Shown one piece after another: positions 1 through 56,227 of a stretch of 56,227 bases of DNA. The stretch is from a virus, in IMG/VR virus record IMGVR_UViG_3300046003_007106, positions 1 to 56,227 of that record. One strand, 5' to 3'. The translations under genes were made by a program, and so were the position numbers. The number at the start of each line of letters is the position of its first letter. Within the stretch, counting starts at the first letter, position 1. The notes under the pieces are model-generated. The model was not told the origin of the DNA and did not search any database. It was given only the letters and a program-made list of their open reading frames with translations.

Positions 1-690
1 GGGATTGAAACAATATATGATGATCATATTGATGATGAAAGAATAAGTTTTTATTTGGGTAAAGAAAATAAATTATTCTTTTATTCGGTTATTAACGGTA
101 AACTAGAAAATTTAGACCAGGTACCAACCTGTACCATTAACGGTACGGGATATACTGTTAACCAAAAAACAAAAGGTGTTTATTATGTAACAGTTGGTGG
201 TGATGAATCAAATTTTGTTAGTTACACAGAGTATAACGATATTTGGAGCGGGATTGTTTATAATGGGAATGCTAGACCTAATGTTAAATTAAGATTCGTC
301 CCAATTGACGCTGATAGGTATTACAACTTTAATATGGATGCTTTGGATGACACCAGATATGGTTTATCTTTGAGCGGTATAAAGGTTGGTGAAAGTTTAC
401 AGCAAGGTGAACAGAGAAAGGTTAACATCCTTTTAAGAAAACCATATACTGTTTCTGAATACTATGTAAGTAATAGTGTTTATTATAAATTATACGTTAA
501 ACAAGGGCCAGCTATTATTGATATTTTTGATTGGCAGCTAGCGAATAAAGCGTTAAATAATAACTATTTTACGATTGACACGACTTGGTTGGTACCACAA
601 AGGTATTTTGTTGATATCAAAATAGAAACGAACGGTGAAACAACATTACATGGTAATGAATTACATTTTGATGTTGTAAATAAAGCGTAA
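1..690 (+). CDS. Unknown structural-type protein, 5' end outside window
   Basis: The frame is open from base 1, so the true start lies upstream; the in-frame TTG at 55 should not be read as the start. The visible 229 residues are rich in Asn, Tyr, Thr and Val and look mostly beta-stranded. There is no signal peptide, membrane segment or motif that I recognise. Only 3 bases separate it from the next gene, so the two are probably co-expressed. Its place a few genes before the terminase suggests a tail or neck protein, but that is inference from position alone. Confidence 0.6.
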   Translation, partial: GIETIYDDHIDDERISFYLGKENKLFFYSVINGKLENLDQVPTCTINGTGYTVNQKTKGVYYVTVGGDESNFVSYTEYNDIWSGIVYNGNARPNVKLRFVPIDADRYYNFNMDALDDTRYGLSLSGIKVGESLQQGEQRKVNILLRKPYTVSEYYVSNSVYYKLYVKQGPAIIDIFDWQLANKALNNNYFTIDTTWLVPQRYFVDIKIETNGETTLHGNELHFDVVNKA

Positions 691-693
691 TAT

Positions 694-1098
694 ATGTATT
701 TAATTTATATAAACCCACTTAATAAAAATTTTAAAGGTCAATACACCTATGAGTTTATCTTAACAAAACGTTTAGATAATGTTGAGTATGGTGATGATTG
801 GGATGTACAACCAGCGTCAAGTGGTTCACCAACACCACCAAACGTTAAACAAATTGAATCAATTGGTATATTAAAATCTGACGATATTGAATTAGATTTG
901 GCTATAAATTCAGACACATTCTCAATGTATGATTGTGTTGAAGGTATTATAGCCCTTGGGTGGGAATCAGAATCACCTGAAATCGATGATAGATTGGTTT
1001 TTAGATACGGTGAGACTATTGAGTCGGTAAAAGAAAAAATATACAGTAGAGATAAACTACTAACAATAATAAATAAAGAAGAAATAGATAAATTCTAA
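694..1098 (+). CDS. Hypothetical protein, 134 aa
   Basis: This short acidic protein has no recognisable family. It starts with MYLIYINPLNKN and has a Ser/Pro-rich turn near residue 45. The ATG lies 3 bases after the preceding stop, and the stop (TAA) shares one base with the ATG of the next gene, so this is an operon with coupled translation. There is no signal peptide or membrane helix. A minor virion protein is plausible from context only. Confidence 0.6.
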   Translation: MYLIYINPLNKNFKGQYTYEFILTKRLDNVEYGDDWDVQPASSGSPTPPNVKQIESIGILKSDDIELDLAINSDTFSMYDCVEGIIALGWESESPEIDDRLVFRYGETIESVKEKIYSRDKLLTIINKEEIDKF

Positions 1099-1913
1099 TG
1101 GAAAACACAGAAAAAAATTATGATGATGTGATTGCTAAAGCAATTACGGATCCAGAAGGTACAATGCAAAGTTTAGATAACGCGAAAAATACGTTACAAC
1201 AATTATCAGATAAAGTAAATCAAGTAAAAGCTACTGCTGGTGTACAGGATACAAACAGTGGTATGCAAACAGAAGATGATTCTGCTAGTCAGTGGTCTTT
1301 TGAAGATACCATTGATGAGCTAATGTCTAAAATTTCAGGTTATACGTATTACGATTTACCATGGTCTAAAAGAAATACACCAAAAAGTGATAGATATAAT
1401 ATTAATGATGAATCTGGTACAGTTAAAGCGAACGCATCTGAAGATGATGTTATTGAGTATGCTAATACTGTTTATAATGATATGGTTGACAATGAGTCTG
1501 AGGAGTTTAAAACTTTTGATGATGCTAAAAACGCTTTAGAAAATGGGGGTCGTTTTAAAATTGTTAATGTCGATGACACCAAACAAATAGGTTTATTCCC
1601 AACTGAAAAAAATAAAGAAATGCGAGAACCATCAAATACTGTTATTAGTAAAATGGATGATGCAACTTACCAAGCTTTTCTTGATGGGTTTAAAACCCCT
1701 TATATGCGCAGCCAAATTAACCAAATCATTGATTTATTAAAAGCTAATAAACAAAAAGAAGCTTACACACAATTAAGACGATCTTTAGATTCTTTAAAAG
1801 AAAACAAAGAAAATTTGGTTAATTCAGAAACATTTCGTATTATTGCAGAGTCAGAAAAACCAAAATTGACAAAATCGGATATTTTGGAATTTGTTAAACA
1901 ACGTAAAAAATAA
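1098..1913 (+). CDS. Hypothetical acidic protein, 271 aa
   Basis: The ATG overlaps the preceding stop by one base. The protein is hydrophilic and acidic, with helical N- and C-terminal parts (residues 1-45 and about 200-271) that could form coiled coils. The middle is rich in Asp/Asn and may be flexible. No enzyme motif is visible. It belongs to the same operon as the two genes before it. I do not recognise it; a structural or chaperone-like phage role is possible. Confidence 0.6.
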   Translation: MENTEKNYDDVIAKAITDPEGTMQSLDNAKNTLQQLSDKVNQVKATAGVQDTNSGMQTEDDSASQWSFEDTIDELMSKISGYTYYDLPWSKRNTPKSDRYNINDESGTVKANASEDDVIEYANTVYNDMVDNESEEFKTFDDAKNALENGGRFKIVNVDDTKQIGLFPTEKNKEMREPSNTVISKMDDATYQAFLDGFKTPYMRSQINQIIDLLKANKQKEAYTQLRRSLDSLKENKENLVNSETFRIIAESEKPKLTKSDILEFVKQRKK

Positions 1914-1922
1914 ATTTGTAAC

Positions 1923-2054
1923 ATGAAAAGTAATCAAGAAAACCCAACACAGACACCTGTTGAAACACCAGTAAAGACACCAACACCAGTTAAGGATCCA
2001 TCAAAAATTGACATCCCTAGCCCAAAAACAAACCCTGGTAGACCAAAAGCTTAA
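1923..2054 (+). CDS. Small proline/threonine-rich peptide, 43 aa
   Basis: An ATG 9 bases after the preceding stop opens a 43-codon frame ending in TAA. The product is almost entirely Pro, Thr, Lys and Asn, with repeated PVETPVKTP-like units, so it is probably unstructured. The spacing fits the operon, and the composition is not that of random AT-rich sequence. It is followed by a promoter and a terminator-like hairpin, which makes it the last gene of this transcription unit. The function is unknown. Confidence 0.5.
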   Translation: MKSNQENPTQTPVETPVKTPTPVKDPSKIDIPSPKTNPGRPKA

Positions 2055-2060
2055 AAAAAA

Positions 2061-2092
2061 TTTGGTTATTTAAAAACTTTTACCTACATTTG
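2061..2092 (+). promoter_or_regulatory. Bacteroidota-type promoter for gene at 2124
   Basis: TTTG (2061-2064) is followed after 20 bases by TACATTTG (2085-2092). This matches the Bacteroidota consensus TTTG-N19-TAnnTTTG. Confidence 0.6.
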
Positions 2093-2122
2093 CCTTGTTA
2101 AATATAAACAAGGCATTTTTTT
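2092..2122 (+). terminator. Hairpin plus T-tract just before the ATG at 2124
   Basis: GCCTTGTT (2092-2099) pairs perfectly with AACAAGGC (2107-2114) around a 7-base loop and is followed by a run of eight T. It has the form of an intrinsic terminator for the operon at 1-2054. Because it lies between the promoter at 2061-2092 and the ATG at 2124, it could also act as an attenuator of the next gene. Confidence 0.6.
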
Positions 2123-2123
2123 T

Positions 2124-3260
2124 ATGAGAAACTCAGGACTACAATTGGGGGATTACCCAAATTTTATCGCTAAAGCGACAGTTACCGCATTAACCAAAAG
2201 AACACACCCTTTGGCTAAAATGCCTTACTACGACCAATCCACACATCCAGAAAGCTGGAGAGAGGAAGTTATTGCGTCTGAAAGATATAAAGAGTTGGTT
2301 GACTCTTATTGTAACACATTTGGGATTGATAAATCACAACTAAACCCAATGGAAGTTATGTTGTCAGCTGGTAAAAATTTAATGGAAGCGACTAATAAAG
2401 AGAACGGTAATAGGTTAAAACTATGTAAACTTGCTGAAAAAATTATAAGAGAACAGTGGTTTATTGGTAAAGATGAGGTTATTTTTGATTTAGAAATATT
2501 AGAACCAGGTAAAATTAAATTACCTGAGGAAATAAATATGGAATCACCTTTAACTGAAGAAGAAAAAGAGGAACTTGAAAATGAAATGGAAGATGAAATC
2601 GTAAAAAGAAGAACGATTAATGCTCTAGCACAAGGTGCGTCATTAAGGGGTCATTATTTATTTCATTTATATCGTTCTGAAATTGAGGAGATTGTACCAG
2701 ATATTACTGATTGCTACCAAAAATCTTTAATCGCTAATGACTTATTTTATTATTTAATTAGCGATGGGATGTTTCAACAGCAGATTGAATCGGCTGATTC
2801 GAATAATGCAGGTTACGTTAAGCTTGACTTTAGTGGGGAAACACCTAAAATTATAGCAAAAGCAATTAATTTGCCGATATTAATTCACGAAATGATAAAA
2901 GGTATCATCTCTTTATTATCTGTGGTTGGTTTACCAGAAGAAAACACAGATAAAGTAATTGATTATACCGATACAATTATTTCTGAATTATGGGATATTC
3001 GTTTATTCCCTATTATATGGGCTAATTTTCACGCTTTAATTGATGAAGAAGATTATGACATTAAAAAATTAATCTTAATCGATCTCTTCAAAAGAGATGC
3101 TAAAGATTTTATTGATTTTATGTCGTTGTTAGAACATCGACCTGATTACGCTAAAAAAGAGATAAAAGATATTGTTAAAGAAAAAAGAATGGAAATTATG
3201 GAATATAATTTTATTAAAGATGACTTTGATAATATTGATTTAAGCGATTTAGGACTATAA
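2124..3260 (+). CDS. Hypothetical protein before the large terminase, 378 aa
   Basis: This is a largely helical, acidic protein with a strongly charged stretch around residues 140-165 and no motif I can assign. It lies directly upstream of the large terminase, where a small terminase subunit might be expected. At 378 residues it is too long for the usual small terminase, and no N-terminal helix-turn-helix is evident. Unlike the terminase it has its own host-type promoter, so it may be expressed earlier. The function is unknown. Confidence 0.65.
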   Translation: MRNSGLQLGDYPNFIAKATVTALTKRTHPLAKMPYYDQSTHPESWREEVIASERYKELVDSYCNTFGIDKSQLNPMEVMLSAGKNLMEATNKENGNRLKLCKLAEKIIREQWFIGKDEVIFDLEILEPGKIKLPEEINMESPLTEEEKEELENEMEDEIVKRRTINALAQGASLRGHYLFHLYRSEIEEIVPDITDCYQKSLIANDLFYYLISDGMFQQQIESADSNNAGYVKLDFSGETPKIIAKAINLPILIHEMIKGIISLLSVVGLPEENTDKVIDYTDTIISELWDIRLFPIIWANFHALIDEEDYDIKKLILIDLFKRDAKDFIDFMSLLEHRPDYAKKEIKDIVKEKRMEIMEYNFIKDDFDNIDLSDLGL

Positions 3261-3265
3261 TAAAC

Positions 3266-3273
3266 TATTTATA
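3266..3273 (+). promoter_or_regulatory. Late-promoter-like element for terminase
   Basis: TATTTATA lies 15 bases before the TTG start of the terminase gene. Confidence 0.55.
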
Positions 3274-3288
3274 TGTAAAGAATAACAC

Positions 3289-5097
3289 TTGGCTAAACAA
3301 ATTACTGATAAGAAAGAATTACTAATAGAGTATGCGAAGTGCTCTCAAGATTTTTGTTATGTTATAGAAAGTTATTTTGAAACTTTTGACAAAACCAGAG
3401 AAGGGTATGTACCTTTTGAACTTTTCGATGGTCAAAAAAAACTTGTTGATAATTACAAAAAACATAGATTTAATTTAGTTTTAAAATATCGCCAGGCTGG
3501 TATATCAACTGTTACAGCTGCGTATTCCGCTGTACTTACGGCGTTTGCTAGTCCAGATAGACCTGAGAAGGTTTTGATCCTTGCTAATAAACAGGAAACG
3601 GCAATTGAATTTCAAAACAAAATTATTAATTTTATCAAACAACTACCTGATTGGGTAAATGTTTCATTTGATAAATCATCACAAAAACACGTTAGATTAT
3701 CTAACGGTTCGGAAATTAAAGCCGTTGCGACATCACAGGATGCCTTGCGTGGTTACACACCAACTGTTTTATTAATTGATGAGGCCGCCTTCGTTGAAGG
3801 TGGTCAAGAATTATGGACAGCGTGTTTGGCTTCAATCGGTACTGGTGGTAAAGCTGTATTGATCTCAACCCCTAATGGGTTAGACCCAATTTATTACGCT
3901 TCGTATGAAGGTGCTATCAAAGGTGATAACAGTTTCTGTGTTACACACTTAAAATGGTGGCAAGATCCACGATTCAACAAAGATTTACGTTTAATTAAGA
4001 CTAAAGATATTGTTGATTGGATTCAAAAACCAGCATCTGAAAAAGATGAAGATATTATTGAATCGGTTATTGATTTACACCTAGATGTTATAAATAAATT
4101 TATCACTGAAGGGTATAAACCACAATCCACATGGTATGAAAATATGTGTAGGGATATGAACTTCAACAAACGTATGATAAATCAAGAATTAGAATGCGCC
4201 TTTATTGGTTCTGGTGATAACGTTATTGAAGGTGAGGTAATCAGAAAACAGGAACAAGAAAATGTTATTGACCCGATTGTTAAAGACAAGGCTTGGGATA
4301 GTAATCTATGGATATGGAAATTACCTGAAAAGGGTCATAGATATATCTTAGCACTTGACGTATCTCGTGGTGATTCTGAGGATGCCACAGGTATGTGTAT
4401 TATTGATTATGATACCTTTGAACAGGTATTAGAATATCATGGTAAAGTCCCACCAGATGTAGCCGCATTAATTGTGGATCAATACGGTAGGATGTACGAT
4501 GCGTTATCTACATTTGATATTACAGGTGGTATGGGTATCGCGTCAACACAAAAACTTAAAGAGTTAAATTATCCTAAAAAATTATTACATTACGATAAAG
4601 AAGGTGATAGTAATAGTATGTACTTTATACCAGATGATAATTCCATCCCAGGTATAAATTTTGCTTCAAAAAATAGAAGAGGTCAAATTGTGGCTGCTTT
4701 AGAAGAAGCGGTTGCTAGAGGTGGTTTTAAAATCAGAAGTGAAAGGTTGACAGCTGAGTTAAAAAAATTCGTTTATAAAAATGGTAAACCAGACCATATG
4801 AAAGGTTCACACGATGACCTTATCATGGCCCTTGGTATGTGTTTATTTGTTGCAAACACCTCATTTAAAAGATTACAAGAATCAGATAATATGACCAGAG
4901 CTATGCTAGATAGCTGGAAGATAACAACTAATAACGCAAAAACAGAAGCAGACTATTTATTAAAAGACATAACTAGCTCACCAAACCCAGATAAATCATA
5001 TTATAATTCTGATGAATTTGCATCAAGTAATAATATGATGAATACAAAGGAATTTGGTTGGTTATTTGGTGTAATGAAAACTAAACCTAATAATTAA
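3289..5097 (+). CDS. terL: Terminase large subunit (DNA packaging motor)
   Basis: This 602-residue protein is the ATPase/nuclease that packages DNA into the prohead. The ATPase half has a Walker-A-like KYRQAGIST (residues 66-74), Walker B VLLIDEAAF (160-168) and the coupling motif ISTPNG. The RNase-H-like nuclease half has an LALDVSRGD motif near residue 356 and a C-terminal HDDL near 508. The length is close to T4 gp17. An in-frame TAA lies only two codons upstream and no ATG precedes the conserved part, so the start is TTG at 3289, which is unusual here. It heads the late head-gene block. Confidence 0.95.
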   Translation: MAKQITDKKELLIEYAKCSQDFCYVIESYFETFDKTREGYVPFELFDGQKKLVDNYKKHRFNLVLKYRQAGISTVTAAYSAVLTAFASPDRPEKVLILANKQETAIEFQNKIINFIKQLPDWVNVSFDKSSQKHVRLSNGSEIKAVATSQDALRGYTPTVLLIDEAAFVEGGQELWTACLASIGTGGKAVLISTPNGLDPIYYASYEGAIKGDNSFCVTHLKWWQDPRFNKDLRLIKTKDIVDWIQKPASEKDEDIIESVIDLHLDVINKFITEGYKPQSTWYENMCRDMNFNKRMINQELECAFIGSGDNVIEGEVIRKQEQENVIDPIVKDKAWDSNLWIWKLPEKGHRYILALDVSRGDSEDATGMCIIDYDTFEQVLEYHGKVPPDVAALIVDQYGRMYDALSTFDITGGMGIASTQKLKELNYPKKLLHYDKEGDSNSMYFIPDDNSIPGINFASKNRRGQIVAALEEAVARGGFKIRSERLTAELKKFVYKNGKPDHMKGSHDDLIMALGMCLFVANTSFKRLQESDNMTRAMLDSWKITTNNAKTEADYLLKDITSSPNPDKSYYNSDEFASSNNMMNTKEFGWLFGVMKTKPNN

Positions 5098-5111
5098 AAA
5101 TAACTAAAAAA

Positions 5112-5351
5112 ATGGGAAATATAATTAAACAAGCTAGAAGTAGCGGACCTGGATCAACATCAATCGTTAGAGAAACTAACCCAAAAAATTTGGATAAAAA
5201 TGATGCTAAGTCGTTACAAAGAAATGTTGATGCTATCAAATGTTCACCAGAGTCAGATGGTACAACAACATATGTGCAAAAAAAAGAATGGGACGAAGCT
5301 GGGGAAAAATACAAATACCCACCTTATGTTTTATGTGAATACGTAAATTAA
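5112..5351 (+). CDS. Small hypothetical protein, 79 aa
   Basis: This small gene fits between terminase and portal with gaps of 14 and 6 bases, so it is almost certainly translated as part of the head operon. The product is hydrophilic, with a Gly/Ser/Thr-rich start (RSSGPGSTS) and a Tyr/Pro-rich end, and has no membrane segment. The antisense reading frame over the same bases is a shadow. The function is unknown. Confidence 0.6.
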   Translation: MGNIIKQARSSGPGSTSIVRETNPKNLDKNDAKSLQRNVDAIKCSPESDGTTTYVQKKEWDEAGEKYKYPPYVLCEYVN

Positions 5352-5357
5352 AAATAT

Positions 5358-8300
5358 ATGGCAGACAATAGATTAACAATATTTCAAAGATTAAATAAAG
5401 CTCTCGGTAATGAAGTCGATGGACCTAAATATGTCATTGACCCAAGTTCATTCAACGGATTAAGTGGTGATGATTTGGAACAAAAAAAATTAGAGGCGCA
5501 ACAAACACTATATTTACAAAATCAGTGGAAAAAAATTGATAATGAACTTTATCAAAAAGCTGTTTATTATGAACCAACAAGAATTGCATCATATTACGAT
5601 TATGAGGCCATGGAATATTCAATTATTGGAGATACTAAAATAGCTACACCAGACGGTTTTATAACTATAAAAGAACTAGCTGATAAAGGTAGAGATTATG
5701 AGTTTATAACATACGCTTATGATCATAACCTTAAAAAGGTTGTACCAGCAATGGCAAGAAACGCACATTACACACGTGATGAAATGACATATAAGATAAC
5801 TTTTGATGATAATAGTTTTATTATTGCAACATATGGTCATAGATTTTTAAAACGTGACGGTGTTTTTGAGATGTTAGAAAATCTAAAACCAGGTGATTCA
5901 ATGATGCCGTTTTACCGTAAATCATTTTATAATAATGAAAAATATAATTGGGTTTATACTTGTAATAATGAAGAAGGTCATAATGGTTGGGTTGCCGAAC
6001 ATACTTTAGTTGCTGAATGGTTTTATAACCAAAAATTAAAAGAAAACGAAGAAGTTCATCATATAGATTTTAATGGTAAAAACAATAACCCAGAAAATTT
6101 AAAAATATGGGATATATCGGAACATAGAGCTTATCACGCAAGATTAAATAATGAAAAATTATGGTCTAACCCAGACTATAGAGCTAAAATGCTTGAAATA
6201 AGTAAACGTACCGATAACAAACATCACTGGAATGGTGAAAGATCTGGTGAAAATAACCCAGCGTATATTAAAATAGATTTTAACACAGTAATAAATGTTG
6301 CGAAAGAAAAAAGAACGATTGAATTAACGGCAAAACATTTAGGTGTTTCTTACAGAAAAATACAAAATGAATTAAGATTTAATGGTTTTAAAAATTGGGA
6401 TGATTTTTTAAGTGTTTATAAAATTAAAAAATATAGACCAATATCTGAAAACTTTGAGTCAATTAATTTTAAGTTAATACCTTGGGATTTATTAGTTGAT
6501 ACAGCGAAAGAAGAAAAATTAATGGTTAAAGTTTGTGTTAAATTAAATATCACATTAGGTAAATTAAGATCAACATTAAGACAAGGTGGTTATAATAATT
6601 GGAAAACTTTTACAGATGCATATGGTATTACTATGGGTAAAACTGGTAGAAAAAAACAAGATGTTATGGTTGTAAACCATAAAATTGTTAGTATTGAACC
6701 TTATGGTATAATGCCTGTTTATGATTTAACAGTACCTGGATATAAAAATTTCGCAACTGATACAATATTTTCACATAACACACCAGAAATTTCTGTTGCG
6801 TTGGATATCTTTGCTGAAGAAGCGACAACTGCAAATGAAAGCGGTAAGGTTTTAACAATTTATTCTGATAGCACCAGAATAAAAAAAGAGTTAACAGATT
6901 TATTTGAAAATGTATTAGATATTAACGCTAACCTCACAGCTTGGGCTAGAAACGTATGTAAATATGGTGATAATTTTGTTTACAATAAAATCGTACCTAA
7001 TCAGGGTATTATTGGTGTAACACAATTACCGAATATTGAGATGACAAGATCTGAACCAGGTTTTTCAAAAATTACAAGTTTAGGTGACCAACAAAAAGAA
7101 AAGAATATTAAATTTTTCTGGAAAGATAAAAATGTTGAATTTAACTCATTTGAAATTTCTCACTTTAGATTGCTTGGTGATGATAGAAGATTACCTTACG
7201 GTACATCGATGCTTGAAAAAGTGAGAAGAATTTGGAAACAATTATTGTTATCTGAGGATGCGATGTTAGTATATCGTGTAACCAGAGCACCAGAAAGACG
7301 TGTTTACAAAGTATTCGTTGGTAATATGGATGATAAAGACGTTGATGCTTATGTTGATAAAATCGCCAATAACTTTAAAAGGGTTAATATGGTTAATAAG
7401 GATAACGGTAATCAGGATACACGTTATAATGCATTAGCTGTCGATCAGGATTATTTTATCCCTGTTAGAGATCCAAGCCTTGCGATGCCAATTGAGACGC
7501 TTCCTGGGGCCCAAAACTTATCAGAAATAGCTGACATCGAGTATATCCAAAAGAAAATGCTTGCGGCGCTTAGAGTACCTAAAGCTTTTATTGGTTTTGA
7601 AGAAACAACTGGTGATGGTAAAAACTTAGCTATTCTTGATGTTCGTTTTGCGAGAGCTGTACATAGAATACAAAAAGCTCTTATTCAAGAGTTAAATAAA
7701 ATGGCTATTATCCATTTATACACCAAAGGTTTTACAGATGACTTAGAAAACTTTACGTTAACATTAACAAGCCCATCTACCCAAGCTGAGATGCTTAAAA
7801 TCCAAAACTTGAAAGAAAAAATTACGTTATATCGTGATGCTGTCTCTGACGCTGGTAACGGATTCTCTGCTATGTCAATGACACATGCTAAAAAAGAAAT
7901 CTTAAATATGAGTGATGATGAGATTAAACTTGATATCCAAAGACAAGCTGTTGAAAAAGCTGGTGGTGAGGAGATTAAAACTCTTGGTGAAACCATTAAA
8001 CAAACTGGTATATTCAGAGATATCTACAAAATATATAAAATTGACCCTAACAACATGACACTTGGTGGTACTGGTGCTGAAAGCGCTGGTGGTGGTATGG
8101 GTGACATCGGTAATATGGGTGGTGGTGCTGAAAGTGCTGGTGGAACTGATTTTACAACACCATTAGAAGTTCCAGGAGCTGAGGCTGGTGCTGAAATACC
8201 AGGCCCTGAAACAGCTGGTGCGGCCCCAGAAACAGCTGCTGAATTACCAGGTGCTGAAGAACCTTTAGCTGAGATAACCAAAAGAAAATTAGACGCTAAA

Positions 8301-8363
8301 AATAAGTTAATCAATGAAGCTCTTAAAAAAACAATTGATGAAATTGATAATTTATTAGTATAA
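5358..8363 (+). CDS. Portal protein (T4 gp20-like) with in-frame intein
   Basis: The 1001-codon gene encodes a portal of 614 residues interrupted by a 387-residue intein after residue 87. Joining the two sides rebuilds the portal signature EAMEY-TPEISVALDIFAEEAT, which is found intact in T4-like portals. The portal forms the dodecameric vertex through which DNA enters and to which the neck binds. Downstream are the typical portal regions (LPYGTSMLEKVRRIWKQL, RAPERRVYKVFVGNM). The last ~130 residues include a Gly/Ala/Glu/Pro-rich low-complexity linker (about 895-970) and a helical end. The gene lies in the head module, 6 bases after its upstream neighbour. Confidence 0.92.
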   Translation: MADNRLTIFQRLNKALGNEVDGPKYVIDPSSFNGLSGDDLEQKKLEAQQTLYLQNQWKKIDNELYQKAVYYEPTRIASYYDYEAMEYSIIGDTKIATPDGFITIKELADKGRDYEFITYAYDHNLKKVVPAMARNAHYTRDEMTYKITFDDNSFIIATYGHRFLKRDGVFEMLENLKPGDSMMPFYRKSFYNNEKYNWVYTCNNEEGHNGWVAEHTLVAEWFYNQKLKENEEVHHIDFNGKNNNPENLKIWDISEHRAYHARLNNEKLWSNPDYRAKMLEISKRTDNKHHWNGERSGENNPAYIKIDFNTVINVAKEKRTIELTAKHLGVSYRKIQNELRFNGFKNWDDFLSVYKIKKYRPISENFESINFKLIPWDLLVDTAKEEKLMVKVCVKLNITLGKLRSTLRQGGYNNWKTFTDAYGITMGKTGRKKQDVMVVNHKIVSIEPYGIMPVYDLTVPGYKNFATDTIFSHNTPEISVALDIFAEEATTANESGKVLTIYSDSTRIKKELTDLFENVLDINANLTAWARNVCKYGDNFVYNKIVPNQGIIGVTQLPNIEMTRSEPGFSKITSLGDQQKEKNIKFFWKDKNVEFNSFEISHFRLLGDDRRLPYGTSMLEKVRRIWKQLLLSEDAMLVYRVTRAPERRVYKVFVGNMDDKDVDAYVDKIANNFKRVNMVNKDNGNQDTRYNALAVDQDYFIPVRDPSLAMPIETLPGAQNLSEIADIEYIQKKMLAALRVPKAFIGFEETTGDGKNLAILDVRFARAVHRIQKALIQELNKMAIIHLYTKGFTDDLENFTLTLTSPSTQAEMLKIQNLKEKITLYRDAVSDAGNGFSAMSMTHAKKEILNMSDDEIKLDIQRQAVEKAGGEEIKTLGETIKQTGIFRDIYKIYKIDPNNMTLGGTGAESAGGGMGDIGNMGGGAESAGGTDFTTPLEVPGAEAGAEIPGPETAGAAPETAAELPGAEEPLAEITKRKLDAKNKLINEALKKTIDEIDNLLV
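5619..6779 (+). other. Intein with HNH homing endonuclease inside portal gene
   Basis: The intein runs from Ser88 (start of SIIGDTKIATPDG, block A) to Asn474 (end of ATDTIFSHN, block G), with Thr475 as the +1 residue. A TxGH block B lies in ATYGHRFL and a block F in VYDLTVPGYKNFAT. The splicing residues (Ser, block-B His, His-Asn, Thr) are all present, so it should be active. Between the splicing blocks lies an HNH nuclease core (EVHHIDFNGKNNNPENL, His234/His235). After it come two similar helix-turn-helix units (AKHLGVSYRKIQNEL and CVKLNITLGKLRSTL), each followed by an NW-F-Y motif, which probably contact the target DNA. Confidence 0.9.
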
Positions 8364-8378
8364 TAAAAAAATAACTGA

Positions 8379-8386
8379 TATTTATA
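8379..8386 (+). promoter_or_regulatory. Late-promoter-like element for gene at 8403
   Basis: TATTTATA lies 16 bases before the ATG at 8403. Confidence 0.55.
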
Positions 8387-8402
8387 TAAAAATATTAAAC
8401 AG

Positions 8403-9116
8403 ATGTTTGGACAATTAAAAGAAAGTATTCTTTCAAACTTAGAAAAAACTTACCAAGAAAAAGGTGAAAAGGATTTTAAAAAATCTTTTGCCAAGTATGT
8501 TAAGGTATTAAAAGAAAATAACGTATTAAGAGAATTTAATGAGGTTTACAACTTATTAAATACAATGCGATTCGAAAACGAAGATATTGCAAAAGAATTT
8601 GTTGAAGAATCGATTACGCATTTAAAATCATTTGATTTAACAAAAGTTGATGCGTTAAAGGGTTTAACCGAAAACGTTGTTATTGTTAACAATACAATTA
8701 ACGAAAGTATGGACCAACTGGTTTTTAACCAAAAATTATCATTGGTTGATAAGGTTAAATATAAAACAATTTTGGTTAAACATTTAACTAGAGTTGTTGA
8801 GAATATCGCTTCAATAAATGAATCAATTGATAAAATCAATGAAAGCCTAGCCGATAAAATCTCAAAATTAAATGAAGAACAAGTTAAAGTTTTGAATTTA
8901 TTTGCTGAAAATAACGAATCTACTATCAATGGTTATTATACCACATTAATTGAAAACACCCAAAATATGGTTGAAGAAACTATAAATAAAGCTGATGATA
9001 TTATTGTTGTTAAAAAATTATTAGAAGTTAGATCAAAGTTAAATGGGATGAAAAGTCAAAAACCGTCTTTAGAGGTTATTGATAATATTCTTGATTTAAA
9101 GAAAAGTTTCGAATAA
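8403..9116 (+). CDS. Helical coiled-coil protein, 237 aa
   Basis: This protein is almost wholly alpha-helical and rich in Lys, Glu, Asn and Leu, with heptad-like spacing in residues 100-190 (INESIDKINESLADKISKL). There is no membrane segment or catalytic motif. Its place after the portal and before the protease corresponds to the T4 region that holds small prohead-core proteins (gp67/gp68), so a core role is possible but not shown. It has its own late-type element and ends in a strong terminator. Confidence 0.6.
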   Translation: MFGQLKESILSNLEKTYQEKGEKDFKKSFAKYVKVLKENNVLREFNEVYNLLNTMRFENEDIAKEFVEESITHLKSFDLTKVDALKGLTENVVIVNNTINESMDQLVFNQKLSLVDKVKYKTILVKHLTRVVENIASINESIDKINESLADKISKLNEEQVKVLNLFAENNESTINGYYTTLIENTQNMVEETINKADDIIVVKKLLEVRSKLNGMKSQKPSLEVIDNILDLKKSFE

Positions 9117-9137
9117 ACACACTTTTATAAAAAGTAA

Positions 9138-9167
9138 AACCAGGGTAGCGAATCCTGGTTTTTTTTG
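9138..9167 (+). terminator. Intrinsic terminator after gene at 8403
   Basis: AACCAGG (9138-9144) pairs with CCTGGTT (9154-9160) and the stem is followed by a T run. Two further small inverted repeats (GTTCC-N6-GGAAC at 9168-9183, CCGCT-TAT-AGCGG at 9195-9207) lie between this site and the convergent gene at 9214. They may serve the opposite strand. Confidence 0.8.
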
Positions 9168-9213
9168 TTCCATAACTGGAACGGTCCTAAAATACCGCTT
9201 ATAGCGGAGTATC

Positions 9214-9522
9214 TTATTTGGTTTCCTCAACTGCAGTATCCTCAACTGCTGAAACTTCAGCATTTGATTTCGCTATTGATACTTTGTGACCAGTATAGTT
9301 TTTATAACCAATTAAAGCAGCGCCAATCATAGTAAAAGCTACAGCTTGATTAATTACGTCCATACTTTTGTCAACGAACATTTTATCAACCACCCCTAAC
9401 AGGAATGATAAACAGCCAATCATAACAATGATAAAGCCTGATGTTGATGTTACAGATGTTTTTCCGTCTGGGTTCGATGTCATTTCACCGAAAGACCATT
9501 TTTTGATGTCTCCTATTTTCAT
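9214..9522 (-). CDS. Small two-helix membrane protein, holin candidate
   Basis: The 102-residue product has two hydrophobic segments, about residues 29-46 (FIIVMIGCLSFLLGVV) and 59-76 (AVAFTMIGAALIGY). They are separated by a short charged turn and followed by an acidic, Val/Ala/Glu-rich tail. It is the only minus-strand gene inside the head module and has its own late-type element 16 bases upstream. Size and topology fit a holin or other inner-membrane lysis or anti-lysis protein, but no family signature is visible. Two other small membrane proteins in the window are equally possible holins. Confidence 0.6.
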   Translation of the reverse strand: MKIGDIKKWSFGEMTSNPDGKTSVTSTSGFIIVMIGCLSFLLGVVDKMFVDKSMDVINQAVAFTMIGAALIGYKNYTGHKVSIAKSNAEVSAVEDTAVEETK

Positions 9523-9538
9523 AATATATGTGTTTAGT

Positions 9539-9546
9539 TATAAATA
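9539..9546 (-). promoter_or_regulatory. Late-promoter-like element for gene at 9522
   Basis: On the minus strand TATTTATA lies 16 bases before the ATG at 9522. Confidence 0.5.
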
Positions 9547-9575
9547 TATAAAATTTGTTTTAATGAAGTTTTTTT

Positions 9576-9592
9576 ATTACTATTATAGTAAT
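9576..9592 (+). promoter_or_regulatory. 17-base palindrome upstream of gene at 9628
   Basis: ATTACTATTATAGTAAT is a perfect palindrome. A nearly identical copy occurs at 11762-11778, upstream of another small gene. It may be an operator or a third promoter type. Confidence 0.35.
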
Positions 9593-9627
9593 AAATAATA
9601 AAATATATTAAAACATGAAGAAACAAA

Positions 9628-10077
9628 ATGCAAAGCAAATTTGGGAAAGAAAAGAAACTCTTTACAGACAAGAGATTTCGAGTTAAATACGGTACAATTG
9701 ATGCTGTTAAATTAAACGCTATTTATTTAAACATTGAATCATGGGTGCAACCCAAAGAAATAGATAACTACGATTCATACGTTAGATTAATGCGAAAACA
9801 AATTATTCTTAAAATAAAAGATAGTATCGATATAACAACGTTTAATGAAAATTTTATTGTGGATCTGGATTTAAGAGCTTCAGGTATGTCATCAGATAAA
9901 AAAAGTTTTATGTTCATCGAATTAACAATATACCCTAAAGAAAAATTAAAATTTAATTCAACTTTAATGTTTAAAAAAATGCAAGAATTGTCTAATCTTA
10001 TAGTGGAATCTTTAGAACAAAATAAATTAAACTACTTTTCAAAAAAATCAAATGATAGAACTAGACGAGATATATGA
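9628..10077 (+). CDS. Hypothetical protein, 149 aa
   Basis: This basic, mixed alpha/beta protein has no recognised family. Its C-terminus overlaps the start of the AAA ATPase gene by 26 bases, which suggests translational coupling and possibly a shared function. An alternative ATG at 9615 is in another frame and meets a stop after 23 codons, so the ATG at 9628 is preferred. A palindrome lies about 35 bases upstream. The function is unknown. Confidence 0.6.
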   Translation: MQSKFGKEKKLFTDKRFRVKYGTIDAVKLNAIYLNIESWVQPKEIDNYDSYVRLMRKQIILKIKDSIDITTFNENFIVDLDLRASGMSSDKKSFMFIELTIYPKEKLKFNSTLMFKKMQELSNLIVESLEQNKLNYFSKKSNDRTRRDI

Positions 10078-10975
10078 GATGTCCATGGGACATGAACAAG
10101 AAATGCTTAAAGAACAGCTTGATAGAATTCACCCATCAATTGAATCATGGTACACAATAAACAATACGGATTTCTTTTTTAATTTTAAAACAGTTGCTGC
10201 CGTTGAATCTGGTTTATATAGTATGATATATAACGATAGTAACGGTTTTGGAGTTTCAAAATTAAATTATAAAAGCGATGAATTTTTCCATCTACCATCG
10301 TTACCGCATAATGAAATTATTAGTGATTTAATAAAATTCTGGGATAATGTAGATAGGTTTAAAAAATATAATTTAACACCAAAAAGAGGTATTATATTAT
10401 ATGGTGATCCAGGTTGTGGTAAAACATCGTTAATCTATCTTTTGGTTGATAAATTAAAGGAATACAATGGTTTATCAATCTATTTTGACAACCCTTTTAA
10501 CTGGGTTGAGTTAGCTAAATTAGTTAGAAAAGTAGAAAAAACAAGACCATTACTTTGTATTATTGAGGATATTGATCTTGTGATTCAAAAGTTTGGTGAG
10601 GATGTATTTTTAAATTTCTTAGACGGTCTAAATTCGATAGAGAATGTTGTTTATGTTGCAACAACAAATAATTTAGAAAAAATACCCGCTAGAATTAAAG
10701 ACAGACCATCAAGATTTGACAAGAAATATAAAATAGAAAAACCAACAGCCGAAGATAGAAAGATTTATTTTACCGAAATATTGGATGAAGAAGATAAAAA
10801 ACTATACGATATTGATAAATTAACTAAAGATACCAACGGTTATACCATGGCTCATCTTAAAGAAACTTTTATTTCATTATATATTCTTAAAAACCCATAT
10901 GATGAGACCATTAAGCGATTAAAAAACAAAAAAATTGCTGATGAGCGGATGGGGTTTGACTTTTCTGATGATTAA
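10052..10975 (+). CDS. AAA-family ATPase, 307 aa
   Basis: A single AAA module has Walker A GDPGCGKT (residues 118-125), Walker B LLCIIEDID (about 167-175), a sensor-1 region VYVATTNNLEKIP and an arginine-rich DRPSRFD motif. This arrangement resembles FtsH- and Bcs1-type AAA proteins. The N-terminal 110 residues are specific to this protein, and no transmembrane helix or protease domain is present. It lies between portal and prohead protease and overlaps the preceding gene, so it may remodel or assemble head or neck proteins; that is inference. Confidence 0.85.
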   Translation: MIELDEIYEMSMGHEQEMLKEQLDRIHPSIESWYTINNTDFFFNFKTVAAVESGLYSMIYNDSNGFGVSKLNYKSDEFFHLPSLPHNEIISDLIKFWDNVDRFKKYNLTPKRGIILYGDPGCGKTSLIYLLVDKLKEYNGLSIYFDNPFNWVELAKLVRKVEKTRPLLCIIEDIDLVIQKFGEDVFLNFLDGLNSIENVVYVATTNNLEKIPARIKDRPSRFDKKYKIEKPTAEDRKIYFTEILDEEDKKLYDIDKLTKDTNGYTMAHLKETFISLYILKNPYDETIKRLKNKKIADERMGFDFSDD

Positions 10976-11000
10976 CTTGGTATTTAACTTGTTTTCATTA

Positions 11001-11008
11001 TATTTATG
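11001..11008 (+). promoter_or_regulatory. Late-promoter-like element for prohead protease
   Basis: TATTTATG lies 17 bases before the ATG at 11026. Confidence 0.5.
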
Positions 11009-11025
11009 TAATATAAACTATTGAA

Positions 11026-11739
11026 ATGGGTATGAAAATATTAAAAGAAAACGAAGAAGGTTTTGGTATCTTAATTGAAGGTGATGCTGGTTCAGTATCT
11101 GAAGTATTACAAGGACAAATTATAAATGAGGAAATTAGTAAGGGCCCAATAGATTTATCTGGGCCCATATACTATTACGCCACGTTACAAAAATATGGTG
11201 TTGAAAACAGAAATGGTAGAGTATATCCAGAAAATATTCTAAGAAGGGAAGAACAAAGGTATAGAGAAGTTATTGCTCGTAACTCCAGTTTTCATGAATT
11301 AGACCACCCACAAGAATCTGTTATATCACTTAAAGGTGGTTCACCACATAGAATAGTAGATATGTTCTGGAAAGATAATGTTCTTATAGGTAAATTGGAG
11401 ATATTAGTATCTGAAGGTTTTAGAAGAGGTGGTATTATATCTTGTAATGGTGATTTAGTTGCACATTATTTAAGTTATGGTATGACATTAGGTATATCAT
11501 CAAGAGGGGTTGGAAGTCTTAAAAAGATCAACGGTAAAAATGTTGTTCAAGATGACTTTGAATTAATATGTTGGGATATCGTTTCATCACCATCTACACC
11601 TGGTTCTTACTTATATAAAGATCCACAAGATTTTAAAAAATATGATGAGGTTTTGACTGAACCAAAAGGTATTGAGGAAAATGCGATACCTGAAGAAGAT
11701 AATTTTTTGGCTAACCTTAACAAATTTTTGAAGTTTTAA
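11026..11739 (+). CDS. Prohead maturation protease (T4 gp21-like)
   Basis: This serine protease cleaves scaffold, capsid and internal proteins during head maturation. The catalytic His is in FHELDHP and the nucleophile Ser in LGISSRGVG, the arrangement seen in T4 gp21 and related phage prohead proteases. The N-terminal part ends near YYYATLQKYGVENRNGRVYP, a common start of the protease core. The acidic C-terminal 40 residues may be removed on self-cleavage. It stands just before scaffold and capsid genes, as in T4. T4 gp21 cuts after (I/L)-x-E, which fits the L-N-E motifs found here in the capsid protein and many leader peptides. Confidence 0.9.
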   Translation: MGMKILKENEEGFGILIEGDAGSVSEVLQGQIINEEISKGPIDLSGPIYYYATLQKYGVENRNGRVYPENILRREEQRYREVIARNSSFHELDHPQESVISLKGGSPHRIVDMFWKDNVLIGKLEILVSEGFRRGGIISCNGDLVAHYLSYGMTLGISSRGVGSLKKINGKNVVQDDFELICWDIVSSPSTPGSYLYKDPQDFKKYDEVLTEPKGIEENAIPEEDNFLANLNKFLKF

Positions 11740-11761
11740 GTTTTTTTTTTAAAAAAATTTT

Positions 11762-11778
11762 ATTACTATTATAATAAT
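11762..11778 (+). promoter_or_regulatory. Second copy of ATTACTATTATA palindrome-like element
   Basis: ATTACTATTATAATAAT differs from the copy at 9576-9592 at one position and lies 14 bases before an ATG. Confidence 0.35.
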
Positions 11779-11792
11779 TAAAAATATTTTTT

Positions 11793-12032
11793 ATGAGAAC
11801 ATACTATTGGTACACAGTTACAATTCAATTTGCTGTTGAAGACGAGCAAACAGGGAAAATTAAAAAGATTAAAGAAAATTATCTAACCAAAGCAATATCT
11901 GTTACTGACGCGGAAGCCTCTGTAATCAATGATCTTGAAGGTACAATGGGTGATTTTAGAATCTTAAAAATTGATGAATCTAAAATCGTTAGACTTATCA
12001 TTCCAAAGGGGGTTGATATCAACGCTGAATAA
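11793..12032 (+). CDS. DUF4494-like small protein
   Basis: The 79-residue product, with YYWYTVTIQFAVEDEQTG near its start and a conserved YLTKAISVTDAEA segment, resembles the DUF4494 family of small proteins found in Bacteroidota and their phages. The family function is unknown. It sits between protease and scaffold, has an upstream palindrome-like element instead of the TATTTATA motif, and ends in its own terminator. It may therefore be regulated apart from the head genes. Confidence 0.7.
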   Translation: MRTYYWYTVTIQFAVEDEQTGKIKKIKENYLTKAISVTDAEASVINDLEGTMGDFRILKIDESKIVRLIIPKGVDINAE

Positions 12033-12054
12033 AAACTAAGAAAAACACTTTAAA

Positions 12055-12080
12055 AACCATCCATATCGGGTGGTTTTTTT
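12055..12080 (+). terminator. Intrinsic terminator after DUF4494-like gene
   Basis: AACCATCC (12055-12062) pairs with GGGTGGTT (12068-12075, one G-T pair) and is followed by T residues. Confidence 0.8.
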
Positions 12081-12154
12081 TGTTTAACCCCCTGTAATAT
12101 AACTTAATAAGAATATTTTTTTTTATTTTTTTTGTTCTTTTGATATTTTCATAG

Positions 12155-12162
12155 TATTTATT
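12155..12162 (+). promoter_or_regulatory. Late-promoter-like element for scaffold/capsid genes
   Basis: TATTTATT lies 42 bases before the scaffold ATG, farther than at most other sites. It would serve both the scaffold and the capsid gene. Confidence 0.4.
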
Positions 12163-12204
12163 ACAAAGATAATATATCATAATAATTTTTTAATAAATTA
12201 AAAC

Positions 12205-13491
12205 ATGAGCAAGACAAATATTTTAGCAGAAACTCTAGCTGAAATTCAGGAATTAAGAGAAGCTGTTTCTAAAAACGCTAACCATGCGTTGAAAAGTACT
12301 CTTAAAGAAGAATTAGAAGAGATTGTCAAAAACAACCTAGAGGAAGTTGATGACGAAGAGTTAACAGATGACATGCCTGGTGATGATCTACCAGGTGATC
12401 AAACAGCAAATAATGATGACGGTATGGGTGATATGCCTGCTGAACCAGAAGATGGTGAAGAGGTTATTGATTTAACCGATAAATCAGATGAGGATGTTAT
12501 TAAACATTTCAACCTCATGGAACCTGCTGACGAGATCGAAATCGTACAAACTCCAGAAGGTGGAGTACAAATTAACATTCAACCAGCTAAAGGTGAAGAA
12601 GAATCTGAAGAAGGTTCTGAAGAAATGCCAGCTGATGATAATGTTGATGAGTACAACGAAAAACCAATGGAAGAAATTGTGGATGAAATGATTGATTTAG
12701 GAGAAGAGCCAATGTATGAGATTGAAATCTCAGAAGAGGATCTTAACGAAGTTGCTAAGGAAGCTATAGCTCACATCGCCAACAAAGGTGGTTCAACTCT
12801 TAACGGGGTATCAAAACTTGAAGAACCAGCTAAAGAAAACGGTATGATCAAAAATGCGGCTACCAAACACATGGCTACTAAAGGTGGATCAGTTCCAACA
12901 GGTGAGAAAAAACTTGAAGAGCCCACTAAAGAAAATGGTGTGATTAAAAATGCGGCTACAAAAGATATCCACGAAAGTACACAAAATAAGGCTGGAAACA
13001 AAAACAAAGAAAAAGAGTTACATGAAAGCTTGGTAGTTATGAGAAAAAAATACCAAGAAACAGTGGCTGAAAACAATAAAAAGACTCAAGAGTTAAATAG
13101 CTTCAAAACTTTAGCGGAAGAATTTAAAGGTTCTGAAACTGAATATAAGTCAGCTATCAAAAATCTTAAGTCGCAATTACAAGAAGTTGCTTTATTTTCA
13201 TCAAACTTAACTTATGCAATTAAATTAATTACTGAAAACTCTACAACTAAGGATGAAAAATTCAATATCCTTAAAAGATTCGATTCAGCTAAAAGCTTAA
13301 ACGAGTCAAGAGAAATCTTTAATAGTTTGCAAGATCAGTTAGTTTCAGGTAAAACAGCAACAAAACAGGTGATTGAAGACAAAATTATGGAAACTCCAAA
13401 AGCTAGTGGTTCTTCAAAATTAAATGAATCAACTGCTTATCAAAATCCACAATTATCAAGAATGTTAGATATCATCGGAAAAATTAAATAA
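12205..13491 (+). CDS. Prohead core scaffold protein (T4 gp22-like)
   Basis: This 428-residue protein is very acidic in residues 30-190, with long Asp/Glu/Gly/Pro runs, and helical in residues 270-400. That is the profile of a phage scaffold that fills the prohead. Residues 195-226 and 227-258 are a tandem 32-residue repeat (GGS...KLEEP-KENG-IKNAATK). The C-terminal part contains repeated L-N-E-S sites (SLNESREIF, KLNESTAYQ) that match the probable cleavage site of the maturation protease, as expected for a scaffold that is digested. It lies directly before the capsid gene. Confidence 0.85.
   Translation: MSKTNILAETLAEIQELREAVSKNANHALKSTLKEELEEIVKNNLEEVDDEELTDDMPGDDLPGDQTANNDDGMGDMPAEPEDGEEVIDLTDKSDEDVIKHFNLMEPADEIEIVQTPEGGVQINIQPAKGEEESEEGSEEMPADDNVDEYNEKPMEEIVDEMIDLGEEPMYEIEISEEDLNEVAKEAIAHIANKGGSTLNGVSKLEEPAKENGMIKNAATKHMATKGGSVPTGEKKLEEPTKENGVIKNAATKDIHESTQNKAGNKNKEKELHESLVVMRKKYQETVAENNKKTQELNSFKTLAEEFKGSETEYKSAIKNLKSQLQEVALFSSNLTYAIKLITENSTTKDEKFNILKRFDSAKSLNESREIFNSLQDQLVSGKTATKQVIEDKIMETPKASGSSKLNESTAYQNPQLSRMLDIIGKIK
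12787..12978 (+). repeat. Tandem 96-base repeat in scaffold gene
   Basis: Two 96-base units begin at 12787 and 12883 and encode similar 32-residue segments of the scaffold. Confidence 0.75.
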
Positions 13492-13526
13492 TAAAATTAA
13501 AAACAAACTTAAAAACAAAAACTAAA

Positions 13527-15110
13527 ATGGGAGCATTATTAGAATCAGGAAAAGTTGGTAACGTAAGCTTAAATCACTTAAAAGCTGTACGTACTGATGT
13601 AATTAACAGATGGGACAGCTTAGGACTATTAGAAGGTCTTGCTGGTCACAGAAAAGAGAATATCGCACAATTATTTGAAAACCAAGCATCACACATGCTT
13701 AATGAATCAGTTGCTTTAGGTAACGAAGGTTCTTTCGAAACTGTGGTATTCCCAATCGTGAGAAGAGTATTCTCAAAATTATTAGCTAACGAAATCGTTT
13801 CGGTTCAAGCTTTAAACTTACCTATTGGTAAATTATTCTACTTCATTCCGAAGTTAGAGACTTCATCATTTGATTCTAATCAAGGTGGTATCGATACAAG
13901 CGGTACTCAAGTAAGTGCTAACCTTTATGATTCTTTCTACGGAGAGAATGGTCTTTATGACTCATCTAAAGGTACTGCTACAACTTTAACTGGTGTTAAA
14001 GATACAACTACTTTGTATCAATTTACTACTACAGGTTCTACTGACGGTTATGACGCTGTAGCTGGAACATCTTGCCCTGTTAGCACAACTTCAATCATTA
14101 AAGTTGATTTTAGCAACTATCAAACTAACTGGGATAATGCTGAAGAAGTTATGTCAACATTAAACATTACTAGTGTAACTTCTGGTGCCAGCTTCGATTT
14201 CTATTTACCAGCTCAAAAATATGGTAAATCAGTTATGGATTCAACTGGTATTATTTACATTGCAATTGTTAACAACAGTGCTTCTGTAGCATTACCTTTG
14301 ACTGGTTTAACTGTAACAGCTAAAGAGTACGAATCTTTAGAGTACAGTGACACAATGGGTGAGGTAAGCTTCGAACTTCAATCTGTAACAGTTTCTGTTA
14401 TCGAAAGAAAATTAAGAGCTCAATGGTCTCCAGAATTAGCTCAAGACGTATCAGCGTTCCATAACATTGATGCAGAAGCTGAATTAACAGCTTTATTATC
14501 TGAGCAAGTTGCTGCTGAGATTGACCGTGAAATTTTACGTGACTTACGTAGAGGTGCGGCATGGAGAATGCAATGGGATTACTCTGGTTCAAGAATTCAA
14601 ACAGGTGGTTTGAATGTTGGAAATAGTTTCTATACACAAAAAGATTGGAACCAAACGTTGATCACTGCAATCAACCAAGTTTCTGCACAAATCCACAAAG
14701 CTACTTTAAGAGGTGGTGCTAACTGGATCGTAGTTTCTGCTGAGATTTCAGCTATCTTGGACGACTTAGAATACTTCCACGTATCTAACGCTGCTCCAGA
14801 GCAAGACAAATATAACATGGGTATTGAAAGAATCGGTTCATTAGGTGGAAGATACCAAGTTTACCGTGATCCTTACTTCCCAGCTGATACAATCTTGATG
14901 GGTCACAAAGGTACATCTTTGTTGGATACAGGTTACATCTACGCACCATACGTACCAATGCAATTAACTCCTACAATGTACAACCCGTTCACCTTTGCAC
15001 CAGTTAAAGGTATTATGACTCGTTACGCGAAAAAAATGGTAAATAACCGTTTCTATGGTGTAATCAAATGTCAAAATATCGTTAGCTTCGGTATCACAGG
15101 TTTAAGATAA
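13527..15110 (+). CDS. Major capsid protein (T4 gp23-like)
   Basis: The 527-residue protein forms the hexamers of the head shell. Its N-terminal region (NRWDSLGLLEG, then IAQLFENQ) resembles the T4 gp23 prosegment. HMLNE-SVALG at residues 57-65 lines up with the T4 site LTE-A, so cleavage after Glu60 is likely. The body contains VRRVFSKLLANEIVSVQALNLPIGK, typical of the family. A Thr/Ser-rich insertion of about 130 residues (150-280) may be a surface domain. Codon use is more regular and slightly more GC-rich than in neighbouring genes, consistent with high expression. A strong terminator follows. Confidence 0.93.
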   Translation: MGALLESGKVGNVSLNHLKAVRTDVINRWDSLGLLEGLAGHRKENIAQLFENQASHMLNESVALGNEGSFETVVFPIVRRVFSKLLANEIVSVQALNLPIGKLFYFIPKLETSSFDSNQGGIDTSGTQVSANLYDSFYGENGLYDSSKGTATTLTGVKDTTTLYQFTTTGSTDGYDAVAGTSCPVSTTSIIKVDFSNYQTNWDNAEEVMSTLNITSVTSGASFDFYLPAQKYGKSVMDSTGIIYIAIVNNSASVALPLTGLTVTAKEYESLEYSDTMGEVSFELQSVTVSVIERKLRAQWSPELAQDVSAFHNIDAEAELTALLSEQVAAEIDREILRDLRRGAAWRMQWDYSGSRIQTGGLNVGNSFYTQKDWNQTLITAINQVSAQIHKATLRGGANWIVVSAEISAILDDLEYFHVSNAAPEQDKYNMGIERIGSLGGRYQVYRDPYFPADTILMGHKGTSLLDTGYIYAPYVPMQLTPTMYNPFTFAPVKGIMTRYAKKMVNNRFYGVIKCQNIVSFGITGLR

Positions 15111-15133
15111 TCTTAAGGGTTACATTAAAATAC

Positions 15134-15164
15134 AAAAGGGTGGATTTTTTCCACCCTTTTTTTT
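15134..15164 (+). terminator. Intrinsic terminator after major capsid gene
   Basis: AAAAGGGTGG (15134-15143) pairs with CCACCCTTTT (15151-15160), a perfect 10-base stem followed by T residues. Confidence 0.9.
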
Positions 15165-15171
15165 GTTTATA

Positions 15172-15195
15172 TTTGTTTGTTTTTCACTATATTTG
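15172..15195 (+). promoter_or_regulatory. Possible host-type promoter of sugar operon
   Basis: TATATTTG (15188-15195) matches the Bacteroidota -7 element. TTTG copies lie upstream, but at 12 or 22 bases and not the usual 19-20, so this site is less certain. Confidence 0.35.
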
Positions 15196-15216
15196 TATGG
15201 TTAATTATAAACATTT

Positions 15217-17970
15217 ATGAAAAAATTATTATACATCGCCCCACATCTTTCTACAGGTGGTTTACCACAATATTTAACTAAAAAAATTGAACTAATTAGA
15301 GATTCGTTTGAAATTTATGTTGTTGAATGGTCTAACCACACTGGTGGTGTATTGGTTGTACAAAGAGATAAAATAACTTCAATGATTGCTCCAGATAAAT
15401 TCTTTACTCTGGAAGAAAATAAAATGCAATTAATTGATATTATTAATCAAGTATCACCAGATATTATACATCTGGAAGAAATCCCAGAATATTTCATGGA
15501 TTTTGAGGTTGCAAAAGAAATCTACAAAAAAGATCGTAATTATGTAATCGTGGAAACTTCACATGATTCATCATATGATGTCACACAAAAGAAATTTTTT
15601 CCAGATAAATTTATGTTTGTTTCTGATTGGCAAATTAAATTATTTGAATCAATTAATATCCCAAAAGTTTTGGTTGAGTATCCGATCGAATATAAACAAA
15701 GACCAAACAGAGAAGATGCGTTAAAAGATCTTGATTTGGATCCAAATAAAAAACATGTATTGCATGTTGGTTTATTCACACCAAGAAAAAACCAAAAAGA
15801 GTTTTTTGAATACGCTAAATCGTTACCTGAATATGTTTTCCATTCTGTTGGAAATCAAGCTGGTAATTTTGCACATTACTGGGAACCTTTAATGAAAGAT
15901 AAACCAGAGAATGTTATTTGGCACGGTGAAAGAAAAGATGTTGATAGATTCTACCAAGCGATGGATCTATTCTTATTTACATCTAGAGGCACAGATAACG
16001 ACAAAGAAACAATGCCATTGGTTATTCGTGAAGCAATTTCATGGGACCTACCAATTTTAATTTATAACCTTGGTGTTTATTTAAATTATTTTGATAAATT
16101 TGATAATATCAAATATTTAAATTCATCAGATTTTAACAAAAATTGTTTATTAATTAAAGAAGTTCTTGATAATGGTATGGGGTTCCAAGCAAAAACAAAA
16201 GAAATTGATAGAGAAAAAGAAGCAGTAATTATCTCAACCTACCCAACAACAAAAAGTGTGTCTGATACAACTATTGAATGTATTTTAGCTGCTAAAAAAA
16301 CAGGTAGAAAAATTATATTAACATCACACCTACCAATCCCACCATATTTACAAAGTTTGGTTGATTACTGTGTTTACGATAAAAATAATATCTTAACTAA
16401 ACACACATTTTATTCCCAAAGTAGATACAGTGAGGATGATTTCTTTGCGTTTGTTAATTTAAGAGGTGAAAGTAATGATGTTTACCACGGGCCAACATGT
16501 TATACAAACTATTATAACGGGGTTGCTTTAGCAAATGGACTGGGTATGAAAAAGGTTTATTTACTTAACTATGATTATGTGTTAAAAAATGATGCTTATC
16601 TGGATAACGTATCTAGTATTTTGGACACAAAATCAGCTTATTTTGGTGACATGCCAAATAATCAAGAAGGCCATTGTGTTACAACATTTTTTATGGGTAT
16701 TAAACCATCTTTTTATTTAGATACCGTTAAACCAATATCCTGTGCACAAGATTACGAAAATTTAAAAACTGAATGGGGTTCATTTAGTAACGGGTATGAG
16801 AACATGATGTACTTCGCCTTCAAAGACAAAATGAATCAAATTGAATTAGTTGGTGAAGAACAATTTAAAACTGAGGTTGAGACTAATTTCCATCACAGGG
16901 ATTATTCTAGAGTAGAATATTTCACCGTACTACCAACTAATACCCCTAATTCATTTGCTGTTTACTTCCAGGTCTCAAATTCAATTGATAGTAGAATTGT
17001 TAATATTAAAATCAATAAAAACGGATCATTATTAAAGGAAGATAAGATTACTGTAACTGGTAGAGGTGCTTGGTACGATATAATAAATTATGATTTAGAA
17101 GAAAACGCTACTTATACTGTTAATTACCAATCTTTTGATAAAGACACACAACAATTTATTGAAAGTAAGTTGATAGAAATTAATAATGAATATATCGATA
17201 ACCAACTACCTAACAACGGTATGTTTGATTATAAAGGTGATGTTAAACGTATTAATTTATTAAATAATAATGATACTTCTAAACCTAAAATTAGAATAGT
17301 ACATCTGGTTACAGAACCATCAAGTAATACTAAAGAATTACGATCAGTGTTTTCTTTAAAAGATTTTGCTAACACTTTTGATAACATTGAGTACCATCAA
17401 AAAATTAATGTGATTTATAAAGATTTACCACCGATTGACACTTGTAATAGACCACACGATGTCGCGCCTGAACCAGGGTACTTTAAATTATCCCCAGGAC
17501 ATTATGGTTGTTTCTTGGCACATAAAAATGGTATTACTTTACCAGATAATAATAAGTACGATTTTATACTTGTATTTGAAGGTGATGTTATTATTGACGC
17601 ACCGTATCAAGAGTTATATGATAATCTAATTAGATGGTCACGATTAGCCAAAGAGGAAAATGTTGATATGGTTGGTTTTGGTAACTACTGCGCTGAAAAA
17701 TATAGTGGTGAACGTGAGGATTTAATGCTTAACCTAAGTATTTTCGCACCAGCCCAATCTTATTTGATTAATAGAGAAAAATTATCTACCTTTGTAGAAA
17801 AATTTGAAACTTGTAAATGGGATGCGTTTGATTTATGGATGACCAAGGTTGCTGGTTTACACGGTGCTATGGCTAATAAAATTTATACCAAACATTTACC
17901 AGGATATTCTATTGTGGATAAAAAAGATAAAAATAAAGATAACGATTACGCAGCAATTTTTACCAATTAA
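15217..17970 (+). CDS. Three-domain glycosyltransferase (GT4 - middle domain - GT25-like)
   Basis: This 917-residue protein appears to be a fusion. Residues 1-330 are a GT4-type glycosyltransferase (LLYIAPHLSTGGLPQYL at the start, HVGLFTPRKNQKEF, FTSRGTDNDKETMPLVIREA near the nucleotide-sugar site). Residues about 335-560 form a further alpha/beta domain (VIISTYPTTKSVSDTTIE) that I cannot assign, followed by a beta-rich linker. Residues 689-917 resemble GT25 transferases of lipopolysaccharide synthesis (SPGHYGCFLAHK, then FILVFEGDV with the probable metal-binding acid). There is no signal or membrane segment, so it acts in the cytoplasm. It is the first gene of a four-gene sugar operon. Confidence 0.85.
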   Translation: MKKLLYIAPHLSTGGLPQYLTKKIELIRDSFEIYVVEWSNHTGGVLVVQRDKITSMIAPDKFFTLEENKMQLIDIINQVSPDIIHLEEIPEYFMDFEVAKEIYKKDRNYVIVETSHDSSYDVTQKKFFPDKFMFVSDWQIKLFESINIPKVLVEYPIEYKQRPNREDALKDLDLDPNKKHVLHVGLFTPRKNQKEFFEYAKSLPEYVFHSVGNQAGNFAHYWEPLMKDKPENVIWHGERKDVDRFYQAMDLFLFTSRGTDNDKETMPLVIREAISWDLPILIYNLGVYLNYFDKFDNIKYLNSSDFNKNCLLIKEVLDNGMGFQAKTKEIDREKEAVIISTYPTTKSVSDTTIECILAAKKTGRKIILTSHLPIPPYLQSLVDYCVYDKNNILTKHTFYSQSRYSEDDFFAFVNLRGESNDVYHGPTCYTNYYNGVALANGLGMKKVYLLNYDYVLKNDAYLDNVSSILDTKSAYFGDMPNNQEGHCVTTFFMGIKPSFYLDTVKPISCAQDYENLKTEWGSFSNGYENMMYFAFKDKMNQIELVGEEQFKTEVETNFHHRDYSRVEYFTVLPTNTPNSFAVYFQVSNSIDSRIVNIKINKNGSLLKEDKITVTGRGAWYDIINYDLEENATYTVNYQSFDKDTQQFIESKLIEINNEYIDNQLPNNGMFDYKGDVKRINLLNNNDTSKPKIRIVHLVTEPSSNTKELRSVFSLKDFANTFDNIEYHQKINVIYKDLPPIDTCNRPHDVAPEPGYFKLSPGHYGCFLAHKNGITLPDNNKYDFILVFEGDVIIDAPYQELYDNLIRWSRLAKEENVDMVGFGNYCAEKYSGEREDLMLNLSIFAPAQSYLINREKLSTFVEKFETCKWDAFDLWMTKVAGLHGAMANKIYTKHLPGYSIVDKKDKNKDNDYAAIFTN

Positions 17971-17973
17971 TAT

Positions 17974-18924
17974 ATGAAAATATGTCAAGTGCACCCAGGA
18001 TGTGGGATCCCAGTACCACCACCTAATTGGGGTGCTGTAGAAAAAATAGTTTGGGAGTTTACCCAAAATTTAAGATTATTGGGCCATGAGGTTGATATCA
18101 AATATGCGAATGAAATTCAACCAGGTGAATATGATGTTGTTCACGTACATATGGCTAATTTATGTCATTTCTTACATGATAGAGGTATACCATACATTTA
18201 TCAATTACATGATCATCACGCTTTTTACTATGGTAAAGGGTCATATGTTTTTAACCAAAATAATAGAGCTATTCTTGAATCACAAGTATCGTTAATGCCA
18301 GGTAGATTCTTGGTACCGTATTTTGATACTGAAAAAGCGATTTATTTTTCACATGGTGTAAATACAGATTTTTATCACCCATCAAATGTTAGACCAAAAG
18401 AACATAAACTATTATGTTTAGCGAATAATGGTTTAGCTGGTATGGATGGTTATGATAGAAAAGGTTTTGGTTTTGCAATTCAAGCTGCGATGGCTAGAAA
18501 TTTACCAATCACAATTGCTGGTCCAAGAAATAATCAAAATTTCTTTAATGAAAACCCTTGGGTTAATGGATACACAAAATTATCAATCGAATGGGAACCA
18601 AATCAAAATGAATTAGTTGATTTATATCATAGACATACAATATTTATGCATCCGTCTGAGTTAGAAGCTGGTCACCCAAATTTAACCTTATTAGAAGCTG
18701 CTGCATGTGGTTTACCTATTAATGGTTGGATTGAAATGGAAACCGATTTCCATGGTATGTGGAGAGCACCAAGAAAAGTCACAGATCTAGTTTGTGGTTT
18801 AGATGCTATTATGGATGATTATGAAGGTTTTAGAGAAAGAGCTTTACAAACAGCCGAATCTTTGTCATGGTATAATAGATCCAAAGAATTATTAGAAGTT
18901 TATAAACAATACACACAAGAATGA
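17974..18924 (+). CDS. Glycosyltransferase family 4, 316 aa
   Basis: This soluble GT4-type enzyme has the N-terminal MKICQVHPG strand, the VVHVHM motif of the first Rossmann fold, and the C-terminal MHPSELEAGHPNLTLLEAAACGLP motif that binds the nucleotide sugar. It starts 3 bases after the preceding stop and overlaps the carbamoyltransferase by 4 bases (ATGA), so the operon is tightly coupled. The acceptor is unknown; it may be a virion or host-surface glycan. Confidence 0.88.
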   Translation: MKICQVHPGCGIPVPPPNWGAVEKIVWEFTQNLRLLGHEVDIKYANEIQPGEYDVVHVHMANLCHFLHDRGIPYIYQLHDHHAFYYGKGSYVFNQNNRAILESQVSLMPGRFLVPYFDTEKAIYFSHGVNTDFYHPSNVRPKEHKLLCLANNGLAGMDGYDRKGFGFAIQAAMARNLPITIAGPRNNQNFFNENPWVNGYTKLSIEWEPNQNELVDLYHRHTIFMHPSELEAGHPNLTLLEAAACGLPINGWIEMETDFHGMWRAPRKVTDLVCGLDAIMDDYEGFRERALQTAESLSWYNRSKELLEVYKQYTQE

Positions 18925-20546
18925 AAATATTAGGACTTTCAGCTGGATCACATTCATGTGGTATAAGTTTAGTAGAAGATGGTAAAATAGTTTTTTCTTT
19001 AGAAGAAGAAAGACACACAAGGGTAAAGGTATTCAAAGATTTTTACAGCGATTATTTAAGATTTCCACACCAATCAATTACCGAGGCTATTAATAAATTT
19101 AACCTAGATCCAAATTCCGTAGATTATATTACGAGTTATTACCCAAAACATGAGGTTAAAGTTTTTTGGGAAGGTATGGGTTTAGGTTTATTCCCAGAAC
19201 AAAAATATGTTTTTATTGATCACCATGATTCACATGCTGGTACCGCTTATTATATGAGTGGTTTTGATGAGGATACACTTGTAGTGACAATGGACGCTAG
19301 TGGTGGTTTATATAGCGCAAAATATTTTATTGGGTCTAAGGGAAATTTAGAATATATCGATGGTATTGATACAACAAGAAAATCTTTTGGTCATTATTAC
19401 GCAATGTTAACAGAGTTTTTAGGTTTTAAAAGACTTAAAGATGAGGGTAAAATTGTTGGTATGGCTGCACATGGTAATTACGATGGTATTTCATATCGAG
19501 CTTTTAATGATTGCATAAGTATTGAAGGTATACATACGGACAAAGATCAGTCAGATGTTTTATTTGGTCAATTATATGTTGATTTCTATACAAAATATTA
19601 TAAAATTTTAGGTTCCAAAGTATTTTTTGGTACAAAAGCTGACTTAGCGTACACAGGACAACTTGTTTTTGAGGAAAAAATATTACAAGTATTCAACAAC
19701 TTACATAATATGTTTCCTAATGTCAAGAAAGTTGCTGTTGCTGGTGGTGTTTTTGCTAATGTAAAATTAAATAAACGTATCAACGAATTATATTGGGTTG
19801 ATGAAATGTTTGTCGCACCACCAATGGGTGATGAAGGTTGTCCACTTGGTTGCGCTTTAATGGTACATAAAATGTTTACACCAGACTTTAAACCATTCAA
19901 ATTAGATAATATGTTTATGGGTATATCTTATACAGACGCTGAAGTTGGTGAACATTATTGGGATCAAAATAAATTCTCAAGAGAAATATTTACACCAGAA
20001 TTAGCAGCGAAATATCTTGCTAACGGTAAAATAATAGGTGTTTTCAATGGTAAACATGAACATGGTCCTAGAGCTTTAGGTAATAGAAGTATTATTGGTG
20101 AAGTAACTAATCCAGATACCTATGACAAGATTAACAATAAGCTACAGAGAAACGATTTTATGCCATTTGCACCAGCTGTTATGGAAGAACATGCTGATAC
20201 AATATTTAACGTCACAAAATCAAGATATACAGCTGAGTTTATGACCATGTTGTATGATACAAGACCTGAGTGGGTTGATAGAATACCAACGGTTGTTCAC
20301 CCTAAAGATAAAACAGCTAGAATACAAATAGTAACTAAAACAAGTAATCCAACGTTTTATAAAATATTGGATGAATACAATAAATTAACTGGCGTACCCG
20401 TTCTTTTAAATACATCATTTAATGTACACGAAGAACCGATTGTATGTCACCCAAACGAAGCGTTTAACCATTTGGAAAATGATGTCGTTGACTTATTAAT
20501 AATAAACAATTTTATCTATAGAAAATATGAAGGATATATTAATTAA
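18921..20546 (+). CDS. Carbamoyltransferase of the NodU/CmcH type
   Basis: The 541-residue protein has both domains of this family. The N-terminal ASKHA-like kinase fold has the metal/carbamate-binding HHDSHA motif (His101, His102, His105). The C-terminal YrdC-like part has HGPRALGNRSI, FMPFAPAVM and LLNTSFNVHEEPIVC. Members transfer a carbamoyl group from carbamoyl phosphate, via carbamoyl-AMP, to a hydroxyl of a sugar or antibiotic. Its place between two glycosyltransferases suggests that the transferred sugar is carbamoylated. The start overlaps the previous gene by 4 bases and its end overlaps the next by 20. Confidence 0.93.
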   Translation: MKILGLSAGSHSCGISLVEDGKIVFSLEEERHTRVKVFKDFYSDYLRFPHQSITEAINKFNLDPNSVDYITSYYPKHEVKVFWEGMGLGLFPEQKYVFIDHHDSHAGTAYYMSGFDEDTLVVTMDASGGLYSAKYFIGSKGNLEYIDGIDTTRKSFGHYYAMLTEFLGFKRLKDEGKIVGMAAHGNYDGISYRAFNDCISIEGIHTDKDQSDVLFGQLYVDFYTKYYKILGSKVFFGTKADLAYTGQLVFEEKILQVFNNLHNMFPNVKKVAVAGGVFANVKLNKRINELYWVDEMFVAPPMGDEGCPLGCALMVHKMFTPDFKPFKLDNMFMGISYTDAEVGEHYWDQNKFSREIFTPELAAKYLANGKIIGVFNGKHEHGPRALGNRSIIGEVTNPDTYDKINNKLQRNDFMPFAPAVMEEHADTIFNVTKSRYTAEFMTMLYDTRPEWVDRIPTVVHPKDKTARIQIVTKTSNPTFYKILDEYNKLTGVPVLLNTSFNVHEEPIVCHPNEAFNHLENDVVDLLIINNFIYRKYEGYIN

Positions 20547-21735
20547 CGAATACAATAACACCGAAATTTTAGGTAATGATTATAAACAAGAATCAAATTC
20601 TTTTATCACACATTTTGTGAATGGAGCTTTATGTGAGATTAAAGGACCGATATCAAAAAAATACAAGGTTGTTTTTTCTGATAATAAAACTGGATATGTT
20701 CATTACGTATCCGAAATCACAAACAATATGTGGGTTAAAAGCACCATTGAATATTTTGTTGAATGGAATATTAAAGTTTATGAATTAGATACCGATGAAT
20801 TGGTTTTTGAACACATATATGATTGTAAAGACAAGCGAGTTTATATTCACCTAGATAGCTCTGCCATTGGTGATACAATGGCTTGGTTTCCTTATGTAGA
20901 TGAGTTTAGAAAAAAACACGGTTGTAAAGTACTGTGCTCAACATACCATAATGAGTGGTTCGAGCAGATGTACCCAGAAATTGAATTTATCAAACCTGGT
21001 ACACCTGTAAATGATTTATATGCTATGTATAAAATCGGTTGGTTTTATGATGACAAAGAAATCGTTAAATCTAAAATACCGATCGACTTTAAACAACATC
21101 CGTTACAAGAAGCTAGTTCATGTATTTTAGGGCTTGATTATACAGAAATCAAACCAAAAATATCCGTACCTGACGAACCTAGTAGAATTGAAGGTAAATA
21201 CGTAATTATTGCACCACACGCATCTGCGCATGCTAAGTATTGGAATCACCCAGGTGGATGGCAAGGTGTTATTGATCACTTAAATGATAATGGTTATAAG
21301 GTTGTTATGATCACATCAGAAAAATTAGGTGACGAATGGCATGATTCCAAACTTGGTGGTACGTTAAATAATGTTATTGATAAAACTGGTGGTCATATTA
21401 ACCTTGTTGACCGAATGATTGATATTAAACATGCGTCAGCCTTTATTGGTCTTGGTAGTGGATTAAGTTGGTTATCTTGGGCCATTGGAACACCTACGGT
21501 TCTTATTTCAGGGTTTAGTTACCCTTTATCAGAGTTTTCTGATTGCGAAAGAATATTCAATCCAGATGTTTGTAACGGATGTTTTAATAGACATTGGTTA
21601 AACCCAGGGGATTGGGAATGGTGCCCAGATCATAAAGATACCCCAAGACATTTTGAGTGTTCTAAAACCATTAAAACTCAAACGGTTATAGATGCCGTTA
21701 ATAAACTTTTAATTGAAAAAAAGGGGTTTTTATAA
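20527..21735 (+). CDS. TibC/AAH-type (BAHT family) protein O-heptosyltransferase
   Basis: The C-terminal half is a GT9-like fold (YVIIAPHASAHAKYWNHPGGW, then IGLGSGLSWLSWAIGTPTVLI). It is followed by four cysteines, Cys349, Cys352, Cys366 and Cys378 (C-x2-C-x13-C-x11-C), which match the iron-finger of the bacterial autotransporter heptosyltransferase family. The N-terminal domain with LDSSAIGDTMAWFPYVDEF also fits. Known members add heptose to serines of autotransporter adhesins, so this phage enzyme probably O-glycosylates a protein, either of the virion or of the cell. It is the last gene of the sugar operon. Confidence 0.82.
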   Translation: MKDILINEYNNTEILGNDYKQESNSFITHFVNGALCEIKGPISKKYKVVFSDNKTGYVHYVSEITNNMWVKSTIEYFVEWNIKVYELDTDELVFEHIYDCKDKRVYIHLDSSAIGDTMAWFPYVDEFRKKHGCKVLCSTYHNEWFEQMYPEIEFIKPGTPVNDLYAMYKIGWFYDDKEIVKSKIPIDFKQHPLQEASSCILGLDYTEIKPKISVPDEPSRIEGKYVIIAPHASAHAKYWNHPGGWQGVIDHLNDNGYKVVMITSEKLGDEWHDSKLGGTLNNVIDKTGGHINLVDRMIDIKHASAFIGLGSGLSWLSWAIGTPTVLISGFSYPLSEFSDCERIFNPDVCNGCFNRHWLNPGDWEWCPDHKDTPRHFECSKTIKTQTVIDAVNKLLIEKKGFL

Positions 21736-21756
21736 AAAAAAATAGGTAAAAAGTTT

Positions 21757-21783
21757 TTTGGTAAGTTTTTTTAGGTACCTTTG
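21757..21783 (+). promoter_or_regulatory. Possible host-type promoter for peptidase gene
   Basis: TACCTTTG (21776-21783) matches the -7 element. The nearest TTTG (21757-21760) is only 15 bases upstream, so the call is weak. Confidence 0.35.
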
Positions 21784-21838
21784 TTGTTAATTATGTTTAG
21801 TTGTAAAACATATATAACAAAATTAAAACCATATTTTA

Positions 21839-22672
21839 ATGAGTAAAGAAAAATTAAAAGATATACTCTCCACCCCAACTTATTGTGGTCAAGAACAATA
21901 TCTTATAGCAAAAATAACAAGATATCTTAGCGAAAGTAATTTAGATTATGTTATTGATGAGCATGGTAATATCTATGTAACAAAAGGTGTTGCTGATTTC
22001 TATCCTTGTGTTGTAGCGCATACAGATTCAGTCCATAAAATTGTTGAAATGGATATCCTTGAACGTGAGGATGATGAGGAGATTTTGTATGCTGTTGAAA
22101 AGGGTACGAATAAACCAACTGGATGTGGTGGGGATAATAAAGCTGGTGTTTATGTTTGCCTTGAATTACTTGAACGTGTTGAAGTACTTAAAGCTGCTTT
22201 TTTTGTTTCAGAAGAATATGGTTGTTTTGGTTCAATACTTTCAGATGAAACATTCTTTGAAAATGTTGGATATGCATTGCAATTTGATGCACCAGAAAAT
22301 GATTGGGTGACCCATTATTGTAATGGTGTTAAATTATTTGATGAGGAAGGTGATTTTTATAAAACAATCCAACCAATCCTAGAGGATTACATGGGTGATT
22401 ACACTTTGGGTAGACATCCGTACACAGATGTCAGCATCCTAGGGGCTTTTCATGATTTTTCTTGTATCAACTATTCGGTTGGTTACTGGAATATGCACTC
22501 AAAGATAGAGTATGTTAGTATTGGTTATGTACAACAAGCTAAAAACATCGCTTTAGAGGTCATTTCTTCTCTTGGTAACATAAAGTATCCATTTATAGAT
22601 GAAAACATCAAAATGGACAAGGAAAAGGTTAAAGATAAAGCTTTAAAGTCACTTAACGCATTACGAAAGTAA
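21839..22672 (+). CDS. M20/M42-like zinc aminopeptidase, 277 aa
   Basis: This is a compact di-zinc peptidase core without the usual dimerisation insert. The metal and catalytic residues are visible in VVAHTDSVH, GCGGDNKAGV, SEEYGCFGS (general base Glu), QFDAPENDW and a C-terminal NMHSKIEYV. The length is short for PepT or PepV, so it is probably a single-domain form. It could trim peptides during infection or act on a cell-wall or modified peptide. It stands alone between the sugar operon and convergent genes. Confidence 0.8.
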   Translation: MSKEKLKDILSTPTYCGQEQYLIAKITRYLSESNLDYVIDEHGNIYVTKGVADFYPCVVAHTDSVHKIVEMDILEREDDEEILYAVEKGTNKPTGCGGDNKAGVYVCLELLERVEVLKAAFFVSEEYGCFGSILSDETFFENVGYALQFDAPENDWVTHYCNGVKLFDEEGDFYKTIQPILEDYMGDYTLGRHPYTDVSILGAFHDFSCINYSVGYWNMHSKIEYVSIGYVQQAKNIALEVISSLGNIKYPFIDENIKMDKEKVKDKALKSLNALRK

Positions 22673-22706
22673 AAAAACATTTATATGTAACCAAAATTAA
22701 TGAATA

Positions 22707-22904
22707 TTACATATTTTGATTTACATATGCTATTATTTCATCAGCATCATTAAATTTGCTTCCGTTATAATCCATTGTAGTATCTATTACTATAATACCA
22801 TTGGCTGTCGATAAATGGCATTGTATTTCGCTTATTTTTACACAAGCTCCATTGTTCCATTCTTCTAATCTTACTGCTGTTATTGTGTTGTTGTTTATTA
22901 TCAT
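22707..22904 (-). CDS. Small hypothetical protein, 65 aa
   Basis: The start codon overlaps the stop of the collagen-like gene by 4 bases, so it is translated from the same minus-strand message. The product has alternating beta-type hydrophobic residues and two cysteines and no membrane segment. Position after a fibre-type gene suggests a small chaperone or accessory protein, but nothing in the sequence shows it. Confidence 0.6.
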   Translation of the reverse strand: MIINNNTITAVRLEEWNNGACVKISEIQCHLSTANGIIVIDTTMDYNGSKFNDADEIIAYVNQNM

Positions 22905-24388
22905 GTTTGTCGTATTCTTTCTATTTCGTAGCTTGAACCTTTAAAAGTGTCAAGAGCACTTCCTAATGAGTTTGCTGCTATTATGTATTGATCTATTGTC
23001 CAGTTTATAGCGATGTTTGCAAATGCAGATGTTGAGGTATTTGTATATTCAAAAGCTGAATTCGCGGTAACATTATACGTTTCAGTATTTCCTGTTACAT
23101 TTTTTATATATAACTTTCTGTCCATCTGTTCCATCCTAGGATTTGCGGTTGTTGACCAACTACCTAATAATGTTGCACCTGAAACTGTGCTAGTTGTGTT
23201 TATATATATGAACGCAAAATTACTTCCATTAAACCCTGTTTTCTGTCCTCTCCAACTGATTCGAACAATGTCACCAGCAGCAAAGGTGTTTGCTGGGATT
23301 AATTGTGAATATATTAATGTTAACGCTGTTGAACTACTTACTACTGCGCTGTCATTTACATTTACTACTCTATATGCTGGAGCCGATGTACCAGAAGAAC
23401 CAGCTAAACCAGATGTACCAGAAGAACCAGCTAAACCAGATGTACCAGCTAAACCAGATGTACCAGCTAAACCAGATGTACCAGAAGAACCAGCAGGACC
23501 TTGTTGTGCCCAAGTACTATGAATATGTGAATATGTGTTTGAAGATTGAAAATAAACTTGAGCTTGATGAGAACTTGCGTTTCTATTTCTTGATGTAACG
23601 AGAACTAAAAATCTATCATAACCTGTAATATCAATTGGGTTTTGAATATACATGTTAAGTTCATAAACTTCCGAAGCAACATGGTCCCTTAGATACTCTA
23701 TATCTGAACCATTTGCAATTAAATTAGTCCAAACACCCTCTGAAGTCCCACCTAATAAATAAAATCTCAATCCAATATTATTTACATCATTATTAGCATC
23801 AGCTTTAGCATAAATATTCATTACCCATATACCAGGGGGTAATACATTATGAGTATTGACAGGTAATGTATTTTTGTATATTGCAAACTGAGCAACCATG
23901 ACATCCACGGTATTTGAGTTTGGTGTTGAATAACTAATTATTGTTTGTGAGTCTGTTAAATCAGGTGTTAAACCTAATTCACTTATATCAGCGTTTGTTG
24001 TTGGGGTAATTGTAATAGAAGTGGCGTTTTGAAGAGTTTGTCCAATTGCCTCACCTAATGTTGCATTACTAACGACAGATAGATTAGGTGAAACGTCATT
24101 AATGTAATTCATGTATAAAACATAACCACCTGCACCTGCACTATCAGTACCACTTGTACCAGAAGAACCAGTTAAACCAGATGTACCAGAAGAACCAGTT
24201 AAACCAGATGTACCAGATGAACCTGAAGTACCAGATGATCCTGAAGTTCTTGAAACACCTGAAGTACCTGATGAACCAGTACCGACACTTTCTATAGCAC
24301 TCTTTAGATTTACAAAGTTACCATCTAGTTCCGCATAGGTTAGTGCTCTTCCTAGCTCATTTCTAGAATAAATTGTTATGTCCGCCAT
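22901..24388 (-). CDS. Collagen-like fibre protein, 495 aa
   Basis: The N-terminus (ADITIYSRNELGRALTYAELDGNF) has the attachment-type pattern common in phage structural proteins. Two runs of Gly-X-Y triplets follow, residues about 37-80 (GSS-GTS-GLT units) and 296-336 (GSS-GTS-GLA units). They separate a beta-rich domain of about 210 residues from a C-terminal beta domain of about 155 residues. Such triplets form trimeric collagen-like stalks in phage fibres. The many Ser and Thr in the triplets are possible acceptors for the O-glycosylation enzymes encoded nearby. A late-type element lies upstream. It is either a virion fibre or a head decoration. Confidence 0.8.
   Translation of the reverse strand: MADITIYSRNELGRALTYAELDGNFVNLKSAIESVGTGSSGTSGVSRTSGSSGTSGSSGTSGLTGSSGTSGLTGSSGTSGTDSAGAGGYVLYMNYINDVSPNLSVVSNATLGEAIGQTLQNATSITITPTTNADISELGLTPDLTDSQTIISYSTPNSNTVDVMVAQFAIYKNTLPVNTHNVLPPGIWVMNIYAKADANNDVNNIGLRFYLLGGTSEGVWTNLIANGSDIEYLRDHVASEVYELNMYIQNPIDITGYDRFLVLVTSRNRNASSHQAQVYFQSSNTYSHIHSTWAQQGPAGSSGTSGLAGTSGLAGTSGLAGSSGTSGLAGSSGTSAPAYRVVNVNDSAVVSSSTALTLIYSQLIPANTFAAGDIVRISWRGQKTGFNGSNFAFIYINTTSTVSGATLLGSWSTTANPRMEQMDRKLYIKNVTGNTETYNVTANSAFEYTNTSTSAFANIAINWTIDQYIIAANSLGSALDTFKGSSYEIERIRQT
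23384..23501 (-). repeat. Second collagen-like triplet repeat
   Basis: Tandem near-identical units of 9-18 bases encode G-S-S-G-T-S and G-L-A triplets. Confidence 0.8.
24147..24283 (-). repeat. First collagen-like triplet repeat
   Basis: Tandem units encode G-S-S-G-T-S and G-L-T triplets near the N-terminus of the fibre protein. Confidence 0.8.
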
Positions 24389-24414
24389 TTATATATTATT
24401 TTAAACTATTAATA

Positions 24415-24422
24415 TATAAATA
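24415..24422 (-). promoter_or_regulatory. Late-promoter-like element for collagen-like fibre gene
   Basis: Minus-strand TATTTATA lies 26 bases before the ATG at 24388. Confidence 0.5.
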
Positions 24423-24472
24423 GTATCAAATACCAATAAAACAACAGTACCAAGCTTTTTTTTTATTATTTT

Positions 24473-26938
24473 TTACTCTGTAATATTCACATTAATCTTA
24501 TCAGCTTTAAGATTATAAGTTAAACCTATTTTACCAGACTTAGGCATTTGTTTACGTAACATTTCATCAGAAATTGGATCTTCAACATATTTTTGTATGG
24601 TTCTTTGAATTTCTCTTGCACCATATAATTTATTAAAACCTTTTTCTAGAATAAATTCTTTAATTTTTTTATCAATTTTAAGCGTAAAACCCATTTCCTT
24701 TAAATGGTTTTCAAAATCTTTTAACCGTAACTCAATGATTTTAATCACATCATCTTGCGATAAATAATTAAAATAAACGATTTCATCTAAACGATTAATA
24801 AATTCTGGTTTAAAAGTTTTCTTAAGATTCTTTTCAATAATACTTTTTGAATTAGCAGCACTCTCAGTTTCAGAATCATTGAAACCAATCTTTGTACCAA
24901 AATCTTGAACTTCTTTCAAACCGATATTTGATGTCATGATAATAATGGTGTTTTTGAAATTAATTTTTCTACCATTAGCATCAGTTAAATAACCCTCATC
25001 CAATAATTGGAGCATAACATTGAAAATATCTGGATGAGCTTTCTCAATTTCATCAAATAAAACCAAAGAATACGGTTTATTTTTAACTTTTTCGGTTAAT
25101 TGACCACCTTCGTTATAACCAACATATCCTGGGGGGGCTCCAATTAATTTACTGATGTTAAATTTCTCAGAATACTCTGACATATCAACACGAATAATCG
25201 CGTCCTGTGAACCAAAAACTTTTTCCGCTAAACATTTTGCCAACTCAGTTTTACCAACCCCAGTTGGTCCGATGAACAGAAAAGATCCAATCGGTTTAGA
25301 TTGCTTTCTGATACCAGTTCTATTTCTTTTAATGGAAGAAACAACTTTATCGATTGCATCCGACTGACCAATAACGCAATTAGTTAACTCAGTACCCATG
25401 GCTAATAATTTTGTTATTTCATTTTCAGACACTTTACTAACAGGTATACCTGTCATCATTGAAACTACCTCTGCTATCATATCATCCGTCACAATATTTC
25501 TTTTATCGTTAATTGATAATTTCCAAGCTGAATTTTCTTTATCTAATTCAGTAAGAATCTTTTTTTCTTGATCACGAAGTTGAGCCGCTTGTTCAAAATT
25601 TTGAGTTTTAACAACTTGTTGTTTTTGGTCTTTAATATCTTTTAATTTAGATTCAAGATCTTTAATTTTTTGTGGTGCTTTAACAGCTACCTGTGTTCTT
25701 GAACCAGCCTCATCCATAATGTCAATGGCTTTATCAGGGAACTCTCTATTTGTTATATAACGGTCAGCTAATGCGATGATTTCATCGATAGCCTCTTCTG
25801 TATAAGTTACTTTATGAAAATCCTCATACTTCACTTTAATATTCATTAAGATTTCTTTTGTTTCACCCAATTGTGGTGGGTTAACCATAACTTTCTGGAA
25901 TCTACGATCCAAAGCCCCATCTTTTTCAATATGTTCACGATACTCATCAAGAGTTGTGGCACCGATACATTGCAATTCTCCACGAGCCAACGCTGGTTTA
26001 AATACGTTTGCTGCATCTAAAGAACCAGATGAGTTACCAGCACCAACGATTGTGTGTAATTCATCAATAAATAAGATTACATTAGGGTTATCTTTAGCCT
26101 CATCAACGATAGCCTTGATTCTTTCCTCAAACTGACCACGATATTTTGTACCAGCAACCAATGATGTCATATCCAACGTTACAACACGTTTGTTCATCAA
26201 CGGTCTTGGACAATCACCATTCGCAATTTTAATCGCTAAACTCTCAGCAATCGCTGTTTTACCAACCCCTGGATCACCAATCAAAATCGGGTTATTTTTC
26301 TTTCTTCTTGTTAAAATTTGACAAACTCTCTCAACTTCTGATGCACGACCAATAACAGGATCCAATTTACCTTCTTGAGCCAACACGGTTAAATCACGAC
26401 CAAAATTATCTAATGTTGGTGTTTTTGATTTACTATTTTTGTTAGCTTCATTTAACGGTTTTCTATCTCTAGGTAACTCATCATCATTAGAAAACACACT
26501 TGATTGTGGTGTTGACAATTGCTTAATTTTTTTAGCAATAAAAGTTTTTGTTAAACCATATTCTTTAAACAATTTAACAATCGCGTTATCTTTTTCCATT
26601 GAAACCAAAAAGAAAAGCTCAACAGTAATATAATCAGTTGGTTTTTTTCTGAGAATACATTCTTTTATTGTTTCCTGTAATTCGGGTTCAAAAGGTAATA
26701 TACCATCTTGCTTACCGTTAAATGAGTCTGATAACCTTTTATTAAAATCGTTTAAGTCATTAACCATTACATCAAAATCCAAAACTTTGTTTTTAACAAC
26801 TTCATAGATCATATTCTCGGTAGTAAGTATACCGAATATAACATGCTGTAACTTAAGTGTTGAGTCGCTATACTTAACTGCTACAGATTGGCCTTTAGTA
26901 AAGGCGGTTCTTAACTCATTTGTCATTCTTTCTCTCAT
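24473..26938 (-). CDS. ClpC-like AAA+ protein unfoldase
   Basis: The 821-residue protein has a Clp N-domain (1-140), a first AAA module (Walker A GDPGVGKT, 221-228; Walker [10 protein letters not shown]), and a middle region with a UVR-like [16 protein letters not shown] segment. A second AAA module follows (Walker A GPTGVGKT near 557; [12 protein letters not shown]). An IGF-type loop (TKIGFND near residue 680) is present, the element that docks ClpA/ClpC hexamers on ClpP. No ClpP gene lies in the window, so it may recruit host ClpP and redirect proteolysis, or act alone as a disaggregase. It is transcribed from a near-perfect host-type promoter and so is probably early. Confidence 0.93.
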
Positions 26939-26958
26939 GATAAAATATATATTTTACG

Positions 26959-26989
26959 CAAAAATAGGAATAATATTGACATAACCAAA
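26959..26989 (-). promoter_or_regulatory. Host-type promoter of ClpC-like gene
   Basis: On the minus strand TTTG (26989-26986) is followed after exactly 19 bases by TATTTTTG (26966-26959), 20 bases before the ATG. This is a full match to TTTG-N19-TAnnTTTG. Confidence 0.75.
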
Positions 26990-27006
26990 TTTTTTTCCTA
27001 TTTTTG
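26976..27006 (+). promoter_or_regulatory. Host-type promoter of gene at 27022, divergent and overlapping
   Basis: TTG (26976-26978), 20 bases, then TATTTTTG (26999-27006), 15 bases before the ATG. It overlaps the opposite promoter of the ClpC-like gene. Confidence 0.65.
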
Positions 27007-27021
27007 TTAAAAATAAATATT

Positions 27022-27270
27022 ATGGAAAAAATAACAATCTATTTTAAAGACGGTACGTTTATCGAATATCCTAATTATGACGGGAATAATGTTGTATCTA
27101 TGATAAGCGGTGACCATTTAATTGTAACAACAAAGTCAACACAAGAAACTGATAATGGACCAGTTATCATTAATAACACCATAGTCTATAACTTAGACAC
27201 GGTAAAAAACTTTGTAAAAATAACACCAACAAAAAAATTTAACATCGAAGAAAATGTCAGTAACAAGTAA
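27022..27270 (+). CDS. Small hypothetical protein, 82 aa
   Basis: The ATG at 27022 is chosen because the upstream TTG (27004) lies inside the promoter. The product is beta-rich (ITIYFKDGTFIEYPNYDG) with no known motif. Its end overlaps the KTSC gene by 17 bases, so the two are translated together. The host-type promoter suggests early expression. The function is unknown. Confidence 0.65.
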   Translation: MEKITIYFKDGTFIEYPNYDGNNVVSMISGDHLIVTTKSTQETDNGPVIINNTIVYNLDTVKNFVKITPTKKFNIEENVSNK

Positions 27271-27496
27271 ACAATATTTAGGCGAGAACGTTGTAGTTTC
27301 GTATGAAAGCTCAAACATTAAAGAAGGTAAGTATAATACCAACACTAAAAAACTACAAGTAACATTTAATAATGGTATGATTTATGAATACGATGATGTG
27401 CCACATGAAACTTTCGCTGCTATGAATTTAGCCGAGAGTCAAGGTAAATACTTCAACACAAACATCGCAAAAGCATTCACCTATAGAAAACTTTAA
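27254..27496 (+). CDS. KTSC-domain protein, 80 aa
   Basis: The sequence has the KTSC-domain pattern: SSNIKEGKYNTNTKKLQVTF, GMIYEYDDVP and a C-terminal SQGKYFNTNIAKAFTYRKL. This small domain occurs alone or fused to lysyl-tRNA synthetases and in phages; its biochemical role is not established. It overlaps the preceding gene and is co-expressed with it from a host-type promoter. Confidence 0.8.
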   Translation: MSVTSKQYLGENVVVSYESSNIKEGKYNTNTKKLQVTFNNGMIYEYDDVPHETFAAMNLAESQGKYFNTNIAKAFTYRKL

Positions 27497-27586
27497 TATA
27501 CGTATGTTAGTACATACCACAAAACGGTGAACATTATATTTCTAAATAATTTGGATAGGATTACTTAATTTAACTGAAAACAGAGG

Positions 27587-27594
27587 TATTTATC
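27587..27594 (+). promoter_or_regulatory. Late-promoter-like element close to ATG at 27599
   Basis: TATTTATC ends only 4 bases before the ATG, so if used it would give an almost leaderless message. Confidence 0.35.
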
Positions 27595-27598
27595 TAAT

Positions 27599-28342
27599 AT
27601 GGACAATATTTTAAAAAGCTTTACTGTTCGACCTAGTTTATATTCGGATATATGGGAAAATCCATCATCTGATAACTTTAAAGGTATAAAACTTAAAAAA
27701 GAAATTAGAGAACGTTTAATTGCTATCTCAAAAGATTTTATTGAAAGTCTTGGTGTTGATAGTTTTGCTATTGAGGACATTTTGTTTGTTGGTAGTTTAG
27801 CTAACTATAACTGGTCAGAATATTCTGATATTGATTTACATGTCGTTATAGATAAAAAAGCTGTTAATGATGATAATATCTTGGTTGATGAATTTTTCAC
27901 AGCTAAAAAAGAGTTATATAATTTAAAACACGATATAAAAATCAAAGGGTTTGATGTTGAATTGTATGTTCAAGATATTGAAGAAGTTTTAGATGCAGCA
28001 GACGGTGTATACAGTATTCTCTATAGTAAATGGAGAAAAGAACCGAGCAAAGAAAAACCAGAAATAAATAAAAAAGATATTGTTAAAAAAGTAAAAGAGT
28101 TTGATAAAAAATTAATGGATATTGCTAATGAAAAGGATGCAGATGCCAAGATTTTAAAACTAAAAAAACTAAAAGAAAAGATTAAAGCTTACAGAAAAAG
28201 CGGGTTAAACGCAACTGGAGAGTTCAGCACTGAGAATTTAGTTTTCAAATATTTAAGAAGATCTGGGTATATGGATAAATTAGCTGATATAGGTATTGAT
28301 GTTAAAGATGAATTTTTATCCCTAGAAAACATAGAATATTGA
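27599..28342 (+). CDS. Nucleotidyltransferase-fold protein, 247 aa
   Basis: The polymerase-beta-type signature is clear: VGSLANYNWSEYSDIDLHVV (residues 63-82) with the GS and D-x-D motifs, and a later acid in FDVELYV. A helical Lys-rich C-terminal half follows (residues 155-210). Proteins of this type occur in T4-like phages beside structural genes, with unknown substrates. It could add a nucleotide to RNA, protein or a small molecule. It has a TATTTAT element very close to the start. Confidence 0.75.
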   Translation: MDNILKSFTVRPSLYSDIWENPSSDNFKGIKLKKEIRERLIAISKDFIESLGVDSFAIEDILFVGSLANYNWSEYSDIDLHVVIDKKAVNDDNILVDEFFTAKKELYNLKHDIKIKGFDVELYVQDIEEVLDAADGVYSILYSKWRKEPSKEKPEINKKDIVKKVKEFDKKLMDIANEKDADAKILKLKKLKEKIKAYRKSGLNATGEFSTENLVFKYLRRSGYMDKLADIGIDVKDEFLSLENIEY

Positions 28343-28372
28343 TATTTTACTCTTTTCGCTTATATTTATAAG

Positions 28373-28380
28373 AAGAATAA
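28373..28380 (+). promoter_or_regulatory. Late-promoter-like element for gene at 28401
   Basis: TATTTATA lies 20 bases before the ATG. Confidence 0.5.
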
Positions 28381-28400
28381 TAATTTTAAATTACTAAGAT

Positions 28401-28772
28401 ATGAAACCAATAGGTTCTGAAAAAATAGAAAACATAGACGAAAAATTAGCTAGAATCTTAGAGATTGCTGGTATTAAAAAAGAATTGGTTAACGAAAGCA
28501 AACCAACTATCGGACATTTGTCTAGTGTATTACACGAAGCTGTAGCAGCTAATGGTACTGAATATGGTATCGTACAAGAAGAAAGACACGTTTACATTAA
28601 ATCTAAAAATGAAAATGGTGGGTATGATTATTTAACAGGGATTCAAAACATCCATGAACATTCTTACAAATCATACGCTGACGCTTTAAAACATTTAAAC
28701 ATGATGTTTAAGGATATTAACGAATCTGTTGATTTTAAAGAAAATATCGATGTTTTAAAAAAAAAAGTATAA
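28401..28772 (+). CDS. N-terminal part of a probable frameshifted virion protein
   Basis: The frame encodes 123 residues. The start is helical and leader-like (IDEKLARILEIAGIKKELVNES) and resembles, in a looser form, the leaders found at 44667-56227. The frame ends immediately after a run of ten A (28757-28766). In the -1 frame the reading continues without a break into the 28838-29323 frame. If slippage or a sequencing indel at the A run joins them, the product is about 307 residues. It has a late-type element upstream, so a structural or packaged protein is likely. Confidence 0.6.
   Translation: MKPIGSEKIENIDEKLARILEIAGIKKELVNESKPTIGHLSSVLHEAVAANGTEYGIVQEERHVYIKSKNENGGYDYLTGIQNIHEHSYKSYADALKHLNMMFKDINESVDFKENIDVLKKKV
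28757..28766 (+). other. Run of ten A, probable slippage or indel site
   Basis: Zero-frame reading is GTT TTA AAA AAA AAA GTA TAA. A -1 slip gives AAA AGT ATA ACT GAA and enters the long downstream frame. Confidence 0.5.
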
Positions 28773-28837
28773 CTGAACGTTATATTTTAAAACTTAAAAA
28801 TAGTGATGCGGTACCAGCCGTTGATACGACAGTAGAT

Positions 28838-29323
28838 ATGGGTATGGACGCAACAGTTGACGCAACGGAACCAGCTGAACAATCAGCTGAATTAGCCACA
28901 GACTTTTCAAGTGAAACACCCGCTGATACGGGTATGGATACAACAGCTGATACAACAGCTGATACAACAGTTGATCCAGCGGTAGAAGCACCCGCTCAAG
29001 AAACAGGCGGTGAAAATACTGACGAACCTATTTTAAAAACAGTTCAAAAACTTACTGGTAAAATCACTCAAAAAATGAGAGAAGGTGCACAGGAATTAGA
29101 ATCAAAAGATTATAAATATGTTGTTAACTCAATCTTATCTGCGATCGACATGACAAAGATGACAGAAGAGGATATGAATGATATATTAAATAAATTACAA
29201 AACAAAGATTCTGAAGATACAGCAAACGCTGAACCAGCACCAGAAGAACAACCAGTTCAAGAACAACCAAGACGGTTTCAAAAATCAGTTATAGATGAAT
29301 TCCTAAGTACTTTAGGTAGATAA
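28838..29323 (+). CDS. C-terminal part of the same protein, -1 frame
   Basis: The frame is open from 28739, but its first ATG is at 28838, without a clear ribosome-binding site. Reading back to the A run gives SITERYILKLKNSDAVPAVD joined to this part. The product is Ala/Thr/Asp-rich and repetitive at first (ADTTADTTVD), then helical (residues 70-110, KLTGKITQKMREGAQELE). It ends in RRFQKSVIDEFLSTLGR. It is more likely the continuation of the gene at 28401 than an independent gene. A strong terminator follows. Confidence 0.6.
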   Translation: MGMDATVDATEPAEQSAELATDFSSETPADTGMDTTADTTADTTVDPAVEAPAQETGGENTDEPILKTVQKLTGKITQKMREGAQELESKDYKYVVNSILSAIDMTKMTEEDMNDILNKLQNKDSEDTANAEPAPEEQPVQEQPRRFQKSVIDEFLSTLGR

Positions 29324-29326
29324 ATA

Positions 29327-29354
29327 AAATCCCCTTTTGGGGATTTGTTTTTTT
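29327..29354 (+). terminator. Intrinsic terminator after gene at 28838
   Basis: AAATCCCC-TTTT-GGGGATTT is a perfect 8-base stem and is followed by seven T. Confidence 0.9.
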
Positions 29355-29375
29355 AAAACCTTTTTATTATTTTTG
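29344..29375 (+). promoter_or_regulatory. Host-type promoter of dNMP kinase gene
   Basis: TTTG (29344-29347), 20 bases, then TATTTTTG (29368-29375), 16 bases before the ATG at 29392. The -33 box lies inside the 3' arm of the terminator. Confidence 0.6.
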
Positions 29376-29391
29376 TACAAATAAGTATAAA

Positions 29392-29961
29392 ATGATAGTA
29401 GGTGTTTTAGGAAAAAAACGTTCAGGTAAAGATACAACAGGTGATTACCTTGTTGCTAACAAAAATTTTGTAAAATATAGTTTTGCTAACCCAATTAAAC
29501 GCGGGGCTATGGAGTTGTTCGGTTTTACCGAACAACAGGTTTTTGGCGATGCTAAAGATGAAATTGACCCAACCTGGGGGATTACACCAAGATTGGTGCT
29601 ACAAATAATGGGTACCGAAGTATTTCAATATGATATGCCGAAGTATATACCAGAATTACAAACATTTGGTCGTGGATTTTGGGTTAAACGTTTTGAGCAA
29701 TGGTATGAACAAAACAGAGATTTAGATGTGGTTATTTGCGATGTAAGATTTCAACATGAAGTTGATTCCATATTAAAAATGGGTGGTGTTATTTGGTCTG
29801 TAAACCGTCCAAATTTAACTAGTGGTGATGAGCATGCATCTGAAAAAGAAATGGATTTAATCACTGGTATAACAACCGAAATAATAAACGATCGTACTTT
29901 AGCTGATTTCTATAATAAGATTGATAATCAATTATATGATTTACGAAAATCCGTTAGCTGA
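29392..29961 (+). CDS. Deoxynucleoside monophosphate kinase (T4 gp1-like)
   Basis: This 189-residue P-loop kinase has the Walker A GKKRSGKDT (residues 7-15), the FANPIKRGAMELFG region and a DVRFQHEVD motif typical of T4-like dNMP kinases. These enzymes phosphorylate deoxynucleoside monophosphates to feed phage DNA synthesis. A host-type promoter suggests early expression. The end overlaps the next gene by 26 bases. Confidence 0.88.
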   Translation: MIVGVLGKKRSGKDTTGDYLVANKNFVKYSFANPIKRGAMELFGFTEQQVFGDAKDEIDPTWGITPRLVLQIMGTEVFQYDMPKYIPELQTFGRGFWVKRFEQWYEQNRDLDVVICDVRFQHEVDSILKMGGVIWSVNRPNLTSGDEHASEKEMDLITGITTEIINDRTLADFYNKIDNQLYDLRKSVS

Positions 29962-30313
29962 GATATTATCAGTACATAAATTTAAGGTTAATAGAGCCAC
30001 AGCTGAGATGTTATGTTACGCTTTTAACAAAGAGGTTAAATGTGACAGAAAAATTAATATACAGTTATTTAGTAGATTTACTAAATATAACCCATTATAT
30101 GTTTTTAATTATGGTGGAGTCATTAATGAATCGGTTAAAAACCAACCAATAACATTACAAGGTGTTGAAATTGCTGTTCCAGCTGGAAAAGAAGAAGAGT
30201 TTTTAGATGAGAATTCTAACTATGTATTCTATGGGGGGCCAAGCTCTAGTATAGAATGGTTAGATGATGATTTTAATTCTACGGTATATGGAAACTGTAG
30301 GATTAACTTTTAA
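29936..30313 (+). CDS. Hypothetical protein, 125 aa
   Basis: The ATG at 29936 is preferred to the in-frame TTG at 29921; both lie inside the end of the kinase gene. The product is mixed alpha/beta with a GGVINES motif and an acidic C-terminus (SIEWLDDDFNST). No family is recognised. The 26-base overlap suggests coupling to the kinase. It converges with the minus-strand gene at 30303, sharing 11 bases. Confidence 0.6.
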   Translation: MIYENPLAEILSVHKFKVNRATAEMLCYAFNKEVKCDRKINIQLFSRFTKYNPLYVFNYGGVINESVKNQPITLQGVEIAVPAGKEEEFLDENSNYVFYGGPSSSIEWLDDDFNSTVYGNCRINF

Positions 30314-30578
30314 TTATCTTTAACCTTAGATTACCAGTACCTTTTATAACCCTATGCCAATCATGCCTTGCTATTTTTAGTGAGACATTTTCTTTTAAAG
30401 GTATGGGTAATTGATTATCGTATTGGAATTTCCAATCGGTTGTATTTAAAACCTCAACGATACGGTCCTCATTATCTCTATGCCACATAAGTTCAATCGG
30501 ATCGATATTCTCATCAAATTCCCTTATCACATAGTTTTCACCTATTTCGATATCTTTATACGGTTTACCAGTATCCAC
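30303..30578 (-). CDS. Conserved-type phage protein, 91 aa
   Basis: The protein is compact and beta-rich, with LMWHRDNEDRIVEVLN, DWKFQYDNQLP and a terminal HDWHRVIKGTGNLRL. The pattern of His, Asp and Trp residues suggests a small cupin-like barrel, and similar short proteins occur in T4-like phages, but I cannot name a family. It overlaps the end of the upstream gene by 14 bases on the minus strand and is probably expressed with it. Confidence 0.6.
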   Translation of the reverse strand: MDTGKPYKDIEIGENYVIREFDENIDPIELMWHRDNEDRIVEVLNTTDWKFQYDNQLPIPLKENVSLKIARHDWHRVIKGTGNLRLKIIKS

Positions 30579-31527
30579 CGAATTTAGATTTTAATCCAAG
30601 TAAACTAGCGTATCTAGGTAATCTACATGACCAGTAAGACGCTTTTGTTCTATCTTTTTTATTAGCACAATCATGTCTAGCAGCAAATGATTTACGAGCC
30701 GCTGGGTTATTTAATTTAACTGACAAACCAGTTGTATCACCAAAAGATACTTTCTTGATACCACCACCTGGTTTTCTAACATACACATAGAATTTTTTTG
30801 AACCACCTCTTTTTGGTTTACCCAACTCAACATCCTTACCTTGGTATTTAGCTTCAGCAATAAGTTCATCCTCAGCCATATCTTCAGTAAATGGTAAATC
30901 CAATGAAACCATTTGACCCTTGTATAAACCAAATCTACCTAAATCTGTGTTTTCAAATAATTTTGTGTCTAAAGCTGATAACTTGATCATCTTTTTCTCC
31001 CAAAGCTCTCTCGCTTCTTTAATAACCATAGCGTGTTTTTCACTACCAGGTCTATATTCATTTTCCAATAAAGGAATAGCATTATTAAGATGATATTTTA
31101 CGTCTTCAGAAATCATATCCTTTAGAACCCAAAGATCAAAATTTTCAGTTAATCTCTTTTCAATAGCTAATTCAAAACACTCCTCACAAACAACATTTGA
31201 TTCAGACATTAACGAACTAAACTCTTTGTTTTCATACATATCATTAATAACCTCAAAAACAAAAGAAAGATCTTTGTATTCTGGGTTCACAACAACATGA
31301 TAACAATCATCAGATTTCTCCATCATCGGTTTACCAAAATTTTCTTTATTTTTTGAAATATAAAACGTTGGATTTTCAGCTTCTTCATGAATTGAAAATA
31401 ATTCAGGAATAATATCAAGGTTTAAACCTTCACCCAAAGACGAAGTAACCTCTTTATCCAATAAACCTTTTTTGTTTAAAATTGAGGCCACTTGACCTTC
31501 TGTCATTTTGTATATTTTTTTACTCAT
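30565..31527 (-). CDS. Probable packaged or core protein with C-terminal RHDC-YWSCR domain
   Basis: The 320-residue protein begins with a leader-like helical stretch ending SSLGEG, which could be an L-x-E cleavage site. The middle is acidic and helical. The C-terminal 90 residues hold a basic domain (KRGGSKKFYVYVRKPGGGIKKVSFG, then ARKSFAARHDC and YWSCRLPRYA) that I recall at the C-terminus of several T4-like phage head proteins. The paired Cys/His may bind a metal. A late-type element lies 17 bases upstream. A virion or prohead-core role is inferred. Confidence 0.65.
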   Translation of the reverse strand: MSKKIYKMTEGQVASILNKKGLLDKEVTSSLGEGLNLDIIPELFSIHEEAENPTFYISKNKENFGKPMMEKSDDCYHVVVNPEYKDLSFVFEVINDMYENKEFSSLMSESNVVCEECFELAIEKRLTENFDLWVLKDMISEDVKYHLNNAIPLLENEYRPGSEKHAMVIKEARELWEKKMIKLSALDTKLFENTDLGRFGLYKGQMVSLDLPFTEDMAEDELIAEAKYQGKDVELGKPKRGGSKKFYVYVRKPGGGIKKVSFGDTTGLSVKLNNPAARKSFAARHDCANKKDRTKASYWSCRLPRYASLLGLKSKFGGYW

Positions 31528-31544
31528 TATCTATGATATTATTA

Positions 31545-31552
31545 TATAAATA
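31545..31552 (-). promoter_or_regulatory. Late-promoter-like element for gene at 31527
   Basis: Minus-strand TATTTATA lies 17 bases before the ATG. Confidence 0.55.
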
Positions 31553-31557
31553 CCTAG

Positions 31558-32112
31558 TTAAATGAATAAATTCATGAAGTCGTAAACATTATCTGGTATA
31601 GATCTTAAACGATCAAAACCATAAAAAGCACTCATATTTGATTGTTCTCTTATTGTTTGGTTATTAATTAACATTTTTGAGTGGAAACTATCGATCAATT
31701 TTGGGGTGGCATATCCACAAACAATAAACTCCGTATCACTAATTTTACACACAAAGATAGCTTTTTTATACATTGGTCTGTAGAAGATTGGGAATTCATT
31801 ATAATTGAATATAATGACATCAACCCACTTCTCAAATGATGTTCTTAGTTGCTGCAAAGGTTCAACATTAACATTATTATAATCCATAATAGGGTGTTGA
31901 ATACGTTTTGAGATGGCTGTTATCGCACAGGTCAGTGTAAACATTTCCTTATATTTCTGATTATTTTTAACCAATTTAGTGGTGTTATGTTGTTTCTTAA
32001 CAACACCTCTAATAAAGGAAACACAATTGTGAATATCCTTTTCGTCTAATTTAATTCTACTGAATTTTTTCGTGTGCGCATCAAAAGCGCTTTTAAATGT
32101 TATTATACCCAT
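31558..32112 (-). CDS. Hypothetical protein, 184 aa
   Basis: The ATG at 32112 (MGIITFKSAF) is preferred because the open frame farther upstream crosses the promoter. The start lies only 4 bases after the -7 element, so the message would be leaderless. The product is mixed alpha/beta with no recognised motif. It is divergent from the UvrD-like helicase, with which it shares overlapping host-type promoters, and is probably an early gene. Confidence 0.65.
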   Translation of the reverse strand: MGIITFKSAFDAHTKKFSRIKLDEKDIHNCVSFIRGVVKKQHNTTKLVKNNQKYKEMFTLTCAITAISKRIQHPIMDYNNVNVEPLQQLRTSFEKWVDVIIFNYNEFPIFYRPMYKKAIFVCKISDTEFIVCGYATPKLIDSFHSKMLINNQTIREQSNMSAFYGFDRLRSIPDNVYDFMNLFI

Positions 32113-32116
32113 GACA

Positions 32117-32148
32117 CAAAAGTAAAAAAAAATTTGTTTATAACCAAA
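32117..32148 (-). promoter_or_regulatory. Host-type promoter of gene at 32112
   Basis: Minus-strand TTTG (32148-32145), 20 bases, then TACTTTTG (32124-32117). The ATG follows after 4 bases. Confidence 0.65.
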
Positions 32149-32164
32149 TAATTTTCTAATTTTG
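32133..32164 (+). promoter_or_regulatory. Host-type promoter of helicase gene
   Basis: TTTG (32133-32136), 20 bases, then TAATTTTG (32157-32164). The ATG at 32170 follows after 5 bases. Confidence 0.65.
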
Positions 32165-32169
32165 TAAAT

Positions 32170-33567
32170 ATGAAAGGATATACTAAGGAACAACTCGAAT
32201 TTATTGAGTTTAGCGGACCAGAATCCGTAATATTATCAGCAACAGCTGGAAGTGGTAAAACGCATTCAACAGTAGGTAGGTTAAATCACCTATTAGAAAA
32301 TGGTGTTGACCCAAATAGGATAATCTTCTTTTCATTTACCAATGATGCTGTAAATGAATTGAGAAATCGTATTAACAATGAGGTTAAAATCACAACCATA
32401 CATAGTTTTACAAGTAGTACGTTGGGTAAATTGGGTAAATTTAAACCTATTGTAACATTTTACGATTTCATAAACTGGTATCGTGATAAAAAGAAACCAT
32501 CATTTAAAGACCCGAGGAAAATAAGAGAGGAATATTATGCGACTATCGAAAGGTTTTATGAAGAAGGTGCTAGTATATCTTCATCTTTTTCAGCTTATAA
32601 ACTACAATTTTATGATGGGGTTAAGGCACCTAAACCAAATTTTTATGACCATTACGTTGCGTTTTTAAAAGAAACTAATAGTCGTGATTTCTCTGATATG
32701 TTAATTGACACAGAAAAATTAACACGTGACCCAAAGCACAAGGAGTTTTTTAATGGTATGTATGATTATATCTTTATTGACGAGTATCAAGATACATCAA
32801 CACTTCAGATGAAAATTTTATCAGCTATTAATGCAAAACAATATTACCTTATTGGTGATAAAAACCAGTCGATTTATGGGTTTTCTGGTGCCAACTGTGA
32901 AAAGATTGAATCTTTACTAAAACAAAAAAAGACGGTTGTTGAGTTAACATTAACAAAAAATTTTAGATCCCATAAAAAAATTGTTGAGAATGCCAATAAA
33001 TTTAGTTCGTTAATGGCTATACCTGAATCGGAAAATGAAGGTTTTGTTGATGAAAAATTTATAACAAAAAAGAGGTTGTTTGAAATGATGCAAGATGGTA
33101 AACCACTGACCGTGCTTGTTAGAACAAATAACATTATCAAGGAGATTGAGAAACAAGCTTTGAAGAAGAAAATACCAATGCGTTATTTTAATTACATAAC
33201 AAAAACAGATCTTGATAATATTAAAAAATCTAATATAACAGATAGTCTTAAAAAGAAGTTGAATGATGTTTCAGCGTATTTCTTAAATAACCAAGACTTC
33301 ATTGAATTTATTGAATCAAACAGTGACTCTGATGTATTTGTAACATCAATACATAAAAGCAAGGGTAGAGAATTCCCAAGATGTGTTGTTATCAATTCGG
33401 CTGACCCAGATATGTTAATTAAACATGGTAGTTTAACACACAGTTTATCTGAATATTCATTTATAACGGATGACGGTGATATTGATGAAGAAGGTAGGAA
33501 TATACATTATGTTGCGGTCACCAGACCAAAAGAAGAACTCTACTTTATGATTTACGATGACCTATAA
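32170..33567 (+). CDS. UvrD/Rep-type SF1 DNA helicase
   Basis: The 465-residue helicase has the SF1A motifs in order: Walker A SATAGSGKTHST (24-31), FSFTNDAVNELRNRI, TTIHSF, DYIFIDEYQDTS (motif II), LIGDKNQSIYGFSGA (motif III), LTKNFRS (motif IV), VTSIHKSKGREF (motif V) and YVAVTRPKEELY (motif VI). It is shorter than UvrD or PcrA, close to a minimal phage helicase. It probably acts in replication, recombination or fork repair. A host-type promoter gives a nearly leaderless early message, and a terminator follows. Confidence 0.9.
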   Translation: MKGYTKEQLEFIEFSGPESVILSATAGSGKTHSTVGRLNHLLENGVDPNRIIFFSFTNDAVNELRNRINNEVKITTIHSFTSSTLGKLGKFKPIVTFYDFINWYRDKKKPSFKDPRKIREEYYATIERFYEEGASISSSFSAYKLQFYDGVKAPKPNFYDHYVAFLKETNSRDFSDMLIDTEKLTRDPKHKEFFNGMYDYIFIDEYQDTSTLQMKILSAINAKQYYLIGDKNQSIYGFSGANCEKIESLLKQKKTVVELTLTKNFRSHKKIVENANKFSSLMAIPESENEGFVDEKFITKKRLFEMMQDGKPLTVLVRTNNIIKEIEKQALKKKIPMRYFNYITKTDLDNIKKSNITDSLKKKLNDVSAYFLNNQDFIEFIESNSDSDVFVTSIHKSKGREFPRCVVINSADPDMLIKHGSLTHSLSEYSFITDDGDIDEEGRNIHYVAVTRPKEELYFMIYDDL

Positions 33568-33572
33568 AATAT

Positions 33573-33601
33573 AAAAAACCACCAATTACGGTGGTTTTTT
33601 T
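33573..33601 (+). terminator. Intrinsic terminator after helicase gene
   Basis: AACCACC (33577-33583) pairs with GGTGGTT (33590-33596), followed by T residues. Confidence 0.85.
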
Positions 33602-33882
33602 ATAGAGGTTATTTAAAATTTTGACCTTACTTACCATATGTATTGGTTTGAGAATAACCACAATTAACTTATAATTATTTCCCTACCTGATTTGAATTTA
33701 TTTCTAAAGTTATCTTCTCCCTTGGCCTCTATATGGTTTCTTATAGTTTTTACTTTTACTAGTTTTATTTTTAGTTTATAAACCACTTAACATCTATTTA
33801 ATAATTTTTTTTACCTGGTATTATAGTTAATTTATTTTAATAAATATCTTGATAAAAACAAAAATTAACTTATAATCTTATA
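33602..33882. other. Non-coding stretch without a recognisable gene
   Basis: About 280 bases between the helicase terminator and the next promoter hold no credible reading frame on either strand. A 14-base direct repeat, AATTAACTTATAAT, occurs at 33662-33675 and 33863-33876. I see no clear hairpin or tRNA. It could be a decayed gene or carry an untranslated RNA, but neither is supported. Confidence 0.4.
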
Positions 33883-33890
33883 TATTTATT
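33883..33890 (+). promoter_or_regulatory. Late-promoter-like element for gene at 33904 and endolysin
   Basis: TATTTATT lies 13 bases before the ATG at 33904. Confidence 0.5.
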
Positions 33891-33903
33891 AATAAACAAG
33901 CAT

Positions 33904-34062
33904 ATGATTATTTTTTACAATAGATTTGACAAAACCAAAGAACCGATTAATAGGACAAACAAATACACTTCGAGATTAGAAGCTGCAAAATTTTTTGCTG
34001 AAATTAAAAAAATGAGTCTTAAAGATTTTTTGAAAGTATTTACTGTTAGTATAATAAAATAA
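33904..34062 (+). CDS. Small basic protein, 52 aa, before endolysin
   Basis: The frame begins with MIIFYNRFDKTKEPINR and continues with a helical stretch (TSRLEAAKFFAEIKKMSLKDFLKVF). A late-type element lies 13 bases upstream, and the endolysin follows 22 bases after the stop, so the two are probably co-transcribed. The protein has no membrane helix, so it is not an obvious holin. The function is unknown. Confidence 0.55.
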   Translation: MIIFYNRFDKTKEPINRTNKYTSRLEAAKFFAEIKKMSLKDFLKVFTVSIIK

Positions 34063-34084
34063 AAAAATCAAAAAAAAAAGAATT

Positions 34085-34921
34085 ATGTTATTAAAAGTAG
34101 GTTCAAAAGGAGATGAAGTAAAAAAACTCCAAACAAAATTGGGTACAAGCGCAGATGGTGCTTTTGGTCCAGGAACAGAAAAATTAGTCAAAGAATGGCA
34201 AACCGCTAACGGGTTAACAGCTGACGGTATTGTTGGTGACGCAACTTGGACAAAAATGGGTTTAAACGAAGGTTCAGCATCAGCTACACCAGCCGCGGCA
34301 CCTGTAGCTATTCCAGCATCAAACTTTAAGTTAGAAGCGTTAAAAGGGCATATTCCTGATGCGGTTATTGCTCAGATCCCTGACACCGCTGCTAAGTTTA
34401 ATATTACAACACCTTTGCGTTTAGCTCATTTCTTAGCACAATGTGGTCATGAATCAGCTGGATTTAAAGCTGTGTCTGAAAACTTAAACTATTCAGCTGA
34501 TGGATTAGTTAAGATATTTGGAAAGTATTTTAACGCTGCAACTGCCGCTGGTAGTGCTCGTAATCCTGAAAAAATCGCAAATAAAGTATACTCATCAAGA
34601 ATGGGTAATGGAAATGAAGCATCAGGCGATGGTTGGAAGCACAGAGGTCGTGGATTTATCCAATTAACTGGTAAAGACAACTACAAAGCGTTTGATGCAA
34701 CTGTAGAAGACGACATTTTAGCAAACCCAGATTTAGTAGCAACTAAATATCCGTTGGCTTCAGCAGCATTTTTCTTCAACAAAAATGGTCTTTGGACTAT
34801 TTGTGATAAAGGTGCTGACACAGCAACTGTTACAGCTGTAACAAAAAGAGTAAATGGTGGTACAATTGGTCTTGATGATCGTATTAAACACTTCAAAGAA
34901 TTCTATGATTTATTGAAATAA
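34085..34921 (+). CDS. Endolysin: peptidoglycan-binding domain + GH19 muramidase/chitinase-like
   Basis: Residues 1-58 form a peptidoglycan-binding domain (GSKGDEVKKLQTKLG, then DGIVGDATWTKMG). A flexible Ala/Pro linker (62-80) follows. Residues about 85-278 are a GH19-type glycosidase with the catalytic Glu123 in AQCGHESAGF and the conserved GRGFIQLTGKDNY. It degrades host murein at lysis. There is no signal peptide, so release would need a holin. The linker begins with a GLNE-G sequence like the L-N-E sites of the packaged proteins. A strong terminator follows. Confidence 0.92.
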   Translation: MLLKVGSKGDEVKKLQTKLGTSADGAFGPGTEKLVKEWQTANGLTADGIVGDATWTKMGLNEGSASATPAAAPVAIPASNFKLEALKGHIPDAVIAQIPDTAAKFNITTPLRLAHFLAQCGHESAGFKAVSENLNYSADGLVKIFGKYFNAATAAGSARNPEKIANKVYSSRMGNGNEASGDGWKHRGRGFIQLTGKDNYKAFDATVEDDILANPDLVATKYPLASAAFFFNKNGLWTICDKGADTATVTAVTKRVNGGTIGLDDRIKHFKEFYDLLK

Positions 34922-34936
34922 CTTTCAAGCAAAATT

Positions 34937-34964
34937 AAAAGGGTAGATTTGTCTACCCTTTTTT
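34937..34964 (+). terminator. Intrinsic terminator after endolysin, probably bidirectional
   Basis: AAAAGGGTAGA pairs with TCTACCCTTTT around TTTG, with T runs on both strands. It may also end the long minus-strand secretion operon. Confidence 0.85.
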
Positions 34965-34978
34965 GTTTTTTAGAATAG

Positions 34979-35010
34979 TTTGGTTTTTACCAGATCTTTT
35001 TTTATTATTG
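34979..35010 (+). promoter_or_regulatory. Host-type promoter of gene at 35015
   Basis: TTTG (34979-34982), 20 bases, then TATTATTG (35003-35010), one mismatch to TAnnTTTG. The ATG follows after 4 bases. Confidence 0.5.
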
Positions 35011-35014
35011 TAAT

Positions 35015-35215
35015 ATGGGTTTTAATAAAAGATATATTGATTATCATAAAATTTTAATATATAAAAATAGGTTGGAAGACCTTTTTACTAATAAAATTGA
35101 TGCGTTTATACTCACCGATAATTTCTCAAAAGAAATATTCGATTTATACGAGGAAAAGAAATTTGATTTAATTAGGGATAAAATATTTGATTATGAAACT
35201 AAATCTTTGATCTAA
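35015..35215 (+). CDS. Small hypothetical protein, 66 aa
   Basis: The product is charged and helical (NRLEDLFTNKIDAFILTDNF) without a recognised domain. Its last 48 bases overlap, tail to tail, with the beta-barrel gene on the other strand. Because it has a recognisable promoter and the ATG lies right behind it, it is probably a real early gene with a nearly leaderless message. Confidence 0.5.
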   Translation: MGFNKRYIDYHKILIYKNRLEDLFTNKIDAFILTDNFSKEIFDLYEEKKFDLIRDKIFDYETKSLI

Positions 35216-35905
35216 AGGTTTTATGTTTTTATTTAATTCAGAACTAATTGTTGATAAATATCCTTCATAAACAAACCCAATGGATGTTGTTTTCTTAATC
35301 GCTTTGGTTATTGATAAGTTGTAATTACCAACAGTATTTTTAGACCAAATTAAACCATTACTTGAAATAATAGCTGGTTGTAATAACAAATTATGTTCAA
35401 AGGTATAATCACTTTTTTTATATTTTAAAGTATGTCTATAGGATAATCGCTTACTACCAAACTTAATTTTTGATATTTCTGACCTATCGTAAACGTAGGC
35501 GAGTGAAACACTACCACCTAACTTATTAGTCTTAAATGATTTTTTAAAACCAACACCACCAGAAATACCTAAATCCAATTTTTTAACAAAAGAATGTTCA
35601 ACTGTTGAGAATAAAATGACACTGTAATTATTCTTAATCTCTTTCCAGGAGAAAATGTTTAATCTAGCATCCTCAGATTGTTTAATAAACTCATTATTTT
35701 TTTGACCATAAAATAAAAAATAATATGGGTTTAAACTAACACCAATATCTTTTTTTTTATTATTAAGTTCATAGCTCATTTTAGACGTTATCTGAACGTT
35801 TTTATTGTTTCCTGTAAGTAATACCCCACCGAAGTCAAAACTCTTTATTTGGGCTCCTAAATGACTAAAAACACATATTAATAGTATTGTTACAAAGTAT
35901 CTCAT
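35168..35905 (-). CDS. Secreted beta-barrel-like outer-membrane protein, 245 aa
   Basis: A signal peptide (MRYFVTILLICVFSHLGAQ, cut before IKSFDFG) is followed by alternating amphipathic beta-strands through to a C-terminal aromatic-rich strand (RFSFIIKYFIPN). This is the profile of a small outer-membrane barrel similar to DUF481-type proteins. It is the last gene of the minus-strand secretion operon and starts 1 base after the preceding gene. It could form the outer-membrane anchor or port for the secreted proteins encoded upstream; this is inference. Confidence 0.7.
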   Translation of the reverse strand: MRYFVTILLICVFSHLGAQIKSFDFGGVLLTGNNKNVQITSKMSYELNNKKKDIGVSLNPYYFLFYGQKNNEFIKQSEDARLNIFSWKEIKNNYSVILFSTVEHSFVKKLDLGISGGVGFKKSFKTNKLGGSVSLAYVYDRSEISKIKFGSKRLSYRHTLKYKKSDYTFEHNLLLQPAIISSNGLIWSKNTVGNYNLSITKAIKKTTSIGFVYEGYLSTISSELNKNIKPLDQRFSFIIKYFIPN

Positions 35906-35906
35906 C

Positions 35907-36395
35907 TTATAACTTACTTACTGCATCAATTATAGCTTTTTTCATCGCAATACCTATTGATGATTTACTAAAAGGTACCTTACCTTCTTTTAATTCGATA
36001 AAAGCGTAACTAGCTTTTGTCGCTGATTCACCCATACCATCAATAACTTTATCACCAAAACGCAATTTAAGTAATATTTGAGTTGTTTCTGTTGCCGCCC
36101 CAACACCAGCAATTCTAAAAGTTGTTGATGGAGTACCCACTCTGATGATTTCAACCATAACTGGTGTAGCGTTTTTTTCACATAGTGAATATTTTTCAGA
36201 TAAAACCTCTTCAGTGATTTGTTTAACACCGAATAAAATATTTCTATCTTTAAATTCTTTTATTTTCATTGTGCTGTATACTGAATCCACACTAACACAA
36301 ATTTGAGTGAACGTTGAGGTGGGTTCACTAGTTTGAGAAAATACTGAATTTGATACTGTGAGTACCATAATCAACGTAAAAATAAACTGTTTCAT
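35907..36395 (-). CDS. Secreted periplasmic protein, 162 aa, possible CsgG-related fold
   Basis: The signal peptide ends SVFSQ-TSEP. The mature part has alternating strands (VMVEIIRVGTPSTTF, TQILLKLRFGDKVIDGMGES) and ends in SSIGIAMKKAIIDAVSKL. That end resembles STIGTSTKKGLETAS near the end of the CsgG-like protein at 40193. It may therefore be a shortened relative or partner of that channel protein, though I cannot assign a family. A weak CATTTATA element lies 34 bases upstream, but it is probably part of the same operon. Confidence 0.6.
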   Translation of the reverse strand: MKQFIFTLIMVLTVSNSVFSQTSEPTSTFTQICVSVDSVYSTMKIKEFKDRNILFGVKQITEEVLSEKYSLCEKNATPVMVEIIRVGTPSTTFRIAGVGAATETTQILLKLRFGDKVIDGMGESATKASYAFIELKEGKVPFSKSSIGIAMKKAIIDAVSKL

Positions 36396-36403
36396 AATTT
36401 TTT

Positions 36404-38695
36404 TTATTGTTTGTAACCTGTTCTTATTATATAAATGTTTGTGGTTCCGTTTAATACTAAATTGTCAAATATTAATGTTTGTACACCCGAATAAGTTAGA
36501 GCTAAATTTATGTTTGACGCATTAATTACCGACCATTGGGCTGACGTAAATAACCTATATGTTGGTATCGTAAATAACCAACTATTTAAATTAATTTTAT
36601 AGTACATTAAATAGACATCTGTTATTGTTAAAAGATTATTGTTATTAACATCCATCCTATAATAATCTTTAGCGTTAAAAGATTGTGTTAAAACTTTTTG
36701 GTTAAAGAAATTAATATCTGTTATTGTTGGGTTTGATAACGGCGCATTATCAATAACCAATTTATAATCATTTAAACTTGAACTAGCTGTCGTTGATATT
36801 GTATATTTACCAGTTGCGTCTGTTGTGTATGAACCGTATAAATCATACGTTGAAGAATTTTTATCCTTATAATATAATTTCACTATAACACCTTGTATAC
36901 CAATATTTTCAGTATTATAAGCATAACCTGAATAAGTAAATGTACCTACTATTATCATACCTGACGCTGAGTATGTGTAACCACATGAACCACTCTGTAG
37001 TTGAGCTCTAAATAACGTACCGTCTGTTTGGTTTGTATAACTATAAGTTGCTGCGGTGTTTATTATATCTGTCCAAGTAACCCCATTATTTACAGATCTT
37101 TGCCACTTAACTATTGTACCAGTGTACCCACTCAAAGTTAATGTACCAGAGTTTGTTGTTGTTGCATGAGTTGCCGATGAAACAGATCCACCTGTTGGTG
37201 GTGTACCCGCTGTTACGGTTATTGATTTGCTCGTTGAATAAACAGCGCTACCACAATTAGGGGTTTGTACCTCAACACGATAATAATATGTACCAGATGA
37301 AGATACTGTTTCCGTTAAACTCGTTGTTGTATTAGTAATATTAGTCCAGTTTATATTATCAATCGACCTTTGCCATTTGTTTACGTTACCTTGTTGACCT
37401 GATAAAGTTAATTCAACAAGACCACCTGAACATATTGTATTATTCGCAGCAAATACAGACCCTGAAAGAGTTGGTTTTACTGATAAAAATATACTTGATG
37501 ATGGTAATGAAGAACAGTTAACAGGGTTTGTTGAATTTACAATTGCACGGTAATAAGTTGTTTTTGTTATATTTGGGATTGTTATGCTCGGTGATGTGCT
37601 TGATATTGTTGTACCAGCTGTAAAGAAATTATCAAAAGATGATTCCCATCTAACAACACTACCAGTCATATTGTTAAGTGTTAATGTTGTGCTATTTGAA
37701 CCAGAACAAACATTAATATCACCACCACTTATTGTACCTGTTGATCCGTTACCAACGTTAATTTGTCTTGTGAATATTGTTACACTGGATGTTAAATCAC
37801 CAGGCATATCACCATATTCGCAAATAAAACCAGGTAAATTTGTGTTTGGTAAGTCGTTCCATGAACCATTATTTGCTGAATAGAATTGCGCATAATGTTC
37901 AGCACCAGCGTTGTTTGGTTCACCACCCGCCCATTTATGATATTGTCCGCTAATTACCGTTGTACTTGGGGTATTACCGTTTGAAAACTGTGTACCTTTT
38001 TCTGGTCCAGTTACCCAGTGCCATTTCCCTTCTACCGCAGCTTGTGAAGCGAATGCTGTCACACCCTTTGCTATATTAACTTGTGAAAGTTCATCAGAAC
38101 CACCAAACCAACCATCCGAAGACATTAGTTTCCAAATAAAGTTGTTCTCCGCTTCAGATGACATTGTGGCTAAATAACCAACCCTACCAAAATATGAACG
38201 ATTTTCAGCTGAGTTTTTAGCGGTTGTCCAAGATCCAGATGATGCAACATATTCGTAAAAATGTTCAGTTAATGGGTTATAAAATACTGTACCAGCAACA
38301 AATGTTACTCTTCTAAGATTTGCGTAACAAGTTGTTGATGTTGATTTAAACCTAACCGTTCTTAGTAATGTTTGCCAGTTCGCTGCGGTTGTTGTACCGT
38401 TAAAACTTAAAATACCTGTTGTCGTGTTCCATGATTGAGTAACACCTGTTGGTAACGTACCTGTATAATCTAACACATCACCAGTGGTGTATGTTTGTGA
38501 TATTTGAACCCTAAAACCTGTTATATTACCATTTGCTGTGATTATTAAATCAGGGTCAACATAAGTTGCTATATTATATGTTGTTGATAAACTAGATGTT
38601 GCACCACCCACTGTAATAGAGGTAGCTTGAGCACCAGCTATTTTCTGTATACCCAAAATAATTATAACCAAAAATAATAAAAACTTTCTCATCAT
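36404..38695 (-). CDS. Secreted adhesin: C-type lectin, Ig-like repeats and dockerin-like end
   Basis: A signal peptide (cut near AGAQ-ATS) precedes an N-terminal beta domain. A C-type-lectin-like domain follows at about residues 130-290 (FYNPLTEHFYEYV, GYLATMSSEAENNFIW, YHKWAGGEPNN, GSWNDLP, GFICEYG). Next come three Ig-like repeats of about 80-90 residues, each with a W-x-x-S pair and paired Cys, then a carboxypeptidase-regulatory-like domain. The last 85 residues contain DVNNNNLLTITDV (682-694), a dockerin-type calcium loop. It would be exported and display a carbohydrate- or protein-binding domain. There is no T9SS tail. The start overlaps the preceding stop. Confidence 0.82.
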   Translation of the reverse strand: MMRKFLLFLVIIILGIQKIAGAQATSITVGGATSSLSTTYNIATYVDPDLIITANGNITGFRVQISQTYTTGDVLDYTGTLPTGVTQSWNTTTGILSFNGTTTAANWQTLLRTVRFKSTSTTCYANLRRVTFVAGTVFYNPLTEHFYEYVASSGSWTTAKNSAENRSYFGRVGYLATMSSEAENNFIWKLMSSDGWFGGSDELSQVNIAKGVTAFASQAAVEGKWHWVTGPEKGTQFSNGNTPSTTVISGQYHKWAGGEPNNAGAEHYAQFYSANNGSWNDLPNTNLPGFICEYGDMPGDLTSSVTIFTRQINVGNGSTGTISGGDINVCSGSNSTTLTLNNMTGSVVRWESSFDNFFTAGTTISSTSPSITIPNITKTTYYRAIVNSTNPVNCSSLPSSSIFLSVKPTLSGSVFAANNTICSGGLVELTLSGQQGNVNKWQRSIDNINWTNITNTTTSLTETVSSSGTYYYRVEVQTPNCGSAVYSTSKSITVTAGTPPTGGSVSSATHATTTNSGTLTLSGYTGTIVKWQRSVNNGVTWTDIINTAATYSYTNQTDGTLFRAQLQSGSCGYTYSASGMIIVGTFTYSGYAYNTENIGIQGVIVKLYYKDKNSSTYDLYGSYTTDATGKYTISTTASSSLNDYKLVIDNAPLSNPTITDINFFNQKVLTQSFNAKDYYRMDVNNNNLLTITDVYLMYYKINLNSWLFTIPTYRLFTSAQWSVINASNINLALTYSGVQTLIFDNLVLNGTTNIYIIRTGYKQ

Positions 38696-40185
38696 AATGC
38701 CAATCTTGTACCCATCATTATAGTGTAATTCAACACGTTATCCCCAATTGAATAAGCACCACCAAAATTAAAATTTAGTTTAAATGTTTTTGTAACACCT
38801 AAATTCACCCCAACAATGGGTAGAATCACAAATGGTGATTTTAAAACAACATCGTCATAATACCTAACAAATGGTGCGTAAACAAACAAAGCCATTGTTT
38901 TAACATCAACCCGTTTACCTATTTTAAAATCTCTGTTACCACCAATAATCGCTGCTGATCCATAATATGATTCTTTATAAATTTGTCCGACAGAAGCGGT
39001 AATCATATAAACAGCTTTAAATTTTCTAATGTTTCTCATCTGCCCAAAAGCGATGGTATTATACAATGATCCACTACCAGCAAAACCGATAGTTACGGTA
39101 GTGGATAGTAATGTGATAGCTTTAGAATTTATCCAAGCGTAATAACCCGTGATATTACCACCCTTTATTGATGACGTATAATCACCCATAAAACCATGTG
39201 ATCTTAAACCATCGTATCTTACCGATGAATAACCTGCGTTAATTTTTGAACCTTTATTAACATCACCTTCGTTGAACTGAAAACCAACTAAATCACTACT
39301 CATGAGTATAGATGGTCTACCACCATTTTTACTTGTAGTTGAACCTTTACTATTACCACCACCACTACTACTTTTTACAGCGTTAGTTGTTCCACCTATG
39401 GCATCAGATTTTTTATCCGAACTACTTTCTGTTTGATTTGATGTAGACCCATCGCTAGACCCACTACCAGAACCTGAACCACTTGTAGTGGTCCCATCTG
39501 AGTTACCAGAACTGTTGTTATTGGTTCCATCTGAGTTACCAGAGTTGTTGTTAGTTGTTCCATCTGAACCACCAGATTCCCCAGTATTGTTGTTGGTTGC
39601 ATCACTTTTTTCACTTGATCCGCTTGATCCATTCGAGCTACTATTATTTTCAGCGTTATTAGAACCACTATTACTTCCACTACCAGAAGAACTAGCAGAA
39701 CCTGTTGATCCGTTAGAATTGTTTCCATTTTTATTTTCTTTGTTATTGTCAGTGGATTTTGAATCACCGTTACCACCCCCAACATTATTTATTGACCCAG
39801 CGGCTGCCATTATATTTCCTGTACCACTAGATGCCATATCACTAATAGCTGATAAACTCCCAAATATACTAATCACATTTAAAGCGGTACTTTGGGTTTG
39901 TGATATTGTAACAGCTGTTCCAATACCACCACACGGAGAAGCATTCTGATATTGATTAAAAACACCAACTGCCCAGTTATCGAAAGCACCGTTATTAAAA
40001 TCATTAGCCGTAAACGTACCCACTTGACCGTAGTACGATACAGCTATTTGATTTTGCCCGTAAGGAATTGTTAAATTATAAAGCTTGCCATTGCAAGGGT
40101 CAGTATAAGAATAGTTAAATGTCTGTGCATTTGCTATATTGCATAGCAAAGACAAACAAAAAATTATAAGTACTCTTATTCTCAC
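38692..40185 (-). CDS. Secreted protein with long Ser/Asn/Gly linker and beta-barrel-like end
   Basis: The signal peptide ends IANAQ-TFNY. Residues 20-130 form a small domain with two cysteines. Residues about 135-295 are low complexity, made of Ser, Asn, Gly, Thr and Asp (units such as NNNSGNSDGT). The last 200 residues are beta-strand-rich (GFMGDYTSSIKGGNITGYYAW and later strands) and end in an aliphatic MMGTRLAL, as in outer-membrane barrels. The linker is a good candidate for O-glycosylation. No family is recognised. It lies between the CsgG-like and lectin genes of the operon. Confidence 0.7.
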   Translation of the reverse strand: MRIRVLIIFCLSLLCNIANAQTFNYSYTDPCNGKLYNLTIPYGQNQIAVSYYGQVGTFTANDFNNGAFDNWAVGVFNQYQNASPCGGIGTAVTISQTQSTALNVISIFGSLSAISDMASSGTGNIMAAAGSINNVGGGNGDSKSTDNNKENKNGNNSNGSTGSASSSGSGSNSGSNNAENNSSSNGSSGSSEKSDATNNNTGESGGSDGTTNNNSGNSDGTNNNSSGNSDGTTTSGSGSGSGSSDGSTSNQTESSSDKKSDAIGGTTNAVKSSSGGGNSKGSTTSKNGGRPSILMSSDLVGFQFNEGDVNKGSKINAGYSSVRYDGLRSHGFMGDYTSSIKGGNITGYYAWINSKAITLLSTTVTIGFAGSGSLYNTIAFGQMRNIRKFKAVYMITASVGQIYKESYYGSAAIIGGNRDFKIGKRVDVKTMALFVYAPFVRYYDDVVLKSPFVILPIVGVNLGVTKTFKLNFNFGGAYSIGDNVLNYTIMMGTRLAL

Positions 40186-40192
40186 GCACGTT

Positions 40193-40912
40193 TTAGTTCT
40201 TAAATAAACCCTTTTTAATTAATTTTACAACAACTCTAGATGATGCGGTTTCTAAGCCTTTCTTTGTTGATGTACCTATTGTAGATTGATTAAATTTGAT
40301 TTCATCTACATCATCTAGTATTGTTGACATTTTCACGGTTTTGGCTTCACCTAAACCAGAACCAACAATAACTTCACCAGTCTCAGCATCAACAAATTTA
40401 ACTTGCATACCTAGTCTAGTTGTTTGTGTTGCGGTAGCTTTTCCACTAATTTTAACAACCTCATCTTCGGATACACTAAAGTCATAAACCTCAATGTAAA
40501 CAAAGTATTTCGCTAATTTAACTTTACCCCTACCATCAACTTTGTTTTCGGTAAACCCTTTATCAGATGCTTTAAATTGGTTAACCATTCTTTCTTTGAT
40601 TTCTAACTTATCTTCAGTGAAGACAAATCTGTTAGTCATCTCAAGAAATTCGATTACAATATTAGTTACACCCAAACCAACTCTTTTATCTTTTAGTTCA
40701 GGATACATCTCATAAAGTTCTTCTGTAAACCCAATTTTCAATAATTGGATTGGATACTTTACTGTGTCAGTGTAGTTTGAAACAACCTCAATTGATTGGG
40801 TTTGTTCAAAACTAGCTTTATATTCTTCAGTTTTAACACTACCAATATTCTGTGCCTGAGTTTTACAAGCACAGAATAATATTGGTAATATAATGAATAA
40901 TAATTTTTTCAT
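40193..40912 (-). CDS. CsgG-like outer-membrane lipoprotein
   Basis: The start MKKLLFIILPILFCAC at 40912 is preferred to an upstream ATG inside the neighbouring gene. The sequence has a lipoprotein-type signal (Cys at the end of FCAC). It then has GVTNIVIEFLEMTNRFVFTEDKLEIKERM, similar to the CsgG region that defines the family. YFVYIEVYDFSVSED and VKFVDAETGEVIV match the later CsgG strands. CsgG is a nonameric outer-membrane pore that exports curli subunits. In this operon it may be the exit channel for one or more of the secreted neighbours. It starts 1 base after the holin-like gene. Confidence 0.7.
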   Translation of the reverse strand: MKKLLFIILPILFCACKTQAQNIGSVKTEEYKASFEQTQSIEVVSNYTDTVKYPIQLLKIGFTEELYEMYPELKDKRVGLGVTNIVIEFLEMTNRFVFTEDKLEIKERMVNQFKASDKGFTENKVDGRGKVKLAKYFVYIEVYDFSVSEDEVVKISGKATATQTTRLGMQVKFVDAETGEVIVGSGLGEAKTVKMSTILDDVDEIKFNQSTIGTSTKKGLETASSRVVVKLIKKGLFKN

Positions 40913-40913
40913 A

Positions 40914-41270
40914 TTAAACGTTTGATGTATTTGATAAAGATACGCCGTCTTCCTCATCCACCTTTTGTATTAACATCTTATCTCTGTCTTCTGAATTGAA
41001 CCAGTAGTCAACAACTTTATTCAAGTTACCAACAAAGGCACCTAATAAAATTAACAACATTTCTTTCCAATCCTCTCCAATTGTGGCACCCATGAAAACA
41101 CCTGCGTTAATACCAACGATGATTAACGTGAACAACCCTAATACGATTGCTGTGATTCTCCATCTATTAGATTGCATTTGTTGCAACATATAATAGAATC
41201 TATTTTTATCCTCTACTTTTACAGGGGCTGGTGAACTAATCATATTTTTTAAAGTTTCTTTAATTTTCAT
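40914..41270 (-). CDS. Small membrane protein, holin-like (3TM type)
   Basis: The 118-residue protein has a basic N-terminus, a strong hydrophobic segment at about residues 38-58 (ITAIVLGLFTLIIVGINAGV) and a second at 70-86 (MLLILLGAFVGNLNKVV). The DYWFNSEDRDK motif that follows resembles the end of 3TM-type phage holins. It lies in the secretion operon between the T9SS protein and the CsgG-like gene, under the same late element. A holin role is likely but not proven. Confidence 0.6.
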   Translation of the reverse strand: MKIKETLKNMISSPAPVKVEDKNRFYYMLQQMQSNRWRITAIVLGLFTLIIVGINAGVFMGATIGEDWKEMLLILLGAFVGNLNKVVDYWFNSEDRDKMLIQKVDEEDGVSLSNTSNV

Positions 41271-41300
41271 ATCTTTTTTTTGTTTTATTTATTTTTTTGA

Positions 41301-41657
41301 TTACCAAGGACTATCTTCAGTTTCTGATTTTTTAGGTGTTTTTTCTGCTTTAACAGCGGCTGGTGCCGCAGCTGGTGCTGCTTTTTCTATAACAGTGGTC
41401 TTTTCTTTAATAATAGTATTAGTACCCCCTGAAGATTGTTTTTGTTGGTTAGTGTTATTATTTGTTAGATTTACAACCACAGGAGCAGCAGGTGCTACTT
41501 GTTCTGTTTTAGCTTCATCTTTATCACCACCACCAAATAAAGTAGTTGTGAAATAAGTACCACCAGCCATAACAGCTGTTGTTACAACCCCGATAATTGT
41601 TTTCTTTAATCCTGACCAAGTTCCGTCTGATTCAGGGACATTTGTTTCTTCTGACAT
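41301..41657 (-). CDS. Single-pass membrane protein with Ala/Pro-rich tail
   Basis: One hydrophobic segment (residues 19-42, TIIGVVTTAVMAGGTYFTTTLFGG) is followed by a flexible tail rich in Ala, Pro, Lys, Thr and Asn. The topology would put the tail in the periplasm or the cytoplasm depending on orientation. It could be an accessory of the holin-like protein next to it or a spanin-like linker across the periplasm. No family is recognised. It starts 11 bases after the T9SS gene. Confidence 0.55.
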   Translation of the reverse strand: MSEETNVPESDGTWSGLKKTIIGVVTTAVMAGGTYFTTTLFGGGDKDEAKTEQVAPAAPVVVNLTNNNTNQQKQSSGGTNTIIKEKTTVIEKAAPAAAPAAVKAEKTPKKSETEDSPW

Positions 41658-41668
41658 TGTTTTAAATT

Positions 41669-43567
41669 TTAGTTTAGTTTTATTGTTTTATTTGTTTTAA
41701 CCTCATTTTGAGTTCTTAAAATACCGTAATATGTACCAGGTACAACATTGCTTAAATCAACAGGGTAAATATATTTACCTTTATACATTTTGCCGCTGAA
41801 AACAGTATGTACTAATCTACCGCTACCATCATAAAATCCAACCGTTATTTCACCATCTTCTGGTACGCTAAAATTAACGTAAGCTGAACCTTCCGTAGGG
41901 TTAGGATATACAATTATTTCGCAATCTTTTGTTAATGTACCACCACCATTTATTTTGAATATTTTAACAACACCGTTTGTTGGGGTTATTCTTAAGTCGG
42001 TTGCATTTGCATCACCAGCATATTTTCTAATAACATACAAAGGGCTATTACCCCAGCTTGTTTGTGGTGATAACGCTGTAAATTGTAATGTTAAAATAGC
42101 GTCACCATTGTTAGCTAAATATTCGTTTCTACTCATATCAGCACCAGCCCATTCAATAATACCGTTATTAGGGTTTAGGAATGACATCCAGTTCATGAAT
42201 TTTTCTTCTGTTTGAATACCTTTGAACTCTAATAACGTGTTGTCGTAAGCTAAAGCTAATTGAGCTGAACCAACTTGATCACCATCGGTTAAAACTTTCA
42301 TTGGTATGTTTACTAAAGTACCCTCAGTGATTTCAATTTTAGGTAAATTAAGTTCGATTGTTGATGTAGGGAAATCGTATTCAACTGTTTCATCGATGAT
42401 ATATTCAGGTGTTTTACTAGGGTTTAAAATTTCAATAGGGATTAAACGAGCCATATGGAAACCAGTACCATTAGCATCACCGCCACCTAATACGTAATAT
42501 GTAATAGAGTCAGGTTGACCAGCGATGATATCAAATATTAAGTTAGTTACACCAGCAATTGATGATGTATAGTTAGTTGAAGAACCGTTAATTGTTGAGT
42601 ATTCTGAAGTTGTAAAGAATCTTACGTCTTGTACAGAGTTTGGCCATACAGAGAATCTACCAGCTAAACGACCGTAGATAGCTGATACGTCAGCAATTGT
42701 AATACTATTTGATCCATTAACATCTGAAGCGTAGTAATCAAATCCAGTTGGTGTCATTTCACCTAATACATATTTGTTAATTCTTTGTGCATCGGCGACA
42801 GATACTGTATTACCAACAGTCATTGTATCACCTTTAACATATAAATGAACATCCCAATAAGTTGTATCTAAGATTTCATCAAAAGCGAAATAACCTGTAA
42901 GATCTGTTGTATCAAGTTTCACTTGAGTCCAAGCACCAGTTGATGTCTTAGGTCTTTTTTCAAGAGCAACTGTGATGTTCTTAGAACCAGAACCTGTTAC
43001 GTTTGTGAATCTACCGTGGTATTTTAATCTATTCATTTTGAACTCACCACCATAACTATATAAAGATAAGTTTGTGTCCATACCAGCGATTGTTGATGCG
43101 TAAGATGGGAATGTTAAAGTACCCGTAATCTTCAAACTATCAATACTAGTTAAAGCCTGGAAAGCGGTTGAATTTTCGTGAAAGAATTTAATCTGGAACG
43201 CTGCACCATTAGCGTATGTAAAGGCGTTGTTTGTACCTGTATAAGCTAAAGTAATGGTGATGTTACCGTTGATTGAATCTGCAACATATTGCATGTACTG
43301 ATCAGAAGTACCGTACAATAAGCTAACGATTGGTTTCGCACCCCCGAAAGCTACTTTGTCGTAGAATACACGGAATTGTAAACCAGAAATTTTACTCGTT
43401 GTTGTGTTGTCATAATAAAGGTTAGCTAATGTGTAACCTTGAGATTGTGGACCAACTGCGTAAGATGAGTCAACGATAACCCAATTACCATTTGATGGAG
43501 CCGTTGTTTGTGCATAACCAATTACGGTTAAAAATGCTAATACTAGCGTTAAAAAAAGATTTTTCAT
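41669..43567 (-). CDS. T9SS-exported protein with cohesin-like and dockerin-like modules
   Basis: The 632-residue protein has a signal peptide cut at GYAQ-TTAP, then a cohesin-like beta domain (20-175). A dockerin-type pair of calcium-binding loops follows at 255-300 (VSVADAQRINKYVLG and DVNGSNSITIADVSAIYGRL). A second cohesin-like domain lies at 405-540 (VNIPMKVLTDGDQVGSAQLA, ALAYDNTLLEF). The last 85 residues (548-632, IIVYPNPTEG ... GTYYGILRTQ ... KTIKLN) are a type A T9SS sorting domain, which directs export across the outer membrane in Bacteroidota. It is the first gene of the late secretion operon. Confidence 0.88.
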   Translation of the reverse strand: MKNLFLTLVLAFLTVIGYAQTTAPSNGNWVIVDSSYAVGPQSQGYTLANLYYDNTTTSKISGLQFRVFYDKVAFGGAKPIVSLLYGTSDQYMQYVADSINGNITITLAYTGTNNAFTYANGAAFQIKFFHENSTAFQALTSIDSLKITGTLTFPSYASTIAGMDTNLSLYSYGGEFKMNRLKYHGRFTNVTGSGSKNITVALEKRPKTSTGAWTQVKLDTTDLTGYFAFDEILDTTYWDVHLYVKGDTMTVGNTVSVADAQRINKYVLGEMTPTGFDYYASDVNGSNSITIADVSAIYGRLAGRFSVWPNSVQDVRFFTTSEYSTINGSSTNYTSSIAGVTNLIFDIIAGQPDSITYYVLGGGDANGTGFHMARLIPIEILNPSKTPEYIIDETVEYDFPTSTIELNLPKIEITEGTLVNIPMKVLTDGDQVGSAQLALAYDNTLLEFKGIQTEEKFMNWMSFLNPNNGIIEWAGADMSRNEYLANNGDAILTLQFTALSPQTSWGNSPLYVIRKYAGDANATDLRITPTNGVVKIFKINGGGTLTKDCEIIVYPNPTEGSAYVNFSVPEDGEITVGFYDGSGRLVHTVFSGKMYKGKYIYPVDLSNVVPGTYYGILRTQNEVKTNKTIKLN

Positions 43568-43587
43568 GTTTATTTGTTTTGATTAAT

Positions 43588-43595
43588 TATAAATA
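43588..43595 (-). promoter_or_regulatory. Late-promoter-like element of the secretion operon
   Basis: Minus-strand TATTTATA lies 20 bases before the ATG at 43567. Confidence 0.55.
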
Positions 43596-43672
43596 CTAAA
43601 AAATTTTAAAAAAACCATTTACTTTTAAAAAAAAAGTATTAAACACTAAAATAACTTTACACTAAATTTGGA

Positions 43673-43680
43673 TATTTATT
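43673..43680 (+). promoter_or_regulatory. Late-promoter-like element for gene at 43696
   Basis: TATTTATT lies 15 bases before the ATG. Confidence 0.5.
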
Positions 43681-43695
43681 GATTAAAAATACCGT

Positions 43696-43947
43696 ATGAA
43701 TAAAATTGCGTTTGAATACTTAAAAGAATTACAACAACAGTTAATAACATTAGGTGATGAACAAAAAAATAAATTGAGTGAGATCAATAACGAAAATTTT
43801 AAAGATGATGTTTTTGAAAACGTTATCGGTAAAATAGATGATGTCCTTTATGAGGTTGAGACTATAATGACTGATATTGAGGAAGGTTATTATAGTAACG
43901 AAAAAAGTGATTTTGATGAGGATGATGATACTTTTGGAGATTTTTAA
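43696..43947 (+). CDS. Small acidic helical protein, 83 aa
   Basis: The product is helical and acidic and ends in a run of Asp/Glu (SDFDEDDDTFGDF). It has no membrane segment or known motif. It is a single-gene unit with its own late-type element and a terminator, divergent from the secretion operon. The function is unknown. Confidence 0.6.
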   Translation: MNKIAFEYLKELQQQLITLGDEQKNKLSEINNENFKDDVFENVIGKIDDVLYEVETIMTDIEEGYYSNEKSDFDEDDDTFGDF

Positions 43948-43976
43948 AAAAATTTTAAAGTAAAACTATAAAATAC

Positions 43977-44011
43977 AAAACCCTGAATCTACAAGTTCAG
44001 GTTTTTTTTTG
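43977..44011 (+). terminator. Intrinsic terminator after gene at 43696
   Basis: CCTGAA (43982-43987) pairs with TTCAGG (43996-44001), followed by ten T. Confidence 0.8.
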
Positions 44012-44083
44012 TGGTTCTTTGACATATTGGTAATGAAAATAATCGAGTGGTAGGCCAAATTGATAGGGTTTATCTTCTGGTGC

Positions 44084-44091
44084 TATTTATT
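44084..44091 (+). promoter_or_regulatory. Late-promoter-like element close to ATG at 44095
   Basis: TATTTATT ends 3 bases before the ATG, which would give a leaderless message if used. Confidence 0.3.
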
Positions 44092-44094
44092 AAT

Positions 44095-44556
44095 ATGAGA
44101 AAACTAATATTAATAATCGTAATTGTTTTATCCACAATGATTTGCAAATCGCAAGTTGTTATAGATAAAGCTGGTGATGGTTGGGATCTTAGAGTTGATA
44201 GTGCGTTAACGGTTATTAAACAAACAGATACGACCACTTATAAACTCATTTTAATAGTTTGTGATAAAATAACTTTTTGGTCTGGTAACTACTCAACAAA
44301 CGAGGGTTCTAAAGACACAAAAGGAAGTATAATAATATCATCAGCAGATGCTAAGGCTAAATCCCTTAACAACATCGCTGCTGTTATCGTACATGAATCT
44401 TTACATCTTTATTTTAGGTATAAAGGTGTACGAGAATCACCAAGAGAAGAAATACTTTGTTATTCGTATGAATATAACTTCTTGAGGAAAATACCGAATA
44501 TTGAATATTATCTGTTGGAACATTGTTTAAAACAGATAAATCTCCAACGAAATTAA
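44095..44556 (+). CDS. Secreted HExxH metallopeptidase-like protein, 153 aa
   Basis: The ATG at 44095 begins a clear signal peptide (MRKLILIIVIVLSTMICKSQ, cut before VVIDKAG); the GTG farther upstream is rejected. The mature part contains IVHESLHLYFRY, an HExxH zinc site, followed by a Glu in REEILCYSYEYNF that could be the third ligand. It is a small exported zincin of unknown target, possibly acting on the host envelope. It lies near the secretion operon but on the other strand. Confidence 0.65.
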   Translation: MRKLILIIVIVLSTMICKSQVVIDKAGDGWDLRVDSALTVIKQTDTTTYKLILIVCDKITFWSGNYSTNEGSKDTKGSIIISSADAKAKSLNNIAAVIVHESLHLYFRYKGVRESPREEILCYSYEYNFLRKIPNIEYYLLEHCLKQINLQRN

Positions 44557-44645
44557 TAATGTTATCTATAACTCAGTAGGTTCGAGCCCTGATAGGACGA
44601 CTTAACATTTAAATTACCAGTACTGTTTTTTTTCATTCATAAAAG

Positions 44646-44653
44646 TATTTATA
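44646..44653 (+). promoter_or_regulatory. Late-promoter-like element for gene at 44667
   Basis: TATTTATA lies 13 bases before the ATG. Confidence 0.5.
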
Positions 44654-44666
44654 ATAAAACACTTTT

Positions 44667-45800
44667 ATGAAAAAAATTACCTTAAACGAAGAACTTACCA
44701 GAATACAAGAAATGATGGGTGTTAAGCATACTAGCCGAAATGGCAAAAACGCTATAGAAGAACTATCACCTTCGGATATAGTAAACTCAATGAGAGAAGA
44801 AGAAGAAACTGACGAAAACACAGAAGTTCTTAATAAATTCAAAGATCAATACGGTAAAAAAAAGGGTGAAGAAGTTTATTATGCAACTGCTAATAAGCAA
44901 GATAGAGACCCTGAAACATTTGAAAAAAATGAAGAATCCGCAATTGGTGGATGGGATCTTGCTATGGAAGGTATTAGAGTTGATTCTGATAATCGAGTTG
45001 ATTATCTTGAGAATGCCTTGAAGCATGTTTGGAACATGGGTAAAGGTAACAACACTATAGATCTTAAATCAATGGCCCAATCACTAATTGATGATATGTT
45101 CGGAGAACCAGAAGAAGAACCAGATTATAAAATGCCTGGTTATGACGACACGATGGACGCTTTAGGTGATCTTAAATTAGAAAATCTAGATGAACTTCAA
45201 AAAGAGCTTGAAGAAGAGGAAGGTTCTTGGATGGCTATGAGAGCTGGTAAAGATGGCCCAGTTTATGAAAACGAAGAAATGGGTGGGAATGATGAGGTTG
45301 AAGAATCAACAATTACATACTACATTACAAAAAATACTGATAAATATGGGGACACAACATATATCGTAATGAAAAAATACCCATATAAAGATGGATATAT
45401 GGTTGATGAATATAATGGGGAACAATATGCTGATAAATACCAAGCACAGCAAGTTCTTAACTACTTAATAAGACGACAAGAAAAATCTTCAACACGAATG
45501 ACAACTGGTAAAGAAGGTGAGGTTTATGAAAATGAAGAAATGGGAGAAGCTAGGAAACTACAACAAGAGACATATTTTGAAACACAAACTGGTGCTTTAC
45601 AATCGGCTGAAGAATATGCTACCCATAAAGGTTATACTGTTAATTGGGAGAGTATAAACCCAGAACATGTTGCTTACGGCCAAACGGTTAAGTATAGTGT
45701 TGAATTGATGAAAGATGGTACTCCATCTAGAAAGATGTTACAAATATCTTTATATAGAATGGAATCTGGTAAATATGAATTGACAAATTACATTAATTAA
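44667..45800 (+). CDS. Leader-bearing probable internal virion protein, 377 aa
   Basis: The N-terminus MKKITLNEELTRIQEMMGV has the shared leader described in the findings, though GLNE is replaced by GVKH. Residues 60-85 hold FKDQYGKKKGEEVYYATANK, a short motif I recall in other phage head proteins. A 13-residue unit (GKDGPVYENEEMG) at residue 194 recurs at residue 281 (GKEGEVYENEEMG), 261 bases apart. Both precede similar beta-rich segments. The protein is very acidic. It is probably packaged in the head; the function is unknown. The next gene follows after 5 bases. Confidence 0.7.
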   Translation: MKKITLNEELTRIQEMMGVKHTSRNGKNAIEELSPSDIVNSMREEEETDENTEVLNKFKDQYGKKKGEEVYYATANKQDRDPETFEKNEESAIGGWDLAMEGIRVDSDNRVDYLENALKHVWNMGKGNNTIDLKSMAQSLIDDMFGEPEEEPDYKMPGYDDTMDALGDLKLENLDELQKELEEEEGSWMAMRAGKDGPVYENEEMGGNDEVEESTITYYITKNTDKYGDTTYIVMKKYPYKDGYMVDEYNGEQYADKYQAQQVLNYLIRRQEKSSTRMTTGKEGEVYENEEMGEARKLQQETYFETQTGALQSAEEYATHKGYTVNWESINPEHVAYGQTVKYSVELMKDGTPSRKMLQISLYRMESGKYELTNYIN

Positions 45801-45805
45801 AATAT

Positions 45806-46336
45806 ATGGAAAACATTAACGAACAAATATCACGAATAAAAACCATGATGGGTTTAAATGAGGACGGGTCAACACCCCAATCACAAAACCCCACTGGTAC
45901 AACAAAACGTAAATGGACTGATGGTGTTAGCCGTGGTCCAGCTAACCCTATTGGTAACGCACCCTCTAGTATTAGAACAAACCATGGTAGGGCTAATCCA
46001 ATTGAATTGGCTGAAGACGAATCAACAAAACTTGAATCATTTGCTGAAACAAGATTGGGTGGTGCTGAAAAGATTGCTGATAACGCAAAAGAAAAAGGTG
46101 GTGTGGCTTTATTAACTTACCACCATTTTGAAGTTAAATTATCTTATTATGAAAAAGCGGCTAAAGGTGAATTAAACATGGATGACGCTAAAAAAGAATA
46201 CGAAGATTTATTAGAAAAACTTTACTCAAAAACAAAAGATGATATGGGTATTGAACAAATAGATTTTCAAGAACTACTCGGTAAAATGGAAGTACTGGGG
46301 GAGTTGATAATCAAAGAAAATGAAAAAGGAGCTTAA
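45806..46336 (+). CDS. Leader-bearing probable internal virion protein, 176 aa
   Basis: The leader MENINEQISRIKTMMGLNE ends at residue 19 with the L-N-E site. A flexible Ser/Pro/Asn-rich part (20-65) follows, then a helical C-terminal half (residues 75-176) rich in Lys, Glu and Ala. No catalytic motif is visible. It is co-transcribed with the preceding leader-bearing gene. Cleavage after Glu19 would leave a mature protein of 157 residues. Confidence 0.7.
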   Translation: MENINEQISRIKTMMGLNEDGSTPQSQNPTGTTKRKWTDGVSRGPANPIGNAPSSIRTNHGRANPIELAEDESTKLESFAETRLGGAEKIADNAKEKGGVALLTYHHFEVKLSYYEKAAKGELNMDDAKKEYEDLLEKLYSKTKDDMGIEQIDFQELLGKMEVLGELIIKENEKGA

Positions 46337-46350
46337 AAGCTCCTTTTTTT
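46323..46350. terminator. Bidirectional terminator between convergent leader-bearing genes
   Basis: AAAAAGGAGCTT pairs with AAGCTCCTTTTT. The hairpin overlaps the stop codon of the plus-strand gene and has T runs in both directions. Confidence 0.85.
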
Positions 46351-46372
46351 ATTATTTGTATTTTGAATAATC

Positions 46373-46687
46373 TTATTTAATCGGATCGTCAAAATCTGGA
46401 TCACTTTCATGACCTTGTGTTTTTTTATAAGCTTCCAATTCAGTTCTTAACTGATCCCAATCATTGACACCATTATCATTGATATATTCGATTAAGCTAT
46501 ACATATTTTTAAAACCTAGGTACGCTATTGCCGCTGGGTTATCATTTAGATAATCAACGAACTCTTGAATACCAGAAGATTTTAAACTGATTTCACGTAT
46601 GAGTTGTTCGGAATCTTTTTGGGTTTCATTTAAACCCATCATTTTACGCATCTTAGCAATCGTTTCTATTAATATCATTTTTTCCAT
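46373..46687 (-). CDS. Leader-bearing small protein, 104 aa
   Basis: MEKMILIETIAKMRKMMGLNE (residues 1-21) is the shared leader, here with ILIET in place of LNEQ. The rest is a small helical domain (EFVDYLNDNPAAIAYLGFKN) with an acidic end. It follows the upstream leader-bearing gene without a gap. No known family. The mature product after cleavage would be about 83 residues. Confidence 0.7.
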   Translation of the reverse strand: MEKMILIETIAKMRKMMGLNETQKDSEQLIREISLKSSGIQEFVDYLNDNPAAIAYLGFKNMYSLIEYINDNGVNDWDQLRTELEAYKKTQGHESDPDFDDPIK

Positions 46688-47347
46688 TTATGCAAACATT
46701 TTTGATGCTTTTTCGTACCAATCTGGGAAATATCTTCTTAGATATAATTTCATAGCTTTCATCACTAAACCCTCTTTATCAGTATTATATTCTTCCCAAT
46801 CATCCCAAAAATGATCTACAGCTTCCTCAGCCGCATTTTTTAAATCATCATACATCCCTAAATTAAATTCCGTTGGTTCATTAAGATCGGTGTGAATTGT
46901 TTTATTCATATACCCTTGATCAGAACTACCCCAATCTTCATCGATTGCACCTGACTCAACATCATCATAATTTTTTGAAGCGTATTTATTAGCTTCTTCT
47001 TCATCATGAGCATCGATCATCGCTTGATCCTCTGGTGACATACCATCAGTATCTTGAGCTAATAAATCATCAAAAGAAATCATTTTTTCTTCTGGATCAT
47101 TACTTTCACCCATATTTCTACTACGATCCCAATCTTTTTCCATATCAGCCAAAACAGAATCTTTTTCATTACCACTTAATTTATTCCACTCAACCTTACC
47201 ACCAACGTAATCAATAGCGTCCTGATAAAAATCATGTTGTTGTTTAGCGTTTGATTTTGCATTGGACATGTCATCCATATGGTTCTCATTAAGACCCATC
47301 ATATTGCGCATCTTAATAATTTGTTCGTTTAATATAGGTTTTTTCAT
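46688..47347 (-). CDS. Leader-bearing acidic protein, 219 aa
   Basis: The ATG at 47347 is chosen because it gives the leader MKKPILNEQIIKMRNMMGLNE and lies 17 bases after a late-type element; the open frame extends farther upstream through the promoter. The mature part is very acidic (many Asp/Glu) with a helical C-terminus (YLRRYFPDWYEKASKMFA). No family is recognised. It is probably an internal head protein. Confidence 0.7.
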   Translation of the reverse strand: MKKPILNEQIIKMRNMMGLNENHMDDMSNAKSNAKQQHDFYQDAIDYVGGKVEWNKLSGNEKDSVLADMEKDWDRSRNMGESNDPEEKMISFDDLLAQDTDGMSPEDQAMIDAHDEEEANKYASKNYDDVESGAIDEDWGSSDQGYMNKTIHTDLNEPTEFNLGMYDDLKNAAEEAVDHFWDDWEEYNTDKEGLVMKAMKLYLRRYFPDWYEKASKMFA

Positions 47348-47364
47348 AACAATTTCTTTATTTA

Positions 47365-47372
47365 TATAAATA
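47365..47372 (-). promoter_or_regulatory. Late-promoter-like element for gene at 47347
   Basis: Minus-strand TATTTATA lies 17 bases before the ATG. Confidence 0.55.
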
Positions 47373-47397
47373 TACTGAATTTTACCAAAAATACGCA

Positions 47398-47405
47398 TAT
47401 TTATA
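47398..47405 (+). promoter_or_regulatory. Late-promoter-like element facing a nearby terminator
   Basis: Plus-strand TATTTATA is divergent from the previous site. Transcription from here would meet a terminator at 47457-47486 after about 70 bases. Confidence 0.45.
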
Positions 47406-47409
47406 TCAG

Positions 47410-47451
47410 ATGCATCGAAAAAAACAAAATAAAAATAATATAATCACGTAA
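47410..47451 (+). CDS. Possible 13-residue leader peptide
   Basis: ATG at 47410 opens MHRKKQNKNNIIT and stops at TAA just before the hairpin at 47457. It is too short to judge by itself. Its place between a promoter-like element and a terminator, ahead of the synthetase-like gene, would fit an attenuation leader, but this is speculative. Confidence 0.25.
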   Translation: MHRKKQNKNNIIT

Positions 47452-47456
47452 ATGAA

Positions 47457-47486
47457 AATCTCTCCTTTTTGAAGAGATTTTTTTTT
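47457..47486 (+). terminator. Terminator or attenuator ahead of synthetase-like gene
   Basis: AATCTCT pairs with AGAGATT and is followed by a T run. No annotated plus-strand gene lies before it, so it either ends a short RNA or controls the next gene. Confidence 0.7.
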
Positions 47487-47505
47487 GCCCTAAAAACAAA
47501 AAAAG

Positions 47506-48321
47506 ATGAAAAATACAGAAACTTACCACGAGCTGGTACAAAAAATGAGAACCTTCTTTATCCAAAAAGGATTTAAAGAGGTACCAACACAATCAAGATT
47601 ATCAATCCTTGCTGCATGCGAAAACCCGCACTCAGTTAAAACATTTGAATACAGCGGGGAGATTTGGCCGTTACCACAAACTGGGCAAATGTGGCTTGAG
47701 CATGAACTATTAATGAACCCTGAATGGGATGGAGTGTTCTGCATCTCAACATCATACAGAGAAGAGAAGAACCCAATCCCAGGTAGACACGAATTAATCT
47801 TTCCAATGTTTGAGTTCGAATCAAAAGGTACAATGGAAGATATGATTAAATTGGAAGGTGATTTATTGGCTTATCTTGGGTTTGGTGATTCAATGCATGA
47901 GGTACAATACGAAGATGTGTGTGAAGAATATGGTGGTGTTTCAATCTTGGAAGATGAACACGAGTCAAGAATATGGAAAGAGAAAGGAAATATCGTTTCA
48001 CTTCAACATTTCCCGATCAGAACAAATCCGTTCTGGAATATGAAAAATGATCAAAACGGAATCTTTAATAAGGTTGATGTTATCATGTATGGACAAGAAA
48101 CTATCGGTTCCGCAGAAAGAAGTTGTGATGTAAGTAAGATGAAGGAAATGTTCTATACCATTGAAAATGGTGGTTACGCTGGTAAATTGTTTGAATTATT
48201 CGGTAAAGACCGTGTGGAAGCAGAACTTGAAAAATTCTTATCATTTGACTTTTTCCCAAGATTTGGTGGTGGTATCGGAATGACTAGATTGGCAAGAGCT
48301 TACGAGCTAATGAAAGGTTAA
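47506..48321 (+). CDS. Class II aminoacyl-tRNA-synthetase-like catalytic domain, 271 aa
   Basis: The protein is a free-standing class II catalytic core of the Asp/Asn/Lys type. Motif 2 is FCISTSYREEKNPIPGRHELIFPMFEFES, and motif 3 is FGGGIGMTRLARAYE, with Arg at the ATP-binding position. There is no anticodon-binding domain, so it resembles paralogues such as asparagine synthetase A or amino-acid ligases more than a complete synthetase. It may activate an amino acid and attach it to a protein, tRNA or small molecule. Codon use is somewhat more GC-rich than its neighbours. A possible attenuator precedes it. Confidence 0.75.
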   Translation: MKNTETYHELVQKMRTFFIQKGFKEVPTQSRLSILAACENPHSVKTFEYSGEIWPLPQTGQMWLEHELLMNPEWDGVFCISTSYREEKNPIPGRHELIFPMFEFESKGTMEDMIKLEGDLLAYLGFGDSMHEVQYEDVCEEYGGVSILEDEHESRIWKEKGNIVSLQHFPIRTNPFWNMKNDQNGIFNKVDVIMYGQETIGSAERSCDVSKMKEMFYTIENGGYAGKLFELFGKDRVEAELEKFLSFDFFPRFGGGIGMTRLARAYELMKG

Positions 48322-48341
48322 CTTAATGTTATGGTATATAT

Positions 48342-48365
48342 GGGGGTCTTCGGACTCCCTTTTTT
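48342..48365 (+). terminator. Intrinsic terminator after synthetase-like gene
   Basis: GGGGGTC-TTCG-GACTCCC forms a stable stem closed by a UUCG tetraloop and is followed by T residues. Confidence 0.85.
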
Positions 48366-48379
48366 ATAGTTTAAAAAAC

Positions 48380-48387
48380 TATTTATA
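48380..48387 (+). promoter_or_regulatory. Late-promoter-like element for gene at 48399
   Basis: TATTTATA lies 11 bases before the ATG. Confidence 0.5.
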
Positions 48388-48398
48388 TAAAAAGGTTA

Positions 48399-49079
48399 AT
48401 GAGGACATTAGTTATATCTGATATACATATTGGATCCAAAGGGTGTAAAGCGGAAGAAATACTCACTTTACTTAAAACAGAATCTTACGAAAGAGTTATT
48501 TTAGTGGGTGATATCATTGATGGGTGGTTATTTAAAAAGTACAGAAAATTCTCATATGATCAAACAAAGGTTATTCGTGAGTTATTAAAACAATCAAAAA
48601 ATAAAGAAATTATCTGGATCTCAGGAAACCATGATGAATTTTTAAGAGAATACAGCCCATTACATATTGGCAACATTATTGTTGTTGATGAATTTATTGA
48701 GGATGGTGTTTGGTTTTGTCATGGTGACAAATACGATGGTGTAATTAAATTAAAATGGCTCGGCGTACTTGGTTCAATCGGATATGATATGGCAATTGTT
48801 TTTGATAGATGGTTGAAAAGAATGGGTAAAAAGACATCTCTTTCAAAATACTTAAAGGATAATGTTAAAGCCGCTGTTTCATTCATGGTTGATTTTGAGA
48901 ACGAGATGGTTCGTCAAACAAAGAAAAGAAACTGTCACACGGTTGTATGTGGACACATACATAATCCATCTGATAAAAATATCAATAACGTTAGATACAT
49001 TAACACGGGTGACTGGGTTGAGAATTGTTCATACGTTATCTATGAAAATAAAGAGTTAGAATTAATAACCAGATATTAA
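48399..49079 (+). CDS. LpxH-like metallophosphatase, 226 aa
   Basis: The calcineurin-type metal-binding motifs are complete: SDIHIGS, GDIIDGW, SGNHDEF, FCHGDKYD and GHIHNPSD. The closest family is UDP-2,3-diacylglucosamine pyrophosphatase (LpxH) and its lipid-linked relatives, peripheral membrane enzymes that act on glycolipid precursors. It overlaps the next gene, a GT2 glycosyltransferase, by one base, which points to a joint role in modifying a lipid-linked or surface glycan. Confidence 0.82.
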   Translation: MRTLVISDIHIGSKGCKAEEILTLLKTESYERVILVGDIIDGWLFKKYRKFSYDQTKVIRELLKQSKNKEIIWISGNHDEFLREYSPLHIGNIIVVDEFIEDGVWFCHGDKYDGVIKLKWLGVLGSIGYDMAIVFDRWLKRMGKKTSLSKYLKDNVKAAVSFMVDFENEMVRQTKKRNCHTVVCGHIHNPSDKNINNVRYINTGDWVENCSYVIYENKELELITRY

Positions 49080-49783
49080 TGGAAGAAAAACTTACAATAG
49101 TAATACCAACAAAAAACGAAAAAAAATATATAGGAAGATTGTTAACAGCGCTTTATCATCAAAAGATTGGTCAAACTAAAATTATCATATCTGATAATAA
49201 CTCACAGGATACAACACTATCAATTGTACAACTTTATAAAAAAATACTTAATTTAAATATAGAGGTTGTTGAGGGTGGTTTACCATCTGTTGCTAGAAAC
49301 AACGGCGCTTTAAAAGCAACAACCCCTTATATATTATTTGTTGACGCTGATGTTACTTTCACAAGAAACAACGCAATTGCGTTGGCGATGAAAAAAATTG
49401 TTAACAAAAAGATTGTTTCCACAACCCCAGTATATAAAGGCACCAAGGATTTAAAGGCAAAATTATTATTCTCTGTTAATAATCATCTTACAAAGTTTAT
49501 ATCACTATTTGACCCATTTGCAGTCGGGGCCTTCATGCTCATCAGAAAAAAAGATTTTTTTGATAAAGGTGGTTACGATATAGAAATCATACAGTCAGAG
49601 GATTGGTGGTTATCAAAACAATTTAAACCAAGTGAATTTTGTTTGATACCAAAATTAATTACACAAGACAATAGACGATTTAAAAAATTTGGATATATGA
49701 ATATGATTAAAATGATGTTTGTTAATTGGATTAATAAAAACAACCTAGATCATTTTAAAAAGAATAATGGGTATTGGAATTAA
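49079..49783 (+). CDS. Glycosyltransferase family 2, 234 aa
   Basis: The GT2 A-fold is clear: TIVIPTKNEKKYIGRLL, IISDNNSQDTT, ARNNGALKATTPYILFVDADV (D-x-D) and a later QSEDWWLSKQF (general base region). It has only a weak hydrophobic segment, so it is probably a cytoplasmic or membrane-associated enzyme. It is translationally coupled to the LpxH-like phosphatase. The product could be a modified lipid A, lipid-linked sugar or surface glycan. Confidence 0.88.
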   Translation: MEEKLTIVIPTKNEKKYIGRLLTALYHQKIGQTKIIISDNNSQDTTLSIVQLYKKILNLNIEVVEGGLPSVARNNGALKATTPYILFVDADVTFTRNNAIALAMKKIVNKKIVSTTPVYKGTKDLKAKLLFSVNNHLTKFISLFDPFAVGAFMLIRKKDFFDKGGYDIEIIQSEDWWLSKQFKPSEFCLIPKLITQDNRRFKKFGYMNMIKMMFVNWINKNNLDHFKKNNGYWN

Positions 49784-49797
49784 AAATTTTCATAACC

Positions 49798-49805
49798 TAT
49801 TTATA
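49798..49805 (+). promoter_or_regulatory. Late-promoter-like element for gene at 49820
   Basis: TATTTATA lies 14 bases before the ATG. Confidence 0.5.
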
Positions 49806-49819
49806 ATTAAATTATTAAA

Positions 49820-50857
49820 ATGAAAAAAAATCAAAAAAACAAAATTAAAAAGATGTCAAACGAAAACAATCAAGAAGTAGGTGCTGAGGTTAATGTTTCA
49901 GTAGACGGTAACGTATCAACCCAAACGGGTAACGAACAAGTAGGTGCAAGCGCAAACGCATCATATGATGCTCACGCTGAAGCTGAAGCAAACGCAAAAG
50001 CTGGTATCGATGGTGATATGGCTTACGCATCCGCAGAAGCTCATGTTAGCGCAGAAGTAAGTGCAGAAGCGAACGCTGAAGCACATGCAAATCAAGAATT
50101 AGGTGGTGGTGTTAGTGTAGGTGCTGACGTAAGTGCTGGAGCTGAAGCTCACGCAAGTGCTGAAGCAAATGCGGAAGTACATGCTGAAGCTGGTTGGGAT
50201 GGATCAGACGCTAAGGTAGCAGCTGGTGCAAGTGTTGATGCTAGAGTAGAGGTTGGAGCGAGTGGTGAGGCAAACGCTAAAGCTGGGGTAGACACACCAA
50301 TCGGCGAAGTTTCTGTTGAGGCTAATGCTGAAGGACATGCTGGCGCATACGCAGAAGCTCACGCTGGAGTTGATGGACACGCAAGTGTTGGTGAGCATGG
50401 TGTTGAAGTTGGTGGTGGTGCGATGGCTGGAGCAAGTGTTGGTGTTGAAGCTGGTGGATCCGCTGGAGTGGACACACCTTTGGGTGGTGCTGAAGTAAGC
50501 GGTGGAGTTGGTACTAGTATAGGTGTACAGGTTGGTGCTGAAGGTGAAGGTCATACAACATATAATAATGGTGAGGTTAGTGTAGGTGTTTCTGGTGAAG
50601 CGGCTTTATTAGTAGGATTGGATGCTGATGTAAATGTTAACTTGGATTTAAATCCAGCTATTAGCATCGGTGAAACAGTTGTGGACAAAACACCTGAAAT
50701 TGCAAACACAGTTGCAAATGAAACTGTTAACGTGGCAAATACCGTGGCTGACACGACAACAAGTGCCGTAAACACTGTGGCCGATACAGCTAAAAATGTT
50801 GGTAATTCGATCTCTGATGGGGCTAAAAACATCGGTAAAAAACTTAAATTCTGGTAA
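49820..50857 (+). CDS. Ala/Gly/Glu/Val-rich repetitive protein, 345 aa
   Basis: After a basic start (MKKNQKNKIKKM) the protein is built of short irregular repeats such as AEANAEAHA, SVGADVSAGAEAHA and GVDTPLGGAEVSGG. These alternate small residues with Glu, His and Val over residues 20-270, a profile compatible with a beta-solenoid or amyloid-like rod. Residues 285-345 form amphipathic repeats (NVANTVADTTTSAVNTVADTAKNVGN), as in apolipoprotein- or LEA-like segments. There is no signal peptide or known family. A second in-frame ATG at residue 12 is an alternative start. The next gene begins 2 bases after the stop. Confidence 0.7.
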   Translation: MKKNQKNKIKKMSNENNQEVGAEVNVSVDGNVSTQTGNEQVGASANASYDAHAEAEANAKAGIDGDMAYASAEAHVSAEVSAEANAEAHANQELGGGVSVGADVSAGAEAHASAEANAEVHAEAGWDGSDAKVAAGASVDARVEVGASGEANAKAGVDTPIGEVSVEANAEGHAGAYAEAHAGVDGHASVGEHGVEVGGGAMAGASVGVEAGGSAGVDTPLGGAEVSGGVGTSIGVQVGAEGEGHTTYNNGEVSVGVSGEAALLVGLDADVNVNLDLNPAISIGETVVDKTPEIANTVANETVNVANTVADTTTSAVNTVADTAKNVGNSISDGAKNIGKKLKFW

Positions 50858-50859
50858 AA

Positions 50860-51126
50860 ATGGCTGAAAATCAAGGTATTACGGATACTTTCTTCACTAA
50901 ATTAAAGGAGCAATCGTTTACGATCATACTATTGGTCGGTATATTATGGTATCAAAACAATAATTATCGAAACTCTGTTGAAGATTATAAAACCCAACTT
51001 GATAAAAAAGATGAGACTATTATGAAGTTAGTTGATGATGAAAGACAGAGAATGGTCGAAAGGAATGAATATTTGATGACTCAAAGAGATAAGTATGTTG
51101 ATGAGTTAATTAATAAACAAAAATAA
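50860..51126 (+). CDS. Small membrane-anchored coiled-coil protein, 88 aa
   Basis: One hydrophobic segment (residues 18-31, FTIILLVGILWYQN) is followed by a charged coiled-coil tail (VEDYKTQLDKKDETIMKLVDDERQRM). This topology is that of inner-membrane spanins and of small phage anchor proteins. No lysis-gene neighbour is present, so the role is uncertain. It is co-transcribed with the Ala-rich repeat protein and followed by a terminator. Confidence 0.6.
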   Translation: MAENQGITDTFFTKLKEQSFTIILLVGILWYQNNNYRNSVEDYKTQLDKKDETIMKLVDDERQRMVERNEYLMTQRDKYVDELINKQK

Positions 51127-51127
51127 C

Positions 51128-51153
51128 AAAGGGGTCTAGGACCCCTTTTTTTT
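51128..51153 (+). terminator. Intrinsic terminator after gene at 50860
   Basis: GGGGTC-TAG-GACCCC is followed by eight T. Confidence 0.85.
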
Positions 51154-51183
51154 ATATAGTGCTATTTTGAAGAATGTTTTTTA

Positions 51184-52236
51184 TTAACCGAAGTTTTTTC
51201 TCACATCATCATGTGTAACAGACCCAATGTTGTTTTTCTCTCTATAAGATTGAGCTTTAATACCCTTTAAAATATTTTCAAGAACCTTGGTAACATCTTC
51301 GTAATTAATATCTTTATACTTCTCATCGATCAAATCGTTTATCTCCATGTATAAATCGCCCGTTTTGTCGGAAAGATCCTCACCGAGTGTGGTTGGGTTT
51401 GGGTTATTCCTGCGTTGTGTTAAATCCAACTGACCACCTTTACTGGTTATACCATATCCAAAATGTAAAACATAATAGAAATTCCCTTGATCAAATTTAT
51501 ACAGCATATTTGGGTATTTTGATTTGATTTCATTCAAAAGCTCATTACCCAAACCATCAACGTATTTTATTATTTCTGGGTTTTTTTGCCATCCACTCCA
51601 TTCATTACCAAATTTTGTTCCAGCTTTATAGGTCCAATCATTACCACCACCTACAAGTAATTTGGCTACAATTGAAGGTGTAACGATAACGTTAACCATT
51701 TCACCATGATTACCTTCTTGTACCACAATTTGAATATGCTCTTCATTTTTAGAACTTTGAACCGCTGTTTTGGTTGTAGTGAGATTAGGGGTAACAAATT
51801 TATTAGTTATTTGAACGGCAAATCCTTTTGTCTTTAAAAATGAATAGAGTTGTTTAGACATTTGTTTTAATTCTAACAAATTTTCGTTTAATGATTCCTC
51901 ACCAACAAAATTTGTATTGTAACCCATCTCACCATTGGTGCTTTCGTTTTCAATCTTTTGTGCACCGTATTTAATCCCTTTTAAGAAAGCCTCAATACTG
52001 TTAAATTGTTTAACCAATTTGCTTCCCTCATACACACTTATGCTATCATTGATGTTACCGTACACTCTATCACCAATCTCAAGAACATAAGGTGCGATTT
52101 TATGTAAATTACCAACAACACTTTTTAATTCGTGCATAATTGTTGTATCGTAGTAAACACCACTGACGTTTGTACCTTCATTAAGGCCCATCATTTTACG
52201 CATTTTAGCGATTTCGTTTAACATATTTTTTTCCAT
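51184..52236 (-). CDS. Leader-bearing protein, 350 aa
   Basis: MEKNMLNEIAKMRKMMGLNE (residues 1-20) is a clean copy of the shared leader, and a second SLNEN site lies near residue 115. The mature part is mixed alpha/beta with a beta-rich middle (VQITNKFVTPNLTTTKTAV, HIQIVVQEGNHGEMVNVIVT) and a helical end. I do not recognise the fold. A late-type element lies 17 bases upstream. It is probably a packaged head protein. Confidence 0.7.
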   Translation of the reverse strand: MEKNMLNEIAKMRKMMGLNEGTNVSGVYYDTTIMHELKSVVGNLHKIAPYVLEIGDRVYGNINDSISVYEGSKLVKQFNSIEAFLKGIKYGAQKIENESTNGEMGYNTNFVGEESLNENLLELKQMSKQLYSFLKTKGFAVQITNKFVTPNLTTTKTAVQSSKNEEHIQIVVQEGNHGEMVNVIVTPSIVAKLLVGGGNDWTYKAGTKFGNEWSGWQKNPEIIKYVDGLGNELLNEIKSKYPNMLYKFDQGNFYYVLHFGYGITSKGGQLDLTQRRNNPNPTTLGEDLSDKTGDLYMEINDLIDEKYKDINYEDVTKVLENILKGIKAQSYREKNNIGSVTHDDVRKNFG

Positions 52237-52253
52237 AGTAATTAGTTTTTATT

Positions 52254-52261
52254 GATAAATA
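52254..52261 (-). promoter_or_regulatory. Late-promoter-like element for gene at 52236
   Basis: Minus-strand TATTTATC lies 17 bases before the ATG. Confidence 0.5.
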
Positions 52262-52392
52262 CTTGAAACTTTTTAAAAATCACATATATTTATTGAAGAC
52301 CTTGTGATTGGGTTCCATGCGTACTGGATGCGTTTGAGTTGGAATTGATACCAACGATATGGACACCAAATACAAAAAAAATATAAGGAAAA

Positions 52393-53232
52393 ATGTTATA
52401 CACGTACATTAATACTGTACCTGCGCCCAGTGCGTTCATCACAGTAAACAAACAAAGACTCCGTCAAGACGGAAAAGCGGTCTACATGAAAGACCAAACA
52501 GAGTTCGAGATCGAACTTCACAATCCCACAAAAGAAAAAATAATGGCAATGATCGAAATGAATGGTACACCCATTTCAGATTCGGGTATCATTTTGAAAC
52601 CAGGTCAAAGGGTTTTTCTTGAAAGATTTCTGGATAATGAGAAAAAATTCCTTTATGAAACTTATGTGGTAAACAATAACAAAGAAATCAAGGAAGCGAT
52701 TCAGAACAACGGAAAGGTTACAGTTAGATTTCACAAGGAATCAAAACCAAGACCAAGAAGTGTGACTTACGGATCTTTGGTTAATACCCCAACAAGTTTT
52801 GGTTATAGTGAGATTACTTACACAAATTACAACCAAATCATCCCGAATTACAAATCTAACATCAACGGTATTACTGATACCATCTTCACAAACAGCGTTG
52901 GTAACACAAATATCAATAACTTAAGCAACAGAAAGATGGAAACGGGTTCGGTTGAACAAGGAAGCCAAAGTGATCAGGAGTTAAAATCAACCCGTGGAAA
53001 CTTCGAATGGTTTTACACATGGAGCGATGAATGGCAAATCATGCCACACAACCAACAACCAAAAACCGCAAAGGATTTGGTTGACAGATGCAGCAAATGC
53101 GCGGCGAAATTAAAACCAAATTATAAGTTCTGCCCAGAATGTGGTGAAAAGAATCTGGATAAAGAAGATCCAGAGGCGTTTTTACAGTCACTATCAAAGG
53201 AACAGTTAATTCAATTGTTAAAAGCAAAATAA
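52393..53232 (+). CDS. Virion-type protein with C-terminal zinc ribbon, 279 aa
   Basis: The N-terminal 115 residues look like a beta-sandwich (FEIELHNPTKEKIMAMIEMNG, ILKPGQRVFLERF). A Asn/Thr/Ser-rich linker follows. The C-terminus has a C-x2-C ... C-x2-C zinc ribbon (CSKCAAKLKPNYKFCPECGE, residues about 236-255) and a short helix. A purine-rich AAGGAAAA lies just before the ATG. Bases and codons are more GC-rich than in the surrounding genes, which may reflect transfer or high expression. The only TATTTAT element lies 98 bases upstream (52287). The function is unknown. Confidence 0.65.
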   Translation: MLYTYINTVPAPSAFITVNKQRLRQDGKAVYMKDQTEFEIELHNPTKEKIMAMIEMNGTPISDSGIILKPGQRVFLERFLDNEKKFLYETYVVNNNKEIKEAIQNNGKVTVRFHKESKPRPRSVTYGSLVNTPTSFGYSEITYTNYNQIIPNYKSNINGITDTIFTNSVGNTNINNLSNRKMETGSVEQGSQSDQELKSTRGNFEWFYTWSDEWQIMPHNQQPKTAKDLVDRCSKCAAKLKPNYKFCPECGEKNLDKEDPEAFLQSLSKEQLIQLLKAK

Positions 53233-53254
53233 AATAATATTCACAAGGTCATAG

Positions 53255-53280
53255 AATCCCGCCAAAAGCGGGGTTTTTTA
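53255..53280 (+). terminator. Intrinsic terminator after zinc-ribbon gene
   Basis: CCCGC-CAAAA-GCGGG is followed by T residues. Confidence 0.85.
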
Positions 53281-53293
53281 TTAGTTTTGATGG

Positions 53294-53301
53294 TATTTAT
53301 A
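53294..53301 (+). promoter_or_regulatory. Late-promoter-like element ahead of GNAT gene
   Basis: TATTTATA lies 37 bases before the ATG at 53339, and only 7 bases before an ATG at 53309 that begins a broken leader. Confidence 0.45.
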
Positions 53302-53310
53302 TTATATAAT

Positions 53311-53355
53311 GAAATTATTGTATTAAACGAACAATTAAATGGAATCAGGAAATGA
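53311..53355 (+). pseudogene. Decayed copy of the capsid-leader sequence
   Basis: In this frame the DNA encodes VLNEQLNGIRK followed by a stop. The bases TAAACGAACA-TTA-AT are nearly the same as those of the intact leader at 55112 (QLNEQLDRIRE). The leader is out of frame with both the ATG at 53309 and the GNAT gene, so it appears to be a broken leader. Confidence 0.45.
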
Positions 53356-54439
53356 CATTTTTAGTCAATTAAAGGCTAGACACCCAGAGGTAAGATTCGA
53401 ACTATACCCAACGGTTAAAGGTGACACCAAGCGTGTATACCTTACAGGGTTCATGGTACCTTACAGTATGAGAGGAAAAGGTCTTGGAACAAAGTTCATG
53501 GAAGATCTGATGAAGGTTGCTGATGAAAACGGTTTTAAGATAACACTTACACCGTCAAGCAGCTACGGTGGAAATGTAATCAGATTAAGAAAGTTCTACA
53601 AAGAATTTGGGTTTGTTGAAAACAAAGGAAGCAACAGAGATTACTCACACAAAGAAGATATGTACAGGGACCCAAAAAATTTAAACGAGGGCAACGGATC
53701 ATTGTTAACCGAAAAGTTAACAGATGTGGATGACGATGTGAATATGATCTACGAAATGTATTTCAGAAAGGGTGTTGAAGAAATTGAACGCACGGGGATG
53801 ATATCAGCTAAAACGTTTGAGAAAACGGAAACCGACACAAGCGTATTAAAGAATGAATTATGTATTAAGGCTCATGAAATGAACCCATGCACAATCTGGA
53901 TCAATAAAGGTAATAATCATTACAACCCAAATAAAAAACTTATTTCAGTGTCGGTTAGCGTTTCAGCGATGGATTATATCATGAGCCAATTTGATGGGGA
54001 TCTTAAAAAGGCTATACATTATCAAGACCCGCCACAAGTAATAACAATGAAAAGGGAATTCACGGAAGAAAGAATCAAGGGATCCATTCACCATGAGTTG
54101 ACCCACTGGATTGATGATACCTTAAATAATCGACATATAAAGAAAATACTTGATAAAAATGTTGAATTGCATTCAGCTGGTGAGGCGCTGCCGTTTGACA
54201 GCGTGACGGTTAATGCGCATTACATGGAGATACAAGCTCAGGTCCACAACATAAAGCAATTGCATAATAAACACGCTGACATCTGGAACACATTATCATT
54301 TGAGGATATGATGCACATGTCACCATCATTGACGCATACATACAGAACATTGCCACACGGTTTAAAGACGCAATGGATTAAAAAATTAAAGATGAGATTG
54401 TTCAGAGAAGGATTGCTCGGCAAAAAAATGTTTAATTAA
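53339..54439 (+). CDS. GNAT acetyltransferase fused to HExxH metallopeptidase-like domain
   Basis: Residues 1-115 are a GNAT N-acetyltransferase (VYLTGFMVPYSMRGKGLGTKFMEDLM contains the RGKGLGT acetyl-CoA loop; FYKEFGFVENKG follows). After a LNEGNGSLLTEK linker, residues 135-366 form a second domain with GSIHHELTHWIDD, an HExxH zinc site, as in small zincins. The fusion suggests that one product acetylates and cuts, or that the domains are separated by maturation at the L-N-E linker. A decayed leader lies just upstream. The next gene follows after 17 bases. Confidence 0.72.
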   Translation: MESGNDIFSQLKARHPEVRFELYPTVKGDTKRVYLTGFMVPYSMRGKGLGTKFMEDLMKVADENGFKITLTPSSSYGGNVIRLRKFYKEFGFVENKGSNRDYSHKEDMYRDPKNLNEGNGSLLTEKLTDVDDDVNMIYEMYFRKGVEEIERTGMISAKTFEKTETDTSVLKNELCIKAHEMNPCTIWINKGNNHYNPNKKLISVSVSVSAMDYIMSQFDGDLKKAIHYQDPPQVITMKREFTEERIKGSIHHELTHWIDDTLNNRHIKKILDKNVELHSAGEALPFDSVTVNAHYMEIQAQVHNIKQLHNKHADIWNTLSFEDMMHMSPSLTHTYRTLPHGLKTQWIKKLKMRLFREGLLGKKMFN

Positions 54440-54456
54440 AAACCAGAACGATTAAT

Positions 54457-55110
54457 ATGGTAACAAGTGAATCAAATGTGTTAAACACAAACATACCAAA
54501 TCTTAAATTAAAAGTAAGAAGAAGTTGGTTAACCAAGAATGAGGATGACAAATTTATATTCGATGACTGTTACGCATTTGCAATACAAAGTATAGCGGGT
54601 AAAATATTAACATTTCATATTATGACAGATTATGGGATGTTGAGAAGTAGAGTGCCTATATCGGAGTTATTTAACAAAGAGACCAAACAAGATATCCCAG
54701 CTGACCACAAACAATTATGGGACTGCTTTGGTGAGAATGTCAGTGTAATTGAGTACCAATACTTAGCTGAGAAAAGGTGTAAGGTTATCCTAAAGGATAA
54801 GTCATTCGCTTGGGCCACCTACTTATTTACTGTGGATTGGTTTAGCAACCCGTACTCAAATGAACCAACCGATTACAAGTGTGGTCACATACTATTGGCT
54901 GACGATGGTTATTTACTATGTCAACCAAACAATCGGATATATTGGAAGGATTCTAACTTTATAACTAACGATTTTCCGATAAACCCAAAAGAATTTAAGG
55001 TGGACAGCACATTGGAAAGCGTAGAATCTAAAAGTGATAGATGGGTTAGTTCAAATACAGATTCTTTTTATTACGAAATAAATGAAATACAAGATAAAAT
55101 AAAATATTAA
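54457..55110 (+). CDS. Hypothetical protein, 217 aa
   Basis: The product is beta-rich with several Trp and Cys residues (HKQLWDCFGENVSVIEYQYL, YKCGHILLADDGYLL). There is no leader, signal peptide or membrane helix, and no family I can name. It stands between the GNAT fusion and the flavodoxin-like gene with gaps of 17 bases and 1 base, so it is part of one operon. The antisense frame over it is a shadow. Confidence 0.6.
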   Translation: MVTSESNVLNTNIPNLKLKVRRSWLTKNEDDKFIFDDCYAFAIQSIAGKILTFHIMTDYGMLRSRVPISELFNKETKQDIPADHKQLWDCFGENVSVIEYQYLAEKRCKVILKDKSFAWATYLFTVDWFSNPYSNEPTDYKCGHILLADDGYLLCQPNNRIYWKDSNFITNDFPINPKEFKVDSTLESVESKSDRWVSSNTDSFYYEINEIQDKIKY

Positions 55111-55111
55111 T

Positions 55112-55891
55112 ATGAAACAACTAAACGAACAGTTAGATAGAATACGAGAAATAATGCTTTCTGAGCAAATGGTTCAATCAGATGCTTGGAAATCAATAAA
55201 AAAAACTTTGGACATCTTAAAGAAAAAGGATAAGGTTTTATTATTGAGTTGTTCAAATAGATATAACTGGGACGAAACTAATGTGGATACCCCTAAATCC
55301 AAATTACTGGCAACATATATTCACGAAGAGTTGGGTGATAAATCTGTTTTAATAGATGTTACGGACCTTAAAATTTTCCCTTGTGAAGGTAATGTATCAC
55401 GAAAAGAAGGAAATGGTTGTGGTGTGTTAAAGTCAAAATTAAAAGATAAGGAAAAAAACCCTTCGGGTGAACATAGATGTTGGGCTAGTTTAAATAACAA
55501 AACCGATGAACTTTGGAAAATCTCTAAAGAATTATTTGAATCTGATGCGGTTATATTTTTTAGTTCCGTAAGATGGGGACAAACAAATATGTACTATCAA
55601 AATCTAATTGAAAGATTAACTTGGTTAGAAAATAGACACTCATCATTGGGTGAAAGTAATTTAATTAAAGATATTGAAACTGGTTTCATATGTGTGGGAC
55701 AAAATTGGAATGGTGAAGAGGTTACCAAAGTACAAATGAAAGTTCATGAGTTTTATGGGTTTAAACCAAATAAAAAACTCTATTGGAATTGGCAATATAC
55801 CACAGATGTAAATGATGAGACTCAAAAGTCTTACGAAAAATCACACGATAAATTTATTAAAGATACTAAAATTCCAGATACAGAAAAATGA
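55112..55891 (+). CDS. Leader-bearing flavodoxin-like NAD(P)H-dependent reductase, 259 aa
   Basis: MKQLNEQLDRIREIMLSE (residues 1-18) is the shared leader, with L-S-E at the possible cut site. The rest has the flavodoxin-like fold of NADPH-dependent FMN reductases: VLLLSCSNR (phosphate-binding loop), SKLLATYIHEELG, DAVIFFSSVRWGQTNMYYQNLIERL and GFICVGQNWNGEE. A cysteine-containing insertion lies at 90-125. Such enzymes reduce flavin or use it to reduce quinones. The stop overlaps the start of the next gene. Confidence 0.78.
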   Translation: MKQLNEQLDRIREIMLSEQMVQSDAWKSIKKTLDILKKKDKVLLLSCSNRYNWDETNVDTPKSKLLATYIHEELGDKSVLIDVTDLKIFPCEGNVSRKEGNGCGVLKSKLKDKEKNPSGEHRCWASLNNKTDELWKISKELFESDAVIFFSSVRWGQTNMYYQNLIERLTWLENRHSSLGESNLIKDIETGFICVGQNWNGEEVTKVQMKVHEFYGFKPNKKLYWNWQYTTDVNDETQKSYEKSHDKFIKDTKIPDTEK

Positions 55892-56227
55892 TGAATTTAC
55901 AAGAACAAATATCAAGAATATTAAAGGGAACAATTGTTGAATCAAAAAATTGGGGTGATTCTGATGAAAAATTGGAAAAAAATTTTAAATTCAAAGATTT
56001 TAATGAATCAATGGATTTTGTTAATAAAGTTGCTAAAATTGCTGAAGAACAACAACATCATCCAGATATTGAAATAAAATATAATAAAGTAAAAATATCA
56101 ATAACTGATCACGAAAAGGGTGGTGTATCTGATAAATGTCATAAATTAGTAAAATCTATTGATGATATTGAAAAAACAGTTAGAGTAACAAAATCAGATT
56201 TGGTTCGTATTATTAAACAAGAAGAAT
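55888..56227 (+). CDS. Leader-bearing pterin-4a-carbinolamine dehydratase-like protein, 3' end outside window
   Basis: MMNLQEQISRILKGTIVES is a variant of the shared leader, with I-V-E before Ser as a possible cut site. The domain that follows has the signature of pterin-4a-carbinolamine dehydratases (DCoH/PCD): AEEQQHHPDIEI, KVKISITDHEKGGVSDKCHKL and VKSID. These enzymes regenerate tetrahydrobiopterin or act as coactivators. The frame is still open at the last base and continues with a Lys-rich tail. It overlaps the reductase gene by 4 bases, so the two are expressed together and may share a pterin/flavin role. Confidence 0.75.
   Translation, partial: MMNLQEQISRILKGTIVESKNWGDSDEKLEKNFKFKDFNESMDFVNKVAKIAEEQQHHPDIEIKYNKVKISITDHEKGGVSDKCHKLVKSIDDIEKTVRVTKSDLVRIIKQEE

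Follow-up and report, generated by a model that had tools for sequence, protein, structure and literature searches.

In phage T4, the prohead protease gp21 cleaves behind L/I-X-E; IPIII with an Asp at this position is still targeted but no longer processed, and Alt is processed at both of its ends (PMC9026906). At least ten proteins with such capsid-targeting sequences occur in T-even phages (PMC12373910). Prohead-protease propeptides are also found on head and ejection proteins of the phiKZ-like giant phage SPN3US, whose protease is gp245 and whose gp53 and gp54 have an identical 15-residue N-terminus (PMC5694885).

The DNA analyzed here, a viral sequence of 56,227 nucleotides (the window), derives from a large, T4-like phage, probably with Bacteroidota as the host group. 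At least seven of its proteins, otherwise unrelated, carry a short helical segment that ends at a predicted head-protease cutting site. The general plan is that of T4 IPI-IPIII and Alt: a short N-terminal propeptide common to unrelated proteins, an L/I-x-E end, an S77 protease, and a Gp23 capsid. Unlike in T4, there are three interchangeable leader classes with a longer helix and LxE on both sides, hundreds of candidate cargo clusters with enzymes among them, copies located C-terminally or between domains, and a resemblance to the scaffold C-terminus. SPN3US shares the placement of propeptides on head and ejection proteins but differs in its A-x-E cleavage motif, in several propeptides longer than 100 residues, and in the small number of proteins involved, eight being processed (PMC5694885). 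The polyvalent proteins known from phages and conjugative elements are likewise multi-domain and thought to travel with the DNA (PMC5512222); here, in contrast, LxE sites and T1 cassettes join the domains, a sequence arrangement that suggests cutting into separate cargo. The bS21-encoding Bacteroidetes phages are large freshwater phages with predicted Bacteroidetes hosts, and their genes for terminase, portal, prohead protease, and capsid lie together; the portions of that report considered here describe no leader (PMC9723584). We conclude that the leader is very probably a propeptide for capsid targeting, with the same role as on the T4 internal proteins in loading, in removal by the S77 protease, and in delivery to the host.

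T1 leaders in the window

The first-pass annotation had reported a common N-terminal leader on seven proteins from both strands. The same amphipathic segment, termed T1, indeed opens the genes at 44667, 45806, 46373(-), 46688(-), 51184(-), 55112, and 55888, and all seven N-termini are present; they were scored with a profile whose training set excluded the window and its close relatives (Table 1). Over 11,788 internal positions in proteins of the window, the top score was 11.8 bits, and the best non-leader N-terminus in the window reached 8.7 bits; taken together, the seven leaders lie well beyond chance expectation. A reversed profile run on 19 records gave a maximum of 15.5 bits, as compared with 20 to 52 bits for most true matches. 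The low score of the 51184(-) leader results from the deletion of one residue, and it shares RKMMGLNE exactly with its neighbors. Two weaker leader-like starts suggested at 28401 and 31527(-) are unsupported by the T1 profile, given scores of -6.2 (28401) and -16 (30565-31527), and both candidates were dropped. No leader is present on other window products, namely the ClpA-like protein, helicase, class II tRNA synthetase, glycosyltransferases, capsid, and portal. When used alone as a DNA pattern, MMGLNE is noisy, with many matches that are internal or unrelated; LxE itself is a short motif that is common elsewhere.

Table 1. Coordinates of leaders, related segments, and head genes in the window
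Feature	Position	Strand	Remarks
Prohead protease, T4 gp21 family	11026..11739	+	phrog_207, 8.4e-31; Peptidase_S77 PF03420, E=3.6e-17
Putative scaffold protein	12205..13491	+	Between protease and capsid genes; assigned by position and conservation, no family match
Scaffold C-terminus KLNE/STAYQNPQLSRMLDIIGKIK	13420-13488	+	Resembles T1 helix
Gp23 major capsid propeptide, N-terminal	13527..13706	+	Ends MLNE (E60)
T1 leader MKKITLNEELTRIQEMMGV	44667..44723	+	377-aa protein; 31.7 bits; no LxE directly behind
T1 leader MENINEQISRIKTMMGLNE	45806..45862	+	176-aa protein; 30.0 bits
T1 leader MEKMILIETIAKMRKMMGLNE	46625..46687	-	104-aa protein; 15.3 bits
T1 leader MKKPILNEQIIKMRNMMGLNE	47285..47347	-	219-aa protein; 25.9 bits
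T1 leader MEKNMLNEIAKMRKMMGLNE	52177..52236	-	350-aa protein; 9.1 bits; one-residue deletion
GNAT-domain protein	53339..54439	+	No leader; LNE (117) and LLTE (125) behind GNAT domain
T1 leader MKQLNEQLDRIREIMLSE	55112..55165	+	Flavodoxin-like, FMN-reductase-like protein; 30.8 bits
T1 leader MMNLQEQISRILKGTIVE	55888..55941	+	Pterin-4a-carbinolamine dehydratase (PF01329); 15.2 bits
T2-like helix RVTKSDLVRIIKQEE	56182..56226	+	Behind dehydratase domain; T2 profile 21.5 bits; C-terminal or inter-domain, record ends there

Five or six copies had been said to end in L/I-x-E, and [LI]xE closes the leader in six of the seven. The exception is the 44667 protein, in which IEE at residue 32 comes nearest; the orthologue N-termini inspected lack the motif as well. 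For the 45806 leader, LNE is invariant in five orthologues. The gene carrying MKKPILNEQIIKMRNMMGLNE likely starts at 47347(-) rather than at 47398, the start of the longest ORF. Within the 51184(-) protein, a 174-aa module starts near an internal SLNE (residue 118), and the orthologue in G009 is without this module. The structure predicted for the 55112 leader shows a helix at residues 2-16 followed by a low-confidence break at 18-20, where the site lies. A search by sequence found no solved structures for the 55112 family; its fold matches are FMN/NAD(P)H reductases with low TM (about 0.4), and the protein is therefore assigned to a fold class only. The dehydratase gene at 55888 extends past the record end, and its leader is swapped among orthologues. 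Relatives of the GNAT protein at 53339 contain an internal or C-terminal T1 copy.

Leader classes in related phages

The first-pass annotation had advised a profile search across Bacteroidota phage genomes. T1 and two further classes occur among 442 related sequences, with about 250 T1 proteins (253), about 250 T2 proteins (248), and 76 T3 proteins. The T2 leader reads MKKIIRLTESDLTRIVKRVIxE and the T3 leader MNLQESIRRILRE; the three classes have little in common beyond an amphipathic helix and a terminal [LI]xE. The motif [LIVM]xE stands within 9 residues behind the helix in 83% of T1 and 95% of T2 leaders, and LxE directly behind the helix is missing in 17% of T1 leaders. Among loci fetched by the upstream part of the leader alone, 84% (T1) and 99% (T2) have [LIVM]xE. 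Versions of the motif in which D, Q, N, K, S, T, R, A, or G replaces E reach at most 32%, and in 12-residue windows elsewhere in the leader proteins, [LIVM]xE has a frequency of 20% and 13%. Despite a register shift of one to three residues, the motif is kept at the leader end, and non-E residues are rare. Without leader selection, [LIVM]xE near N-termini is enriched 1.5- to 2.6-fold genome-wide in clade B, with no enrichment for D. This effect is real but modest and is not the main evidence; the composition of the leaders also enriches some other residues.

The leaders are exchanged between proteins. We found 69 pairs of homologues, at least 40% identical, whose leader classes differ, with a step in identity that typically falls at the [LI]xE site. 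T1 is also found in C-terminal and inter-domain positions, with LxE at its flanks, and other inter-domain modules are preceded by [LIVM]xE in 31 of 31 and 8 of 8 cases. The leaders were unmatched in isolated phages by short-peptide tblastn, which detects near-identical copies only; two tagged protein families had no relative among 50,697 phage records, plasmids gave no match, and the leader strings had no match in 5.39 million open-access papers.

Head genes of the leader-bearing phages

A gp21-like protease had been proposed at 11026 and L-N-E at the T4-equivalent site of the capsid protein; both assignments hold. The protease matches Peptidase_S77, and the capsid protein belongs to the Gp23 family, with LNE at residue 60 and the site kept in relatives, where the alignment shows MLNE/S or LINE/A around the predicted cut. 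An S77 protease and Gp23 occur together in 23 of the 25 large records that bear leaders, and the remaining two have neither. The C-terminus of the putative scaffold protein consists of [LI]xE and a T1-like helix, whose median rank lies within the top 1.4% among C-termini and the top 0.07% among internal segments; outside L134 this resemblance is modest. The relatives G017, G019, G022, and G027-G029 also have these capsid and protease genes, but no N-terminal T1, T2, or T3 was found in them, and the leader is therefore optional.

Functional readings of the leader

The capsid-targeting reading offered in the first-pass annotation draws support from the S77/Gp23 pair, the conserved [LIVM]xE, class swapping, the capsid site, the scaffold tail, and the leaderless replication proteins described below. 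An unlikely variant is that the leader recruits proteins to the prohead for head assembly or genome organization, without host delivery. In T4, this protease also acts on core proteins (PMC9026906), and one conserved C-terminally tagged family without known function would suit such a role, but essential assembly factors are expected to be conserved, whereas the bodies of T1 and T2 proteins vary highly across relatives, forming 298 clusters, and include dehydratase, Nudix, GNAT, PAP2, PPK2, and FMN-reductase-like enzymes.

Quite improbable, in our estimate, is an address to another site or partner in the infected cell (a membrane, the replication compartment, or a host protein), with LxE as part of the binding motif. 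The three classes are dissimilar and are swapped at a shared [LI]xE site, which argues against such an address even though an amphipathic N-terminal helix is a generic localization device, and the scaffold and capsid bear the same motif. Leaders on non-virion early proteins of relatives were looked for in a readable sample of early genes, and neither T1 nor T2 occurs at the DNA polymerase B and DnaB helicase N-termini. The low mean hydrophobicity is also unlike that of a secretion signal. We rejected a Sec-type signal peptide, as there is no long hydrophobic core, mean hydrophobicity is -0.08 and -0.26, and the amphipathic moment is above that of shuffles. Finally, it is hardly credible that the repeated start acts only at the level of DNA or mRNA, either as a region for starting translation or as a hot spot of recombination, and that homologous exchange has spread it with no protein function: the leaders have clearly spread modularly between genes, with strong codon preference at several MNLQE codons, but synonymous variation at conserved residues places the conservation at the protein level and, together with the C-terminal and internal copies, led us to reject a transcription or translation element, and the terminal E is conserved across register shifts and different leader classes.

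For the capsid-targeting propeptide, we infer core binding, cleavage, packaging, and ejection or delivery of the tagged proteins. Through its amphipathic helix, the leader would attach to the core or shell of the prohead during assembly, possibly by imitating the helix at the C-terminal end of the phage scaffold, and this attachment would enclose the tagged protein in the prohead. The S77 protease would cut behind [LI]xE and take off the helix; the cargo would then lie loose inside the head and could enter the host together with the DNA. The unit would be an LxE-helix-LxE cassette, in which the second site would free the cargo when the cassette is N-terminal, the first when it is C-terminal, and both when it lies between domains. 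We give equal credence and doubt to the broader proposal that the T1 cassette acts as a packaging-and-release tag wherever it is placed, by imitating the scaffold C-terminal helix. One such unit would load cargo at the N-terminus, at the C-terminus, or between polyprotein domains, and the maturation protease would free each piece; in phages of this group, such cargo would account in some stretches for as much as a fifth of the genes, or more, including metabolic enzymes acting in the host at time zero.

Because related phages have interchangeable tags on hundreds of protein families, they most likely carry a large mixed protein cargo inside the head. If this is true, a sequence signature would predict from DNA alone which unknown proteins of these large phages ride in the virion and are delivered at the start of infection, and about 300 mostly uncharacterized clusters would become candidate first-strike proteins (anti-defense or host modifiers). 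The leaders would also provide ready-made tags to load foreign proteins into phage heads, as well as a testable account of the recognition of capsid-targeting sequences, namely through imitation of the scaffold's own tail.

Shared leaders and head genes in the window

The first-pass annotation had read an N-terminal segment shared by seven window proteins as a capsid-targeting sequence like that of T4 internal proteins, cut by a gp21-like protease. All seven N-termini were found in place, and the observation is real. Scored with a twelve-column profile, the training set of which excluded the window and its closest relatives, six of the seven leaders exceed all 11,788 internal positions of window proteins, the seventh being 51184(-). 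An [LI]xE ending, proposed for five or six copies, closes six (four LNE, one LSE, and one IVE). Two weaker leader-like starts fail the profile test.

The suggested protease matches Peptidase_S77, the T4 gp21 family (E=3.6e-17), and the 13527 product matches Gp23 (E=1.1e-72). The LNE site ascribed to the capsid protein is borne out as MLNE at residues 57-60, shortly ahead of the Gp23 domain start (residue 70). MLNE/S (slashes mark proposed cut sites) is kept in the window clade, and a second clade has LINE/A at the aligned place. T4 gp21 cleaves after L/I-X-E (PMC9026906), and 65 residues are removed from T4 gp23 (PMC5694885). Among 25 large records with leaders, 23 contain both families; the remaining two have neither and may be fragments.

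Coordinates of leader genes, head genes, and other features
Sequence	Position	Feature
Window	5358-8363	Portal gene, apparently split by an HNH-endonuclease intein; HNH hits within residues 109-292, portal hit picked up again from 474; insertion end seemingly ...FSHN, then TPEIS
Window	11026	gp21-like protease
Window	13527	Gp23 match
Window	15217-21735	Immediately 3' of capsid gene; possible sugar-modification cassette, with glycosyltransferase-like genes plus one resembling a carbamoyltransferase gene
Window	28401	Weaker leader-like start
Window	31527(-)	Weaker leader-like start
Window	35168-43567 (-)	Run of secreted-looking proteins
Window	41669-43567 (-)	End resembles type IX secretion sorting domain
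Window	44667	T1 leader without [LI]xE at its end
Window	45806	T1 leader
Window	46373(-)	T1 leader
Window	46688(-)	T1 leader; start corrected to 47347
Window	49820-50857	Repetitive Ala/Gly-rich protein, 345 aa
Window	51184(-)	T1 leader; one-residue deletion, RKMMGLNE intact
Window	55112	T1 leader; predicted flavodoxin-type reductase
Window	55888	T1 leader
Locus L217	15322-15813 (-)	Conserved family with C-terminal T1
Locus L301	5503 (+)	Polyprotein-like ORF, 439 aa; YARTLKNARQ module, zinc ribbon, CWxGYTQKG module, internal T3 cassette

The type IX-like sorting domain suggests a Bacteroidota host.

Leader classes, cargo, and the site after the helix

Related IMG/VR sequence was gathered by DNA patterns (MMGLNE first, then MNLQExIxRI and MKKxIRLTES), with a further sample of about 1.9 Mb out of 18 related records. 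In the 442 sequences (5.9 Mb), approximately 250 proteins carry a T1 leader (consensus MNLQEQISRIQSMMGLNE) and 250 a T2 leader (MKKIIRLTESDLTRIVKRVIxE); they come from 212 sources, and their bodies form 298 clusters. Another 76 proteins belong to T3 (MNLQESIRRILRE), a third class with a shorter leader. Leaders mark 12% of the window's predicted genes; the sampled 80, 120, and 160 kb stretches of relatives G003, G004, and G035 give 14-27%, the short MK-I-ITES form being counted. Relatives G017, G019, G022, and G027-G029 share these capsid and protease genes but have no T1, T2, or T3 leader at any N-terminus, so that carrying the cargo set is optional.

Most tagged proteins match no family; the others include pterin dehydratase, PPK2, Nudix, GNAT, PAP2, DUF2237, ParB_N, kinases, and EF-hand, among others. 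Against the concern that leaders might also mark early non-virion proteins, none was seen on DNA polymerase B or DnaB (15 records each, readable starts only). In the predicted structure of the 55112 product, the leader is a separate helix (residues 2-16), followed at the site by a break of low confidence (residues 18-20).

A hydrophobic-x-E triplet follows the helix in 83% of T1 leaders, at varying distance (GLNE, GVINE, GLLTE, GLIIE, MLSE), and in 95% of T2 leaders; loci fetched via the upstream half alone give 84% and 99%. For T3, the defining text pattern of which partly includes that end, 66 of 76 proteins have the triplet at one constant position. With E replaced by any of nine other residues, the motif reaches at most 32%. 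Leader codons at conserved residues vary synonymously. The conservation of E would be expected if cleavage is required. It fits the finding that Asp at the cut-site E position in T4 stops processing and leaves targeting intact (PMC9026906).

Leader exchange, C-terminal and internal copies, and the putative scaffold tail

Different leader classes occur on homologous bodies, typically exchanged at the site. Locus L361 has MNLQENIHRIHQMMGVINE/GLHDTSWENDEGDKITL versus MKKIIRLTESELILLVKRVINE/GLHDTSWQNDEGDKITL in L352; a second set comprises MKKIIRLTESQLISLVKRVINE/SDPKDGTGKKPKGSDRRLYTDENP (L302), MNLQENINRIKEMMGVITE/GKDPKTGTGKKPEGSDRRLYTDENP (L309), and MTLQESIRRILREELLNE/SDPKTGTGKKPKGSGRRLYTDENP (L339). 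Pterin dehydratase carries T1 in the window, T3 in L356, and, on a 74% identical body, MKNIIKKLLRE in L300. The leader class differs within 69 pairs that are 40% or more identical (56 T1/T3, 10 T1/T2, 3 T2/T3). For 36 of them, the leader positions 14 to 4 residues ahead of the cut mostly show 3-14% identity (isolated values to 22%), against mostly 25-44% in the body; picking the cut pair for highest body identity somewhat favors such a step.

T1 and T2 share the layout LxE-helix-LxE. Among 265 strong T1 matches, 238 lie at the N-terminus, 20 at the C-terminus, and 7 inside the protein, although a few of these 7 are N-termini given another start. Many C-terminal copies open with an LxE triplet, as in KLNE/AINRFKKIINYI and QLNE/TIQRMKSIIGL, both running to the protein end. 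Internal copies sit between domains, as in GLNEHLRRLKQVMGIVTE/TRQGMLNWL in L006, where TRQGMLNWL is the body start behind an N-terminal T1 leader in L401. [LIVM]xE also precedes the small modules CWxGYTQKG (31 of 31) and YARTLKNARQ (8 of 8); since the copies are related to one another, these counts should not be taken as independent events. The 51184(-) protein contains a 174-aa module, starting near SLNE, that is missing from its orthologue in G009. In T4, Alt undergoes processing at its N- and its C-terminus (PMC9026906). The C-terminal-T1 family, with orthologues in G017, G018, G019, G020, G022, G026, G028, and G029, also occurs in relatives without N-terminal leaders; it has no match in Pfam or PHROG and may be constant core cargo.

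The protein encoded between the protease and capsid genes, which matched no family, is a putative scaffold by position and conservation. Many relatives have [LI]xE/SKTYENPQFLRMKDLMSKIK at its C-terminus; the window version is KLNE/STAYQNPQLSRMLDIIGKIK, and that of L134 is LVE/SKTYENPQIIRIKEMMGVLK. Under the T1 profile, the median score of this tail ranks within the best 1.4% of C-termini, where C-terminal tags account for most of those that score higher, and within the best 0.07% of internal segments. From this resemblance we infer that the leader tag would imitate the scaffold tail, the least certain step of our reading.

Sequence comparison and analogy with T4 support the capsid-targeting and packaging proposal. 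The leaders would form a modular system working like the T4 capsid-targeting sequence, to which they are likened by general plan. Unlike in T4, several interchangeable tags would serve here.
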